Of a stretch of 55,420 bases of DNA, positions 1-55,420 are shown one piece after another; the stretch's first letter is position 1, and each line of letters begins with the position of its first letter. This stretch comes from Pirellulales bacterium. GTDB lineage: Bacteria; Planctomycetota; Planctomycetia; Pirellulales; Thermoguttaceae. The stretch is taken from positions 1 through 55,420 of the forward strand of contig JAFGRD010000164.1 in NCBI GenBank assembly GCA_016935315.1. The letters run 5' to 3'. Both the position numbers and the translations under genes were made by a program. The notes beneath the pieces were generated by a model. That model ran no database searches, was not told the origin of the DNA, and saw nothing but the letters and a program-made list of their open reading frames with translations.

Positions 1-46
1 ACCCAGTTGAAACGATGCTGCTGGGACTCGACTTAGCGTTGTAGTA

Positions 47-859
47 CTAAGTCCTCGACGACAACACCCGCGGCCGCTTCCGGCTGGGTCGGTCTCCGTG
101 TCGCCCGTCGAGCTGCAATTGCCGCCGCCGGCGCTCGGCCCGGGGCAGCCAGACAACCAGCGAGGTTCCCTCCTTGCAGTCCGGGTCGACGTGGACCGAC
201 CCACCATAGTAGTCGACGATCTTTTTGACGATCGCCAGCCCCATGCCGGACCCACCGGTGCGATTGGCACCCAGGCGTCGTCCCGGCAGGAAGATCTCTC
301 GCCGGAACCGATGGTCGAGGCCGGGGCCGTTGTCGTGAATGTGAAATGCGGCCATCTTCCTCCGATCGGATGCGGAAGAGGTCGAGTGGGACGCCGCGAT
401 GGTGATGCGGGGGTTGTGGGTGTCGCCGCCGTGGTGGGCGGCGTTTCGCACGAGATTCGTCACGACCTGTTTCAGCCGCCCCCGGTTGCACCACAGCCAC
501 GGCAGCGGTCCGACGACTTCCACCTCGATGCCGCGCTCGGCCAATAGCTCGCGCTGCTCGAAGAGGACTTCCTCGACAACGGCCCCCAACTCGACCGGCT
601 CGGGCTCCATCTCCACCCGCCCCGTGCGGGCCAGCCCGTCCAGATCGTCCAGAAACCGCTTCGACTCGCGCAGACAGGCCTCCATGTGGGCAACATGCCC
701 GTCGACCTCGTCACGCGTGCGGTCTGGCGGGGCCGAATCGCCGAGCGACCGCTTCAGATGGGAAAAGGAGTTTTCCAACAACATGAAGTTGGCGGTCAAA
801 TCATGCGACAGGGTGCGTACGAAATGATCGTATTCTTCGCGTGTGGTCGCGGATGCCAT
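47..859 (-). CDS. Sensor histidine kinase, cytoplasmic, no input domain
   Basis: Protein of 270 aa with the core of a two-component histidine kinase. The phosphoacceptor H-box lies at residues 16-20 (TLSHD, His19), followed by a helical dimerisation region. The N-box (NLVRNAAHHGG) is at 135-145, the G1 box (DNGPG) at 176-180 and the G2 box (GGSGMGLAI) at 202-210. Together these form a complete HATPase_c ATP-binding domain. There is no membrane segment and no PAS, GAF or HAMP domain, so the protein probably acts in the cytoplasm or receives its signal from a partner. I chose the ATG at 859 because an AGGTG sequence sits 5 nt upstream and homology-like sequence begins there; the frame stays open upstream to 997. 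No response regulator is next to it in this window, and the sequence to its left is cut off by the window edge. It is the last gene of a leftward block. The basic C-terminal tail has no recognised role. Confidence 0.88.
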   Translation of the reverse strand: MASATTREEYDHFVRTLSHDLTANFMLLENSFSHLKRSLGDSAPPDRTRDEVDGHVAHMEACLRESKRFLDDLDGLARTGRVEMEPEPVELGAVVEEVLFEQRELLAERGIEVEVVGPLPWLWCNRGRLKQVVTNLVRNAAHHGGDTHNPRITIAASHSTSSASDRRKMAAFHIHDNGPGLDHRFRREIFLPGRRLGANRTGGSGMGLAIVKKIVDYYGGSVHVDPDCKEGTSLVVWLPRAERRRRQLQLDGRHGDRPSRKRPRVLSSRT

Positions 860-1191
860 CGCTACACCTGGCCAACGAATAGGATTTCTCGGCCGACTCA
901 TACCCTGCGGGGGTCCCGGGCGTCGCTGCCGAGGATGATGCGAAGGGGGAAATCTGCGGAACCCCGGCAATTGTAGCACGTACGGAGCGCGCGGCACGTC
1001 GCCAATTCGCTAAGATCCAAATGCCTTACCGGAATGACCGGGGCCTAACGCGGCTGCCGATACAACCCGCACAGACCATCCCAGCCGCCCCGCCACAACA
1101 GGGTTTTCCGAAGATGTCCGGCCCTGCATACCATCGTAGAGGCAGCCGTATCCACCCGCCCGTCGTGCGGGAGGACGCTGCCGAAAGGATG
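860..1191. other. Intergenic gap, no gene seen
   Basis: About 330 bases between the histidine kinase start and the stop of the small membrane protein. Short frames on both strands here lack recognisable protein features and conflict with each other. I see no convincing promoter, hairpin or RNA gene. Confidence 0.5.
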
Positions 1192-1746
1192 CTACGGGGC
1201 GGGCGATTCCGTTGGCTGCTCGCCCGACGGCTTGGGCGAGGTCTCGCCGGTCTGTGACGGTGCGGGCCCCACGTCCAGCCACCATGGCAGGGTCAACAGA
1301 CGTTGGCCCTTCCGCGCGGACGATTCGGCGAAGACACCATAGTGGGCCCCGAACTGCCCCAGCGTCAGCCGCACCTTCCGATCAACCCCGAAGGTGGACG
1401 CCGTGCCACCGAACAGGTTCGCCCCAAGGCGGACCCGGGGCGATCCGTGTGCGTCGAACGTTTCGACCAGGCCTGCTTGGCCGGAGTCGTCGGCGCCGGC
1501 CACCACAACCCTTCGTCCCGTCCTTCCGAACAGCTCGAGCGCTCCGCTCTGACCCGGTACCACGGCGATCGGGATTTCGCCTCTGTCGCCGGGTTCGCTC
1601 ACGCTGAGGTAACGGCAATGGATCTGCTCGGCGTAGACCTCCCTAGCCCGAAGCGGGACGGTCTGCTCGAAAAACTTGTCGCGAATGGTAATGCCGAGCG
1701 TCAAGAAGAGCAGCGGGTACAGAATCCAACGTTCGCGACTGGTCAT
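1192..1746 (-). CDS. Small membrane-anchored protein of unknown function
   Basis: Protein of 184 aa starting MTSRERWILYPLLFLTLGI. It has one N-terminal hydrophobic segment (about residues 7-22) that would anchor it in the inner membrane with the rest outside the cytoplasm. The remainder is a soluble, beta-rich domain with repeated GLVETFDAHG/RVRLGANL-like stretches, which suggest short beta strands, and a Pro/Ser/Glu-rich tail. The start is fixed by a strong GGAGG sequence 6-8 nt before the ATG; the frame continues upstream, but without a better ribosome site. It lies 63 nt downstream of the PEP-CTERM gene on the same strand and may be co-transcribed with it. I do not recognise a family. Confidence 0.7.
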   Translation of the reverse strand: MTSRERWILYPLLFLTLGITIRDKFFEQTVPLRAREVYAEQIHCRYLSVSEPGDRGEIPIAVVPGQSGALELFGRTGRRVVVAGADDSGQAGLVETFDAHGSPRVRLGANLFGGTASTFGVDRKVRLTLGQFGAHYGVFAESSARKGQRLLTLPWWLDVGPAPSQTGETSPKPSGEQPTESPAP

Positions 1747-1809
1747 GCCGACCTCCTCCCCATCGAAAGACTTCCTCGACAGCCGATTCTCGCACACCGC
1801 CAGCTGGCG

Positions 1810-2883
1810 TCAAGGGAAGCCCGCCCCCGGGCCCGCTGCTGAGCTTTTTCCGAAAGAACCGGATTGGGGCGTGCCCTGGCGGTGGCGCCAACCCAACAGT
1901 ACAACGGTCGCGACGATGGCCAGCCAGAGTGTGCCCGGCTCGGGCACCGGCTGCCAGGTGTCGCTCTGCCAATCGAAGTATTCGATCTCCGTGCCCGTCT
2001 GTGGATCTTGCCGCACCAGGTCGTACTGGCCGGGAAGGTACCGTTGGTCGATCAGGTCGTAGGCGTAGGAATTGTTCCAGTGGATCAAGCTCGGGTAGCC
2101 CTCGAAGGGCTCGGACCACTGCAATCCGTAGGTGTAGAGCCAACCGTCCAGCGACAGCCAGAGCCGCTGACACGTGCTCCAGACGTCATCGCCCAGCCAC
2201 CAGTTATTGCCCGAATTCGATACGTAAGCCCATTGGTCGAGGCAGAGCGGGTTTTCGTTGGGACCCCCGGCAGGAAACAGATAGGCCACCGCGTGCGAGG
2301 CGCCCTCCCAATGTCCAAAGTAGACTTCACCCCCGTCGCGGCGGGTGTTGCAGCAGCGATCGGTCGTGAAATCGTGGCAGATGTACCGGTTCAGATGGCT
2401 GCCGTCGGCGTCCTGGAACTCGCTTCCCCACAGGTGGTATTGCGTCTGGTCCCAGCCGCCGAAGTACTCGTCCACGTACGTCGATTCGTCGACGGCCCAG
2501 AGACGGCCCAGAACCTGTCCGTCTACCTTCAATGCGTAGACCGTCTCGGGCTGCAGGGCAGCGACGGACGGCCGATTGCGGCCGAGCCTGGCACGGATGT
2601 TGCCCAAGTCCGTGTAGTCCACGTCGTGGTCGAGGTCAAGATCGCCGCGTCGGAACGGCCCCGTGTAGCTGCCGTAGTTGCCAACGAGCGCTGCCTCGTC
2701 CGCGGCGTTGATCGTGCCGTCTTCGTTGAAGTCCAGATCGTCGAAATCGGTCGCGTCGTAGCCGAAAACCTCCCACTTGCAGTGCCAATACGTCGCCCAC
2801 GCGGGACCCGCGGAGAGCAACAGGATGACCGGCAGCAGGACGATGGGTCGTGTCGATGTTCGGAGTCTCATGGGCCGCCTCAT
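1810..2883 (-). CDS. Secreted PEP-CTERM protein with dockerin-like calcium repeats
   Basis: Protein of 357 aa. An N-terminal signal peptide (basic start, then IVLLPVILLLSAGPAWA, cleavage after AWA) is followed by two EF-hand/dockerin-like repeats. One is DFNEDGTINAADEAAL, the other DLDHDVDYTDLGNI, with Asp/Asn at the calcium-ligand positions. The middle is a Trp/Tyr-rich domain that I do not recognise. The C-terminus is a textbook PEP-CTERM signal: VPEPGT, a hydrophobic helix, then WRHRQ. Such signals are processed by an exosortase; none is encoded in this window. The start may instead be the ATG at 2871 (353 aa), which has a GAGG closer to it. The gene sits between the oxidoreductase (80 nt upstream) and the small membrane protein, all leftward, so an operon is plausible. 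The residues after the PEP-CTERM helix form a longer tail than usual. Confidence 0.85.
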   Translation of the reverse strand: MRRPMRLRTSTRPIVLLPVILLLSAGPAWATYWHCKWEVFGYDATDFDDLDFNEDGTINAADEAALVGNYGSYTGPFRRGDLDLDHDVDYTDLGNIRARLGRNRPSVAALQPETVYALKVDGQVLGRLWAVDESTYVDEYFGGWDQTQYHLWGSEFQDADGSHLNRYICHDFTTDRCCNTRRDGGEVYFGHWEGASHAVAYLFPAGGPNENPLCLDQWAYVSNSGNNWWLGDDVWSTCQRLWLSLDGWLYTYGLQWSEPFEGYPSLIHWNNSYAYDLIDQRYLPGQYDLVRQDPQTGTEIEYFDWQSDTWQPVPEPGTLWLAIVATVVLLGWRHRQGTPQSGSFGKSSAAGPGAGFP

Positions 2884-2962
2884 GACCGTTTGCTCCGGCG
2901 ACGATGGCCGGCCGGTTCACGTCGCTTCATGGGATCGAGCCACGGCGTTCCGCCGTCCGTGC

Positions 2963-4318
<1,356 letters not shown>

Positions 4319-4798
4319 AACACTTCTCCCAGACAGAACCGAACGGCCAACGTGATCTTGCCGGAAAGGTGACACTTCAGCCAAGTGGGGGTTCGGGCGA
4401 CTTGTCGCTGAGGTGTTACTTCTCGGAGTATACTCAGCCGAAACGGGGACCGCAAGCAAGCCCCCGCAGGCGAATGCGTGGTCTCGCCGGGCACCTGCGA
4501 AATCTGCCGGCGCCCAATCTGCGAAGGCACACTTTACTGCCTCAGACAGCCACGAGACACACGGTTCCTCGCGACGCAACGCTTTTCTTGGCCGTAGGTT
4601 ACGCCGCCGGCGCAACCCACTTTTCTCGGGGCCACGCCGTCCTTTTGCGGCGGAGTGGGAACTTTCGAGGACCGAGTTGCGTCGAAGACTCGTCGCCTTG
4701 CGAGGCGGCACGCTTCCGCTGTGACGTATCGGTGCTCCTCCCGCCATGGCTGTGGGAGACCAAGCGGGCAACGCCCCAAACCGTCAGGAAACGAAACC
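4319..4798. other. Divergent intergenic region
   Basis: A 480-base region between the leftward oxidoreductase and the rightward exported protein. It holds a candidate leftward promoter and a perfect 10-bp palindrome, listed separately. The open frames running through it in several phases have arginine-rich, incoherent translations and I do not call a gene. Confidence 0.55.
4427..4455 (-). promoter_or_regulatory. Candidate sigma-70 type promoter for the oxidoreductase
   Basis: On the minus strand a TTGCGG box (4455-4450) is followed after 17 nt by TATACT (4432-4427). Transcription would start near 4420, about 100 nt before the oxidoreductase ATG. The -10 box lies inside the 10-bp palindrome GAGTATACTC (4426-4435), which could be an operator half or simple chance. 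Assigned by eye only. Confidence 0.4.
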
Positions 4799-5722
4799 GT
4801 GAGAAGATGCCTGGCCACTGCCGTCTGCTTCCTGCTGGCGTGTACATCGTCCCATGCCGACTCGTGGTCGCTACCCCGCGAAGTGAAGGACATCGAGTTC
4901 GCTTTTGGAGACGTGCGGATCGTGCTGCACTACGACACCACCCACAACCAGACTTTCCCGGCGTACACGCTGAACGTCTATCTGGCGGGCAAACTCGTCG
5001 GCGAGCATGCGGGCGTCGGATTCGAGCAGGTTTTCGCGTCTGCCGATCACGCTTACTTCCTGGGCGTATCGAACAGCGGTTTGACCCCGGATGCGTTTGT
5101 TCTGTTCGACCGCAACGGGCAGTTGCTGAAGAGGCAACCACACGACGCCCGACAGGTCCATTACTTCACGTTATCCATGACGTTGCGCCGGGAATGGTTC
5201 GACAGCAAGAATCCCGGCGTGAGGTTCACGGCGGCTGAGGGTAGGTTGAAGGACGTCCTTATCAGCGTCTGCGACGGCTCGCGAGTCTCGCTGATGATTC
5301 AAGAGGACCTCCGCTTAAGGGCGTTTCTGTTGGAAGACCTCCTGAAGACTCACGCCAAGCCGAGGGAGATCTGCTACGTCTGCTTTGGGACCGAATCAAC
5401 CGAAGACGGGGGCGAGCCGGCTCGCCTGGATCCGCCCAAGAGGTTCCTCGACCGCTTCCAGAAGCGGCCTTATCAGATCATGCCGGTCAGCGCCTATCCC
5501 AAGCAGAACGGACTGGGGCCGTGGCCGGTCAAGAACCCGCAAACGGGTATCCCCGACGGTATCTATACGGTCGAGATCGTCGAGTGGCTCGACCCGGACA
5601 CGGCCAAGGTGCGGGCGGGCATGTATCGAAGCGGCCTTTGGGCTCAGGGGTATGGCGCCGTGGTCAAGAGGCAAGACGGGAAGTGGCAAGTCAAGAAGCG
5701 CGGGGAGGTCTGGATTTCGTGA
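4799..5722 (+). CDS. Exported protein of unknown function, possible lipoprotein
   Basis: Protein of 307 aa starting at GTG. The N-terminus (VRRCLATAVCFLLAC) is a short signal peptide with a plausible lipobox LLAC; cleavage after SHA by signal peptidase I is the alternative. The start was chosen because an AGGA lies upstream and the signal peptide begins there; the open frame extends to 4655, but that extension is arginine-rich and unlike a protein. The body alternates beta strands and has a C-terminal region (GIYTVEIVEWLDPDTAKVRAG, GKWQVKKRGEVWIS) that looks like a small beta domain. I do not recognise a family. It is followed 135 nt later by the 1222-aa LEPR-XLL gene on the same strand. Confidence 0.68.
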   Translation: MRRCLATAVCFLLACTSSHADSWSLPREVKDIEFAFGDVRIVLHYDTTHNQTFPAYTLNVYLAGKLVGEHAGVGFEQVFASADHAYFLGVSNSGLTPDAFVLFDRNGQLLKRQPHDARQVHYFTLSMTLRREWFDSKNPGVRFTAAEGRLKDVLISVCDGSRVSLMIQEDLRLRAFLLEDLLKTHAKPREICYVCFGTESTEDGGEPARLDPPKRFLDRFQKRPYQIMPVSAYPKQNGLGPWPVKNPQTGIPDGIYTVEIVEWLDPDTAKVRAGMYRSGLWAQGYGAVVKRQDGKWQVKKRGEVWIS

Positions 5723-5857
5723 ACTGACTGGGCTCTCGCACAACGGCAAGTTCAGATCGTGCCTCGTCAAACGGGGCCAGCGCGGGGCAAGTCTGGCTTC
5801 GAGGCGGCGCCGGATCGGAACCGGTCGCCTCCTCCTCGGAACGAGAGGGATCACGAG

Positions 5858-8800
5858 ATGTTGCGACAGTTTCTTGCGATGCGGGGATCAGACTCTGCAA
5901 ATCATGCCGGTCGCGTCAGAGGTTCATATGCAACTGCCAGGCATACATATGCCGTGGAACGCCTTGAGCCGCGTCTGCTCTTAAGTACGCTTCGACCGCC
6001 AGTGGCGGAGTCCTGGCCACCCGGGGAGGCGGCCGATGCCGGCACGCTTGTTGGCGATCCGGCACCTACTGCCGCCGACGCCGGGCAAGGCGACAAGCTG
6101 CCCGATTCGATTCGGGTGCAGGCGATCGCGCTGGACCATTCGGTGTCTCTGTCCTGGCCGCGGCCGGCCGGCTCGTTCGATCATTACGCCGTCTACCGTG
6201 CCACGCGGCCGTTCACCGCGGTTTCGGCCATGTCGCCGATAGCCACTCTTGACGGACCGCTGGTCAGCGAGTTCAGCGACATGACGGCGGAGAACGGCGT
6301 GCCCTATTACTACGCGGTCACGGCGGTTGCCGCCGACGGCTCGGAACAAACGCAAGTGGAAACGGCCGGGCCCCGCACCCCCCGCGACGAGACCGACCTG
6401 CAGATAGTCTCCATCTCGCGGTCGCCGCAGTGCCCGCGCTATGCAGCCGACTACACGTCTTACGAAATCACCGAGCCGTCGGGCTTCGGACCGTACCATA
6501 CCGCCGCCAGCACTCGACTGAACAACGGCCAGACGTTTCAGACACAGCGGTTTCCGGACATGGGAGATCCGGTGACCTATACGGCAACCGTTCGCAATCG
6601 TGGGACGAACACTTATTGCGGCACCTTGGCCGGTGCCTGGCACCTCGACGGCGCGATCGTCGGCACACCGTCGCAAGTGATCGAGCTTGCTCCAGGAGAG
6701 GTAGCCACGTTCGCGCGCGTGATTGCCTGGGACGGGCAACCCCACGAGCTCAGCTTCAGCATGGACGCCGGTGACGCGCGCCCCGGCAACGATCAGCTTA
6801 CCAGCGATACCCTGGCGGTCCCGTTCCTGACGTACGTGGACGCTTCGTTTATTGAGACATTTCGCGAGGTCTGGTCGCCCCTGTACCCCGAAGCGGCGAC
6901 CGACGACATGCTCGACTGGCTGAATCGTCAGATGACCCGGTTCAACGAGCTGTTCGAGGAGGCCGGGTGTGCCAAGAGAGTCCACTACGACGTGCTGCAG
7001 GTTGTCGACGACTACCGTGCCGATCCGCCGATCGATCGTTCACCGTATGCCGTTTTCCCCCTGCGGTATCGCTTCGGGACCGAACGCGACCCCCGCCAAA
7101 CCGGTTTCTATCACCAGGAGGAAGACATCGACTATGGCTTGCCGCACGAGATGGCGCACCAACTCGGTGTCATCGACCTCTACCGCCTGAACCTAAGCCC
7201 CGACAACAACCTGGTTTCGGGAATCGGTTACGCCGCCGCGGACGGGCTGATGCGCACCGGTGCACCTTTTCTCTCGGAACATACGGCGCTGGCCATGGAC
7301 CATTGGCTGAACGAGGCCCACGGGTATTACGGGCAATACCTCTATTGCATTCCCGAGACCATCCAGCTCCGGGTCCTCGACTGTCACGGGCAGCCATTGC
7401 CGGGTGCCACGGTGGAAGTGTTCCAGATGTGCGATTGGGTGGGCGACGACCGGGGATCGGTCATCACCCGGCGGGCCAAAGCGCAGGGAGTTACCGACGG
7501 TGAAGGCCTGTTTACACTGCCCAACGTGCCCATCGATTCCGCACTATTTCCGCCGGTGGGCACCGGCGACCAGCTCCGCGACAACCCGTTTGGCTACGTC
7601 GATTGCGTGGGCTCCAATGCCGTGCTGCATTTTCGCGTCGAGTACGACGGTGCCGTGGATTATGCCTGGCTGGACATCACCGAGGCCAACGTGGCCTATT
7701 GGCAAGGAGAGACCGATACGGCCGTCTTCGAACGCCAAGTCGGGTTGGGTGGTCCAGTGCAGTATCGGCCCCCGCAAGACATGGCCGAGCAGAGCGCCCG
7801 CGACTGGTCTGCCTGGTCCGAAGACGGGAGCTGCTCGATCGATGACGACGCGGAGCGAAAGTGCGTCGGCGAGTCGTCGGTTCGATTTGTGACCGATGGC
7901 GGATTCGACAACGCGATCCGTTATCCTCGCACGTTCAACGCCCAATGGGACCTCTCGCGTGCCAGTCACATGCGCATCAGCGTCTACGCGGAGAACACCG
8001 AGAGTTTTCAACACGGCAGCCCTTGGATCCGGCTGTGCGATGCCAACGGCAATTACTTTCAGTACCAGTACTTCCGAAACGGGGTCAACGCCGATCTTCT
8101 CAACGAGGCGCGCGGCACGTGGCAATCGTACCGTATCCCGCTCGATGCCCCCGCGGATACCCAGACCGGATGGCGGCGGACGGGGCACGGATCGCCCGAC
8201 CTGGGCGACGTTCGCTTCGTGGAGATCCATGCCGACACATGGGGCTACGGATTCACCCTTTGGGTCGACGGCGTCGGTTTCGATTTCTCGGATTCCCGGG
8301 TCGTCGGCCGCCAGGTCTTCTACAACAACTCGGCGTTCGACGGCTACGACCCCGGTGCCGGCGTGGCCGACGATGCCGCGATCGCCACCGACAAGGTCGC
8401 GCTGCGGCCCGGGCAGTCGGCGACGTTCGCCCACTACACGAGCTACAGCCGGGGCATCAACGGGCTGATGCTGGACGTCGACGGCCTGCCAAGCGGCGCC
8501 GGTCTCGGCACCGACGACTTTCAATTCCTCGCAGGCAACAGCGACGACGTGAGCCATTGGACCAGCGTCGCCTCCCCGACTTCCATTACGGTGCGCCGCC
8601 GTGCGGGAATCGGCGGCTCCGACCGAGTCACGATCCTCTGGCCTGACGGAGCCATCGCGAACCAGTGGCTGCAAGTGACCGTGCGCTGCACGGAAGCAAC
8701 GGGGCTTGCGGAAGCGGACGTCTTCTATTTCGGCAACGCCCTGGGCGAGGCCGGCAATTCGACCACGGTGGCCCGTGTCAACGCGGTCGACATGCTGCTG

Positions 8801-9526
8801 GCGAGAAACAACCCGCGAACGCTCCTCGACCCCGCGCCGATCGATTTCCCCTACGATTACAACCGCGATGCCCGGGTCAACGCTACCGACATGCTCCTTG
8901 CCCGAGCCAATCAGACTCACTTCCTCAACGCGCTGCATCTCTTCCGACGGGAACCCGCCGTGATGATCACAGAGGTAGGGACCGCTGCCGAGGACTATGT
9001 GGAGATCCAGAACTTGGGCGCGTCCGAAATGGACACTTCCGGCTGGATTGTCGTAGTCAACGACGCCTATGACGTGGGGCACGCCGCCGACATCCATGCG
9101 TGCCACAGTGCCCGGTGGCTCTTGCCGGAGATCCTGGCGCCGAATGTGCCGCTGTATCGCACAGACATCGACGACGGGACCGGTCACTACTGGGGCGACA
9201 GCATCTTCTGGCGAACGTTGGGGCCGGGCTGGGTCGTCATTCTCGACGACCACCAAACCGTCGTCGATTTCGTGGTCTGGGGCTACGATACGGAGGCGAT
9301 CGAATCCTTGACACTGACGGTCGACGGAACGCTGATCGACGCCGGGGCCGCCTGGGATGGTCCTGCTGTGTTTCCCGGCGGCGGCCTCGAGATATCTCTT
9401 CAGCGGATCGGCGAGTCGGACGACGACGACGCGTCGAACTGGGAAGTGTTCACGTGGTCACCGGGTGAGCAGAATACGGAGTTGCACACGCCTTTCTTTA
9501 CCGGCGGGGCGCCGCGGTCACCATGA
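5858..9526 (+). CDS. LEPR-XLL surface protein with zincin-like motif, dockerin repeats and lamin-tail domain
   Basis: Protein of 1222 aa. Residues 36-42 are LEPRLLL, the LEPR-XLL signature of planctomycete giant secreted proteins. A fibronectin type III domain (about 80-180) comes next, then a CARDB-like beta domain (about 185-325). After that is an alpha/beta segment holding HEMAHQLGVID (His430, Glu431, His434, Asp440). This matches the HExxHxxGxxD zinc signature of metzincin-like peptidases. A carboxypeptidase-regulatory-like domain (about 507-560) and a jelly-roll, carbohydrate-binding-like domain (about 640-810) follow. The shared C-terminal module with two dockerin-like repeats is at 816-1028, and one lamin-tail domain ends the chain. 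Unlike the other two giants, the lamin-tail lies after the dockerin region. The ATG at 5858 has GAGAGGG upstream; the frame also opens at a GTG at 5759. Peptidase activity is inferred from the motif only. Confidence 0.88.
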   Translation: MLRQFLAMRGSDSANHAGRVRGSYATARHTYAVERLEPRLLLSTLRPPVAESWPPGEAADAGTLVGDPAPTAADAGQGDKLPDSIRVQAIALDHSVSLSWPRPAGSFDHYAVYRATRPFTAVSAMSPIATLDGPLVSEFSDMTAENGVPYYYAVTAVAADGSEQTQVETAGPRTPRDETDLQIVSISRSPQCPRYAADYTSYEITEPSGFGPYHTAASTRLNNGQTFQTQRFPDMGDPVTYTATVRNRGTNTYCGTLAGAWHLDGAIVGTPSQVIELAPGEVATFARVIAWDGQPHELSFSMDAGDARPGNDQLTSDTLAVPFLTYVDASFIETFREVWSPLYPEAATDDMLDWLNRQMTRFNELFEEAGCAKRVHYDVLQVVDDYRADPPIDRSPYAVFPLRYRFGTERDPRQTGFYHQEEDIDYGLPHEMAHQLGVIDLYRLNLSPDNNLVSGIGYAAADGLMRTGAPFLSEHTALAMDHWLNEAHGYYGQYLYCIPETIQLRVLDCHGQPLPGATVEVFQMCDWVGDDRGSVITRRAKAQGVTDGEGLFTLPNVPIDSALFPPVGTGDQLRDNPFGYVDCVGSNAVLHFRVEYDGAVDYAWLDITEANVAYWQGETDTAVFERQVGLGGPVQYRPPQDMAEQSARDWSAWSEDGSCSIDDDAERKCVGESSVRFVTDGGFDNAIRYPRTFNAQWDLSRASHMRISVYAENTESFQHGSPWIRLCDANGNYFQYQYFRNGVNADLLNEARGTWQSYRIPLDAPADTQTGWRRTGHGSPDLGDVRFVEIHADTWGYGFTLWVDGVGFDFSDSRVVGRQVFYNNSAFDGYDPGAGVADDAAIATDKVALRPGQSATFAHYTSYSRGINGLMLDVDGLPSGAGLGTDDFQFLAGNSDDVSHWTSVASPTSITVRRRAGIGGSDRVTILWPDGAIANQWLQVTVRCTEATGLAEADVFYFGNALGEAGNSTTVARVNAVDMLLARNNPRTLLDPAPIDFPYDYNRDARVNATDMLLARANQTHFLNALHLFRREPAVMITEVGTAAEDYVEIQNLGASEMDTSGWIVVVNDAYDVGHAADIHACHSARWLLPEILAPNVPLYRTDIDDGTGHYWGDSIFWRTLGPGWVVILDDHQTVVDFVVWGYDTEAIESLTLTVDGTLIDAGAAWDGPAVFPGGGLEISLQRIGESDDDDASNWEVFTWSPGEQNTELHTPFFTGGAPRSP
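8303..8942 (+). repeat. Shared C-terminal module, copy 1 (dockerin-containing)
   Basis: About 213 codons from QVFYNNSAFDGYDPG to THFLNALHL. It contains a beta-rich part (TSYSRGINGLMLDV, GSDRVTILW, QWLQVTV, DVFYFGNALGEAGNS) and two dockerin-like repeats with D-x-N-x-D ligands (DYNRDARVNATDMLLA). Copies 2 and 3 close the two giant genes downstream. Confidence 0.9.
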
Positions 9527-9564
9527 GCGAGGGCTGCCGCCGTGCGACCTTCTCCAGGTCCTGT

Positions 9565-12500
9565 TCAGCGTGCCACGGCCGGAACACCGATCGCACTGCG
9601 GTTCTGCGAGTCGTCGAAGCTGCGGACGGTGAAGTGGAGCGCAGGGGCTGAAGGAACGCCGGTGACGATGAAGCGTTCCGCGGCACCTGGCTCCGACGGC
9701 GCCGGCTCGCCCTCGCAATTGACCGCCCGCCACCAATTCCGCTTTCTTCCGGCGTCACGGGCGTAATCGAACTCTTCGTAAGGCACGATCGGCAAGGTGG
9801 CCACTTTCAGTTGGTAGCGGACGACCCGGCCGCCGCCTAGGTCACCGGGCGCCGTGAAGTGAACCTCCGCCTTGCCCCCGCCCAGCAGTCTCACTTGCAG
9901 ATCGGTCACGGCTGCCGGCGGCTGCGCATCTTGACGGGGGTGCGACGCGGCGTACAGCAGTCGCGAAACCTCGAGCACCGTATCATCTTTCGGCGGCGTG
10001 TGCGAGGCGAAGCGGCCGACTTCCTTCTCGCCCGCGCCGGGGGACCTGGTCTGGTAGGCACGCCTCGAGCCGTGGCCCCAGAACTCCCGAGCCTTGGCCA
10101 GCAAATGCCCTTCGCCGGTCAGACAATATCCCTTCGCACATGCATCGGGATAGAAACACGTGTACCAGCCGCTGTGAACACACCCCATGCCGTCGGTGGT
10201 CTCGGTGTGGTCGAATGCCCAGGGATCGAAGACCATTCCCAAGTCGGGCACGTCGAAATACGTGTAGTACCAGGTCTGATGGCATTTCGGGCTGAGCATG
10301 TACCGGGCGCTCATCTGGGCAAAAGCGATGGTGAAATCGCGCAGGTTTTCGTCGTCGAAATGTCGGGCATAGAGGTCGGCGCCGTTATGAATGTAGACGT
10401 GTTGCCACGTCCCGCCCATGCAGCGAACCTGCCAGCTCCGCGATCCCTTGCTGAGGGTGTCCACCGTGCCGTCTTGCGTGGTGAAGCGAATCCCCTGCTG
10501 GTCCATCCACGCCCGGACGTTCGGCGAGAGTTGCTTCACGTCCATGCCGCCCCATCCCCCGCCGACTTGGCTGCAATGCAGTCCCCGTTCGTCCAGCAGG
10601 GGGCTCTGCCAGAGAGTGCGGGCACAGAGGTGGCAGAGATCGCGAACGTACTGGTTTTGGGGATCGGCCATGAGCACGCGCATGGCGACCTCGAAGCCGC
10701 GTCCGAAGCCGCGGATGGAATCGACGGCCGATTCGCCCGGCCGGAGGTTGCGGAAATGGCGAAACTCGTCGTCCTTCTGTTCGACGTTGTCCATAGCCGC
10801 GGCCAGCGCGTCCGGATCACCGGTCAAACAGTAGTAATCGGCTAGCCCCGATCCATAGTAGTGGCAATAGCAGCTCTTGGATTGGGCGTGGGTCCACAGG
10901 TCCGTGCATTCGGGCGAGTCCTGGCGATCGCCCCAGTTTGGGCCCCAGGCGAAGTTCCACTTCTGCCGCACCGGCTGGTTGCCCTGCGGGCCGCCTTGGG
11001 GAAACCAGATTCCACCGTCCTTCCATCGCCAGCCGTCGGTCCGCCACGCCTGCAGATCCATGTGATAACGAGCCCAGGCCTCGCCCTGGTCGAACCATCC
11101 CCGCTGTCCGGTCCGCAGGTACATCAGCAGCAGCCCCTGCACGCTATCGGCCTCGCTCTCGTAGTGGTTGTCTTCCCGGGCCACGAAAGCCCCGGGCAGC
11201 GGGCCTTTTCTGTTGGGCACCTGGTCGGCCCGAAACGTCCAGCCCCACTTCCGGTAACAGGCCTTTTCCTCCTCCAATGTGGCGAAGCGTCCGGTCCCCA
11301 GCACGTCGCAATCGCTGTAGTGCTCGCCGGGTGCTCGAACCCAGAGGCGGCTGCGGGCCGCACGGGCTGCAGCGTCCAGCTTGGCAGCGTCGGCCGCCGC
11401 GGAAAAATCGAAGAGGTATTCGCTGCTATGGTGCGAGCAGTCGTAGAGCCAGAACCCGTCCGACTGCCAGGGCCGGCCGATTCGGCGATCCTTTTTGAAT
11501 TTCTCGTCTTTCGGCCCCTCGAAGCGCTCGGCAATGCCCTCCAACACGAGCTTGCCCTCGGCTACGGCCAGGCGCCGCGCGGGATTCGATGAAAAGAGGT
11601 TGTCGCAAACGAACACCGTGCCGCCGCCGACCGCGGCAATCCAGCCGCCGGGCCGGTTTTTCGGGCCGTTGCCGGTCCACAGGACGTTCGGACCGCTGCC
11701 GGCCTTCACAGCGCCGGAGACGTCCTGGTAGGCATCGTGCAGCAGCAGCCCCTGGCGGATCCAGCCGTTGCCGCCGGCCGTGATCGGCTCGGCCGCCCCC
11801 AGCAGGACCTGTTTGGCCGGCTCGCCGAGCGGCAACTCGATCGTCGAGCCCGCCACGAGAATCGCCGTGTACTGCTGGGGATTCGAGTTGCAGAGCTTGT
11901 ATTTCACCGCTACCCGGCTACTGTCCGCCCAGGTCGTGATCCAGGCCTGATAACTCGCCCTCGAAGGATCATCGGCAAAAGGTCCCTTGATCTCGACCGT
12001 CACGCGAAGGGGGCCGGCATGACGGAGTGTTACCGAGTCGGGCGGGCCGGCGAGGAATAGCCTCGGCTGCCAGGAGTTCTTGTCATCCCATGCCGCACGG
12101 CCCTGCAGTTGCACGTAACTGACTCGACCCGCGCCGACCACCGCCCGCCCGCCGACGGCCACGCGGTCGAACAGACCGAAGGGCCTTTGCTTCGACAAGA
12201 CGAGTTCCATCCTGCCCGTGTCGATCGTCATGTCCTCCGGTGTGTCTTCGATCTTCAGCGGCCGCTTCGGCCGCACGGCGGACCGCGTTGCTCGCAACAC
12301 GTAGCGGGCGGTCGCCCCGGCGGCCACGTCGTCTCGCAAATCGAGCAGGATCCAGCGGAGTGTTGCGTCGGTCTCGACGACCAGCGGGCTCACCTGGCAG
12401 GGAACCGGTTCGGCGCCGTCGCGAAACAGCGTGAAGGACTGGGTTTGAGCAAAGGCGCCCTTCGGCAAGGGAACGCCGCCGGAGATCGGCTCGTCTTGCC

Positions 12501-12627
12501 GTTCCACACCAGCCGACTCCTCAACGGCAAGGCTCACCTCAAACTCTTCAGCGCGTACCATGCACGCCGCCAGCAGCACCCCGATGCACGCCGCTGCCGC
12601 GATCCGAGATCGACGCAACCCGTTCAT
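9565..12627 (-). CDS. PcRGLX/YetA-like RIFT-barrel protein, putative polysaccharide lyase
   Basis: Protein of 1020 aa with a signal peptide (RSRIAAAACIGVLLAACMVRA). The N-terminal domain contains QDEPISGGVPLPKGAF followed by a beta barrel. This matches my knowledge of the RIFT-barrel domain of PcRGLX (exo-rhamnogalacturonan lyase) and YetA relatives. The central part is rich in Trp, Tyr and His and looks like an alpha/alpha-barrel typical of such enzymes. The last 110 residues (AAVTDLQVRLLGGGKAEVHF onward) form a fibronectin III-like domain. The probable role is extracytoplasmic cleavage of rhamnose/uronic-acid polysaccharides; family membership is by motif memory, not a search, and the substrate is unknown. 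The start has GGGGGAAGG just upstream. It is convergent with the LEPR-XLL gene (38-nt gap), and the next gene upstream on the same strand stops 164 nt before it. Confidence 0.72.
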   Translation of the reverse strand: MNGLRRSRIAAAACIGVLLAACMVRAEEFEVSLAVEESAGVERQDEPISGGVPLPKGAFAQTQSFTLFRDGAEPVPCQVSPLVVETDATLRWILLDLRDDVAAGATARYVLRATRSAVRPKRPLKIEDTPEDMTIDTGRMELVLSKQRPFGLFDRVAVGGRAVVGAGRVSYVQLQGRAAWDDKNSWQPRLFLAGPPDSVTLRHAGPLRVTVEIKGPFADDPSRASYQAWITTWADSSRVAVKYKLCNSNPQQYTAILVAGSTIELPLGEPAKQVLLGAAEPITAGGNGWIRQGLLLHDAYQDVSGAVKAGSGPNVLWTGNGPKNRPGGWIAAVGGGTVFVCDNLFSSNPARRLAVAEGKLVLEGIAERFEGPKDEKFKKDRRIGRPWQSDGFWLYDCSHHSSEYLFDFSAAADAAKLDAAARAARSRLWVRAPGEHYSDCDVLGTGRFATLEEEKACYRKWGWTFRADQVPNRKGPLPGAFVAREDNHYESEADSVQGLLLMYLRTGQRGWFDQGEAWARYHMDLQAWRTDGWRWKDGGIWFPQGGPQGNQPVRQKWNFAWGPNWGDRQDSPECTDLWTHAQSKSCYCHYYGSGLADYYCLTGDPDALAAAMDNVEQKDDEFRHFRNLRPGESAVDSIRGFGRGFEVAMRVLMADPQNQYVRDLCHLCARTLWQSPLLDERGLHCSQVGGGWGGMDVKQLSPNVRAWMDQQGIRFTTQDGTVDTLSKGSRSWQVRCMGGTWQHVYIHNGADLYARHFDDENLRDFTIAFAQMSARYMLSPKCHQTWYYTYFDVPDLGMVFDPWAFDHTETTDGMGCVHSGWYTCFYPDACAKGYCLTGEGHLLAKAREFWGHGSRRAYQTRSPGAGEKEVGRFASHTPPKDDTVLEVSRLLYAASHPRQDAQPPAAVTDLQVRLLGGGKAEVHFTAPGDLGGGRVVRYQLKVATLPIVPYEEFDYARDAGRKRNWWRAVNCEGEPAPSEPGAAERFIVTGVPSAPALHFTVRSFDDSQNRSAIGVPAVAR

Positions 12628-12791
12628 GGCCTTCCCCCTTTCGGCCGCCGGCTCTCGGTCCGCCAGGTGACCGGCTCTTCATTCACGAGAATGTCGAACT
12701 TGCCTCCTGATAGGCCCCTGGCATCCACTGGACACTTGCAGAACGGCGATTCACGGGCCTTTGCCGCTCGGCAGAAGTCGAACGGGGACGA

Positions 12792-13241
12792 CTACCGGCC
12801 CGATCTGGAGCGAAACCAGATGTCAGGTGGGACGACCGGCTCGGGCGGCTGCACCACCTGGGGCGGCCGGATCGGCGCCGGCATCACAACGGCCGGCTGC
12901 GGGGGCACCCTCAACTCGGAGGGTCCGACGGGAACGGGCCTTCCAATCGTCGGACTCGCGGCCACCGGCTCGCGTTGCAGAAGGCTCCATTGCTGCGCGG
13001 GGGTCAGGCCGAACATCATCCCGCCCCGCGGACGACCTCGTCCCAGGAAGTTGCCGCTGGGGCCGCGGTGCAAGCCGTCGAAAGCACGGCTCGGCGAAGG
13101 GGTCAAGGTTCGCCCCAGCGACCGGTGGCCGAACATCCCATAGACGTCAACCTTGTTGGAAGTCCACTGGGCCCAGCCCGGCGTAGACGTGCCCAACAAC
13201 AGGCCCACGGCAAGCGAAAACACGAACCAACTGCATCGCAT
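12792..13241 (-). CDS. Small secreted proline-rich protein
   Basis: Protein of 149 aa. The signal peptide MRCSWFVFSLAVGLLLGTSTPGWA is probably cleaved before QWTSNK. The mature part is Gly/Arg/Pro-rich, with GMFGHRSLGRTLTP-like and LGRGRPRGGMMFG stretches. It ends in a proline-rich tail with repeated PPQP/PIRPPQVVQPPEPVVPP. It looks intrinsically disordered and may bind the cell surface or another protein; I do not recognise a family. The ATG at 13241 has AGGAGG 8 nt upstream, so I prefer it to the longer frame opening at 13325. It lies between the RND transporter and the RIFT-barrel gene in the same direction. Confidence 0.72.
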   Translation of the reverse strand: MRCSWFVFSLAVGLLLGTSTPGWAQWTSNKVDVYGMFGHRSLGRTLTPSPSRAFDGLHRGPSGNFLGRGRPRGGMMFGLTPAQQWSLLQREPVAASPTIGRPVPVGPSELRVPPQPAVVMPAPIRPPQVVQPPEPVVPPDIWFRSRSGR

Positions 13242-13458
13242 GGCACATCCTCCTCTGTAAGAAATCCAGTGGACTGCCCACCCGCACGCATTCAAGTGGC
13301 ACGCCGTCGCGGAATCGCTAGTCATATACTAAAGATCGGATGCATTCAGGCGGAAAGACCAGGGCAAAACTACAAGAAGCATTGTCCTTGGGCCCCCTTC
13401 TGGCAAGTCCATTGGCTTCGAGCACGCGCATCGCTGCAGGCAGCTCTGCCGCCGAGGG

Positions 13459-16149
13459 CTACGACGCCTTGGTCGGTTGATGGCTCGTGTCGGACCGGAG
13501 CAAGGCGGTAGAGGGCGTGCCCGTGATCGGCACAGCCACCACTTCGTCGTCGGGGCTCACCTCGTCGTCGTCCGAGGGGACCTCGTCGCGCGCCTGCTTC
13601 TTTTTCTTCGACTTGAAGAAGAACCGGCCGATCGGGCTGGAAAGCACCGCCGGTAGGAAGACCAGGTCGCCGACCAGCGCGGCCCCCAGCAGCGTAAGCA
13701 TCAGCACGCCGAAGCGTTGGGTCGGGGTAAAGGTGCTGAAGGCGAACACCGACAGGCCCAGCCCACCGATCAGCGTGGTCTGCGTCATGGCCACGCCGCA
13801 CCGCTCGTAGGCCATCATCACGGCCCCTCTGCGGTCGCGCCCCTCGTCGAGCCCGCGGCGGAACCAGGTGAGGAAATGGATGGTGTCGTCGACGGCCACC
13901 CCCAAAGCCACGCTGGCGGTCATCATCGTGCCCACGTCGACGGGGATTTCCAGCCAGCCCATGGTTCCGAAAATCAGCACGACGGGAAACAGGTTGGGGA
14001 CCATCGCCAGCAGCCCGGCCGCCGGGCTTCGCAGGACGATGATCATCACCAGGGCAATCAGTACGAAGGCCCATTTCAGGCTGTTGTAAAGGCCGTGCAT
14101 CAGCTCACGCTGGGCCTGGTAGACCAGCGGCACAAGGCCGGTATACTCGGCGCTGATTCCTTCGACACTGCCTTGCCGATACGCAGCCAGCACGGGCTCG
14201 ACTTGCGCCCGCAACTCGTCGACGAACTTGCCGTAGTCCACGTCGCCCAGCGCCCACACGCGGGCGCTGACGCGCCAGAGTTCTTCGCCGTGGGCGCTCT
14301 GCCAGGCGCGGATTGCCTCGTGCACGCGGTCGGCCCCTTCGCGGCCGATGCCGTGAATCGAAGCCAGGTCGCCGTATCGTTGGATCTGCCGCAGCGAAGT
14401 CAGCTTGCGGGCCTTCAGCCGCTTGGCCACGGTCTCGGTGATGCCGAGCTCTTCGAGCGTGGGGTCGCCGGCAACGGTCAGATACTCGCGCAGGTCGGCA
14501 CGGTGGGACTCCAACTGGAGGCTGATCTGGCGATCGCGCTCGCGGCGCCGGTCCAGGCCGATGATCTTTTCCAGGGCGCCGCGGGGCCCCTTGTCCGGGG
14601 CAATGTCGCGGACGAAGGTGGCGGCCGAGATGGCCCCGCCCACGTCGTGCAGGTTTTCGACGGCCTGTTCCACGTGCTGAGCCAGCCGCATCCGCTCGAC
14701 GAAACTCAGCTTGCACCTCTCGTTATCGAGGCGGAGGACAACTTCCATAGGCACCAGCGGCCCGATGTGATTTTCGAGCCAGGTGTAGTGGTCGATGATC
14801 TCGGCCTCGGGCGAGAAGAGCTTCATCAGCTTGACTGAGTACGTGATGCCGCCCTTAGAGGTCAAACGCACCACGCAGACGGCCATCAGCAGCACGCAAG
14901 CGGTCGTTACCAACCCGTTGCGCTCGATCACGAATCGGCCTACCCTGTGCCAAAAGCGAGACAGCGCCGAGTGCTTCGCTGCGCCGACCGGATTCCTCGG
15001 ACCATGGGGCACGCATTGGCGCGAAGGGAACAGCTGGAGGCAGGCAGGCAAGAACAGCAGTAGCAGGACCAGCGTGGCCATGACACCCCAGGCCGAGTAG
15101 ATGCCGAACTTGTTGATCGGGATCAGATGGCTGGCCATCAGCGACCCCAACCCCAGCGCCGTGGTCAGGGCGGCCAGAGCACAAGGGAGCCAGCCGTGCG
15201 CTAGGGCACGTTCCGGTGCCCGCCGTAGCCCCTGCTCGCGCACCGCGTCGTGGTAGTAGTTGACGATGTGAACCGCCCCTGAGATGGCCAGCACGTAGAC
15301 CAGCGAGGGCATCGAAAGCAGGATCGCGTCGACCGTTCCGTAGCTGCCGCTGATTTCCTCCAGGCCGATCAAGTGGGTCAGCAAGCCGGTGAAGTAGACC
15401 GAGGCCAGGCCGGCGCCGGCGGCCAGCAGCGCGATGAGAAAGACCAACAGCGTCAGCCGGACGTCGCGAAAGCAGAGCCAGGAGATGCCCAGGCCGACGA
15501 CCGCCGAGAGCCCTGCCAGACGATAAAGGGTCCGCTCGCCCTCGACGTCGATGGCCACGTTGTCGACCGGCGGCCCGCCCAAGCGGATGTCGTCGCGCGG
15601 GATGGCACATTCCTTGTCGGCAATGTCGCGGATCTTCTCCAGGGTCGCCCGAAGGTTCCTGCCCTTGGCGGCTTGGGAAAGCGTGACCAGCAGACAGGTC
15701 GTTTCATCATCGGGGCCGATCAACGAGCCACGCAGCCGCTCGAGGATCTGTTCGTCCGTAAGATCGGGATCGCGGGCCTGCAACTCACGAAACAGCCGCT
15801 GGCCGGTGATCACGGTCTTGAAGAACCATGGTTCGCTGGAGGCCGTCTGGTCTTCCGGCCGCGATTCGAGCTTGCGGGCGAGCATCTCCAAACGGGGATC
15901 GTGCAGCGTACAACCGGGGTCGTTGGGTGTGGCGCCCGTCCAACTGACCAGGACGAAACTCTCCAGCGGAAAGTGCTCCTGGAACCAGCGATGGGTCTGG
16001 GTCTGTTCGAAATGGGTCGGCAGCCAGTTCTTGACGTCGTTGCGGTTGCTCTGCAGCGCCAAACGCGTCCCCCGCAGCAGAAACGGCATCAGAAAGACCG
16101 CCACCACGAGAATCGCGAAACTGCGTCGTTCGAAGAATGACTGGCTCAT
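13459..16149 (-). CDS. RND/MMPL-family exporter with helix-hairpin-helix insert
   Basis: Protein of 896 aa with the RND layout: one N-terminal membrane segment (FAILVVAVFLMPFLL), a large periplasmic loop, five membrane segments (AGLSAVVGLGISWLCF, LTLLVFLIALLAAGAGL and so on), then a second copy of the same plan. The second half has the conserved VDDTIHFLTWFRRGL stretch after VALGVAVDD, as in MMPL and sterol-sensing-type transporters. These proteins export lipids or hydrophobic compounds using the proton gradient. In the second periplasmic loop (about residues 558-623) there is a helix-hairpin-helix-like region (LEELGITETVAKRLKARKL, IHGIGREGADRVHEAI) that is not standard for the family. The C-terminus is a charged cytoplasmic tail (SKKKKQ, then acidic). 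The start is the Met before SQSFFERR; its ribosome site is weak. The ligand is unknown. Confidence 0.87.
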   Translation of the reverse strand: MSQSFFERRSFAILVVAVFLMPFLLRGTRLALQSNRNDVKNWLPTHFEQTQTHRWFQEHFPLESFVLVSWTGATPNDPGCTLHDPRLEMLARKLESRPEDQTASSEPWFFKTVITGQRLFRELQARDPDLTDEQILERLRGSLIGPDDETTCLLVTLSQAAKGRNLRATLEKIRDIADKECAIPRDDIRLGGPPVDNVAIDVEGERTLYRLAGLSAVVGLGISWLCFRDVRLTLLVFLIALLAAGAGLASVYFTGLLTHLIGLEEISGSYGTVDAILLSMPSLVYVLAISGAVHIVNYYHDAVREQGLRRAPERALAHGWLPCALAALTTALGLGSLMASHLIPINKFGIYSAWGVMATLVLLLLFLPACLQLFPSRQCVPHGPRNPVGAAKHSALSRFWHRVGRFVIERNGLVTTACVLLMAVCVVRLTSKGGITYSVKLMKLFSPEAEIIDHYTWLENHIGPLVPMEVVLRLDNERCKLSFVERMRLAQHVEQAVENLHDVGGAISAATFVRDIAPDKGPRGALEKIIGLDRRRERDRQISLQLESHRADLREYLTVAGDPTLEELGITETVAKRLKARKLTSLRQIQRYGDLASIHGIGREGADRVHEAIRAWQSAHGEELWRVSARVWALGDVDYGKFVDELRAQVEPVLAAYRQGSVEGISAEYTGLVPLVYQAQRELMHGLYNSLKWAFVLIALVMIIVLRSPAAGLLAMVPNLFPVVLIFGTMGWLEIPVDVGTMMTASVALGVAVDDTIHFLTWFRRGLDEGRDRRGAVMMAYERCGVAMTQTTLIGGLGLSVFAFSTFTPTQRFGVLMLTLLGAALVGDLVFLPAVLSSPIGRFFFKSKKKKQARDEVPSDDDEVSPDDEVVAVPITGTPSTALLRSDTSHQPTKAS

Positions 16150-16706
16150 ACCTTGCCCGACCTGTGCGAAACGCCGGCTGGCGGGAAGGCCGGCAGAGCG
16201 GGCGCCGGCGCACGGAATCTCGTCTGGCGGCTTTCTATGTGGACGCCAAGGTGCGGCCAACGCGGCGGGCGAATCCTTCCAGCGTGCACCGACGATGCCT
16301 TGGGGGTGGTCCTATTGACACTTGCACACTCAATGCGCGAGGGCGACCAACGGAAGCCCGACTTGTCCAGCCTCCTGTTGGTCGGCCTGGATCATTCACA
16401 ATGCAGACACCAATAATCCATTCACCCCCTAGCTTACCCGCCAAACGGTTCCCCGTCTATGCCGACATCGGCGAATCGACGGCCCGTTCTGTCGGGTGAA
16501 ACCTCGTGCCTGGCCCGGATTCAATAATCCACACAGCTTGCCTGGGCGGATTTCTCGGGCGCATTGCCCGGGCAGAAGGGTCAGCGATTGGACAATCCTT
16601 CTGCCGGATCCCGCGAGGTCGGATTCCTGCGGGTTGTGCATGGCGCCCGGTAAAAAGGGGGTAATCTCACCCTTCTAGATCCTGCGCCGCGGCGGCAACC
16701 GGCCGG
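16150..16706. other. Intergenic gap with one hairpin, no gene seen
   Basis: About 560 bases upstream of the RND gene and downstream of the BBP7 gene. It contains the candidate BBP7 terminator at its right end. Short frames here are Arg/Pro-rich and not credible. No clear promoter for the RND gene was found by eye. Confidence 0.5.
16652..16675 (-). terminator. Candidate rho-independent terminator after the BBP7 gene
   Basis: Read on the minus strand, AAGGG and CCCTT arms flank a loop of about 10 nt, and the right arm runs into a short T tract. It sits about 30 nt after the BBP7 stop codon. The stem is short, so the call is tentative. Confidence 0.45.
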
Positions 16707-18143
16707 CTAGTGGGTCCACTGGAAACCCATGGTGAATCCATGGTAGTAGGCGTGGCCGTTGAGGTTGATCCGCTCGGGTGGGTTCCTCTCGAACTGGAGC
16801 TGTTCGGCGGCATAGGCCAGGCCGGTGATCCACATGAATTCGTAGCCGGCATGGAGGACCAAATTCGGTCGGATCTTGTAGGTGCCGACCAGCCCCAACT
16901 CGGCCATCAGCGACGCCTCATTCTTGCGGACAATCTGGTGCGTCTCCAATTCAGCCAAGTCACCCGGCGTCCAAGGATCGCCGAACGAATCGACGGTGAC
17001 GTCGGTGTACTGGTCGGCCATGTTGATGAAGGGCCCCGCCTTGGCACGGACACCCCAACTCCACTTACAGTGGCGGTAGATGTAGTCGCCGCCGACCTGC
17101 AGGCCGACCAGGTCGTTGTGCGTGCGGACGGAGTAGTCGCCGAAGACGTCGACCGTGTTGGGTGAATCGACGATGCTCCCCTGGCTATGCCAGCGGAAGG
17201 CTTCGTGAATCGACATGTAGCGCAGGCCGAAGACGTACGATGTGTAGTACCCGGGGCGGCATTCTCGACGCCATTTTCCGTTGGGATGCAGCACCAGGCG
17301 ATCGGCCCGACCTCGGGGGCTGAGTCGGACATTCAGCTCGGCGTTGTTGAAGTCGGAACCGTACGTGAAACGGTGCTGATCGGCTCGGTTGAAGCCGCCC
17401 ACGGTGCCGGTGTAGGGCTCGCGCCCAACGTTGGTGGCCCCGGACTGGCCCTGAATTTCCGGGAAATCGAACTGGCTGACCAGGCTGCCGATCTCCACGT
17501 TGCGAATTTCTTCTTGGGGGCTTCTGTACGGTACGACGATTCGCTTACCGTTGTAGGTGACCGTTTCCTCCCAACTGTGTAGGCCCCAATAGGAGACCTC
17601 GACGAAGTGGTCGCGGTTCTGCGTGTCTCGCCCCAGATAATGCCCCAAGGTGGTCTGGTATCCGGCCGACACATCGAAGGACAACGAACGCGTGTTGACC
17701 ACCGGCGTTGCCTCGTAGCCCTCGAATGTGATGCGCCAACTCCCGTCTGCCTGAAGTTCCTGGAGCTGGGTCTCGTAGACATCGAGGCTGAGGGTTTCGT
17801 ACCTCGGCCGGCTGCGGGTGAAGATGCGGATGTGCTGATCGAGATACCAGTCGGCCGGGCACCTGCTGCCCCCGCCGCAAACCTCGCAGAAGCGCTCCTC
17901 CGAGGGCGAACAGCCCGCGGCACATCCGCTGCAGGTGGAATCCAGCGGCTCCCACGACTGTTCTTCGCTGACGACGCCGGCCGGCGTCATCCTCATCCAT
18001 TCCGCGGCCGAAACGCCCGCCTGCGTCTGGCCTGGTGCTGATTGCCCGATGGTTGGGCTCGCCTGTTGAGCCAGCACAGAGCCAGCAATCAGCGCGATGA
18101 TCCCGGCCAGACCTGCCAAAGTGCCCTTGCTCGCGATTTTCAC
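16707..18143 (-). CDS. BBP7-type outer-membrane beta-barrel protein
   Basis: Protein of 478 aa starting at GTG, with GGGAGG 8 nt upstream. The signal peptide is MKIASKGTLAGLAGIIALIAGSVLAQ, cleaved after VLA. A cysteine-rich segment follows (CSGCAAGC, RFCEVCGGGSRC), then a long run of alternating amphipathic strands. These include FDVSAGYQTTLGHYLG, FVEVSYWGLHSWEE, YTSYVFGLRYMSI, LVGLQVGGDYIYR and YKIRPNLVLHAGYEFMWITGL. It ends in an aromatic-rich strand (GFTMGFQWTH). This is the pattern of the BBP7 barrel family that is expanded in planctomycetes. It should lie in the outer membrane; its cargo, if any, is unknown. The cysteine cluster could form disulphides in the periplasm. It is monocistronic by appearance, with a terminator candidate downstream and a gap upstream. 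Confidence 0.82.
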   Translation of the reverse strand: MKIASKGTLAGLAGIIALIAGSVLAQQASPTIGQSAPGQTQAGVSAAEWMRMTPAGVVSEEQSWEPLDSTCSGCAAGCSPSEERFCEVCGGGSRCPADWYLDQHIRIFTRSRPRYETLSLDVYETQLQELQADGSWRITFEGYEATPVVNTRSLSFDVSAGYQTTLGHYLGRDTQNRDHFVEVSYWGLHSWEETVTYNGKRIVVPYRSPQEEIRNVEIGSLVSQFDFPEIQGQSGATNVGREPYTGTVGGFNRADQHRFTYGSDFNNAELNVRLSPRGRADRLVLHPNGKWRRECRPGYYTSYVFGLRYMSIHEAFRWHSQGSIVDSPNTVDVFGDYSVRTHNDLVGLQVGGDYIYRHCKWSWGVRAKAGPFINMADQYTDVTVDSFGDPWTPGDLAELETHQIVRKNEASLMAELGLVGTYKIRPNLVLHAGYEFMWITGLAYAAEQLQFERNPPERINLNGHAYYHGFTMGFQWTH

Positions 18144-18612
18144 CGATTTATCCTCCCTGACTCATCGGCCGCCGGCACACGTCCGTGCGCAACGGCCGAC
18201 TGGTCGCAGAACTACACAACTGCCTAATCGGCCAAAGGCGGCCCGCAGAACAGGAATAACCGTTAAAATCGCACGAGAAGGCGTAGTTTTCTTGATCGGT
18301 AAAACTGCCTGTAGCTACCGAAGCCCCCAGGATCTCCCCGTTTCCCCTGGGCCCTCTGTTTGACAGCAGTTGTGGTAAGTGGCTCTGCCGATACGGACTC
18401 GGACATTCCGACTCACCTCCCGCAAGACCCGCAGACGGACGCCGATCCGTCCTGTCCAGGTCAAGCCCGGCGGCAAAACGCCGGGGCTCCTGGATTCTGG
18501 GCTTGAACGTGCAACAATGGAGCAGCGGAACGTGGGCCGTATCTGCCGCTTCGTTCGGCAGCCGGCCGTTGACCTAGTCGCCATTCCCCGAACCATTTCG
18601 ACCCACGGAACC
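18144..18612. other. Divergent intergenic region, no gene seen
   Basis: About 470 bases between the leftward BBP7 gene and the rightward transaldolase. The transaldolase frame is open from 18379, but the upstream extension is Arg/Thr/Pro-rich and not transaldolase-like. I could not identify a convincing promoter by eye. Confidence 0.5.
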
Positions 18613-19668
18613 ATGACCACGCCACTGCAATCCCTGCTTGCTACCGGAACGAAACTCTGGCTCGACTCGATCGACCCCGATCTAGTCCGCACCAACCGGG
18701 CGATCGGGGCCACGGGCGCAACCTCCAACCCGATTATTGTGACCGATCTGCTGGCCTCCGGTCGGTTCGACGACCAGATCGAGCAACTTGCCACCGAGGG
18801 GCTCGACGTGGCCGACATCGCCTGGGAGATGACGGACCGGCTGGTCCGGCAGGCCCAAGAGGTCTTCCTGCCCGTTTGGCAGCAGACCAACGGCAACGAC
18901 GGCTACGTCAGCTTCGAGGTGGATCCGCTGTTGGAGGACCCCGAGTTGGATCTGCCGCATCGGGAACGGGTGGAGCAGTACGTCCGGCTCGGTCAGATAT
19001 GGGCGGCCGGACACCGCAACCGGATGATCAAGGTGCCGGCGACGCCGGCCGGACTGGACGCCCTGGAGGATCTCGTGGCCGCCGGAGTGACGGTCAACAC
19101 CACGCTGATCTTCTCGACGCGGCAATATCGCCTTGCGCGAGAAGCGGTTTGGCGCGGGGCCCAGCGGCGCGAGACGCTGGACGCTTTCAAGAGCGTCTAC
19201 AGCATCTTCGTCTCGCGTCTGGACGTCTACACGGAGAAGACGGTTGCCGACCTGTCGCCTGCGGCACAGGGCATGGTCGGTATTCTGAACGCCAAGCGGA
19301 TCTGGGTCGAAAATCGGGAGTTCTGGGCCGCGCGTTCGACCCCCTTGGATCAAGAAATCGTCTTCGCCAGCACGGGCACGAAGAAGCCGGAGGACTCGCC
19401 CTGGAAATATGTCGAGGCCTTTGCCGGCAGCGACATCCAGACGAACCCGCCGGCCACCAACGACGCGGTGGCCCGAAGTGACCGAACATTTTCCCGGCAG
19501 GTCGACCAGTTCCCGCCGGACGATGTGATGGACGAGATCGACCGGTTGGTCGACATGGAACGTCTGGAAGCGACGCTGATGGCAGAGGGGATCGCCAAAT
19601 TTGCCGACCCTCAGAAGGCCCTGCTGGAGTTGGTCGGCCAAAAGCGGCTTGCCGTGAGCCCTCGTTGA
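18613..19668 (+). CDS. tal: Transaldolase
   Basis: Protein of 351 aa. It has the transaldolase signatures ATSNPII (residues 36-42) and NRMIKVPAT, with the Lys that forms the Schiff base. After it come [14 protein letters not shown] and [11 protein letters not shown], strands of the TIM barrel. The enzyme moves dihydroxyacetone units between sugar phosphates (sedoheptulose 7-phosphate plus glyceraldehyde 3-phosphate to erythrose 4-phosphate plus fructose 6-phosphate) in the non-oxidative pentose phosphate pathway, in the cytoplasm. The start [12 protein letters not shown] fits the family; the frame also allows MEQRNVG upstream, but that sequence is not conserved-looking. It stands alone, with no other pentose phosphate gene nearby. 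Length and motifs are normal. Confidence 0.93.
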
Positions 19669-20669
19669 GCGTGCGACTTCAGCCACATTTGTCTGATGCG
19701 TCAAGCGGGCCATGCGGCGGCTGGCCTGATTCTCGGCATTGATCAGATACTGTAAATAAGTACACTTCTCTTCAGAGTCTCGCCCGAGCGGAGCGAGACC
19801 GCCGTCGGACCGCGTAAGTTGGCTGCCCGCCAGGCACAAGCGGCACGGTCGGCAGTGTGCTCTTTGACATCCCAGACGGAGACAGCCCCGCTCGCCCGAG
19901 ATGCTCCGCAGGCACATACGCCCGGAAATGGCCGACTGTCGGTTTCGTAAAGCGTTGCCAGAAAAGGCTTTAGCTTCAAGAACCTATGTCGGCCCCGCCG
20001 GTTTTCCTTAAATGCTTGCAGCACAGGATGTTACGACCTCAGGCAAGGCTGCGGGGGCCGTTTTTGACCCTCATATATCTGGGGGGGGGGGGTATAGAAA
20101 TCGATAAACCGTCTGCCAATAACAGTTTGCGACTGTGATCCCCCCCAAGATAGTTGGTTTTGGAGGTCCGGAATCAGAGCAATTAATTCGCAACAGGTTG
20201 CAGCAAAATGACTTGCGACGAGCCGATTCGGCCGAAACCGCCCCCCGCGGAATTCGGACGGTCATGGGCGTGAAGGCGTAAGTGCCTTGGCCAAGACAAC
20301 TTGCGAAGCGCAAACCGACCGCCGAAAAGTTGAACCGCCGAAAGAGGCCTTCAACAATTGCAGCACCTTGGCCAAACGGCGACTTCAGCGACCGGTTTGG
20401 CACTCGAACGAGTCGATGACCTCCAAAAGCTGGTGGCGGATCTGCTCGACCGGCGGCCCGCCCTCGACCCCCCGACCGGGTGACGATGACGAAATGGCGT
20501 GCAGAAGCATGAACCTGGTTGAGACGGCCATGCAGCGCGAGGCGGTCTGCGCCTCGGAGCTTTGCCACTGCCCCTTGAGGCAATCGTCTGGTATCATGCG
20601 AGGTCTGTCGGCCCACCGGATCGTGGTCCGTCTTGTCCCCTTCCCCTTTCAGTCTGAAAGCCCGCACTC
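19669..20669. other. 1-kb intergenic region with G tract, no gene called
   Basis: A non-coding-looking stretch between the transaldolase and the SEC-C/TPR gene. It contains a hairpin (arms 19777-19783 and 19793-19799), a run of twelve G (20081-20092) and a C7 run near 20140. Frames on both strands in 19743-20667 overlap each other, and their translations (Arg/Ser/Cys-rich) resemble no family I know. The base composition around 20070-20240 is less GC-rich than its neighbours, as expected of non-coding sequence. A decayed gene cannot be excluded. Confidence 0.5.
20081..20092. repeat. Homopolymer tract of twelve G
   Basis: Twelve consecutive G residues in a non-coding region, the longest homopolymer seen in the window. 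It lies about 580 nt before the SEC-C/TPR start, so no gene is obviously switched by it. Its length is prone to sequencing error. Confidence 0.9.
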
Positions 20670-22805
20670 ATGCCCCTTGACGCCTATTCGCTTTGCCCCG
20701 GCGGTACCGGCAAGAAGATCAAGTTCTGTTGTCCCGATTTCCTCAGCGAGCTGCAGAAAATCGATCGCATGCTCGAAGGTCAGCAGAACCTCGCGTGCCT
20801 GCAATACATCGACCGCCTGGAAAAGGAGCACCCCGACAGGGCGTGCCTTTTGGCGATCAAGATCATGTTGCTGCGGGCGAGCGGTCAGAAGGACGAGGTG
20901 AACCACACGGTGGCCACTTTTCTGGAAAAGCACCCGGAGAACACGACGGCCATGGCCGAGTCGGCCATCCAGCAGGCGTTTCAGCACAACGCTGACGAGG
21001 CCGTTGCCTTGCTGCAGCGGGCCATTTCCGCTTCGAGCGAGGGAATGCAGCCGCGCGTGTACGAGGCGCTGGGCACCGTGGCGGAGATCCTGGTCCGCGA
21101 CGGCGAGTGGGCGGCCGGTCGCGCGATGCTGCAACTGCAAATGGCGATCGGAGGCGAGGATGAGCGGCCGGTGGAAATGCTGCTGGCGATGAACCAGGCG
21201 CCCAACGTGCCCTTGTTGTTCAAAGACGACCCGCCGCTGGCCGAGTGCCCCGACGACGCGCCGTGGAAAGCCCGGTTCGAAGAGGCAATGGCTCCGACCC
21301 GACGAGGCGATTGGCAGGGGGCGGCCGAACAGCTCGGTGCGCTGGCTCGCGAGGTCGATGGAGCGCCGGCCGTTTGGCGGAACCTGGCCACGTTGCGAGG
21401 CTGGCTGGCCGACCGGTCCGGATGCATTGAGGCTTTGCGAAAGCTCGCCTCGCTCGATATTCCGCTGGAAGAGGCCGTCGAGGCCGAGGCCTTGGCAATG
21501 CTCAGTTCGGACGACCCGTTGGGTGACCCGCTTCCCATGCAGAATCTGCTGTGGGAAGTCCAAGAGGTCGAGCACGCCCAGGCCGCACTGACGATGGACC
21601 CCCGCGCGCTGCAAACCCCGTTCGATCCGGCCATGTTCGGTTCGGATGAGAATCCGCCGCCTCGCGCCGCCTACTTGCTGCTCGACCGACCGATTCCCGA
21701 TTCGGCCGAGGAGGTCACGTGGGAAGACCTTTCTCGCGTGCTCGGCCAGGCGATGCTGTACGGGCGCCAGATCGATCGAGAAGCACGGTTGGAGGTGATC
21801 GGTGTGACGGCATCAGACGTCGAGTCGCTCAAGGCGCTGCTGTGCGAGATCGTCGCCGAAGCCTTGGCTGGGGACGTCCAGGAGGCCGCGATGGGCGAAA
21901 CGTCGGCCAGCCAGGAGTTATTGCACCGCAAGTGGCGTCCTCCCAACGATATCAGCCCGCAGAAGCTCGAAACGCTGGCCGAAGAGCACCGGCGTAACGC
22001 CCTGTTGAAGCGATGGCCCGAGTTGAAGCTGGGAGTCCTCGACGGCAAGTCGCCGCGCGAGGCGGCGGAGGATGAAGCGTATCGGATCAAGCTCCTAGCG
22101 ACCGTCATGGTGCTGGAGTGTTGGATCGAGCGCGTGCCGGGCACCTTCGACTTCAACGAGTTGCGAAGCGAGCTCGGCTTGCCGACGGTCGAGCCGATCG
22201 ATCCGGATTTGAAGCCGGTCGATTCTCTGCCGCTGGTTCGCCTCCAGCGGGTAATGGCCGAGAAACTCTCCGACGACGTGCTGGTCGGCGCTTTTCGCCG
22301 GGCGGTGGCGTTCGGAATCTCCGCAGCTATGCGGAAGTTCGCCCAAGCGGTGGTCGACCGGCCCAGCCTGGCCGGCGACGAAAACCAACTTCAGGCCTAC
22401 AGCGCGCTAGCGCAAATGGAGAGCGATCCGGGCGTGGCCCTGGCCTATTTGGAGCAAGGTCGTGAAGCGGCGCAGTCGGCGGGCCACTCGTGTGCCCCTT
22501 GGGACTTGCTGGAACTGCGGCTCCGGTTTGGCCGGCACGAGGTCCAAGACGTCCAGCGACTGGTCCAGCATCTCCAAGCCCAGCACATACAAGAGCCGGG
22601 CGTTGCCGAGGCGCTGATGCGGTTCCTCGTGCAAATCGGCGTGATTCGCCCGGACGGCACGCCAGCGGGCCCAACTCCCTCTATGGAAGGATCGGTGCCG
22701 GCGGAGGCCGGTCAGCCTCCGGCCGAGTCGGGCGGCACGAGCGGGATTTGGACTCCCGGAGGTGAGCAAGCCGACGGCCGGAAGAAGATCTGGACGCCCG
22801 ACTGA
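20670..22805 (+). CDS. SEC-C-like/TPR protein of unknown function
   Basis: Protein of 711 aa. The N-terminus MPLDAYSLCPGGTGKKIKFCC is a SEC-C zinc-binding motif in which the usual second Cys (CPCG) is Gly; Cys9, Cys20 and Cys21 remain. The rest is mostly helical with tetratricopeptide-like pairs (for example residues 30-190 and 200-290), suggesting a protein-interaction scaffold. The C-terminal 60 residues are Pro/Gly/Glu-rich, with SGIWTPG and KKIWTPD ending the chain. There is no signal peptide, so it is cytoplasmic. The N-terminal zinc motif in first position is typical of a planctomycete family of unknown role, and I do not assign a function. The start is fixed by the motif; its ribosome site is weak. 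Confidence 0.8.
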   Translation: MPLDAYSLCPGGTGKKIKFCCPDFLSELQKIDRMLEGQQNLACLQYIDRLEKEHPDRACLLAIKIMLLRASGQKDEVNHTVATFLEKHPENTTAMAESAIQQAFQHNADEAVALLQRAISASSEGMQPRVYEALGTVAEILVRDGEWAAGRAMLQLQMAIGGEDERPVEMLLAMNQAPNVPLLFKDDPPLAECPDDAPWKARFEEAMAPTRRGDWQGAAEQLGALAREVDGAPAVWRNLATLRGWLADRSGCIEALRKLASLDIPLEEAVEAEALAMLSSDDPLGDPLPMQNLLWEVQEVEHAQAALTMDPRALQTPFDPAMFGSDENPPPRAAYLLLDRPIPDSAEEVTWEDLSRVLGQAMLYGRQIDREARLEVIGVTASDVESLKALLCEIVAEALAGDVQEAAMGETSASQELLHRKWRPPNDISPQKLETLAEEHRRNALLKRWPELKLGVLDGKSPREAAEDEAYRIKLLATVMVLECWIERVPGTFDFNELRSELGLPTVEPIDPDLKPVDSLPLVRLQRVMAEKLSDDVLVGAFRRAVAFGISAAMRKFAQAVVDRPSLAGDENQLQAYSALAQMESDPGVALAYLEQGREAAQSAGHSCAPWDLLELRLRFGRHEVQDVQRLVQHLQAQHIQEPGVAEALMRFLVQIGVIRPDGTPAGPTPSMEGSVPAEAGQPPAESGGTSGIWTPGGEQADGRKKIWTPD

Positions 22806-22867
22806 ACCATCACACCGCGAGGGCGCCGCGATTGGGCTGGACTTTTTCTGCGGCGTGGGGCACAACG

Positions 22868-22873
22868 TATAAT
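22868..22873 (+). promoter_or_regulatory. Candidate -10 box upstream of the YbaK-like gene
   Basis: A perfect TATAAT with only a poor -35 (TTTCTG at 17 nt spacing). Transcription would start near 22880 and give a leader of about 190 nt that contains the inverted repeat at 22911-22982. Confidence 0.35.
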
Positions 22874-22910
22874 GATATGGTGACCGGCTGGCAGTCCTGT
22901 CACGGTAGAG

Positions 22911-22982
22911 TGGGTCGAGGCGCGAGACCCACGTAATGGAAGGGACTGCGACGGATCTGCGTGAGTCTCGCGCCTCGACCCA
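22911..22982. repeat. REP-like inverted repeat doublet
   Basis: Two 23-nt arms (22911-22933 and 22960-22982) are reverse complements with one mismatch, separated by 26 nt. Each arm is itself partly palindromic, beginning TGGGTC and containing GACCCA in the left arm. This is the layout of a REP doublet (REPIN/BIME). It lies in the leader of the YbaK-like gene, downstream of the SEC-C/TPR stop. No RAYT transposase is seen in the window and no other copy was found by eye. Confidence 0.75.
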
Positions 22983-23070
22983 TCCTGCTTTCTCACCGGG
23001 CTGTTGCATGCCGGGCGGGACTCCCGAGGGGAGTCCAGGCAAGGCTACTCAAGTCAGAAAGGGGTTGATC

Positions 23071-23550
23071 ATGCCGGTGAGAAGACTCAAGGAATTTCTC
23101 GACAGTCAGGGGGTCAAGTACGTGACGATCACGCACTCTCCCGCGTTTACGGCACAGGAGATCGCCGCGTCGGCTCACATTCCGGGACAGGAATTGGCCA
23201 AGACGGTGATGGCCAAGCTCGACGACAGAATGGTGATGGCCGTGCTGCCGGCCTCCTGCCGTGTCGTCCTCGACGTCCTCAAAGAGTCGACCGGCGCCAA
23301 GCACGTCGAGTTGGCCGGCGAACAGGAGTTTCGGGACCAGTTTCCCGAGTGCGAGCCGGGCGCCATGCCGCCGTTTGGCAATCTCTACGGCATGGACGTC
23401 TTCGTGTCGGAGAGCCTGGCCGAGGACGAGGAAATCGCCTTCAACGCAGGCAACCATACCGAGCTGATTCGCCTGGCGTACCACGATTTCGAGCGGCTGG
23501 TGGAACCGACGGTCATCAAGATGGCGGCCAGAGATGTGGTCGGGGTCTAG
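23071..23550 (+). CDS. YbaK/ProX-type aminoacyl-tRNA deacylase
   Basis: Protein of 159 aa made of the single YbaK/aminoacyl-tRNA synthetase-associated domain. Visible family features are THSPAFTAQEIAASAHIPG, then LAKTVMAKLDDRMVMAVLPAS with the conserved Lys. PGAMPPFGNLYGMDVFVSESL (the GxxPPFG loop) and FNAGNHTELIRLAYHDFERL complete the domain. Such enzymes remove wrongly attached amino acids from tRNA (Ala or Cys from tRNA-Pro are the known cases). The exact substrate cannot be read from sequence. The ATG has AAGGGG 7 nt upstream; the frame also opens at 22936, but that part overlaps the inverted repeat and is not conserved. It is cytoplasmic and lies in a block of housekeeping-type genes. 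Confidence 0.9.
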   Translation: MPVRRLKEFLDSQGVKYVTITHSPAFTAQEIAASAHIPGQELAKTVMAKLDDRMVMAVLPASCRVVLDVLKESTGAKHVELAGEQEFRDQFPECEPGAMPPFGNLYGMDVFVSESLAEDEEIAFNAGNHTELIRLAYHDFERLVEPTVIKMAARDVVGV

Positions 23551-23715
23551 CCTCCTGTTGACAGAGTCAAACTGGACCGGCGCATGGGCAGCGAGTCACC
23601 TCGCCGCGGCGTCGGACAGGCAAACCGACCAATTCGGCCCTTGCCACGCGGCCCGCCGGTTGCGAAAGTGGAGGAGGTATCGGGGTAAGCCCGGGCCTTG
23701 ACGGAAGATGCGACC

Positions 23716-25707
23716 ATGGGCCGGCGACTTGACAAAACGCTGATCGATTACATCGTGATCGCCATCAGCCCGGCGTTGATCATGACGCTGGTAGGCAGCC
23801 TGGTCTTCTTTCTGGTTGAGGTCTTCTACCAGGGCAACTACCCGGGACGGCTTTGCTACGTTTTCGGCCTTTTCGTGTTCGCGGCGGTGCTGGTAGCGCG
23901 GATCTCGATCGAAGAGGGGGTGGAGCGGGCCGTGCTGTTCGCCATTCCCCTGGCACTGGCGACCGTGTTTGTCGTCAACTACTTCGTCGAGTTTCGGGGG
24001 GAAGGGATCGTCCAGCGGCTGAGTTGGCTGATCAATTGCGGCCTGGTCGGCCTGGTTTGGTGGTGCGCCCATAAGCTGACCTGGGACTGCACGTTGATCG
24101 ACGAGACGCAAGACTCCTCGGGCGAGGGCCTGTTGCAGTGGATCAGATGGCGCAGGCCGTCGGCAGGCGCAGAGTCGGAGCCGGAAAGCCTAAAGGAGCA
24201 AGAGCCCCAGGAGCCGGAAGGCGTGACGTCGCCCGAGGGGAAGTTCGCCAATTGGCAGGAGAGGCTCTTCGACCACCGTCGCCGACCCCACGCCCCCGGT
24301 GTTTGGGTCGTCTACCTTTCCTTGGCCGCGCTGCCGCTGTTCGGCGTGGGGCAACGGTTTATTCCGGTAGCCGACGTGGCGAGCCGGCAATATGTCTTCC
24401 GGCTGCTGTGTCTTTACGCGGCCAGCGGATTGGGTTTGCTGCTGACAACCAGTTTTCTCGGGCTGCGGCGTTATCTCCGCCAACGGAAGCTGCCGATGCC
24501 GATTACCATGGCCGGCGCCTGGCTGGCAATCGGCTCCACGTTGATCGTGGCCCTGCTGGTGTTCTCCGCTCTATTGCCGCGTCCGGGCGCCGAGTACGCC
24601 GTCTCGCGGCTCCCCTGGATCGTCGGCTCGCCGGATCAGCGTTCCTCGCCCTACGGCGTGGGAACCGACGGTGTCGAAGACGCCAAGTCGGCGTCAGAAG
24701 CCGGCCAGACACCCGAACCATCGGACCATCGCCAGGAGTCGTCCAAACCCGACGGCGCTTCGGGCACGAGTGCAGCGCGAACGGACAACCAGAACGCAAC
24801 GGGCAATGCGGAGGCGACGGACCATCAGGACGCGACGGGCAATCGAGATACGGCCGGCGAACAAGACCAGACTGGCAAGCAAGACCCGACGGGCGAGCCA
24901 GACTTAACGGCCAAGTCGCAGTCGGGAGAGCGGGCACCGGCAAACCCGTCGCTGCCCCTTGGACAAGATACCAGCGATACAACTCCCGCAGAAGAGAAGC
25001 AGGATGGAGGCCGCCAGCAGCACATGACGCCCCAAGACCGGAGCGATCAACTGCAGAGCGACCACCAAGGAAGCCCTGAGCAGCCCAAGAGCGCGGCACA
25101 GCCGGCGCCACGACGGGATTCCGCTACCAAGAAAGCTCCGCCACGGGAGTCAGAGCCTCCTGCATCCTTTGGCAGCGCCCTGCGTGAATGGTTGTTGGCC
25201 TTCTTCAAGTTCTTCTTCTATCTCGCTGTGATCTTGCTGGCGGCGTATTGGCTTTGGCGCCACAGGGACAAGGTGCGGGCGGCGTGGCAGGACATGCTGC
25301 GGGGTTGGTGGGACTTCTGGGCAACCCTGTGCGGCCGCAAAAACCGCGAGAGCGAGGAGGAGAGCATCGCGGAAGCACGCCCCCATCAGCCCGCACAGCG
25401 CCCGTTTGCCGACTTCGTCGATCCTTTCACCACGGGCGAGGCGGGACATATTCCTCCCGAGGAGTTGGTTCGGTACAGCTTCGAGGCCCTGGAAGCATGG
25501 GGCCGAGAGCATGGTTGTGCCAGGCGGGCAGACCAGACTCCGCACGAGTTCGCCCAGCATGTCGGCGCGAGCTCCGCCTTCTTGTCCGGCGATGCCCACC
25601 GTCTTGCCGAGTTGTATTGCCGCGCCGCCTACGCCCCTGGTGAGTTGCCGGACGCAGGCGTGGACCATTTGCGGCGCTTTTGGAGCCGCCTGCTGGTCGA
25701 GGCGTGA
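23716..25707 (+). CDS. Multi-pass membrane protein with C-terminal DUF4129 domain
   Basis: Protein of 663 aa. Two N-terminal clusters of membrane segments (residues about 15-110 and 205-300) are followed by a long hydrophilic low-complexity stretch. That stretch (about 320-490) contains loosely repeated NQNATGN, HQDATGN, EQDQTGK, KQDPTGE units. One more membrane helix follows (EWLLAFFKFFFYLAVILLAAYWLW). The cytoplasmic end (ELVRYSFEALEAWGREHGCAR to YCRAAYAPGELP) matches the DUF4129 pattern. DUF4129 proteins usually sit beside MoxR ATPase, DUF58 and transglutaminase genes; none of these is visible here. The ATG was chosen because GGAAG lies 8 nt before it. Function is unknown; a link to MoxR-type cell-envelope complexes is inference. 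Confidence 0.78.
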   Translation: MGRRLDKTLIDYIVIAISPALIMTLVGSLVFFLVEVFYQGNYPGRLCYVFGLFVFAAVLVARISIEEGVERAVLFAIPLALATVFVVNYFVEFRGEGIVQRLSWLINCGLVGLVWWCAHKLTWDCTLIDETQDSSGEGLLQWIRWRRPSAGAESEPESLKEQEPQEPEGVTSPEGKFANWQERLFDHRRRPHAPGVWVVYLSLAALPLFGVGQRFIPVADVASRQYVFRLLCLYAASGLGLLLTTSFLGLRRYLRQRKLPMPITMAGAWLAIGSTLIVALLVFSALLPRPGAEYAVSRLPWIVGSPDQRSSPYGVGTDGVEDAKSASEAGQTPEPSDHRQESSKPDGASGTSAARTDNQNATGNAEATDHQDATGNRDTAGEQDQTGKQDPTGEPDLTAKSQSGERAPANPSLPLGQDTSDTTPAEEKQDGGRQQHMTPQDRSDQLQSDHQGSPEQPKSAAQPAPRRDSATKKAPPRESEPPASFGSALREWLLAFFKFFFYLAVILLAAYWLWRHRDKVRAAWQDMLRGWWDFWATLCGRKNRESEEESIAEARPHQPAQRPFADFVDPFTTGEAGHIPPEELVRYSFEALEAWGREHGCARRADQTPHEFAQHVGASSAFLSGDAHRLAELYCRAAYAPGELPDAGVDHLRRFWSRLLVEA

Positions 25708-26165
25708 CGGCGGAAGGGTTCAGCGAATTGAACGGGGCCGAGACTGGCGGCTGCGGCTGAAGAACCGGTCCGAGCCTACCTCACCGGTCAATGGCGTGTC
25801 TCCGAGCCGCGGCCTTCACCGGGTGCATCCCCGCAACAGCATGGACAAAACCCCCGTTGCAGGAGGCATTCCGCGCAAAATACCGACCGGGATGGAACGA
25901 ATTACCGACGACGGCCGTCCCAAGCGGGGCCACATGATTGACAGAACCGGCAAAGTCATTATGATAGCTAGATGGTGGGGGGGGTTTTCCATCTCCAAGG
26001 GCGGATTGCCATTTCCATCGAGTTGGAGCACCGGTCGGGCCGGACGCGCGGGAATCCTTGCGACGATCTCGATGAGTGCTCGGGCCGTGCGGCAGGGCTT
26101 TCGGGGTATCTCTGAATCACCCGGAATCGGAACAAAGATCCCTTAGCAGAAGGAATACCTGGGCG
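25708..26165. other. Leader/promoter region of the first giant gene
   Basis: About 460 bases with no credible gene. It contains the candidate promoter at 25938-25965, an 8-G run (25977-25984) just after the predicted start of transcription, and a small AGATGG/CCATCT hairpin around that run. Confidence 0.5.
25938..25965 (+). promoter_or_regulatory. Near-consensus sigma-70 promoter for the 4014-aa giant gene
   Basis: TTGACA (25938-25943), 16-nt spacer, TATGAT (25960-25965). It is the best promoter match seen in the window. Transcription would start near 25972, giving a leader of about 195 nt before the ATG at 26166. Confidence 0.55.
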
Positions 26166-29100
26166 ATGACGCGACTTTCAGACACGTTGAGCCGTCTTGG
26201 GGCTTTTACCCGAAGCTGGAGCGGCAGAGGAAATCGAAAGGTGAAATCGCACGCGGCCCGGCCGGCGGCGTTACGCACGACCCGCTTGGAAACGTTGGAG
26301 GAACGCACCTTGCTGAGTATCGGCGCGGCCGACACCGACGAGTTGCTCTCCGTGCTGTCGTTGCCCGAGGTATGGTCGGGGGCATATGACAAGGAACAGG
26401 GGCTCTGGATCGACTTCAACGCCGCAGACGGCTTGGATCCAGGAGCAGCCGCGAAGATCGACTTGACGGTTGCCTCCGATCAGGGCATCGCCGGCCAGAT
26501 CTCGATTCCCGGCGCGTGGCTCGGCGAGGTGACCTTGGGCAACCGGGAATTTGCCCGATTGACGATCCCCGAGAGCGGCTGCACCGAAGCGATCGGCAAG
26601 CCGGAGTTGCCCGTGCTGCGCAGCCTGCTGACGGTTCCCAAGGACGCCGAAGTCACAGCTCAGGTCGACGGTCGGGCACAGTGGGTGTCGATGATGGACG
26701 TCGGCATGGACCAGCCGCTGGCGCCGGTGCAGGCACCGGTGCCCAAGATGGCCGGTGCCTTGGAGGCAGCCCCGCTGGACCTGGACCCGATGGCCTACGA
26801 AGCGGCGCCTGCGACCGTGGAGGCCGGCGTGCGGCTGGTCGAGTCGGGTGAACTGGCGGGCCAGCGCCTGGTGATGCTCGAGGTGACTCCGTTTGCCTAC
26901 GACCCGGTTGCCGAGGCCGTCGGCGTGTTTGACACGTTAACGTTTAGTGTGAGCTTCCAGGGAGGGCAGACGACCGCAACCGTGCTCTCGGCCAGCGAGA
27001 ACGCCCGACTCGAAGGAATCTCGGTCAACTACCAGGCCGGCAAGAACGTGGTCTCCGCGAAGACTGGCGGGCGGCTGCTGGTCATCGTTCATAACGATTT
27101 CCAGGGCGACATTGCTTCATACGTCACCCACAAGACGGGCATCGGCTGGACGGTCGACGTAGCCAACACGTCGACGGCAGGCGCGACGAACACGGCCATC
27201 CGCAGCTACATCCAGTCGCGATATGCCAATGTGGCCACGCGGCCCGACGCCGTGCTGCTGGTGGGCGATACCGACCGCATTCCTCACTTCGTTGGCAGCG
27301 GAGAGGGCAACCCGGTTACCGACCTCTATTACGGGTGCATGGACTCCGGCGACGACTGGTATCCAGAGATTCCCGTGGGGCGGTTCAGCGTGACCAACGC
27401 CACGGAATTGGGCAATGTGATTGCCAAGACGATCTGGTACGAGACCTCTTCCTCCGGCCCCTGGACGAACCATGCCACGTTCATGGCCAGCCAGGACAAT
27501 TACCAGATTACCGAGGGCACCCACGACTACGTGATCGACACGTACATGGATCCGCTGGGCTACACCAGCGACCGGCTGTATCAGGTGACTCACGGTGCAA
27601 CCACCCAGGACACCCGCAATTCGTTCAACACGGGAACGGCCCTGGGCGTCTATTCCGGCCACGGCTCGGAGACTTCCTGGGCCGACGGGCCGCCGTTCTC
27701 GCAGAGCGACGTCCGAAGTCTGACCAACGCCGGGATGTATCCGCTGGTGTTCAGCTTCGCCTGCGTTACCGGCAGTTTTCAGGTGGGCGAGTGCTTCATG
27801 GAGACGTGGCTTCGGCAGGCCGACAAGGCCGCGGTGGTGGCCGTCGGATCCAGTGTGAACAGCTACTGGACCGAGGATGACATCCTGGAGCGGGTGCTCT
27901 TCGACGCCATCTACGACGAGGGCTATGTGGGCATCGGCGACGCCTGGGTGCACGCCCGCGAACTCTACCTGGCGCACTTCGGCTCCGGCTCGACCACGCG
28001 ACGCTACTTCGAGATGTACAACATCATGGGCGATCCGACGGTCGTGGTCCTCGGGCTCGACTTCGCCATCACGTCGCCGACGGACTTGCCGATGGCCTTT
28101 GTGGGCGAGCCGTACGCCTACACGCTGCAGGCTAACAGCGGGACCGAGCCGTATGGCTGGGAGCTGATTGCCGGTTCGCTGCCGGCGGGGCTGAGTCTGG
28201 ACCCGGTCACAGGGACCATCAGCGGGACACCGGTGGTCTTGGGCACGGGAACGTTCACGATCGAAGCGACCGACGCGGAGTCGGCAACCGACAGCCGGGA
28301 GTTTCACCTGCCGGTCGTCAGCCGTTTTGCCATCACCATGCCCGGCGAGCTTCCCACGGGGTTTCTCGACCAGCCGTACAGCGTGACCTTGGCGGGCCAA
28401 GGCGGTACGCAACCCTATTCCTGGACTTTGCTGGGTGCGGGCGAATACCTCGAAACAGATCCCGGTTCCGGCTATCTCGGCGGCGGCACGCCGATGGGCT
28501 GGCACGCTGACGACAACAGTTGGCTGCTGAGCCTGCCGTTCAGCTTTCCTTACTACGGCGCCGAATACGACTCGGTCTACGTTTGTAGCAACGGCTTTCT
28601 CGATTTTGCCTCGGGCACGGCGGACTACACCAACACCCAGTCGGAGTTGGCCAATAACGCGCGGATCGCCGTGTTGTGGGATGACCTGTACACGGGCAAC
28701 GCGGACGAAGATATCTACGTCACCCAGACGGCCGACCACGTCGTCGTTCGCTGGGACGCGAGTACCTTGGGCCCCGGCACGCCGGTCGACGCCGAGGTCG
28801 TCCTGTTCTCCGACGGCCGGATCCAGTTCAGCTACGGCCAGGCCCACAGCGCGCTATCGCCGACCATTGGCGTCTCGGCGGGCGATGGAACCCACTACAC
28901 GATGTCGCACCGCGACAGCGCGACCAGCATCCCGGCCAACCAGTATTCACTGTTCAGCTACGGCAGCGTGCTTCCCGAGGGAATGGTGTTCGACGCCGCA
29001 GGCCAGATCAGCGGCATGCCGACCGAGGCCGGAACCTTCGAGTTTTCTGTCCTGGCAACCGATTCCGGGACGCCGCAGCAAGGCGATGTTCGCGACTTCA

Positions 29101-32100
29101 CGCTGGAGATTGTCGAGCTACCCCCGCTACTGCTGGAACTACCCGACGCCGCCACCGAGGGCGACGGCCTCTTGGTCGGCGCCGGCATCGTGAGAGTCTT
29201 CACTCCCGTTAGCACTGATCTGACCGTCCGTCTCCAATCGGAAGACGGATCGGAGGTTACGGTCCCGGCAACGGCGACCATACGGGCGGGCCACACATCG
29301 GCCACGTTCGATCTCCAGATTGAAGACGACACCCTGCTGGACGGGACCCAAGCGGCCATGATTACTGCTTCGGCCGACGGCTATTTCGGCACCGCCGGCG
29401 CGATCGCCGTCCACGACAACGAGAGCGCCGTGCTGACCGTCAGTGTGCCGGAGGAGGCCAGCGAGGGCGACGGCGTGCTTCTGCGGGCGGGAACGGTCAC
29501 GGTTGGCACCGCCCCCGATAGCGACGTGACCGTGAGTTTGGCTTCCGACGACGTCGCCGTGGTCGACGTGCCGGCCACAGTCGTGATCAGGGCCGGGACG
29601 ACTGCGGCCACGTTCGACGTGGTCGTCATCGACGACGCGATGATCGACGACACACAGACAGCCACCATCACGGCCCACGTGGAAAACTGGACCGACGGCT
29701 CCGATACGATCGCCGTGCTCAACGACGACGGTTGGATTGGTGTGTTGCTGCCGCCGAAGATTTGGGAGAGTCAGGGCACGCTTGCCGGGGCGGGCACGGT
29801 GACGCTCGGCGGGACCTTAACGAGCGACTTGGTCGTGTCGCTGGTTTCCGACGATACGAGCGAGTTGACGGTTCCCTCGGTGGTGATCGTTCCGGCCGGC
29901 CAGGCGTCGGCCACGTTCGATTTGACGGTCGAGGACGACGCCGACCAGGACGGAAAGCAACTGGTGCACGTGTCGGCGACGGCACCGGACCTGGTCGGCG
30001 GCAGCGGCACGACCAGCGTCGGCGACGACGAGATCCATCACTTTGCCTTCGATCCGATCGGCGATCCGCAGACGGCGAGCGTGCCGTTCGCGGTGACGCT
30101 TTCTGCCAAGGACGTCAACGACGAGACGATCGAGGTCTACGGGGGCGAGGTTGATTTGATCGGTGACGGCGACAGCGGGCCGGTTGCCGTCGAAATCAAT
30201 CCAGGGACCGGGACGGGCGAACGCGGAACCGCCAGCGAGGCGGCCTCCGACAAGAACAAGACGGCTGCCGTGTTGCCCTCCGGCGACGCTAAGGTCAGCC
30301 TGGGCGTGTACCATGATTATGCCACTCTGGGCGCCGATCTGGCCGAATACGCGACGCTCTATCCCGCGATCACTCGGCTGGTGTCGATCGGTCAGTCGGT
30401 CCAGGGCCGGGAGCTCTGGGCCATGAAGATCACCGATAACCCGGACATCGAGGAAAACGAGCCGGAAGTGAAGTACGTTTCGACTATGCACGGCGACGAG
30501 CCGGTCGGCACGGAGATGTGCATGTACTTCATCGACATGCTGCTGGACAACTACGGCTCCGATCCGCGGATTACCGCGTTGGTCGACGAAACGGAGATCT
30601 GGATCGTTCCGTTGATGAATCCCGACGGCCGGGAGGCCGAGACCCGGGGCAACGCCAACGGCGTGGACCTGAACCGTGCTTTCCCCGACGGGGCGGTGAC
30701 GCCGATCGGCAACATTTTCGACGGCCCGCCAATGGACACCGTCGGGCTCCAGCCCGAGGTGACCGCCGTGATGGAATGGAGCGCCGACCAGAGCTTCGTG
30801 CTCTCGGCCAATTTCCATACGGGAGCATTGCTGGTGAACTATCCGTATGATAACGACGGGCTCGGCAGCATCGACTCGCCCACGCCGGACGACGCGCTGT
30901 TCGAGTACATTTCAGAGGCCTACTCCGTGCATAACACGCCGATGTGGAACAGCACCGAGTTCCACCACGGCATCAGCAACGGGGCCGCCTGGTATTCGAT
31001 GACCGGCGGCATGCAGGACTGGAACTACCGTTACCTGGGCTGCAACGAGGTGACCATCGAGCTATCGGATGTCTTCTGGCCCGCCGAATCCTCGCTACTG
31101 GGATTCTGGACCGACAACCAGGAGTCGATGTTGAGCTACTTCGAAACGGCGCACATGGGCGTCCGTGGCCTGGTGACCGACGCAACCACGGGTGACCCAC
31201 TGTTTGCCTCGATCACCGTGGCCGGCAACAGCCAGCCGGTGTTCAGCGACGCCGATGTCGGCGACTACCATCGCATGCTTTTGCCGGGCACCTACGACCT
31301 GACCTTCTCGATTCCAGGATATGCCAGCCGGACGTTCCACGACGTCGTGGTCGGTGACGCGACGGCGACGTCGCTCGACGTGGCGCTGGCGCCGCTGAGT
31401 TCGGGGATCCTGTTCATCGACGGCGTGTGGACGGGCGAGGTTGCCGTGCACACGGTCGACACGAACGTCGTGCTGACCGCCGCCGACGGCCTGGGGCACG
31501 CCGGCTCCAGTAACGCTTTCGACGTTGCTGCCGGCCCAGTAGACCGCTTCCAGGTCAGTTCCGTCGCGTCGCCGCAGTCGGCCCACGTGCCCACGCCCGT
31601 AACTGTGACCGCCGTGGACGCGCACGGTCACACGGTGACCGATTTCGTCGGTCCGGTGAATCTCGGCGGCTGGGTCGGCAGCGGGACAACGTCGACCATC
31701 GTTATCTCGGAGGTCAACCCACACAGCGACGATTCCGCGGAGTTCATCAATGTCTCCGGCCAAAGCATCGACATCTCTGGTTGGCAGATGGTGATTTACG
31801 ACGCCGACAACTGGCCGGCGCCGAAGTTCACGGTAACCGTTTCGGCCAATACGATCTGCGCGGCTGGGGAGGCCTTCGTCGTCGGGGAGAACGGGACGCT
31901 GCCGGGTGCCTATCCGCAGTTCTGGACCGGTGGAAACATCTTCTGGGATAGTGATTCAGAGGGCGCCGTGCTGCTGCTGGATGCCACCGGTCAGCCCGTC
32001 GACTTCGTCTGCGTCAACGGGGCGGAAGCGTCTTCGATCATCGACCCGATCGCAATCGGTGCCGACCAGTGGCAGGGACCACCGGTGGCCGTCGCCGCGT

Positions 32101-35100
32101 CGCCGAATACGTATGAACGGTTCGGAGACACCGACCACAACGACCAGCGCGATTGGCGGTCGGCGGCCAACACGATCGGCTCGCTGAATCCCGGTTTGTC
32201 GATCCCCTTCGGCGGGGGCGCGATTCCGGTCGCCGTCACGCCTACGGTCACCGGCGATTTCGTCGACGGCGTTTGGGTGGGCGAGGTGACGATCCTGGAG
32301 GAAGTCGCCGCGATGTATCTGATGGCCGACGACGGCACCGGTCACGTGGGAGTGACCAACCTGTTCGACGTGGAATTGCTGCCGTTGCTGGTGATCGACC
32401 TGTCCAGCAGCGCCACCGAGGGCGACGACTTCGTGATCGGCGCCGTCGACATTCCGGCGCCGCTGGCGACCGACCTGGTCGTCACGCTGCAGGCCGACGA
32501 CTCGTCGGAAGTGACTTTCCTCTCGCCCACTGTGACCATACGTGCCGGAGACACCTATGCCACGTTCGATTTGCTGATCGAGGACGACGTGATTCTCGAC
32601 GGGACGCAGATCGTCACCGTGACGGCGTCCGCCGACGGATATCGCGACGGGACCACCGTGATCGCCGTCAACGACAACGAGTCGGCAACGCTGACCGTGG
32701 CCTTGCCGGCCAGCGCGTCGGAAGGTGACGGCATTTTGACGGGGCAAGGCATCGTGTCGATCGGGGCCGCCGCCGGCAGCGATGTGGTCGTCAGCCTGAC
32801 CTCACACGACACGACCGAAGTCACTGTGCCTGCAACAGTGACGATTCCCGCAGGAGCGGATTCCGTTGTCTTCGACCTGACGATCGAAGACGACTCGCTC
32901 ATCGATGGTGTGCAGGCGACCACGATCGCCGCCTACGTGGAGAACTGGACCGACGGAGCCGGCGTCATCGACGTCGAGGACAACGACGCATTCCTGAGCG
33001 TGTTGTTGCCGGCGCTCGTTTGGGAAGGCGGCGGGACACTTGCCGGCGCCGGTACGGCGACCATCGGCGGCACGCTGGAGACGGATCTGGAGGTCGCACT
33101 GGTTTCCGACACTCCGGACGAGTTGACCGTGCCCGAGATGGTGATCATTCCCGCCGGGCAGACTTCGGTGGCGTTCGACCTGATCATCCACGACGACGCC
33201 GACTTTGACGGCAGCCAGCCGGTGGTGATTACCGTCACGGCTTCCGGGCTGACCGACGGCTCCGAGAGCATGGAAGTCGGAGACGACGAAGTCCATCACT
33301 TTGCAGTCGACACCATCAACTCGCCGCAGACGGCCGGTGAGCCGATCGGCGTCATGATCTGGGCGGAGGACGTCAACGGAGCGACGATCCTCGTGCATGC
33401 GGGCACGGCGGGGCTCAGTGCGGTGGGCGCTGGCGGGCCGATTCCGGTCGTCCCAGCCACCACCGAGGCATTCGTCGGCGGTGTGTGGACCGGCAACGTC
33501 GTCCTCAGCACCGTCGACACGGGCGTCGTGCTGACGGCCGAAGACACCCTGGGACACGCCGGCAGCAGCAACGCCTTCGACCTAGTCCCCGGCGAAGTCG
33601 ATCACTTCGTTTTCAGCACGATTACCTCGCCGCAGAATGTCGACGTTCCGTTCTCCGTTACGCTCACAGCCGTGGACGCGCATGGTTATACGGCGACTGG
33701 CTTCAACGGCACGGTCGCTCTGAGCGGCCGGACTGACAATCCCAAAGACGTGGGCGAGATTCTGCTCTGGGAGAGCAACGACCAGTATCGATTCACCAGT
33801 GCGCTGAACGGGCTCGGCCTTGCCTATCAGACCTTTTTCGGCTGGGACGACTTCTCTGCTGCCGTTGGGGCGGCAAGTCCCACCGACGATCTGGTGATCG
33901 TGTCCGAAGCCGGCAGTGCACCCAGCAGTTGGGATAGTCTGATCGACTTTGTTTCCGCCGGCGGACGGGCCGTCGTCGAATTCTGGGACTTAGATCAGGT
34001 ACCGCAACTGGCGACTGCCCTTGGGGCGACCGTCACCCAGGATATGTTCACACCCGAGCCGCTGTACAATTGGGGCACTTCGTCGCTGTTTGCCGGGTTG
34101 GCCAGCCCGATCGGTTTTGCCGAGACGGGCTGGAACGACGACGGCGACCGGCTCCAGCCGACCGCGGGCAACCTGGCCGCGGCGGGTTTCGTCGTCGGCC
34201 CTACCACAGGCCAGACAGCCTTGGTTCTGGGCAACTCAGGCATGACGCTACTCCACGGCTTCTTGCTGGACAACGTCACTGACGTCGCGGACGCCATCCA
34301 GTTGGCCACCAACGAAATCCAACTGCTTGTCCAGAGTGGCTCGACGGCAGTGGCCATTTCGCCTGCGGCAGTCGTGCCGACCGACGGCGTGTGGACCGGC
34401 GACGTCACCGTACTTGCGGAGGCCGCCGACATGTACCTGCTGGCCAACGACGGCAGCGGACATCTCGGCCAGAGCAACCGTTTCGACGCCGAACTGTTGC
34501 CGCGGTTGGTCGTCGACGTCCCACAGAACGCCGTCGAGGGCGACGGTCTCGTCCAAGGAACGGTGAGTATTCCGGAGCCTCTTGAGGCCGACCTGGTCGT
34601 CACGCTGGTGTCGGAGGACGAGACCGAAGCGATGCTGCCCTCACTCACGACCATTATCACGGCCGGGGAGACCTCCGCAACATTCGACGTGCAGGTCATG
34701 GACGATGCGCTGCTGGACGGAACGCAAGTCGCGAGGATTGTCGCTTCGGCCGTGATGTACCGCGACGGCACGGGCGGCCTGGTCGTCCATGACAATGAGA
34801 CAGCCCCGCTGGTGGTGATCTTGCCCGACGGTCTGGCCGAAGGCGACGGTCTATTGACCGAGATCGGCCTGGTCACCGTTGGTGTGGCCCCGGACGAAGA
34901 CGTCGTCGTCACGCTGATTTCCCAGGACGTGAGCGAGATCATTGTGCCGAACGTGGTGATCATTCCCGCCGGAGCGGTTTCGGCCCGTTTCGACGTGACG
35001 GTGGTCGACGACACGGAGATCGACGGCGTACAGACGGTCGTAGTCTCCGCCCAAGTGGAGAACTGGACCGACGGCCTCGACGCGACCGACGTGGCCGACA

Positions 35101-38100
35101 ACGAGGGCCTGGACCTGGTTGTCACCTTGCCGTCGGAGGCATGGGAGGGCCAGGCGGCGTTGCCGGGAGTTGCCACGGTGAGCATCTCCGGCACACTGCC
35201 GGCCGACCTCGTCGTGTCGCTGCAGTCCGACGACTTGAGTGAGTTGCAGGTTCCCCCTATCGTGACGATTCCGGCCGGGGCCACCTCGGCTACGTTTGAC
35301 TTGGTTTTGCCCGACGACCCGGACTACGACGGTTCGCAGACGGCCACCGTTACGGCCAGCGCGGCCGGACTCAACGACGGCACAGCGGCCATGGAAGTGG
35401 CCGACAGCGACGTGCACCACTTCGCGTTCGATACGGTCGCCAGCCCGCAAAGGGCAGGTGCCACGTTCGGTGTGACGATCCACGCCAGGAACATCGACGA
35501 CCGCACGATCTTGGTGTACGACGAGGCGGTGAGCCTCAGCGGCAGCGGCGACGCGGGCGCGGTGGCCCTCAGCCCGACCACTGCCAGCCCATTTACCGAC
35601 GGCATGTGGACCGGTGGCGTGGCGGTCGAAACGCTGGCCACCGGTCTGGTGCTTACCGCCGACGACGGCCTAGGGCACATCGGCGCCAGCAACGCCTTCG
35701 ACGTCGTGGCCGGTCCGGTCGACCATTTCGTGTTCGGCCCGATTTCTTCCCCGCAATACCTCGATGTTCCCGTGCCGGTAACGATCGTCGCCCAGGACGC
35801 CCACGGTTTCACGGCGGCTGACTTCACCGGAACGGTGAATCTGCGGGCGAGTTCGGGCGCCGGGGAAGGAGAGTATTTCGAGATCGATCCCGGTCCGCAG
35901 TACATCGGTGGCGGGACGTCCATGGGCTGGCACGCCGACGACGCCAGTTGGCTGTTGACACTGCCATTCAGCTTCCCGTTCTACGGCGTTGAGTACAATT
36001 CGGTTTACGTCTGCAGCAACGGCTTCCTGGACTTCGCGTCCAACTACGCCGATTACACGAATTCGCAGGCAGAGCTGATCAGCAACGTGCGTATCGCTGC
36101 GGTGTGGGACGACCTCTACACGGGCGGCGCGGGAGAGGACATCTACGTGACCCAGACGGCTGATTTCGTGGCCGTTCGCTGGGACGCAAGCACCTTGGGA
36201 TATGGGACTCCCGTCGACACGGAAGTGGTCCTCTTCCGGGACGGACGGATTCTGGTCAACTACGGCCAGACACACACCAACCTCTCGCCGACAATCGGCA
36301 TTTCGGCGGGCGACGGCGTGAACTACCTGCTATCGAGCTTCAACGGAGCTTCTTCGATTGCGGCCAACGTGTCTAGGGAATACTCTTCCGCCAATGTGCT
36401 CATCGCGCCGGACGTCAGTGGCACGTTCGTCGCCGGTGTATGGTCCGGCGAGATCATGATGCTCGATACGGCCACCAGCGCATATCTGATGGCCAGCGAC
36501 GGCGGCGGCCATCACGGCCAAAGCAACACCTTTGACGTGCAGCCCGATCGTCCTCCTTCGGCCGAAGTGATCGACGTCGTGCCCGATCCTCGCAACGCGC
36601 CGGTCGGCGAAATCATGATCGTCTTCGACGAAGAGGTCGTTGGATTCGACCTTTCCGACCTCGCGCTGAATCTCAACGATGCGGCCAACGTCGACACGAT
36701 CGGCTCGGCGACGGACTCTTGGGTCGGCGGAGGTCTCGGACGACTCAACGCCTACGAGGTGTCGACGACCACCGCGCTGAGCGAGATTGAGATCTATCTC
36801 GATGTCACCGCGTCGACCACCATCGAGTTCGTCGTTTACGAGGCTGGCCCCACGTCCAGTGATCCCTACCAGCAGGTCTTTGCGACCACGCTGGTCGATT
36901 GCGGCACCGGACAGCGGTTCTATAGCTCCGGGCCGATCCACGTGGCGCTCGAGGCGGGCCGAACGTACATGATCGGTGCCGCGTGGGAAGGTGACGTGAC
37001 GTACTACCGTGGGTCGGCCAACGACGTCTCGTTCGGCACATCGCTTGGTTTTGTCCGATACAGCGAGTATCCTTCGCCGGAAACGCTCGATCCGCCGCTG
37101 GGCGCTTCGGTAGCCTACTACTACCGACTGACCACACCGCAAGACATCCCCTTGGTACCCGGCGAACAGACGCTTCAGACGGCCGACAACGTCCATTTCA
37201 CCTTGGGCGGTCTGGCAGGACTGACGGCCACCGCGGGCAACTACCGGCTGAGGCTCGCCGCGGCCGGATCGGGAATCGAGGACATGGGAGGCAACCCGCT
37301 TGCCGCGGATGCTGAGGAGACTTGGGTCATGGCGGTCACGGAAGTCGCCGGCCGGTACGTCTTCTACAACGACTCCGCCTTCGACGACAACGATCCGGCC
37401 GCCAACGCCAGCGACGATGACGCCATCGCCTCCGACAAGGAAGCCCTGTTGCCCGGCCAGACGGCCACATTCGCCAATTACACCAGCTACAGTCTGGGCC
37501 TCAACGGGCTGATGATCGACGTGCGCGGTTTGGCCAATGCCGCCGGGTTGGACGCAGCCGACTTCCGGTTCCGCGTGGGCAACAGCGACGACCCGGGTAC
37601 GTGGGACACCGCCCCAGATCCGGTCTCCGTGAGTGTGCGGGCGGGCGAAGGCGTAGAGGGCTCCGACCGGGTAACGATCATCTGGGCAAGCGGCGAGATC
37701 CGCGGCCAGTGGCTGCAGGTAACGATGTTGCCCGGCGAAGACAGCGGCCTTGCCGAAGCCGACGTCTTCTACTTTGGCAACGCCGTGGGCGAAGCCGGCA
37801 ATTCGACAACCAACGCCCAGGTCAACGCCACTGACATGCTCCTGGCCCGCAACAACCCGCGCACCTTCCTGAACCCGGCCGCAATTGACTTCCCTTACGA
37901 CTACAACCGCGACGCGCGAGTCAACGCGACCGATATGCTTCTGGCGCGCAACAACCAGACCCATTTCCTCAATGCGCTGAAGTTGATCACGGTGCCGGCG
38001 AAAGGAGCCGCCGCAATCGGCGAGAAGATACTCGCCCGCGATCGGATGTTGTGGCAACCCCCTGGCCGGCAAGCGGCTGTCGGGGAGAATGCGAGAGACA

Positions 38101-38210
38101 GACTGTCGCTGCTGTACGAATTCGAGTGGATGGAAATGCAGCGGCGATCGAATGACAACGGCACTGGAGAAGAAGCGGTAATCGACAACGTGATGGCCTT
38201 CTGGCCGTAG
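26166..38210 (+). CDS. Giant LEPR-XLL protein: gingipain-type and M14 peptidases on a Calx-beta/Ig scaffold
   Basis: Protein of 4014 aa. Residues 41-51 (LETLEERTLLS) are a variant LEPR-XLL signal. A C25-type propeptide (KPELPVLRSLLTVPKDAE) and a gingipain-like peptidase domain (about 301-629) follow, with the catalytic pair in YSGHGSETSW (His499) and FSFACVTGSF (Cys533). Two putative-Ig domains come next, the second split by a nidogen-like domain. Then come three supermodules, each of three Calx-beta-like repeats and two Ig-like domains. Guests inside the Ig-like domains are an M14 zinc carboxypeptidase (His1442, Glu1445, His1551, catalytic Glu1632) with a transthyretin-like tail, a lamin-tail domain, a Rossmann-like domain and a second nidogen-like domain. 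A Big_5-like domain, also split, and the shared dockerin module with a charged tail end the chain. It should be secreted and calcium-stabilised. AAGGA lies 11 nt before the ATG. Activities are inferred from motifs. Confidence 0.9.
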   Translation: MTRLSDTLSRLGAFTRSWSGRGNRKVKSHAARPAALRTTRLETLEERTLLSIGAADTDELLSVLSLPEVWSGAYDKEQGLWIDFNAADGLDPGAAAKIDLTVASDQGIAGQISIPGAWLGEVTLGNREFARLTIPESGCTEAIGKPELPVLRSLLTVPKDAEVTAQVDGRAQWVSMMDVGMDQPLAPVQAPVPKMAGALEAAPLDLDPMAYEAAPATVEAGVRLVESGELAGQRLVMLEVTPFAYDPVAEAVGVFDTLTFSVSFQGGQTTATVLSASENARLEGISVNYQAGKNVVSAKTGGRLLVIVHNDFQGDIASYVTHKTGIGWTVDVANTSTAGATNTAIRSYIQSRYANVATRPDAVLLVGDTDRIPHFVGSGEGNPVTDLYYGCMDSGDDWYPEIPVGRFSVTNATELGNVIAKTIWYETSSSGPWTNHATFMASQDNYQITEGTHDYVIDTYMDPLGYTSDRLYQVTHGATTQDTRNSFNTGTALGVYSGHGSETSWADGPPFSQSDVRSLTNAGMYPLVFSFACVTGSFQVGECFMETWLRQADKAAVVAVGSSVNSYWTEDDILERVLFDAIYDEGYVGIGDAWVHARELYLAHFGSGSTTRRYFEMYNIMGDPTVVVLGLDFAITSPTDLPMAFVGEPYAYTLQANSGTEPYGWELIAGSLPAGLSLDPVTGTISGTPVVLGTGTFTIEATDAESATDSREFHLPVVSRFAITMPGELPTGFLDQPYSVTLAGQGGTQPYSWTLLGAGEYLETDPGSGYLGGGTPMGWHADDNSWLLSLPFSFPYYGAEYDSVYVCSNGFLDFASGTADYTNTQSELANNARIAVLWDDLYTGNADEDIYVTQTADHVVVRWDASTLGPGTPVDAEVVLFSDGRIQFSYGQAHSALSPTIGVSAGDGTHYTMSHRDSATSIPANQYSLFSYGSVLPEGMVFDAAGQISGMPTEAGTFEFSVLATDSGTPQQGDVRDFTLEIVELPPLLLELPDAATEGDGLLVGAGIVRVFTPVSTDLTVRLQSEDGSEVTVPATATIRAGHTSATFDLQIEDDTLLDGTQAAMITASADGYFGTAGAIAVHDNESAVLTVSVPEEASEGDGVLLRAGTVTVGTAPDSDVTVSLASDDVAVVDVPATVVIRAGTTAATFDVVVIDDAMIDDTQTATITAHVENWTDGSDTIAVLNDDGWIGVLLPPKIWESQGTLAGAGTVTLGGTLTSDLVVSLVSDDTSELTVPSVVIVPAGQASATFDLTVEDDADQDGKQLVHVSATAPDLVGGSGTTSVGDDEIHHFAFDPIGDPQTASVPFAVTLSAKDVNDETIEVYGGEVDLIGDGDSGPVAVEINPGTGTGERGTASEAASDKNKTAAVLPSGDAKVSLGVYHDYATLGADLAEYATLYPAITRLVSIGQSVQGRELWAMKITDNPDIEENEPEVKYVSTMHGDEPVGTEMCMYFIDMLLDNYGSDPRITALVDETEIWIVPLMNPDGREAETRGNANGVDLNRAFPDGAVTPIGNIFDGPPMDTVGLQPEVTAVMEWSADQSFVLSANFHTGALLVNYPYDNDGLGSIDSPTPDDALFEYISEAYSVHNTPMWNSTEFHHGISNGAAWYSMTGGMQDWNYRYLGCNEVTIELSDVFWPAESSLLGFWTDNQESMLSYFETAHMGVRGLVTDATTGDPLFASITVAGNSQPVFSDADVGDYHRMLLPGTYDLTFSIPGYASRTFHDVVVGDATATSLDVALAPLSSGILFIDGVWTGEVAVHTVDTNVVLTAADGLGHAGSSNAFDVAAGPVDRFQVSSVASPQSAHVPTPVTVTAVDAHGHTVTDFVGPVNLGGWVGSGTTSTIVISEVNPHSDDSAEFINVSGQSIDISGWQMVIYDADNWPAPKFTVTVSANTICAAGEAFVVGENGTLPGAYPQFWTGGNIFWDSDSEGAVLLLDATGQPVDFVCVNGAEASSIIDPIAIGADQWQGPPVAVAASPNTYERFGDTDHNDQRDWRSAANTIGSLNPGLSIPFGGGAIPVAVTPTVTGDFVDGVWVGEVTILEEVAAMYLMADDGTGHVGVTNLFDVELLPLLVIDLSSSATEGDDFVIGAVDIPAPLATDLVVTLQADDSSEVTFLSPTVTIRAGDTYATFDLLIEDDVILDGTQIVTVTASADGYRDGTTVIAVNDNESATLTVALPASASEGDGILTGQGIVSIGAAAGSDVVVSLTSHDTTEVTVPATVTIPAGADSVVFDLTIEDDSLIDGVQATTIAAYVENWTDGAGVIDVEDNDAFLSVLLPALVWEGGGTLAGAGTATIGGTLETDLEVALVSDTPDELTVPEMVIIPAGQTSVAFDLIIHDDADFDGSQPVVITVTASGLTDGSESMEVGDDEVHHFAVDTINSPQTAGEPIGVMIWAEDVNGATILVHAGTAGLSAVGAGGPIPVVPATTEAFVGGVWTGNVVLSTVDTGVVLTAEDTLGHAGSSNAFDLVPGEVDHFVFSTITSPQNVDVPFSVTLTAVDAHGYTATGFNGTVALSGRTDNPKDVGEILLWESNDQYRFTSALNGLGLAYQTFFGWDDFSAAVGAASPTDDLVIVSEAGSAPSSWDSLIDFVSAGGRAVVEFWDLDQVPQLATALGATVTQDMFTPEPLYNWGTSSLFAGLASPIGFAETGWNDDGDRLQPTAGNLAAAGFVVGPTTGQTALVLGNSGMTLLHGFLLDNVTDVADAIQLATNEIQLLVQSGSTAVAISPAAVVPTDGVWTGDVTVLAEAADMYLLANDGSGHLGQSNRFDAELLPRLVVDVPQNAVEGDGLVQGTVSIPEPLEADLVVTLVSEDETEAMLPSLTTIITAGETSATFDVQVMDDALLDGTQVARIVASAVMYRDGTGGLVVHDNETAPLVVILPDGLAEGDGLLTEIGLVTVGVAPDEDVVVTLISQDVSEIIVPNVVIIPAGAVSARFDVTVVDDTEIDGVQTVVVSAQVENWTDGLDATDVADNEGLDLVVTLPSEAWEGQAALPGVATVSISGTLPADLVVSLQSDDLSELQVPPIVTIPAGATSATFDLVLPDDPDYDGSQTATVTASAAGLNDGTAAMEVADSDVHHFAFDTVASPQRAGATFGVTIHARNIDDRTILVYDEAVSLSGSGDAGAVALSPTTASPFTDGMWTGGVAVETLATGLVLTADDGLGHIGASNAFDVVAGPVDHFVFGPISSPQYLDVPVPVTIVAQDAHGFTAADFTGTVNLRASSGAGEGEYFEIDPGPQYIGGGTSMGWHADDASWLLTLPFSFPFYGVEYNSVYVCSNGFLDFASNYADYTNSQAELISNVRIAAVWDDLYTGGAGEDIYVTQTADFVAVRWDASTLGYGTPVDTEVVLFRDGRILVNYGQTHTNLSPTIGISAGDGVNYLLSSFNGASSIAANVSREYSSANVLIAPDVSGTFVAGVWSGEIMMLDTATSAYLMASDGGGHHGQSNTFDVQPDRPPSAEVIDVVPDPRNAPVGEIMIVFDEEVVGFDLSDLALNLNDAANVDTIGSATDSWVGGGLGRLNAYEVSTTTALSEIEIYLDVTASTTIEFVVYEAGPTSSDPYQQVFATTLVDCGTGQRFYSSGPIHVALEAGRTYMIGAAWEGDVTYYRGSANDVSFGTSLGFVRYSEYPSPETLDPPLGASVAYYYRLTTPQDIPLVPGEQTLQTADNVHFTLGGLAGLTATAGNYRLRLAAAGSGIEDMGGNPLAADAEETWVMAVTEVAGRYVFYNDSAFDDNDPAANASDDDAIASDKEALLPGQTATFANYTSYSLGLNGLMIDVRGLANAAGLDAADFRFRVGNSDDPGTWDTAPDPVSVSVRAGEGVEGSDRVTIIWASGEIRGQWLQVTMLPGEDSGLAEADVFYFGNAVGEAGNSTTNAQVNATDMLLARNNPRTFLNPAAIDFPYDYNRDARVNATDMLLARNNQTHFLNALKLITVPAKGAAAIGEKILARDRMLWQPPGRQAAVGENARDRLSLLYEFEWMEMQRRSNDNGTGEEAVIDNVMAFWP
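28437..28962 (+). repeat. Nidogen-like guest module, copy 1, inside an Ig-like domain
   Basis: Encodes GEYLETDPGSGYLGGGTPMG, then LPFSFPYYGAEYDSVYVCSNGFLDFA and DEDIYVTQTADHVVVRWDAS. The flanks are two halves of one putative-Ig domain: PYSWTLLG before and LPEGMVFDAAGQISGMPTEA after. The module therefore interrupts its host exactly where the host normally continues. Copy 2 lies 7.4 kb downstream in the same gene. Confidence 0.85.
29121..32384 (+). repeat. Supermodule repeat 1 (three Calx-beta-like plus two Ig-like, with M14 and lamin-tail guests)
   Basis: About 1088 codons. Calx-beta-like units start at PPLLLELPDAATEGDG, AVLTVSVPEEASEGDG and WIGVLLPPKIWESQG. The first Ig-like unit (HHFAFDPIGDPQTASVPF) is split by the M14 carboxypeptidase and transthyretin-like domain (about 30198-31400). 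It resumes at FIDGVWTGEV. The second (VDRFQVSSVASPQSAHVPT) is split by a lamin-tail domain (about 31686-32220) and resumes at DFVDGVWVGEV. Confidence 0.85.
32385..34502 (+). repeat. Supermodule repeat 2 (one Rossmann-like guest)
   Basis: About 706 codons with the same order of units as repeat 1. The first Ig-like unit (HHFAVDTINSPQTAGEPIG) is uninterrupted, which shows the bare form of the host. The second (VDHFVFSTITSPQNVDVPF) is split after NGTVALSG by a guest of about 200 residues (33738-34344). The guest begins with VGEILLWESND and contains DDLVIVSEAG and GGRAVVEFWD. The host resumes at DGVWTGDV. Confidence 0.85.
34503..36542 (+). repeat. Supermodule repeat 3 (nidogen-like guest)
   Basis: About 680 codons with three Calx-beta-like units (RLVVDVPQNAVEGDG, APLVVILPDGLAEGDG, LDLVVTLPSEAWEGQ), then an uninterrupted first Ig-like unit (HHFAFDTVASPQRAGATFG). 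The second Ig-like unit (VDHFVFGPISSPQYLDVPV) is split by the second nidogen-like module and resumes at FVAGVWSGEI. Confidence 0.85.
35862..36408 (+). repeat. Nidogen-like guest module, copy 2
   Basis: Encodes GEYFEIDPGPQYIGGGTSMG, LPFSFPFYGVEYNSVYVCSNG and GEDIYVTQTADFVAVRWDAS, very close to copy 1 at protein level and still recognisable at DNA level. It is inserted in a different kind of Ig-like host than copy 1. Confidence 0.87.
37345..37984 (+). repeat. Shared C-terminal module, copy 2 (dockerin-containing)
   Basis: Runs from GRYVFYNDSAFDDNDPAANA to THFLNALKLI. Same strands and two dockerin-like repeats (VNATDMLLARNNPR, DYNRDARVNATDMLLARNN) as copies 1 and 3. It is followed by a charged tail ending AVIDNVMAFWP. 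Confidence 0.9.
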
Positions 38211-38643
38211 TCCGCCCGTACGAAGTCTTCCAGAAAGCCGACAACGGAACCCGGCCCCGGGATCCCGAAACTCGTTTGCGGCTCGCAACTTCCACTCAGA
38301 GGCCCAGTGATACGTCGCCCCTGTGGAGGGGTCGCATTTGCTGCAGCAGGCCCCTCTTCGAACCAGACGGTAGGCATTGCTTGCACGTAAGGACATTTCT
38401 GTCATAATAAGCGGTTGGGCTGCATGGGTGCTTTCGTGTTCGGCAGCCCTGATCACTCGATAGTGGCGGAAGCTCCCGGCACGGCGCGAGGCAGATAATC
38501 GACCGGGGCCTTGCTGCAGGCATCCGGCCGTTGCTGATACAAATTCGGAACAGTTCTTTCTTCTCCATACCTGCGGCATACTGCCCCGCAACGAGCCGGA
38601 CCTCGCACCCGGACGGCGGAGCGAGCACTCAATGGAGGTCGTC
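38211..38643. other. Intergenic region between the two giant genes
   Basis: About 430 bases, no credible gene. A small hairpin (CCCCT 38318-38322, AGGGG 38327-38331) without a T tract and a candidate promoter at 38381-38408 are the only signals seen. Confidence 0.5.
38381..38408 (+). promoter_or_regulatory. Candidate promoter for the 3651-aa giant gene
   Basis: TTGCAC, 16-nt spacer, CATAAT (or an 18-nt spacer to TAATAA). Spacer and distance to the start codon (about 235 nt) resemble the promoter placed before the other giant gene. Confidence 0.4.
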
Positions 38644-41600
38644 GTGCTTCGCAATCTCAGGAATTCGACGGTGGGGGCCCGGCCGGCGGTGTTTGGACGC
38701 GGGCCGATGGCCGGGCCAAGAGGCCTTGACCGAAAGCTGCTGATGGAGCCGCTCGAGCCACGGCTGGTGCTCGACGGCAGCTCGCTGGTGATCAGCGAGT
38801 TCATGGCCGACAACGAAACCGTGCTGGCTGATTGGGAAGGGGATTATGAGGACTGGCTGGAAATCTACAACCCCACGGCCGATCCGGTCGATCTGACCGG
38901 GTGGTACCTGACGGACGACCAAACGGACCCGAAACAGTGGCCGTTGCCCGAAATGACGATTGCGGCGGGCGAGTACCGAGTCATCTTTGCCTCGGGCAAA
39001 GATCTCACAGATCCGGCCGGCGAGTTGCACACCGACTTCTCCCTCAGCCGCGCTGGCGAGTACCTAGCGCTGGTCCAGGGTAAAGGTGCCGAGGCCACCA
39101 TCGTGTCGGCCTACGCGCCCGAGTATCCGCAGCAATACGAAGACGTGTCGTACGGGCTGCATTCCGATCTGGTCACTGAGGGCTATTTCCTGCAACCGAC
39201 GCCCGGAGACCCCAACGACGCCTTTCCGGTGGACGACCCGACCAACGTGGTGTTGATCAGTGAGATCATGTACCACCCGGTCGTGGAGACCTACAATGCC
39301 GATGCACAGGTTTTCGAGGAAGAGTACATTGAGCTGGTCAACCGGGGTCCCGGGGCGATCGACCTCGGGGGTTGGCAGTTGACCGAGGGAGTGGCGTTCA
39401 CGTTCCCCGACGTCACGCTTGAGCCCGGTGCATTTCTGGTCGTAGCCGCCGACCCGGCAGCGTTTCAGACGACCTATCAACCGTCGCCGGAGGTAACCGT
39501 CGTCGGTGGTTGGACCGGAAGACTGAGCAACAGCGGCGAAGAGATCGAGTTGGTCGACGCTGCCGGCCGTGTGATGGACCGCGTGACCTACGCCGACGAA
39601 GGCGATTGGGCCGAGCGCGAGGCACGTCCTCCGGATCAATGGGGCCATGCGGGTTGGGTCTGGTCCGATGCTCACGACGGACTGGGGAAGTCGCTGGAGC
39701 TGGTCACCACGGCCCTCTCCAATGAGAACGGGAAGAGTTGGACGGCCAGCATGCCGGACGGTGGCACACCGGGGCAACCCAATTCGGCCGCCGCCGCAGA
39801 CGTGGCGCCGTTGATCCTCAACACATCCCACTGGCCGGCGATTCCCCGGTCCACCGACGCGGTCGCGGTGACGGCGCAATTGAAGGACGAGTTGGATACC
39901 GGCGTGACGGCAACGGTCTACTACCGTAGCGACGGCGCGGCCACATTCAACACGGCGGCGATGCGCGACGACGGCCAAAGCGGTGACGGCGATGCCGGCG
40001 ATGGTGTCTATGGCGCCATGTTGCCTGCCCGACCCAACGGGACGATCGTTGAACTCTACGTTGAGGCGTCCGACGGCACCGGCCATGCGCGGACGTGGCC
40101 TGCCCCGACTCAGCCCAGCGGTCAGCAGTTGACCAATCTGCTCTACCAGGTCAACGACACGTTCGACCCAATCGCGGCGTGGGTTCCGGGGGACCCGCCG
40201 GTCTACTACCTGATCATGACGGAGGTCGAGCGAGCCGAACTGGCCGATATCGGCGACGGCGGTGACGTGTTTTGCGACGAGCCCCGCAGCGACGCCCAGA
40301 TGAACGGCACCTTCATCAGCATTGACGGCGGGAGCACTCAAGTCCACTACAACGTGGGAATCCGCAACCGGGGCAACCAGACGCGGGCTCAACAGCCCAA
40401 CAACTACCGGGTGAACTTTCCGCAGGACAAGGCCTGGAAGGGTGTCACGGCGATCAACATCAACAGCAATCACTCCTTCTCCCAAGTCATCGGCAGTGCG
40501 ATGTTCCGCATGGCGGGCATCGCGGCGCCCGACGCCACGGCAGTCAGGGTCCGCGTCAACGGGCAAGACCTGGCGCTGGCGGGCTCGCACATGTACGGCG
40601 TGTATTCCGCGGTCGAGGTTTACGACAGCGACTATGCCGACCACCATTATCCCGACGACTCGACGGGCAACGTCTACCGTGCCTCCTACAACCAGCCTTG
40701 TGGCGGCACGCGCACCTATGCCGACTTCTGCTATAAAGGTGTTTACCCCTACCACAACCCGGATGATTACCGCCTGAACTACCCCAAGAGAACCAATGAA
40801 TCGGAGGATGACTGGAGCGACTTGTTCGATCTGCTCGACGCGCTGAACAACCCCACGGGTTCGGACGCGGAGTTTCTCGCCGAGCTCAATCAGATCGTCG
40901 ACGTGCGGCAATGGATGCGTTTTCTGGCGGCGGATTTCCTGCTGGGCAACGGAGAAGGCGGCCTGGTCACCGGCAGCGGCGACGACTTCGCCATGTACTG
41001 CGGCAGGGAGAACCGGCAATTCCAGTTGCTGCCGCACGATCTCGACACACTGTTCTCCACGCGCGCTACCACCATTTGGACCTACGATCGAACCGGTATT
41101 TGCGGTCTGAACCGCATGTTCGACCATCCCGAAATCGTGCGGATCTACTTTCAGGAGCATTTGGATCTGATCAGCACGGTCTTCGCCCCTGAGAACTTCA
41201 ATCCGATAGTCGAAGAGTTGCTGGGCAACGCGGCGCCGCAGTCGACGATCGATTCGATCAAGAGCTTTGTAGCGCAGCGGGTGGCGGGCGTCCTGGGTGA
41301 GATCCCGCAGGAGTTCAGGATCAACAACCCCAGCTTGCCGACCTCCGGCGGCTTCCCGATCACCGACCAGCCGACAGTGGCTCTGAGCGGCACGGCTCAC
41401 GCGTCCGAGACGGCTTCGGTGCTGGTCGACGGTCGGCCCGCCGTCTTCCTGCCGCGAACCGGCCAGTGGACGGCCAGCGAGACGACCGGCGGCTACGTCG
41501 CCGACACGCTCGTGGCCTCCGATACTCTGGTGGCCTATCACGTGCCAACCGCCGGAGAGGATCCGCTGGGCTGGACGGCCACCGAGTACAACGATAGCCA

Positions 41601-44600
41601 TTGGATCCGCGCGACCGAAGTTGAACCGGCCGGGCTGGTGATTACCGAGATCTCCACGGGCCAGCCGCGGTTCGTCGAAATCGAGAACGTGTCGCGCGAG
41701 GCGATTGACACCACCGGCTGGTCGGTGCTGGTCAACAGCGCGTCGGCCGGCAACGTCAACGATGTGCTCGGCACCGCATGGAGCCTGCCCGATTCCATTG
41801 GGGCCGGCGACGTCCTCTATCGCACCGACGACGCGGCCGCGGGCGACGCGTATTGGGGCAGTCAGATCGCTTGGAACGCCGAAGGCCCCGGTTGGACCAT
41901 GATCATCGACGATAGCGGCAACGTGATGGACTTCGTCGCCTGGGGCTACGGCGCCACGGAAATCGCGTCGCTCGAAGTGAGCTTCGGCCCGTGGACAGGC
42001 ATCCGGGGCGACGATCAGTGGAGCGGACCGGGAGCCGCAGTCGGCACGGCCGGCCAGGGCGGACAGCCAGTCTCGCGCTTCGTCGCCTACAACGACCACT
42101 TTGCCGGAGCCGGCACCCACGCCGATACGACCACCTATGCCGCCAATGGGACCGCCACCGGATTGCTGAAGGACATCGCCACCGGGTCGGCTCCGGGCGT
42201 CACGCTGACGACTTCCCAAAACGCGGTCGAATTCGACAACAGCTCCAATTGGCCCGCTGCGGGAACCGATGCCTACAGCGTCTTCAACGGCTACGTCGAT
42301 TTCTCGGCCGGTACGGGCTGCAGCCTCGAACTCGACGCCGATCTAGGCGCCTCGTACACGCACACGTTTTCGGGCCTGGATACCGGCGACGAGGTGACCT
42401 ATGACTTCGCCGGCACGTCGGTACGCGGCAACAGCAGCTACATCAACCGGTGGATCCAGGTCACCTTGGTGGGAGCTGAGGGTATCGCCGCCCATAGCAG
42501 CGGGTGGGGAGTGATCGTGTTGGACGCGAAGAACGTTGCGCTGATGGTCGGCGACAATGCCCAGGCCGATCAAGGGTTCATTGTCGGCTGGACCGAGATT
42601 GATCCGGGGACCGACGGAGAGTTCGCGATCGTCACCACTCAGTACGTGGGGCCGACGCCGGGCATTGGCAGCGGCATGGCCGACGGGCGGATCGGCTACG
42701 GCCTGACCGCCATTCGGCTCGAGGAGGTCGGCCCCGGCCAGCCCCTTTCTTTCCTGCGACGGGAGGGCGACTCCGATAGCCAGACGGCCGACGACTTCGC
42801 GCGGACCGATGCAGGCAGCCAAGGAGTGGAGAATCCGGACTTGACCGTCCCGTTTGGCAGCGTTGTCGCCAATCGGCAGGGTGTCGGCTTCAGCGCCGGC
42901 CAGCCGCAGTTCGACGCGGTGATCCGGACTAACGTCGCCGAGGTAATGCAGGGTGTCAACGCGTCGCTGTGGACGCGCGTCGAGTTTCCCGTGGGCGATA
43001 CGACACCCTACGACACGCTGACGCTCAGAATGAAGTACGATGATGGTTTCGTGGCCTATCTCAACGGCACGGAAATTGCCCGACGCAACGCCGACAGCCC
43101 CCTGGCATACGACACGGCCGCCTCGGCCGAGCACCCCAACGCCCTGGCCGTCCAGTTTGAGGAGATCGACGTCACCGCGTTTCTCGGCGCGCTGCGGCCG
43201 GGAACCAATGTGTTGGCGATCCACGGCCAGAACCTAGCGGCCGCCGACAGTGATTTTCTCATCCAGGGAGAACTGGCAGCCACCGGCGGCACGCCGGGCA
43301 TGGCACCGCAGTTGCACCCGGGCGTCAACCGCATCTGCGTGCAAACCTTCGACGGCCCCAACGGCACCGGCAACCAGTTGCAGCGAGACTTCATCGACGT
43401 CTGGTACGACCCGCCCACCCCGCCCAAGGACTCGGAAAAGCAGCAGGTATTGGACATGACGGTCCGCGACAGCTACCTTTCGGGCGTGCCGGTCCTGGTG
43501 CGGGTCGAGGTCCACGACGACCAGAACGAGGTGGACCGCGAGTTGTGGGACGCCGTGGCCACGCTCAGTTCCGACAATCCCAACGTCACGATCTCGCCCA
43601 ACCAGGTGACCCTCTACAACGGGCTGGGGAGCGGGCTCATAACGTTCACCGGCACCGAGCCGTTTCAGCTCACCGCCAGCATTGCGGGGCTCGGGCTCGA
43701 TGTGTCGAGCACGCTGACCAGCCTCGACGGTATGTCGATTGCCAGTGTCTCGGGCGCGCTTTCCGGCAATACGACTTTCAGCGGGGTCGTCCATGTGACC
43801 GGCAATCTGACCGTTCCCGACGGCAGCACGCTCACACTCGATCCCGGCACCCTGGTGCTAATCGACGGCGTGGCCAGCGGCAGCGGCGGCACGGTGATTA
43901 CTGTAGCCGGTGATATCCAGTCGCTGGGAACGAAGACCCGCCCCGTCACGTTCACCGCGTATACGGCCGGAGAGAACTGGGGCGAGATCCTCCACGACAA
44001 CGCCGAGCCATCCCTCTATCTGTACACGAACATCAACCAGGGCGGCCATTCGACTGCCCGCGGACACTCCAACACGGGCCCGACCATCCGCAATTCGGGC
44101 GGCAACACGATCGTCTTTGACCACGCCAACCTGACCGACGAGGCGGGCAAAGTGATGCACGGCTCGTCGGGCGAGAACCTCACGTTCCGCGACTGCATCA
44201 TGGCACGCGCGGTCATGGGCCCGGAAATCTGGCCCAGCAGCCTCCTTATCGAGGACACCTGGATCACCGACATGCACCACGTCGACGACGCCGACGGTAT
44301 CTACATCCAGAGCGTTCGTGCGCCCAACGCCTTGATGACGGGCGGCGTGTCGGCCGTATTCGACGACGACGCCATCGACACGCTTAGCGCCGAGATCCGC
44401 GTCGAGGACTGGATCGTTCGCGACGCCAACGACAAGGGCTTCAGCATCTACGACGACGAGGTGTGGATCAGCCGCTGCTTGGTCGTCGACAACGCCAAAA
44501 ACCCGGAGGACGGCATCGCTGCCAGCATTGCCTCGAAGGGGTATAGCGACGAGTACGTCACGGTCAACATGGACCACGTCACCGTGGTGGCCACCCCCAT

Positions 44601-47600
44601 GCCGGAGCCCGACGTCGACGTCGGCGTCTACGGCTGGGACAAGTACGGCCGCGATAACGTCCACACGGTTTTCAACATCACCAACTCGATCATCGTCGCC
44701 ACCGACCCGATCACCACCGACTACGATCCAGCCGAGATCCACATCGATTACACGGCCCTTTTTTCGGAGGACTGGCCTGGGGTCGGCAACGTCAACGCCG
44801 ATCCGCTGTTTGTCGATACGGCCAGCCACGATTATCATCTCCAGGCCGGCTCGCCCAGCATCGACGCCGGCGATCCCAACGATCCGCTGGATCCCGACGG
44901 CACTCGGGCCGATCAGGGTTACTACGCCGGCGAAGGCGGGCAGTTCGCCCCGCAGATCATTCCCGGCGGCCATATCACGCACGACACGATCCTGATCGCC
45001 TCCGGCGGGCCTTATCGGGTGACCGGCGACGTGATTGTCGACGCGGGCATCACCATGACCATCTACGCCGGCACCACGGTTTTCTTCGAGCCGGGCACGG
45101 GCCTGACGATCAACGGCCGGCTGGTGGCCGAGGGGACCGAATACGACGAGATTCGGCTGACGGCGGTGCCCGGCTCCGGATACTGGGACGGTGTGCAACT
45201 GCTCGACACGATCGAGGACAACCGCATTGCCTACACCGTGCTGGAGTACGGCCGCGACGGCAACAACGGCATGATCGGGCTGACCAACTCGAGTCTGCTG
45301 GTGGACCACGCGACGTTCGACCACACGGACCGGCGGCGCATCCGTTCGGAAGACTCCAAGCTGATCGTCCGCAACTCCACCTTCGAGAACATCTTCGAGC
45401 TAGGCACCCCGCCAACCGCCGACAACGTCAACGAGCATATTTGGGGCGACGGCGAGTTCATTATCGAGAACAATATCTTCGGCACGATCACGGGCCACAA
45501 CGACGCGATCGACGTCAACGGCGTTCACCGGCCCGGCCCGGTGCTGCAAATCCTTGGCAATACCTTTCTTGGCGGCGGCGACGACGCACTCGATCTGGAG
45601 GGTGACGCCCATATCGAGGGTAACACCTTCCAGCACTACCGCAAGGATCAGTGGAACACCGGCAGCGGCAACGCCAATGCGATTTCGGCGGGCGCCGGCT
45701 ACGACTACGTAATGGTCCGCAACACGTTCTACGATGTGGACCACGTGGCCCAGGTCAAGAGCGACTCGTTTATGACGTTCGTCCACAACACGGTGGTCGA
45801 TGTGGAGTACTCGGCGCTGTACTTCCTGCGGCCCACTTCGCAGACAGATTACGGACGGGGTGCCTACGTCGACGGGAACGTCTTTTTCGACACTCCGCGG
45901 GTCTTCGACGAGATCGGACCCGACGTGCAAGTGACGGCCCACCGTTCGATCCTGCCGGCGGCCGAACACGGCTATGGGGTGGGCAACCTCGACGAGAACC
46001 CGCGGCTGGCCGATTCGGCCGGCGGCGACTTCAGCCTGTTGCCCGGCTCGCCCGCGTTGGGCACCGGACCGGCCGGACTCGATATGGGGGCCATGGTGCC
46101 CGGCGGCGTGCCGATCTCCGGCGAACCATCGGCCGTCACGCCCCAGACAAGCGCCGCGCTGACCGTTGGCATCGCCGGCGTTCCGCCGTCCGTCTATGCC
46201 CCGTACACGCACTACAAGTATCGGCTGAACAACGGCCCCTTCAGCGCCGAGATACCGGTCGAGACGCCGATCGAGTTGACGGGGCTAGCCGACGGAACGT
46301 ATACGCTCTATGCGATTGGCCGCAATTCTGCCGGTGTCTGGCAGGACGAGATGGAAGCCACCGCCTCGGGCACCTGGACCGTCGACACGACGACGCCTCG
46401 GGTGCGCATTAACGAGGTGTTGGCGGGCAACGCCTCGGTGCTGGAAGTGGATGGAACCTGGCCGGACCTGATCGAGCTGGTCAACTGCGGGGCAACGGCG
46501 GTGGACCTGGGCGGGATGAGCATCAGTGACGACCCGGGCGACCCTGAGAAGTTCGTCTTTCCCGACGACGGCAGCGTCGTCCTTCAGCCGGGCCAGTACC
46601 TGGTGTTGTACGCGGGCGAGGAAACCGACGAATCCGGGCAGTATCTGGGCTTCGCCCTCAGCAGCGACGGCGACGGCGTGTATCTCTACGACGCGGAGGA
46701 CAAGGCCGGGCCACTAATCGATTCCGTCGAGTTCGGGCCACAAATCCGCGACTTGTCGATCGGCCGTGTGGGACAGCAGCGGACGTGGGCACTGACGTCA
46801 CCGACCCTCGGCGCCGAAAACGTTGCCCATCGCACGGGCAACCCGACCACACTGAAGATCAACGAGTGGCTGGCCCTCGGTGAAGTGCTCTTCGCCGACG
46901 ACTTCATCGAGCTCTACAACCCCGACCCACTGCCCGTGCCGCTGGCCGGCCTGTACCTGACCGACAATCCGGTCAACCAGCCGCAGAAGCATCAGGTTCT
47001 CCCCTTGAGCTTTGCCGGAGGCAACGGTTTTGCCGTGTTTGTGGCCGATGGAGACTCCGCTTCGGGCGGGAACCACCTTGGCTTCCGGCTTTCGCAGGAG
47101 CAGGAGTTGATCGGATTGTATGATGCGCAGCTCGGTGAGATCGACAAGATCCTGTACTATCCGCAAACGACCGACGTCTCTCACGGCCGCAACCCCGACG
47201 GCGCGACAACCTGGGAGTTCTTCCCCTTGCCCACGCCTGGTCTGACCAACGACGTAGCGAACAACGAGTTGGTTGAGCGGGGGTTGGAGATCCTGGCCAG
47301 CCTGCGGATTACCGAGCTGATGTACCACCCGGCGGAAGACGCCAACATGGAGTTCATCGAACTACAGAACGTCGGCGGCACGCTGTTGGATGTCACCGGG
47401 ATGCGTCTGCGCGGGGGCATCGAGTTCACCTTCCCGCCGATGCTGCTGGCGCCCGGCCAGTACGTCCTCGTCGTGTCCGACCGGGGCGAATTCGAGTCGC
47501 GCTATGGTTCGTTCCACAACGTGGCGGGGCAGTTCTCCGGCAATCTGAGCAACTCCGGCGAGGAGATTATCCTCCAGTTGCCTGATCCGCTCGACGCAGC

Positions 47601-49599
47601 CTGTCTGCGGTTCACGTATTCCGACTCCTGGTATCCGCAAACTGATGGCCCCGGCTTCGCCCTGGAGGTTTCCGATCCGGCCGGCAAGCCGCGTGGATGG
47701 ATGGACGCCGCAAATTGGCGAGCCGGCGCGATGCTGGGGGGGACGCCAGGCACGGCCGACGGTCAACCGATCGCCCGCAGCGTGGTAATCAACGAGGTGC
47801 TCACGCACACCGACCCGCCGCTGACCGATGCGATCGAACTCTACAACGCGACCGACGCCGATATTGACGTAGGCGGCTGGTACCTCAGCGATTCGGCCGT
47901 CAACTACTGCAAGTTCCGCATTCCCGACGGAACGACCGTCGTGGCCGGCGGCTATGTCGTGTTCGACGAAGATGACTTCAATCCCACGCCGCTGACTCCT
48001 GGTCCGAACGATTTTGCGCTGAACGGCGCCCATGGCGACGACGTATTCCTGTGGGCGGGCAACGCGGAAGGGCTGCTACTGCGGTCGGTCGATCACGTTG
48101 CGTTTCCGGCGGCCGCTAACGGCGAATCCTTCGGACGCTGGCCCAATGGGAGTGGCCCTCTGTATCCGATGAGCCAGACGACGTTCGAGCCGGCCGACGG
48201 CGCCAACAGCGGTCCGCGGGTCGGACCGGTCGTGATCAGCGAGATCCAGTACAACTCGGGGGATGTCGTCGGCGCCAATGAGTTGGAGTTCATCGAGATC
48301 TACAACAGCGGCAACGTGATGGAGGATCTCACCGACTGGCGTCTCCTCGGCGCGATTGAGTACGACTTTCCTGCGGGAACGGCCCTCGGCCCGGGGTCGA
48401 TGCTGGTCATCGTGCCGTTTGATCCGGCCGATCTGGATCTGCTGGCGGCGTTCCGCACCCGTTACTGGATTGACGGCTCGGTCGCCGTTGTCGGCGGGTA
48501 TGCCCGCCAATTGAACGACGACGGTGGGGTCGTCCGGTTGCAGCGTCCGGACGAACCACCGCTGGACGAGCCGGACTTCATTCCGCGATTGCTGGAGGAC
48601 GAGGTGCGCTACGACGACGAGGCTCCCTGGCCGGTGGAACCCGACGGCACCGGCGATTCGCTGAACCGGCTTGGATCCGATCTTTGGGGCAACGAAGGCG
48701 GCAACTGGACGCCGCTGCCGCCCACGCCCGGCTATCCGGTGTCAACGCAACCGTCCGTTGTGGCTGGCCGCTACGTGTTCTACAACAACTCCGCGTTCGA
48801 CGGCAACAACCCGGCCGCGAACGCGCAGGATGACACCGCCCTTGCCACCGACAAGCGGGCCCTGCGCTCCGGCGAAACGGCGACATTCGTTAACTACACC
48901 AGTTACAGCCGCGGCATCAACGGGATCATCGTGGACATGGGCCGCCTGTCCGACGGCGTCACGCTGGGAGCCGAAGACTTCCAGTTCCGGATGGGCAACA
49001 GCAACGCCCCGGCAACATGGGTCGCCGCGCCCGATCCGCTGCATATCACCATGCGGGCGGGCGCGGGAGCGGCAGGCTCCGATCGGGTGACCATCATCTG
49101 GGAGGACTATGTTATTGCAGGGCAGTGGCTCCAGGTCACCGTACGAGCCACGGAGGACACGGGACTGCGCGTACCGGACGTTTTCTACTTCGGTAACGCG
49201 GTGGGGGAGGCGGGCAATTCGACCCTCGACGCGAAGGTCAACGCCTCCGACATGCTGCTGGCCCGGAACAACCCCCGCAATTTCCTCAACCCGGCCGACG
49301 TCGATTTTGACTACGACTTCAATCGGGACGCCAGGGTCAACGCGACCGACATGCTGATCGCGCGGAACAACCAGACCCATTTTCTCAACGCGCTAAAGCT
49401 GATCACGGTTCCCGCCGGCAAAGCCGCCGAAGAGGGTGCGTCGTCGCCGGCGCAATCGCTCCAGCAAGAGCCCGTCTTGTCGCTGTCCGAGGACTGGCTC
49501 TACGAGCTGGATCGCATCACATCACGGAAACGCTCGGCAGGGCAAGTCGATTCGCCCCGGCAAGCCGTAGACGAGGCGGTGTTTTCGAACTGGTCGTAG
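38644..49599 (+). CDS. Giant LEPR-XLL protein: CotH kinase, beta-helix and eight lamin-tail domains
   Basis: Protein of 3651 aa. Residues 37-43 (LEPRLVL) are the LEPR-XLL signal. Two lamin-tail domains (LVISEFMAD, VLISEIMYHP) lead into a CotH-type protein-kinase-like domain (about 521-896), with YRVNFPQDKAWKG, VYSAVEVYD (Glu658) and HDLDTLFS (Asp799, Asp801). A jelly-roll-like domain follows; it is interrupted by a third lamin-tail domain that is itself interrupted. A long right-handed beta-helix comes next (about nt 43735-46090, repeated short strands such as GNTFLGGGDDALDLEGDAHIEGNTF in pieces). Five more lamin-tail domains and the shared dockerin module close it. It should be exported. I prefer GTG at 38644 because GGAGG lies 5 nt before it; the ATG at 38632 overlaps that ribosome site. 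It is in tandem with the other giant gene. CotH kinases phosphorylate proteins or remodel spore coats in other bacteria; the target here is unknown. Confidence 0.88.
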   Translation: MLRNLRNSTVGARPAVFGRGPMAGPRGLDRKLLMEPLEPRLVLDGSSLVISEFMADNETVLADWEGDYEDWLEIYNPTADPVDLTGWYLTDDQTDPKQWPLPEMTIAAGEYRVIFASGKDLTDPAGELHTDFSLSRAGEYLALVQGKGAEATIVSAYAPEYPQQYEDVSYGLHSDLVTEGYFLQPTPGDPNDAFPVDDPTNVVLISEIMYHPVVETYNADAQVFEEEYIELVNRGPGAIDLGGWQLTEGVAFTFPDVTLEPGAFLVVAADPAAFQTTYQPSPEVTVVGGWTGRLSNSGEEIELVDAAGRVMDRVTYADEGDWAEREARPPDQWGHAGWVWSDAHDGLGKSLELVTTALSNENGKSWTASMPDGGTPGQPNSAAAADVAPLILNTSHWPAIPRSTDAVAVTAQLKDELDTGVTATVYYRSDGAATFNTAAMRDDGQSGDGDAGDGVYGAMLPARPNGTIVELYVEASDGTGHARTWPAPTQPSGQQLTNLLYQVNDTFDPIAAWVPGDPPVYYLIMTEVERAELADIGDGGDVFCDEPRSDAQMNGTFISIDGGSTQVHYNVGIRNRGNQTRAQQPNNYRVNFPQDKAWKGVTAININSNHSFSQVIGSAMFRMAGIAAPDATAVRVRVNGQDLALAGSHMYGVYSAVEVYDSDYADHHYPDDSTGNVYRASYNQPCGGTRTYADFCYKGVYPYHNPDDYRLNYPKRTNESEDDWSDLFDLLDALNNPTGSDAEFLAELNQIVDVRQWMRFLAADFLLGNGEGGLVTGSGDDFAMYCGRENRQFQLLPHDLDTLFSTRATTIWTYDRTGICGLNRMFDHPEIVRIYFQEHLDLISTVFAPENFNPIVEELLGNAAPQSTIDSIKSFVAQRVAGVLGEIPQEFRINNPSLPTSGGFPITDQPTVALSGTAHASETASVLVDGRPAVFLPRTGQWTASETTGGYVADTLVASDTLVAYHVPTAGEDPLGWTATEYNDSHWIRATEVEPAGLVITEISTGQPRFVEIENVSREAIDTTGWSVLVNSASAGNVNDVLGTAWSLPDSIGAGDVLYRTDDAAAGDAYWGSQIAWNAEGPGWTMIIDDSGNVMDFVAWGYGATEIASLEVSFGPWTGIRGDDQWSGPGAAVGTAGQGGQPVSRFVAYNDHFAGAGTHADTTTYAANGTATGLLKDIATGSAPGVTLTTSQNAVEFDNSSNWPAAGTDAYSVFNGYVDFSAGTGCSLELDADLGASYTHTFSGLDTGDEVTYDFAGTSVRGNSSYINRWIQVTLVGAEGIAAHSSGWGVIVLDAKNVALMVGDNAQADQGFIVGWTEIDPGTDGEFAIVTTQYVGPTPGIGSGMADGRIGYGLTAIRLEEVGPGQPLSFLRREGDSDSQTADDFARTDAGSQGVENPDLTVPFGSVVANRQGVGFSAGQPQFDAVIRTNVAEVMQGVNASLWTRVEFPVGDTTPYDTLTLRMKYDDGFVAYLNGTEIARRNADSPLAYDTAASAEHPNALAVQFEEIDVTAFLGALRPGTNVLAIHGQNLAAADSDFLIQGELAATGGTPGMAPQLHPGVNRICVQTFDGPNGTGNQLQRDFIDVWYDPPTPPKDSEKQQVLDMTVRDSYLSGVPVLVRVEVHDDQNEVDRELWDAVATLSSDNPNVTISPNQVTLYNGLGSGLITFTGTEPFQLTASIAGLGLDVSSTLTSLDGMSIASVSGALSGNTTFSGVVHVTGNLTVPDGSTLTLDPGTLVLIDGVASGSGGTVITVAGDIQSLGTKTRPVTFTAYTAGENWGEILHDNAEPSLYLYTNINQGGHSTARGHSNTGPTIRNSGGNTIVFDHANLTDEAGKVMHGSSGENLTFRDCIMARAVMGPEIWPSSLLIEDTWITDMHHVDDADGIYIQSVRAPNALMTGGVSAVFDDDAIDTLSAEIRVEDWIVRDANDKGFSIYDDEVWISRCLVVDNAKNPEDGIAASIASKGYSDEYVTVNMDHVTVVATPMPEPDVDVGVYGWDKYGRDNVHTVFNITNSIIVATDPITTDYDPAEIHIDYTALFSEDWPGVGNVNADPLFVDTASHDYHLQAGSPSIDAGDPNDPLDPDGTRADQGYYAGEGGQFAPQIIPGGHITHDTILIASGGPYRVTGDVIVDAGITMTIYAGTTVFFEPGTGLTINGRLVAEGTEYDEIRLTAVPGSGYWDGVQLLDTIEDNRIAYTVLEYGRDGNNGMIGLTNSSLLVDHATFDHTDRRRIRSEDSKLIVRNSTFENIFELGTPPTADNVNEHIWGDGEFIIENNIFGTITGHNDAIDVNGVHRPGPVLQILGNTFLGGGDDALDLEGDAHIEGNTFQHYRKDQWNTGSGNANAISAGAGYDYVMVRNTFYDVDHVAQVKSDSFMTFVHNTVVDVEYSALYFLRPTSQTDYGRGAYVDGNVFFDTPRVFDEIGPDVQVTAHRSILPAAEHGYGVGNLDENPRLADSAGGDFSLLPGSPALGTGPAGLDMGAMVPGGVPISGEPSAVTPQTSAALTVGIAGVPPSVYAPYTHYKYRLNNGPFSAEIPVETPIELTGLADGTYTLYAIGRNSAGVWQDEMEATASGTWTVDTTTPRVRINEVLAGNASVLEVDGTWPDLIELVNCGATAVDLGGMSISDDPGDPEKFVFPDDGSVVLQPGQYLVLYAGEETDESGQYLGFALSSDGDGVYLYDAEDKAGPLIDSVEFGPQIRDLSIGRVGQQRTWALTSPTLGAENVAHRTGNPTTLKINEWLALGEVLFADDFIELYNPDPLPVPLAGLYLTDNPVNQPQKHQVLPLSFAGGNGFAVFVADGDSASGGNHLGFRLSQEQELIGLYDAQLGEIDKILYYPQTTDVSHGRNPDGATTWEFFPLPTPGLTNDVANNELVERGLEILASLRITELMYHPAEDANMEFIELQNVGGTLLDVTGMRLRGGIEFTFPPMLLAPGQYVLVVSDRGEFESRYGSFHNVAGQFSGNLSNSGEEIILQLPDPLDAACLRFTYSDSWYPQTDGPGFALEVSDPAGKPRGWMDAANWRAGAMLGGTPGTADGQPIARSVVINEVLTHTDPPLTDAIELYNATDADIDVGGWYLSDSAVNYCKFRIPDGTTVVAGGYVVFDEDDFNPTPLTPGPNDFALNGAHGDDVFLWAGNAEGLLLRSVDHVAFPAAANGESFGRWPNGSGPLYPMSQTTFEPADGANSGPRVGPVVISEIQYNSGDVVGANELEFIEIYNSGNVMEDLTDWRLLGAIEYDFPAGTALGPGSMLVIVPFDPADLDLLAAFRTRYWIDGSVAVVGGYARQLNDDGGVVRLQRPDEPPLDEPDFIPRLLEDEVRYDDEAPWPVEPDGTGDSLNRLGSDLWGNEGGNWTPLPPTPGYPVSTQPSVVAGRYVFYNNSAFDGNNPAANAQDDTALATDKRALRSGETATFVNYTSYSRGINGIIVDMGRLSDGVTLGAEDFQFRMGNSNAPATWVAAPDPLHITMRAGAGAAGSDRVTIIWEDYVIAGQWLQVTVRATEDTGLRVPDVFYFGNAVGEAGNSTLDAKVNASDMLLARNNPRNFLNPADVDFDYDFNRDARVNATDMLIARNNQTHFLNALKLITVPAGKAAEEGASSPAQSLQQEPVLSLSEDWLYELDRITSRKRSAGQVDSPRQAVDEAVFSNWS
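42079..42735 (+). repeat. Guest domain inside a lamin-tail domain
   Basis: About 219 codons starting FVAYNDHFAGAGTHAD and ending LTAIRLEEVG, with SGLDTGDEVTYDFAG and RGNSSYINRWIQVTLVG between. It separates the first part of a lamin-tail domain (41629-42078, ITEISTGQPRFVEIEN) from its last strand and exit (PLSFLRREGDSDS to NPDLTVPFG). It is a module rather than a repeat within this window, since no second copy was found. Confidence 0.6.
48769..49411 (+). repeat. Shared C-terminal module, copy 3 (dockerin-containing)
   Basis: Runs from GRYVFYNNSAFDGNNPAANA to THFLNALKLI, with dockerin-like repeats VNASDMLLARNNPR and DFNRDARVNATDMLIARNN. The tail after it ends AVDEAVFSNWS, comparable to the tail of copy 2. 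Confidence 0.9.
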
Positions 49600-49634
49600 C
49601 CGCGTTCGTGCCCGTCGAAGGGTCGACAGTGCAC

Positions 49635-50084
49635 CTAGCGACCCGCCGGGCTTTGAGCGTGACTGTCGGCGGGCGTTAGCAGCCGGGGAACGACCGGGGC
49701 AAACTGCCCGCGGGCTTGCATGATGTGGCGGAGCAAGTCGTGGCGGCTGAGAATGCCCACCAATCGGCCTTCGTGCATCACCGGCAGCCGCCGAATCGAG
49801 AGAACCTGGAACTTCTCGGCGATGGCACCTAGGTCGTCGTCTTGGTCCACCGTCTGAAGCTCATTGCTCATGTAGTGTTCGACCCTGTCCCGGGTCGTCT
49901 TCGGGTCCCAGACCAGTTCCAGCAGATCGAACTCGGAAATGATGCCCAGCAGGCTTCCCGACGCATCAACAACGGGCAGCCCGCTGACGCGATGCTTCAG
50001 CATCAATGAGATGGCCTCCTCGATCGAATCGTTCGGATCGATGGAAATCAGGTCGGTGGTCATCAGTTCTTTGGCTGTCGACAT
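49635..50084 (-). CDS. Protein with two CBS domains
   Basis: Protein of 149 aa. Two CBS domains fill the chain: MTTDLISIDPNDSIEEAISLM with VSGLPVVDASGSLLGIISEFDLL, then MSNELQTVDQDDDLGAIAEKF with IRRLPVMHEGRLVGILSRHDLL. A CBS pair binds adenosine nucleotides (AMP, ATP, SAM) and usually controls another protein; it is cytoplasmic. The Met before STAKEL was chosen because the CBS fold starts there; the open frame to 50273 adds Pro/Gly-rich sequence with no domain. The ribosome site is weak. It converges on the giant gene with a 35-nt gap. No partner channel or enzyme is adjacent, so the regulated process is unknown. Confidence 0.9.
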   Translation of the reverse strand: MSTAKELMTTDLISIDPNDSIEEAISLMLKHRVSGLPVVDASGSLLGIISEFDLLELVWDPKTTRDRVEHYMSNELQTVDQDDDLGAIAEKFQVLSIRRLPVMHEGRLVGILSRHDLLRHIMQARGQFAPVVPRLLTPADSHAQSPAGR

Positions 50085-50396
50085 GGTTGGCACCGTAACA
50101 AGGGGGAGGTCGGGTGACGGAACGATAGCGGCGAGGGGCCCAGACCCCGGGCCCTCTGAACTGTAGCTCACTGTCGGCGGCCGGACCCGCCCACCCACGA
50201 CCATCGGCGAAGGTCGCCGCTGGCAGCCCATTATGATCGGAGAAGCCGGTCCGAATCCCAAGAGACCTCTCATACCAAGGATTGCCGTTACGAGCCAGAG
50301 CAGTTTCTTGGATTCGCCGGGAACACACCGCGGGAAAGCGTCCCCGAGAGAGGGGAAACCGGGGCGGCTCTCGAGCGGCCCGTTGAAAAAGCTGAG
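50085..50396. other. Intergenic gap with GC-rich hairpin
   Basis: About 310 bases between the CBS gene and the uroporphyrinogen-decarboxylase-family gene, both leftward. A GC-rich hairpin with one bulge lies at 50133-50156 (GGGGCCC and GGGCCCT arms). It lacks a T tract, so it is only a possible terminator or leader structure. No gene is called. Confidence 0.45.
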
Positions 50397-51422
50397 TCAC
50401 ACCACGTGCATCGGCAATGGCAACATCCACTGATCGAAGGCCGCGGCGATGTTCCTGATCGGCGTGTCCATGCCCCACCGGCATTGGGCAATCACGCCGC
50501 CGGAACCGAAGTCCAGGGCCTTGCGGAGCCGGAGGACGGCCTTGCGCACTTCCTCAGGCGTTCCCGACGGCAGCGTGTGCTGGTGGTCAATCTCGCCCCA
50601 GAAGGTCACCCGGCCTCGAAAACGCTTGGCCAGCCTCTCGACGTTCATCGCACAAAGCTGCGAGTTGACCGCGTCTACGCCGATTTTGACCAGGTCGGAG
50701 AAAATGTCCGAAATGTCTCCCGCGGAGTGGAAAAAGACGAACTTGTCTCCCCCGTGGATGATGTCGCAGTACTCCTTGTAGAGCGGCTTGAACAGATCTC
50801 GCCATAGCTCCGGAGGCATCCATAGACCTTCTTCCGAGCCCCAGTCGTCCCTGAACACGATCCCGTCGACGTCGGTTCCCGCCCACATCTGAAGCTCGCG
50901 GCAGAAGAACTCGTGCAACCTCGCCAGCAGGTTGCGAATCCGTTGGGCATCCTGGGCCAAATCCTTCAGCGTGGCTTCGGTGCCGTGCAGCCAGCGCAGC
51001 CGATCGAAAGGCCGGGCTTCGGTCCAAGCCAGCATGAATCGGCTGGTCGCGGCGCATTCCCGGTTGACCTTGCCCAGCTTGGTTTCATCGAGCAACTCGA
51101 GCGGAGGTTGGTACTGATCGATCTCGGTCGCTCTGACCAGCGGCGGATCGGTGACTTCTCCGGTTGTGCCGCGCCGAGACACATGCCACGTGCAGCCCCA
51201 CGAGTCGGTATACTGGCCAACGCGACACGGCTTGCCCTTGGCCCGCGTGCCGGGTGGATACTTGAAGCTGGGTTGCAGGACGTCCTTGGGATAGCGGACT
51301 TCGATTTCGGCCAGGTCGTCGGCGCGGGCCGTTTCCATTCCGGGTAAGATCCACAGATCGCGCGGCACCCGTTCGGCCGCCTCGTGGTTGAGCGTCTTGA
51401 TGACGAGGTCTCGCGAAGTCAT
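50397..51422 (-). CDS. Uroporphyrinogen decarboxylase (URO-D) family protein
   Basis: Protein of 341 aa with the URO-D TIM-barrel pattern. It begins MTSRDLVIKTLNHEAAERVPRDLW, the usual opening of this superfamily. Later come DVDGIVFRDDWGSEEGLWMPPELWRDLFKPLYKEY, FVFFHSAGDISDIFSDLVKIGVDAVNSQ and RVTFWGEIDHQHTLPSGTPEEV in order. The paralogous branch found in such settings acts as a corrinoid methyltransferase (MtaA-like) rather than in heme synthesis. No heme genes are near, and a methyl-transfer role is inference. The ATG has GAGGG 8 nt upstream; the frame opens further back at 51533 without domain content. It is cytoplasmic and is divergent from the symporter gene. Confidence 0.85.
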   Translation of the reverse strand: MTSRDLVIKTLNHEAAERVPRDLWILPGMETARADDLAEIEVRYPKDVLQPSFKYPPGTRAKGKPCRVGQYTDSWGCTWHVSRRGTTGEVTDPPLVRATEIDQYQPPLELLDETKLGKVNRECAATSRFMLAWTEARPFDRLRWLHGTEATLKDLAQDAQRIRNLLARLHEFFCRELQMWAGTDVDGIVFRDDWGSEEGLWMPPELWRDLFKPLYKEYCDIIHGGDKFVFFHSAGDISDIFSDLVKIGVDAVNSQLCAMNVERLAKRFRGRVTFWGEIDHQHTLPSGTPEEVRKAVLRLRKALDFGSGGVIAQCRWGMDTPIRNIAAAFDQWMLPLPMHVV

Positions 51423-51713
51423 CGTAGTGCCCTCAACGTGATACTCTTCGATCGTCTGGTTTTCTGAATCGTCCTGGACTCTCGCCAAAGTCCAGATCGT
51501 CCAGACAATATCCGGATCGGTAAGGCCGGTCAAGATGCCGCTTTGCGGGTTGTCGGACCGGCCGTGCTATGCGGCGGCTGACCGGCTCCCTCCCAGGCGG
51601 GGCCTCTGTTGACGCCTGCTGCTTGACGCGGCATGCAGATTCCATTACTCTCACCATCCACGTTTGCGACCGATCCACATCCGCGACGTCTCCAACCCGT
51701 GCCGGAGGCCCTC

Positions 51714-53537
51714 ATGACGCTGTTCGGACTGCCGATTGTCGACTGGCTGGTCATCGTCGCCTATCTCGCGGCAATCACGGTCATCGGCACTTGGGCGGTC
51801 CGCAAGGTGAAGAGTTCGGCGAGTTTCTTCATCAGCGATCGCAGCTCGCGGAAGCTGCTGATGATCTTCTTCAATTTCGGCACCGGAACGCATTCCGACC
51901 AAGCGGTCTCCGTGGCCCGCCAAACCTATCGCAACGGAGCCTCCGGCATCTGGGTGCAATTGCTGTGGATCTTCTCAACTCCTCTCTACTGGCTGATCGC
52001 GCCGCTGTTTCGCCGAATGCGGGCGGTCACTACCTCCGACTACTTCGAAGCACGATACGACAAGAGCACCGCCGTGCTCTACGCGCTGGTGGCCATGCTG
52101 AACCTGATCGTCAACATCGGCGCCATGCTGATCGGATCGGGCAAGACCATCGAGGCCATCTCCGGCGGGGCAATCGACTCCACCGTGGCCATTGTGCTGA
52201 TGACGATGATGTTCGTCGTGTACGGTGTCGCGGGCGGACTCAACGCCGCCATCCTCACCGACCTGATCCAGGGGTTGCTGACCATCGTGTTGTCGTTTCT
52301 CATCCTCCCGTTCGCACTGTATTCCGTCGGCGGAATGACGGAAATGCGCGCCACAATCGACCAGGTGGCCACGGCCGAGTATCAGGCAGAGATCGCCGCT
52401 TCCGCCGACACCGACCATCCCGGCAGGACTCCCGAAGGCAGAGAGATTCAGAAGAAGAACATGTTCAGCCTGGTCTCCGTCGAGATCGGGCTGTTCTATA
52501 TCGTCGTCATTTCGCTCAACGGGCTGATCGGCTACGGCACCCAGCCCCACACCATGAGCCTTTGCGCGGCCGGAAGAACGGAGATGGACGCCCGCGTGGG
52601 GATGACCTGCGGGATGTTCATCAAGCGTTTCTGCACGGTGGCGTGGGTCTTGACCGGATTGTGCGCCGTGGCGATCTACGTCGATCAGCGCGGCAGCACG
52701 GATTTCGACATCGATCACGTCTACGGCCTGATGGCCCGGGATCTCTTGCCGACCATTGGCCCGGGACTGGTCGGGCTGTTCATCGCCTCGATGTTGGCCG
52801 CCGTGATGAGCTCCTGCGATGCCTTCATGGTCGCCTGTTCGGCCCTGTTTACCGAGAACATCTATCGCAAGCTGATCGTTCCCAACGCCGACGACCGGCA
52901 CTACATGTGGGTCGGCCGCACGGTCTCCGTCCTGGTGGTCGTCTGCGCGATCAGCTACGCCTTCATGCTGGAAGACGTCATGCAGGCGCTGGAGGTCTTC
53001 TGGAAGATCTCGGCCATGATGGGGCTGGCGTTTTGGGTCGGCCTGTTCTGGCGCCGGGCGACCCCGGCGGGGGCCTGGGCCGGAACGCTGGTCAGCTTCG
53101 CCCTGTTGCTGTTCACCAGCCGGCTCGGCCCCCCGGAACACGCGATCTGGGATTTCAACGCCCAACTGGCCCATCGGCTGCCCGACTTCATGCTCTGGAA
53201 AGGCGAACTCTATCTTCCCTGGCAGATGATCTTCTACCTGGTTCCCGGCTTCGTGACGATCGTGATGGTCAGCCTGCTGACCCCGCGCTTGCCGCGGCGA
53301 CGGCTCGACCGCTTCTACGAGTGCCTGCGGACCCCGGTCGGCCCCGGCGAGCCGGAAACCGAGCCGTTCACCCTGCCGCCCGGCGTGAAGCCCGCCGAGC
53401 GTCGCGTCTGGCTCGATTTCCTCGAGCTGGAAATGCCCCGAATCAGCCGCGTCGGGCTGGCCGGCCTCGTGGGTGCCTCCGCGGCCGTGGCTCTGTTCAT
53501 TGCCGCCGTCTACTGGATCTTCAGCCTGGGGGCGTAG
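51714..53537 (+). CDS. Sodium:solute symporter (SSS family)
   Basis: Protein of 607 aa with about 13-14 membrane segments in the SSS plan. It starts FGLPIVDWLVIVAYLAAITVIGTWA, then SASFFISDRSSRKLLMIFF. NFGTGTHSDQAVSVARQTYRNG corresponds to the sodium/substrate-binding second helix. GLFIASMLAAVMSSCDAFMVACSALFTENIY matches the signature region of helix 8. A hydrophilic insert (about residues 215-250) enlarges one loop, and a 60-residue soluble region sits before the last helix. The transported solute (sugar, carboxylate or amino acid) cannot be told. The ATG has GGAGG 6 nt upstream; the frame also opens at 51633. It is divergently placed to the URO-D-family gene, 291 nt away. Confidence 0.9.
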   Translation: MTLFGLPIVDWLVIVAYLAAITVIGTWAVRKVKSSASFFISDRSSRKLLMIFFNFGTGTHSDQAVSVARQTYRNGASGIWVQLLWIFSTPLYWLIAPLFRRMRAVTTSDYFEARYDKSTAVLYALVAMLNLIVNIGAMLIGSGKTIEAISGGAIDSTVAIVLMTMMFVVYGVAGGLNAAILTDLIQGLLTIVLSFLILPFALYSVGGMTEMRATIDQVATAEYQAEIAASADTDHPGRTPEGREIQKKNMFSLVSVEIGLFYIVVISLNGLIGYGTQPHTMSLCAAGRTEMDARVGMTCGMFIKRFCTVAWVLTGLCAVAIYVDQRGSTDFDIDHVYGLMARDLLPTIGPGLVGLFIASMLAAVMSSCDAFMVACSALFTENIYRKLIVPNADDRHYMWVGRTVSVLVVVCAISYAFMLEDVMQALEVFWKISAMMGLAFWVGLFWRRATPAGAWAGTLVSFALLLFTSRLGPPEHAIWDFNAQLAHRLPDFMLWKGELYLPWQMIFYLVPGFVTIVMVSLLTPRLPRRRLDRFYECLRTPVGPGEPETEPFTLPPGVKPAERRVWLDFLELEMPRISRVGLAGLVGASAAVALFIAAVYWIFSLGA

Positions 53538-53711
53538 TGCAAGGCCACCGGCCCACCAGCGGCCGGCCATGACGGAACCTCGCTGCCACATCCGGCATTT
53601 TCCCTCCAAACGGATTGCCCCGTTGCCGTCCGCCCCCTTCCCATATTCTATAGTTGGATAATCGAGCGTCGCTGCCGGCGCCCGCACCACCTTTGCATGG
53701 GAGATCGATCC

Positions 53712-54128
53712 GTGCCGCTGTTTACGCCAAAGCGAGAGTTTGGGGTCCAGAGCTTCATCCTCAAAGTGGTCAACAACGCCTGTCCGGGACTGGAAGCATT
53801 GATCGAGGGACCGCGCTCCGAGGGCCGAGTACAACTGGTGCTCGTCGTGATGGTCATTCCGGTCGAGAACAGGCAGCTCTGCGTCGATGAAGCCTTCACG
53901 GCAATCACCAAAGAGTTCTCGACCAAGGGCCTGGCCATCGTGCTCAACCAGCCCGTGGGTCTCGAAGAAGTCATTCTCGGGTTCCGCTCGGAGAGCGGCA
54001 TGACGTTCGTCCGGGCCAAGGCCAAGCACCTAAACCCCATGGGCGGCGGCTTCTTCCAGCTCGGTCTGCAAATGACCGAAATCGTCTCTCCCGGCGACTA
54101 TCCCCAGTTGCAGGAGATGCGATTGTAG
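53712..54128 (+). CDS. Small protein, possibly a divergent PilZ domain
   Basis: Protein of 138 aa starting at GTG. The middle resembles a PilZ fold: PVENRQLCVDEAF, then ITKEFSTKGLAIVLNQPVG and GFFQLGLQMTEIV. These correspond to the family's RxxxR loop and D/N-x-S-x-x-G strand, but the arginine pair is not complete. PilZ domains bind cyclic di-GMP; with a degenerate site this one may not. No signal peptide, so it is cytoplasmic. The GTG at 53712 has GGGAG 8 nt upstream, while the ATG at 53697 has no ribosome site. It lies 174 nt after the symporter and converges on the Tat-exported gene with a 38-nt gap. Confidence 0.6.
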   Translation: MPLFTPKREFGVQSFILKVVNNACPGLEALIEGPRSEGRVQLVLVVMVIPVENRQLCVDEAFTAITKEFSTKGLAIVLNQPVGLEEVILGFRSESGMTFVRAKAKHLNPMGGGFFQLGLQMTEIVSPGDYPQLQEMRL

Positions 54129-54166
54129 GCGGCGATGCCACAGGGCATGCGCGGCCAATCCGCGGT

Positions 54167-55042
54167 TCAGCCGACCGTTGCCGCCGTACACTGCCGCGTC
54201 AGGGCCGCGTTCTGGCGGATCTGGTGCGGGTTGTTCTTCGGGAAGACGCCCACACAGATGCCGTCCTTGCGCTTCAGACGCTTCAGCACATAGGGAAGCG
54301 TCTCGGCCGGGTCGATCCGCCCGGCGCCAAGCACCTTGTACCCGACCACCGGCTTGGCGAGCTTCTCGATCGTGGCCAGCGACTCTTCCAGACCTTCCTT
54401 CACATAGTTGTCGGGCCGGTACATGGTCTGGTGATAGAAGTCGGCCGGCATGTCTTTCGCCTCGGCTTCCAAGTGGGTGTTCGCGCCGTGCGTGGCCATG
54501 CCGGCGGGCAGGCCGTGGCTCTTGATCAGCTCCAGCCAGCCGCGGACCACGTCCCAGCGGCCCTTGCCCACCTCGTCGTCGATGTTGCAGCCCTGGATGC
54601 AGACGGCCGCCGCGCCGTTCTCGACCGCGATGGCGATCTCCTTCTCCATGGGCCGGCGGTCGGGCTGGGCGATCCAGGCCTGCAGCTTGCCGCCCTTTTC
54701 GCGATACTCGTTCCACACCCGAATCCACTCCTCGTAACAGGGCGTCCAGACGGCGTTGATCCCCAACTCGGCCGCCTCGTCGAGCACGCCCATGATCCGC
54801 TGCGGCGTATACCACTGCCGCATCTGCTGGTCCGTTGCCTGGGGGTTGCCGTGGCTGTAGCCGAAGAACGGATTGCTGCCGAGGAACACCCGCGAGACCT
54901 TCAAGTTGCCCAGCGTGATCATCGGCATCTGGCCGGCCGATTCCGCGGCATCGGCACCGGCGGCCGACCGCACGGCCACGCCCGTGGCGGCCAGCGCCGC
55001 CGTTTCCTTAAGGAACTGTCGTCGGGTGGTAGCGTGTTTCAT
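54167..55042 (-). CDS. Tat-exported TIM-barrel-like protein of unknown function
   Basis: Protein of 291 aa. It starts MKHATTRRQFLKETAALAAT, a twin-arginine signal (RRQFLK), with cleavage probably near SAAGADA. The mature part begins MITLGNLKVSRVFLGSNPFFG, then alternates strands and helices (INAVWTPCYEEWI, AAAVCIQGCNID, PVVGYKVLGAGRIDP) as in a TIM barrel. The opening resembles aldo/keto reductases, but the Tyr/Lys/His catalytic set is not evident. It is probably a periplasmic enzyme or ligand-binding protein of a planctomycete family. The ATG has AGGAG 7 nt upstream. It may be the last or only gene of its unit; no partner is visible. Confidence 0.75.
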   Translation of the reverse strand: MKHATTRRQFLKETAALAATGVAVRSAAGADAAESAGQMPMITLGNLKVSRVFLGSNPFFGYSHGNPQATDQQMRQWYTPQRIMGVLDEAAELGINAVWTPCYEEWIRVWNEYREKGGKLQAWIAQPDRRPMEKEIAIAVENGAAAVCIQGCNIDDEVGKGRWDVVRGWLELIKSHGLPAGMATHGANTHLEAEAKDMPADFYHQTMYRPDNYVKEGLEESLATIEKLAKPVVGYKVLGAGRIDPAETLPYVLKRLKRKDGICVGVFPKNNPHQIRQNAALTRQCTAATVG

Positions 55043-55420
55043 GCTCTGGCTCCTGTCGGGCGGTGGAAAGAGTCAACCGGGGATAGTGCGAAAGACCGGA
55101 CGATTGCTGCTGTCTTTCATATACGTTAGACCTGGGCATTTCAACAGCGCTTGCCGACATGCCCCGTCGGTGACCATGCCCCGACGCGGCGAGGCCGCAT
55201 TGGGTCCATCGGGCTCCTCGGCCATTTTTTGAAGCATGTTTCGGGATCCTGAAAATCGGCCAGTCGGCACATGTCCATGTGGCTCATAGAGTTGCGTCGA
55301 TTTCTCGCCGGCGGCGATGGCCCCAAACGGCCAAAAATGGGGCGGAAAACGCGTCGTAAGTCCTGTGGTGACAACCGGTTGGAATTATTGAGCCTCGTCG
55401 GCGGGCGGAAATCGTGTGAA
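55043..55420. other. Right-end intergenic sequence
   Basis: About 380 bases upstream of the Tat-exported gene, reaching the window edge. It contains the candidate promoter listed separately; short frames are not credible as genes. Confidence 0.5.
55116..55144 (-). promoter_or_regulatory. Candidate promoter for the Tat-exported gene
   Basis: On the minus strand TTGAAA (55144-55139), 17-nt spacer, TATGAA (55121-55116). The leader would be about 65 nt. Confidence 0.35.

Follow-up and report, generated by a model that had tools for sequence, protein, structure and literature searches.

A 4014-aa protein encoded in the window, the whole stretch of 55,420 nucleotides analysed here, carries Ig-like domains that are split around complete guest domains. 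Sequence comparison and a predicted structure together show that the break in its b-type Ig units is fixed, that the interrupted unit R1b refolds as one domain in the model, and that the same slot holds different guests or none. The protein is probably a giant secreted peptidase whose b-type Ig units act as split hosts with exchangeable guests on a rod of Calx-like and Ig-like domains.

Layout of the 4014-aa protein

The open reading frame spans 26076-38210 on the forward strand, and its start ATG at 26166 gives 4014 aa. A C25 propeptide and peptidase are followed by two He_PIG domains, three supermodules, a Big_5-like domain and C-terminal dockerin-like repeats. One supermodule consists of three Calx-like repeats, an a-type Ig unit and a b-type Ig unit. 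Pfam matches to C25, He_PIG, NIDO, M14, CarboxypepD_reg and LTD lie where the original prediction had placed these domains. Pfam gives 8 matches at E 0.01 or below, and no RTX family is one of them. Guests are ~150-395 aa long and an Ig host is ~100 aa. L143 denotes a related protein from another genome.

26166..38207, + strand: gene of the 4014-aa protein (ORF reading, Pfam, repeat comparison)
28320..28436, + strand: He_PIG 2, N-half, host (profile, comparison with a paralogue and L143)
28437..28964, + strand: guest 1, nidogen-like, within He_PIG 2 (Pfam NIDO)
28965..29120, + strand: He_PIG 2, C-half, host (profile)
29127..30044, + strand: Calx-like repeats 1-3, unsplit, internal control
30033..30218, + strand: Ig unit R1a, N-half, a-type host (end uncertain by about one strand)
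30219..31403, + strand: guest 2, M14 carboxypeptidase and CarboxypepD_reg within R1a (Pfam, four invariant residues)
31404..31526, + strand: Ig unit R1a, C-half (start uncertain by about one strand)
31539..31670, + strand: Ig unit R1b, N-half, b-type host (profile, model)
31671..32219, + strand: guest 3, lamin tail domain (LTD-II type), slot A of R1b (Pfam, model)
32220..32378, + strand: Ig unit R1b, C-half (profile, model)
32388..33302, + strand: Calx-like repeats 4-6
33294..33587, + strand: Ig unit R2a, intact a-type host
33600..33728, + strand: Ig unit R2b, N-half (profile)
33729..34343, + strand: guest 4, alpha/beta-looking, without Pfam match, slot A of R2b (originally called Rossmann-like)
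34344..34496, + strand: Ig unit R2b, C-half (profile)
34506..35423, + strand: Calx-like repeats 7-9
35415..35708, + strand: Ig unit R3a, intact a-type host
35721..35849, + strand: Ig unit R3b, N-half (profile)
35850..36392, + strand: guest 5, nidogen-like, 72% identical to guest 1, slot A of R3b
36393..36542, + strand: Ig unit R3b, C-half (profile)
36549..36683, + strand: Big_5-like domain, N-half (weak host assignment)
36684..37142, + strand: guest 6, beta-rich-looking, no Pfam match over cut-off, within the Big_5-like domain
37143..37337, + strand: Big_5-like domain, C-half (weak)

Split hosts and their guests

The original prediction held that all three b-units break at one place. R1b, R2b and R3b are interrupted after FVGPVNLGG, FNGTVALSG and FTGTVNLRA, respectively, and resume ahead of a GVWxG strand; 3/3 are interrupted in one hairpin, with a different guest in each. 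A host profile was built from seven intact units only, leaving out the b-units of the window. It matched both halves of R1b (9.8e-10 and 1.2e-15), R2b (6.2e-12 and 4.6e-13) and R3b (3.9e-12 and 1.5e-12), with some matched pieces extending slightly into the guest, and motifs and profile together bear out the common break. Another host profile that included the window b-units gave stronger values. No Pfam family matches the GVWTG-type Ig unit above its cut-off, either whole or with its halves joined.

Structure prediction, named as a check at the outset, was carried out with AF2 on R1b containing its LTD guest. The best model had a mean pLDDT of 89.1 and a pTM of 0.70, and the five models ranged from pLDDT 89 down to 69. 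Foldseek returned 12 matches at E 0.001 or below, all of them lamin tails apart from a DUF4876 protein (4q1z). In a later VIA-align comparison, outside these 12, single Ig domains matched the model end to end, from residues 1-5 to 283-287, with 94-99 residues aligned over ~100 chain residues. They include FdeC (4e9l; Z 9.7, rmsd 2.6), complement C5 (6rqj_B; Z 9.6, rmsd 3.2), invasin (1cwv; Z 8.9, rmsd 2.8) and intimin (6tqd_A; Z 8.5, rmsd 2.9). Lamin tail 3jt0_A lies on model residues 54-163 (Z 11.7, 103 residues, rmsd 2.4). The model indicates that the two R1b host halves are a single Ig domain.

The R1b guest had been called a lamin tail and the R3b guest nidogen-like, and both assignments were confirmed. 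The R1b guest matches LTD (PF00932) with 42.4 bits against a cut-off of 34.3. For NIDO (PF06119, cut-off 25), guest 1 scores 30.3 bits and guest 5 scores 20.4, below cut-off, and the two guests are 72% identical while residing in different host types (He_PIG 2 vs Ig R3b). Their similarity fades at the guest borders. Guest 4 has no Pfam or PDB sequence match. Including relatives, slot A of the b-units holds four kinds of guest (LTD, NIDO, an alpha/beta domain and a jelly-roll-like domain) or none. A PDB sequence search with the jelly-roll guest gave one chance-level match only (E 0.72).

Among the a-type units, R2a and R3a are intact and R1a contains the M14 domain, as originally described. The intact-unit profile matched the R1a halves with 2.3e-19 and 1.5e-17. 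The N-piece reaches model position 56 and the C-piece begins at 43, which puts M14 in the b-unit hairpin or one strand later. The view that M14 certainly occupies a second slot one strand later was withdrawn because these leave-out profile pieces overlap. The 22 residues after the R1a break are similar to intact units in the window (0/300 shuffles scored as high), but in G490 the similarity is not clear (45/300). The guest matches PF00246 with 232.5 bits, and H1442, E1445, H1551 and E1632, which we take to be the metal/catalytic positions of Peptidase M14, are invariant in 24 rows. AF2 prediction of R1a with M14 was confident for the enzyme and uninformative for the host halves (pLDDT below 50).

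Two further split domains had been proposed near the ends of the protein. Joined without its guest, He_PIG (PF05345, cut-off 24) scores 49.0 bits, compared with 38.1 for guest plus C-half, in agreement with the proposal, and the split arrangement is common to the window protein, one paralogue and L143. The Big_5-like case is weak: the joined halves cover positions 4-100 of 105 in PF13205 at 14.6 bits, below the cut-off of 23.6, and a home-made profile gave no gain over shuffles.

Guest content among relatives

Other guests at the homologous host loop, a further check that had been named, were found in paralogues and in L143. Thirteen other segments of L143 are 45-69% identical to the window protein, and its R1b guest gives z -0.1 against shuffles; by this comparison it is unrelated to the LTD of the window. 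R1b of L143 is 48% identical to window R1b and 47% to window R2b, so its orthology rests on position beside the M14 unit. L143 stops after R2a with another C-terminal part and has no R2b and no third supermodule. Among same-genome paralogues, the He_PIG slot holds NIDO or LTD, the R1a slot M14 or LTD, and the R1b slot LTD or nothing. The head peptidase of relatives is M36 or S8 instead of C25.

Of the units found, guests split 9/10 b-units and 3/11 a-units (12/21 in total); the class search scored 12 candidates per genome, and further host units may exist. In contrast, across five of the proteins 0/32 Calx-like repeats hold a guest (Ig vs Calx-like p 1e-6, units treated as independent). The 21 units include two a-units cut by contig ends that the 19-row tree leaves out; a scrap at the end of contig C86 of genome G464 was left out of both. 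The Ig nesting is alike on contigs of four genomes. No guests were seen in distant class-wide Ig host loci, where repeats were intact (four of 12 loci read, two of those in part). A contig scan with R3a gave no matches, own-genome records possibly being excluded.

The 81-column host tree resolved little beyond the a vs b split (100/98). AU tests rejected neither one clade of all Ig-slot LTDs (p-AU 0.135) nor a b-only clade within LTD-II (0.078), and the trees do not prove that LTDs entered the Ig slot more than once. The case for exchange therefore rests on the differing kinds of guest.

The gene that follows (38632-49599) contains a host of another family:

41530..41604, + strand: jelly-roll host, N-part
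41605..42879, + strand: LTD guest seemingly holding a further guest (LTD match 41629-41946)
42880..43272, + strand: jelly-roll host, C-part

Jelly-roll hosts are split in 21/27 own-genome copies, 19 of them by LTD, and 8 of those 19 LTDs hold another guest. Of 36 own-genome matches, the tally covers the 27 with an E-value of 1e-20 or lower; 34 loci of other genomes lie outside it. Guest and host distances correlate (Mantel r 0.75, 15 rows, 0/5000 permutations), also within the 11 own-genome rows only (r 0.47, 22/5000 permutations). Fourteen of the 15 rows come from the 19 own-genome hosts that bear an LTD, and the fifteenth is L306 from G227; L272 (anchor motif failed), L273, L274, L278 and L288 were left out. 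These distances suggest that jelly-roll guests mostly follow their hosts, which counts against easy swapping.

Exchange, its alternatives and known systems

In the mechanism we propose, the rod of Calx-like and Ig-like domains would belong to a giant secreted peptidase. The chain would exit an Ig unit, above all a b-type unit, at one beta-hairpin, fold a complete guest, re-enter and complete the unit. A guest held beside the rod would allow cargo to change over evolution with the shaft unbroken, and each copy may gain a distinct substrate or attachment from its cargo, for instance the M14 peptidase, NIDO or LTD. Exchange is probably occasional, produced by ordinary recombination and selection for tolerated loops with no dedicated mechanism. 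Recombination traces at the junctions had been named as a check, and the junction DNA of the six guests yielded no convincing direct repeats or shared DNA. The M14 junction has a 10-bp repeat, as long as in 7/200 random pairs, with six guests tested.

The host loop was originally considered a standard docking slot. That holds in so far as one Ig hairpin takes different guests or none and the host can still be recognised to either side of it. However, each of the other host families uses loops of its own, which rules out one standard slot, and in the jelly-roll hosts guests diverge in step with their hosts. A wider reading, about as likely as not, is a recursive plug-in architecture in the giant secreted proteins of this lineage. 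Unrelated beta-domain families, namely GVWTG-type Ig, He_PIG, the jelly-roll of LTD/CotH-type proteins, SdrD_B-like and probably PPC, would each accept guests at one or a few fixed loops. They would draw on a pool of LTD, NIDO, PA14, LamG, beta-propeller and M14 guests, with LTD guests accepting further guests. LTD and NIDO guests each occur in several host types.

Guests might instead have entered a few hosts long ago and then been duplicated or lost jointly with them, with little or no exchange. This is doubtful, though it has a real chance of being right: it accounts for the correlated jelly-roll distances in both row sets, and the AU tests do not require the LTDs of the Ig slot to have arisen more than once. 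But one insertion cannot yield four guest kinds in one Ig slot, that slot differs between the window protein and L143 while 13 other segments align, and a NIDO copy crossed host types. We consider it unlikely that insertions fell anywhere and survived only in tolerant loops, with guests having no projection or cargo role. A database survey, pooled over families, does report uniform insertion positions and broad tolerance (PMC13114784). The contrast between Calx-like repeats and Ig units argues against such accretion, as do the conserved putative catalytic positions of M14 and the fact that no such extra domain was seen between hosts in the 4014-aa protein.

It is very improbable that each half is a small domain of its own, with an ordinary domain placed serially between the two, even with a usable model for the LTD case only and a weak Big_5-like host. 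Intact copies exist, and joined He_PIG outscores guest plus C-half. For the b-units, separate domains are made unlikely by the intact-unit profile, which matches both halves, and by the end-to-end alignment of the R1b model with single contiguous Ig domains. An assembly or binning chimera is hardly credible. The taxon label of L143 (Candidatus Nealsonbacteria) is doubtful, but the frames are stop-free over 4044, 3045, 2765 and 2337 codons (two cut by contig ends) and the nesting recurs on contigs of four genomes.

Returning to split hosts with exchangeable guests, split Ig-like domains with projected guests are already known from RTX adhesins, and the window case is a variant. As those accounts describe them, a discontinuous Ig-like domain within a long beta-sandwich rod projects guests sideways: a carbohydrate-binding module, an RTX roll, PA14 or a peptide-binding domain. 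A vWFA from the C-terminal beta-roll carries its own insert (PMC10865825, PMC12077191). Likewise, the window Ig fold is discontinuous and the guest leaves from a loop (one b-unit modelled, three by sequence). Unlike the adhesins so described, the 4014-aa protein has a C25 head (M36 or S8 in relatives), no RTX repeats by Pfam, a complete M14 enzyme among its guests and several host families with their own slots; here, moreover, the identical slot is compared between relatives and the guest is replaced.

The pooled families of an ECOD domain-insertion survey share with the window case the A1-B-A2 insertion, role-consistent hosts and multi-level nesting. In the parts of that survey concerned with position and size, insertions are uniformly placed, with no localised sites, and inserts are smaller than hosts (median 115 vs 199 residues; PMC13114784). 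Here the slot is fixed per host family and guests exceed the Ig host in length. One loop, empty or with different guests larger than the host, provides natural domain-insertion experiments. They make it testable which properties allow a fold to take up a guest, a question for protein evolution and design. Profile-based annotation overlooks host domains cut in two, such as the GVWTG-type Ig unit. The arrangement also suggests how giant proteins of the planctomycete type swap cargo yet retain the rod. LTD proteins occur beside extracellular peptidases and dockerins in planctomycetes, as in the 'Planctosome' model; as outlined there, LTD proteins, peptidases and P-domains are separate assembling proteins (PMC6461901), whereas LTD and peptidase here lie in one chain.

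Interrupted host domains in the 4014-residue protein

Two genes of the window carry the domains discussed here.

26166-38207, + strand: main gene, 4014 aa, from the ATG at 26166 in a frame open over 26076-38210
38632-49599: adjacent gene, 3655 aa

Pfam matches in the main protein are a C25 propeptide and peptidase, He_PIG, NIDO, M14, CarboxypepD_reg and the lamin tail domain (LTD). By eye, the protein body consists of three supermodules (R1-R3), each with three Calx-like repeats, an a-type Ig unit and a b-type Ig unit. According to the original prediction, the second Ig unit of each supermodule breaks at the same place around a guest. An Ig profile made from seven intact units only, which excluded the b-units of the window, recovered R1b, R2b and R3b each as two in-frame halves (E 1e-9 to 1e-15). 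All three b-units break at one common hairpin, slot A, as predicted.

R1b with its LTD guest was modeled by AlphaFold2 from a 20-row alignment (mean pLDDT 89.1, pTM 0.70; the five models spanned 89.1 to 69.4). Using VIA-align, which reports ranges rather than residue pairs, the lamin tail 3jt0_A aligned to model residues 54-163, while single contiguous Ig domains (FdeC, complement C5, invasin, intimin) spanned residues 1-5 to 283-287. Because 94-99 residues of the Ig domains align and the host has only about 100, both R1b halves very probably contribute to one Ig domain in the predicted structure, the outcome expected if the guest lies inside its host. Foldseek matches with E up to 0.001 were lamin tails and 4q1z.

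The placement of M14 inside R1a, the first a-type unit, was confirmed. Both host halves were matched by the intact-only profile (E 2.3e-19 and 1.5e-17), but the loop is ambiguous, as the N-piece ends at model position 56 and the C-piece begins at 43. In the M14-bearing unit of a relative from genome G490 the N-piece runs to 53 and the C-piece starts from 43. A separate M14 slot in R1a was withdrawn because of this overlap; the odds for the main reading are unaffected since its case rests on the b-units. The model of R1a with M14 is confident solely for the enzyme (residues about 91-450), with the host halves below 50. He_PIG 2 is also split as claimed. It is interrupted by NIDO in the window, in the paralogue on contig C57 and in L143, the G490 relative, and its joined halves score 49.0 bits. 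The Big_5-like domain, said to be split the same way, remains a weak host assignment.

Guests and hosts in related proteins

Slot A carries other guests elsewhere, as the original prediction anticipated. A 3045-codon frame on contig C137 of the same genome shares the plan of the window protein. Its He_PIG slot holds LTD where the window has NIDO, its R1a holds LTD where the window has M14, its R1b is empty where the window has LTD, and its R2b holds LTD. A single b-unit on C31 bears LTD, and the third paralogue, C57, has one intact He_PIG and one with NIDO. The G254 b-unit contains another type of LTD; G464 has one b-unit with that type and another with a jelly-roll-like guest. L143 is 45-69% identical to the window protein across 13 compared segments and ends past R2a, without R2b or the third supermodule. 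The guest in its R1b shows no relationship to the window LTD (z -0.1), whereas the host halves give z of 23.6 and 22.9; this guest shares 52% identity with the jelly-roll guest of G464. The contig of L143 (JABMRB010000311.1) is titled Candidatus Nealsonbacteria, probably wrongly; it belongs to a 9.1 Mb genome and bears a planctomycete-type giant gene.

Among the units found, 9/10 b-type and 3/11 a-type units are split, compared with 0/32 Calx-like repeats, which are present in 5 of 9 frames searched. Fisher p values (1.1e-6 for Ig vs Calx, 0.0075 for b vs a) count related units as independent and serve as a guide only.

The same guests also occupy different hosts. The two window NIDO guests are 72% identical, with similarity dropping off at the guest borders; the He_PIG-borne NIDO of C57 is 65% identical to the window's, less than the window pair. 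By their flanks, guests of the LTD-I type occur in four hosts: the Ig slot, He_PIG, jelly-roll and, as we read the sequence, an SdrD_B-like domain. In locus L109 a SpaA-type match (459-484) directly precedes LTD (497-607). This profile cannot reveal a second host half, since the best SdrD_B stretches there reach only position 64-74 of its 112. By reading, the PPC-like domains of G254 and G070 also seem to be interrupted.

On C31 (L020), beta-propeller repeats apparently lie between the two ends of SdrD_B-like domains. In a 12346-aa frame on contig C164 (L100), NIDO lies inside a run of repeats that we take to be HAF-like.

Jelly-roll hosts and nested guests

Jelly-roll hosts are a typical domain of LTD/CotH proteins. 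In the window's own genome they give 36 matches, 27 of them with E up to 1e-20. Six of these 27 show no break at either of the two sites inspected, their DDSxW and GVGYE motifs being separated by 0-5 residues. A guest interrupts the remaining 21: in 19 an LTD lies ahead of GVGYE (15 by LTD-I match, 4 by LTD profile or reading), and in 2 the break comes just past it. By hand count, 8/19 LTD-split hosts seem to hold a further guest inside the LTD, and in L278 and L288, among those 8, the second place seems filled too. Ten guest stretches (5 own genome, 4 G464, 1 G224) were compared with Pfam; 5/10 were named (PA14, DUF1349, LamG, F5/8C or LTD) and 5/10 were without a name. One host counted as intact (C81:79683-80768) seems broken later, with matches 7-101 and 97-138 about 680 bases apart; a break past position 101 is perhaps a third acceptor loop.

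The 3655-aa neighbor has many LTDs and counts among the doubly nested examples, as it contains a jelly-roll host whose LTD guest seemingly holds another guest. The 7.1 Mb own genome, the only one counted in this way, has 170 LTD matches, apparently a greatly expanded family.

Origin of the guests

With a cut-off of 1e-20, the M14 guest was without a match in the 56 further genomes searched from the order. When public genomes were scanned, 80 out of 121 loci were retained, and flanks were read for 34 segments in 32/80. L143 aside, the M14 matches read are by appearance free-standing secreted enzymes or lie within other proteins. Across 24 aligned rows the metal and catalytic positions of M14 do not vary. 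A whole enzyme thus came to sit inside an Ig domain. Evidence against easy exchange comes from the jelly-roll hosts, where guest distance tracks host distance (r 0.75, 15 rows; 0.47, 11 rows); these guests are mostly inherited along with their host. On the trees, LTD need not have entered the Ig slot several times. LTD-II occurs in a and b hosts alike, which separate at 100/98, and it may have been present early and then lost in some hosts. The proposed search of junction DNA for recombination traces yielded no outstanding repeats at guest borders.

The hosts are best read as split branch domains. Since the two hairpin ends lie close together, a guest with its own adjacent ends could be carried without interrupting the shaft, and would project sideways as functional cargo. 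Guests are exchanged occasionally, and this probably happens by recombination inside the host or guest halves. PMC10865825 and PMC12077191 describe split Ig-like domains of RTX adhesins that project ligand-binding domains. An insertion survey (PMC13114784) reports role-consistent families and, on pooled data, uniform positions and small inserts. According to the proposal in PMC6461901, peptidases are anchored by an LTD protein, and PMC5177795 notes that one giant gene encodes both LTD and Ig-like domains. No account of the slot system was found among open-licence papers.

The Calx-Ig supermodule occurs with different peptidase heads (L051, L237, window): M36 in G254, S8 in G464 and C25 in the window. 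The gene family suggests a planctomycete source, as does a weak Planc_extracel match (20.2 bits, cut-off 25.5) in the G464 relative. Both window proteins end in a common C-terminal module with dockerin-like repeats (VNATDMLLARNN), at aa 3888-3930 and, in the next gene, aa 3538-3580. This module, a possible common anchor or sorting end, also closes the giant proteins of C137, C31, C57 and L143.
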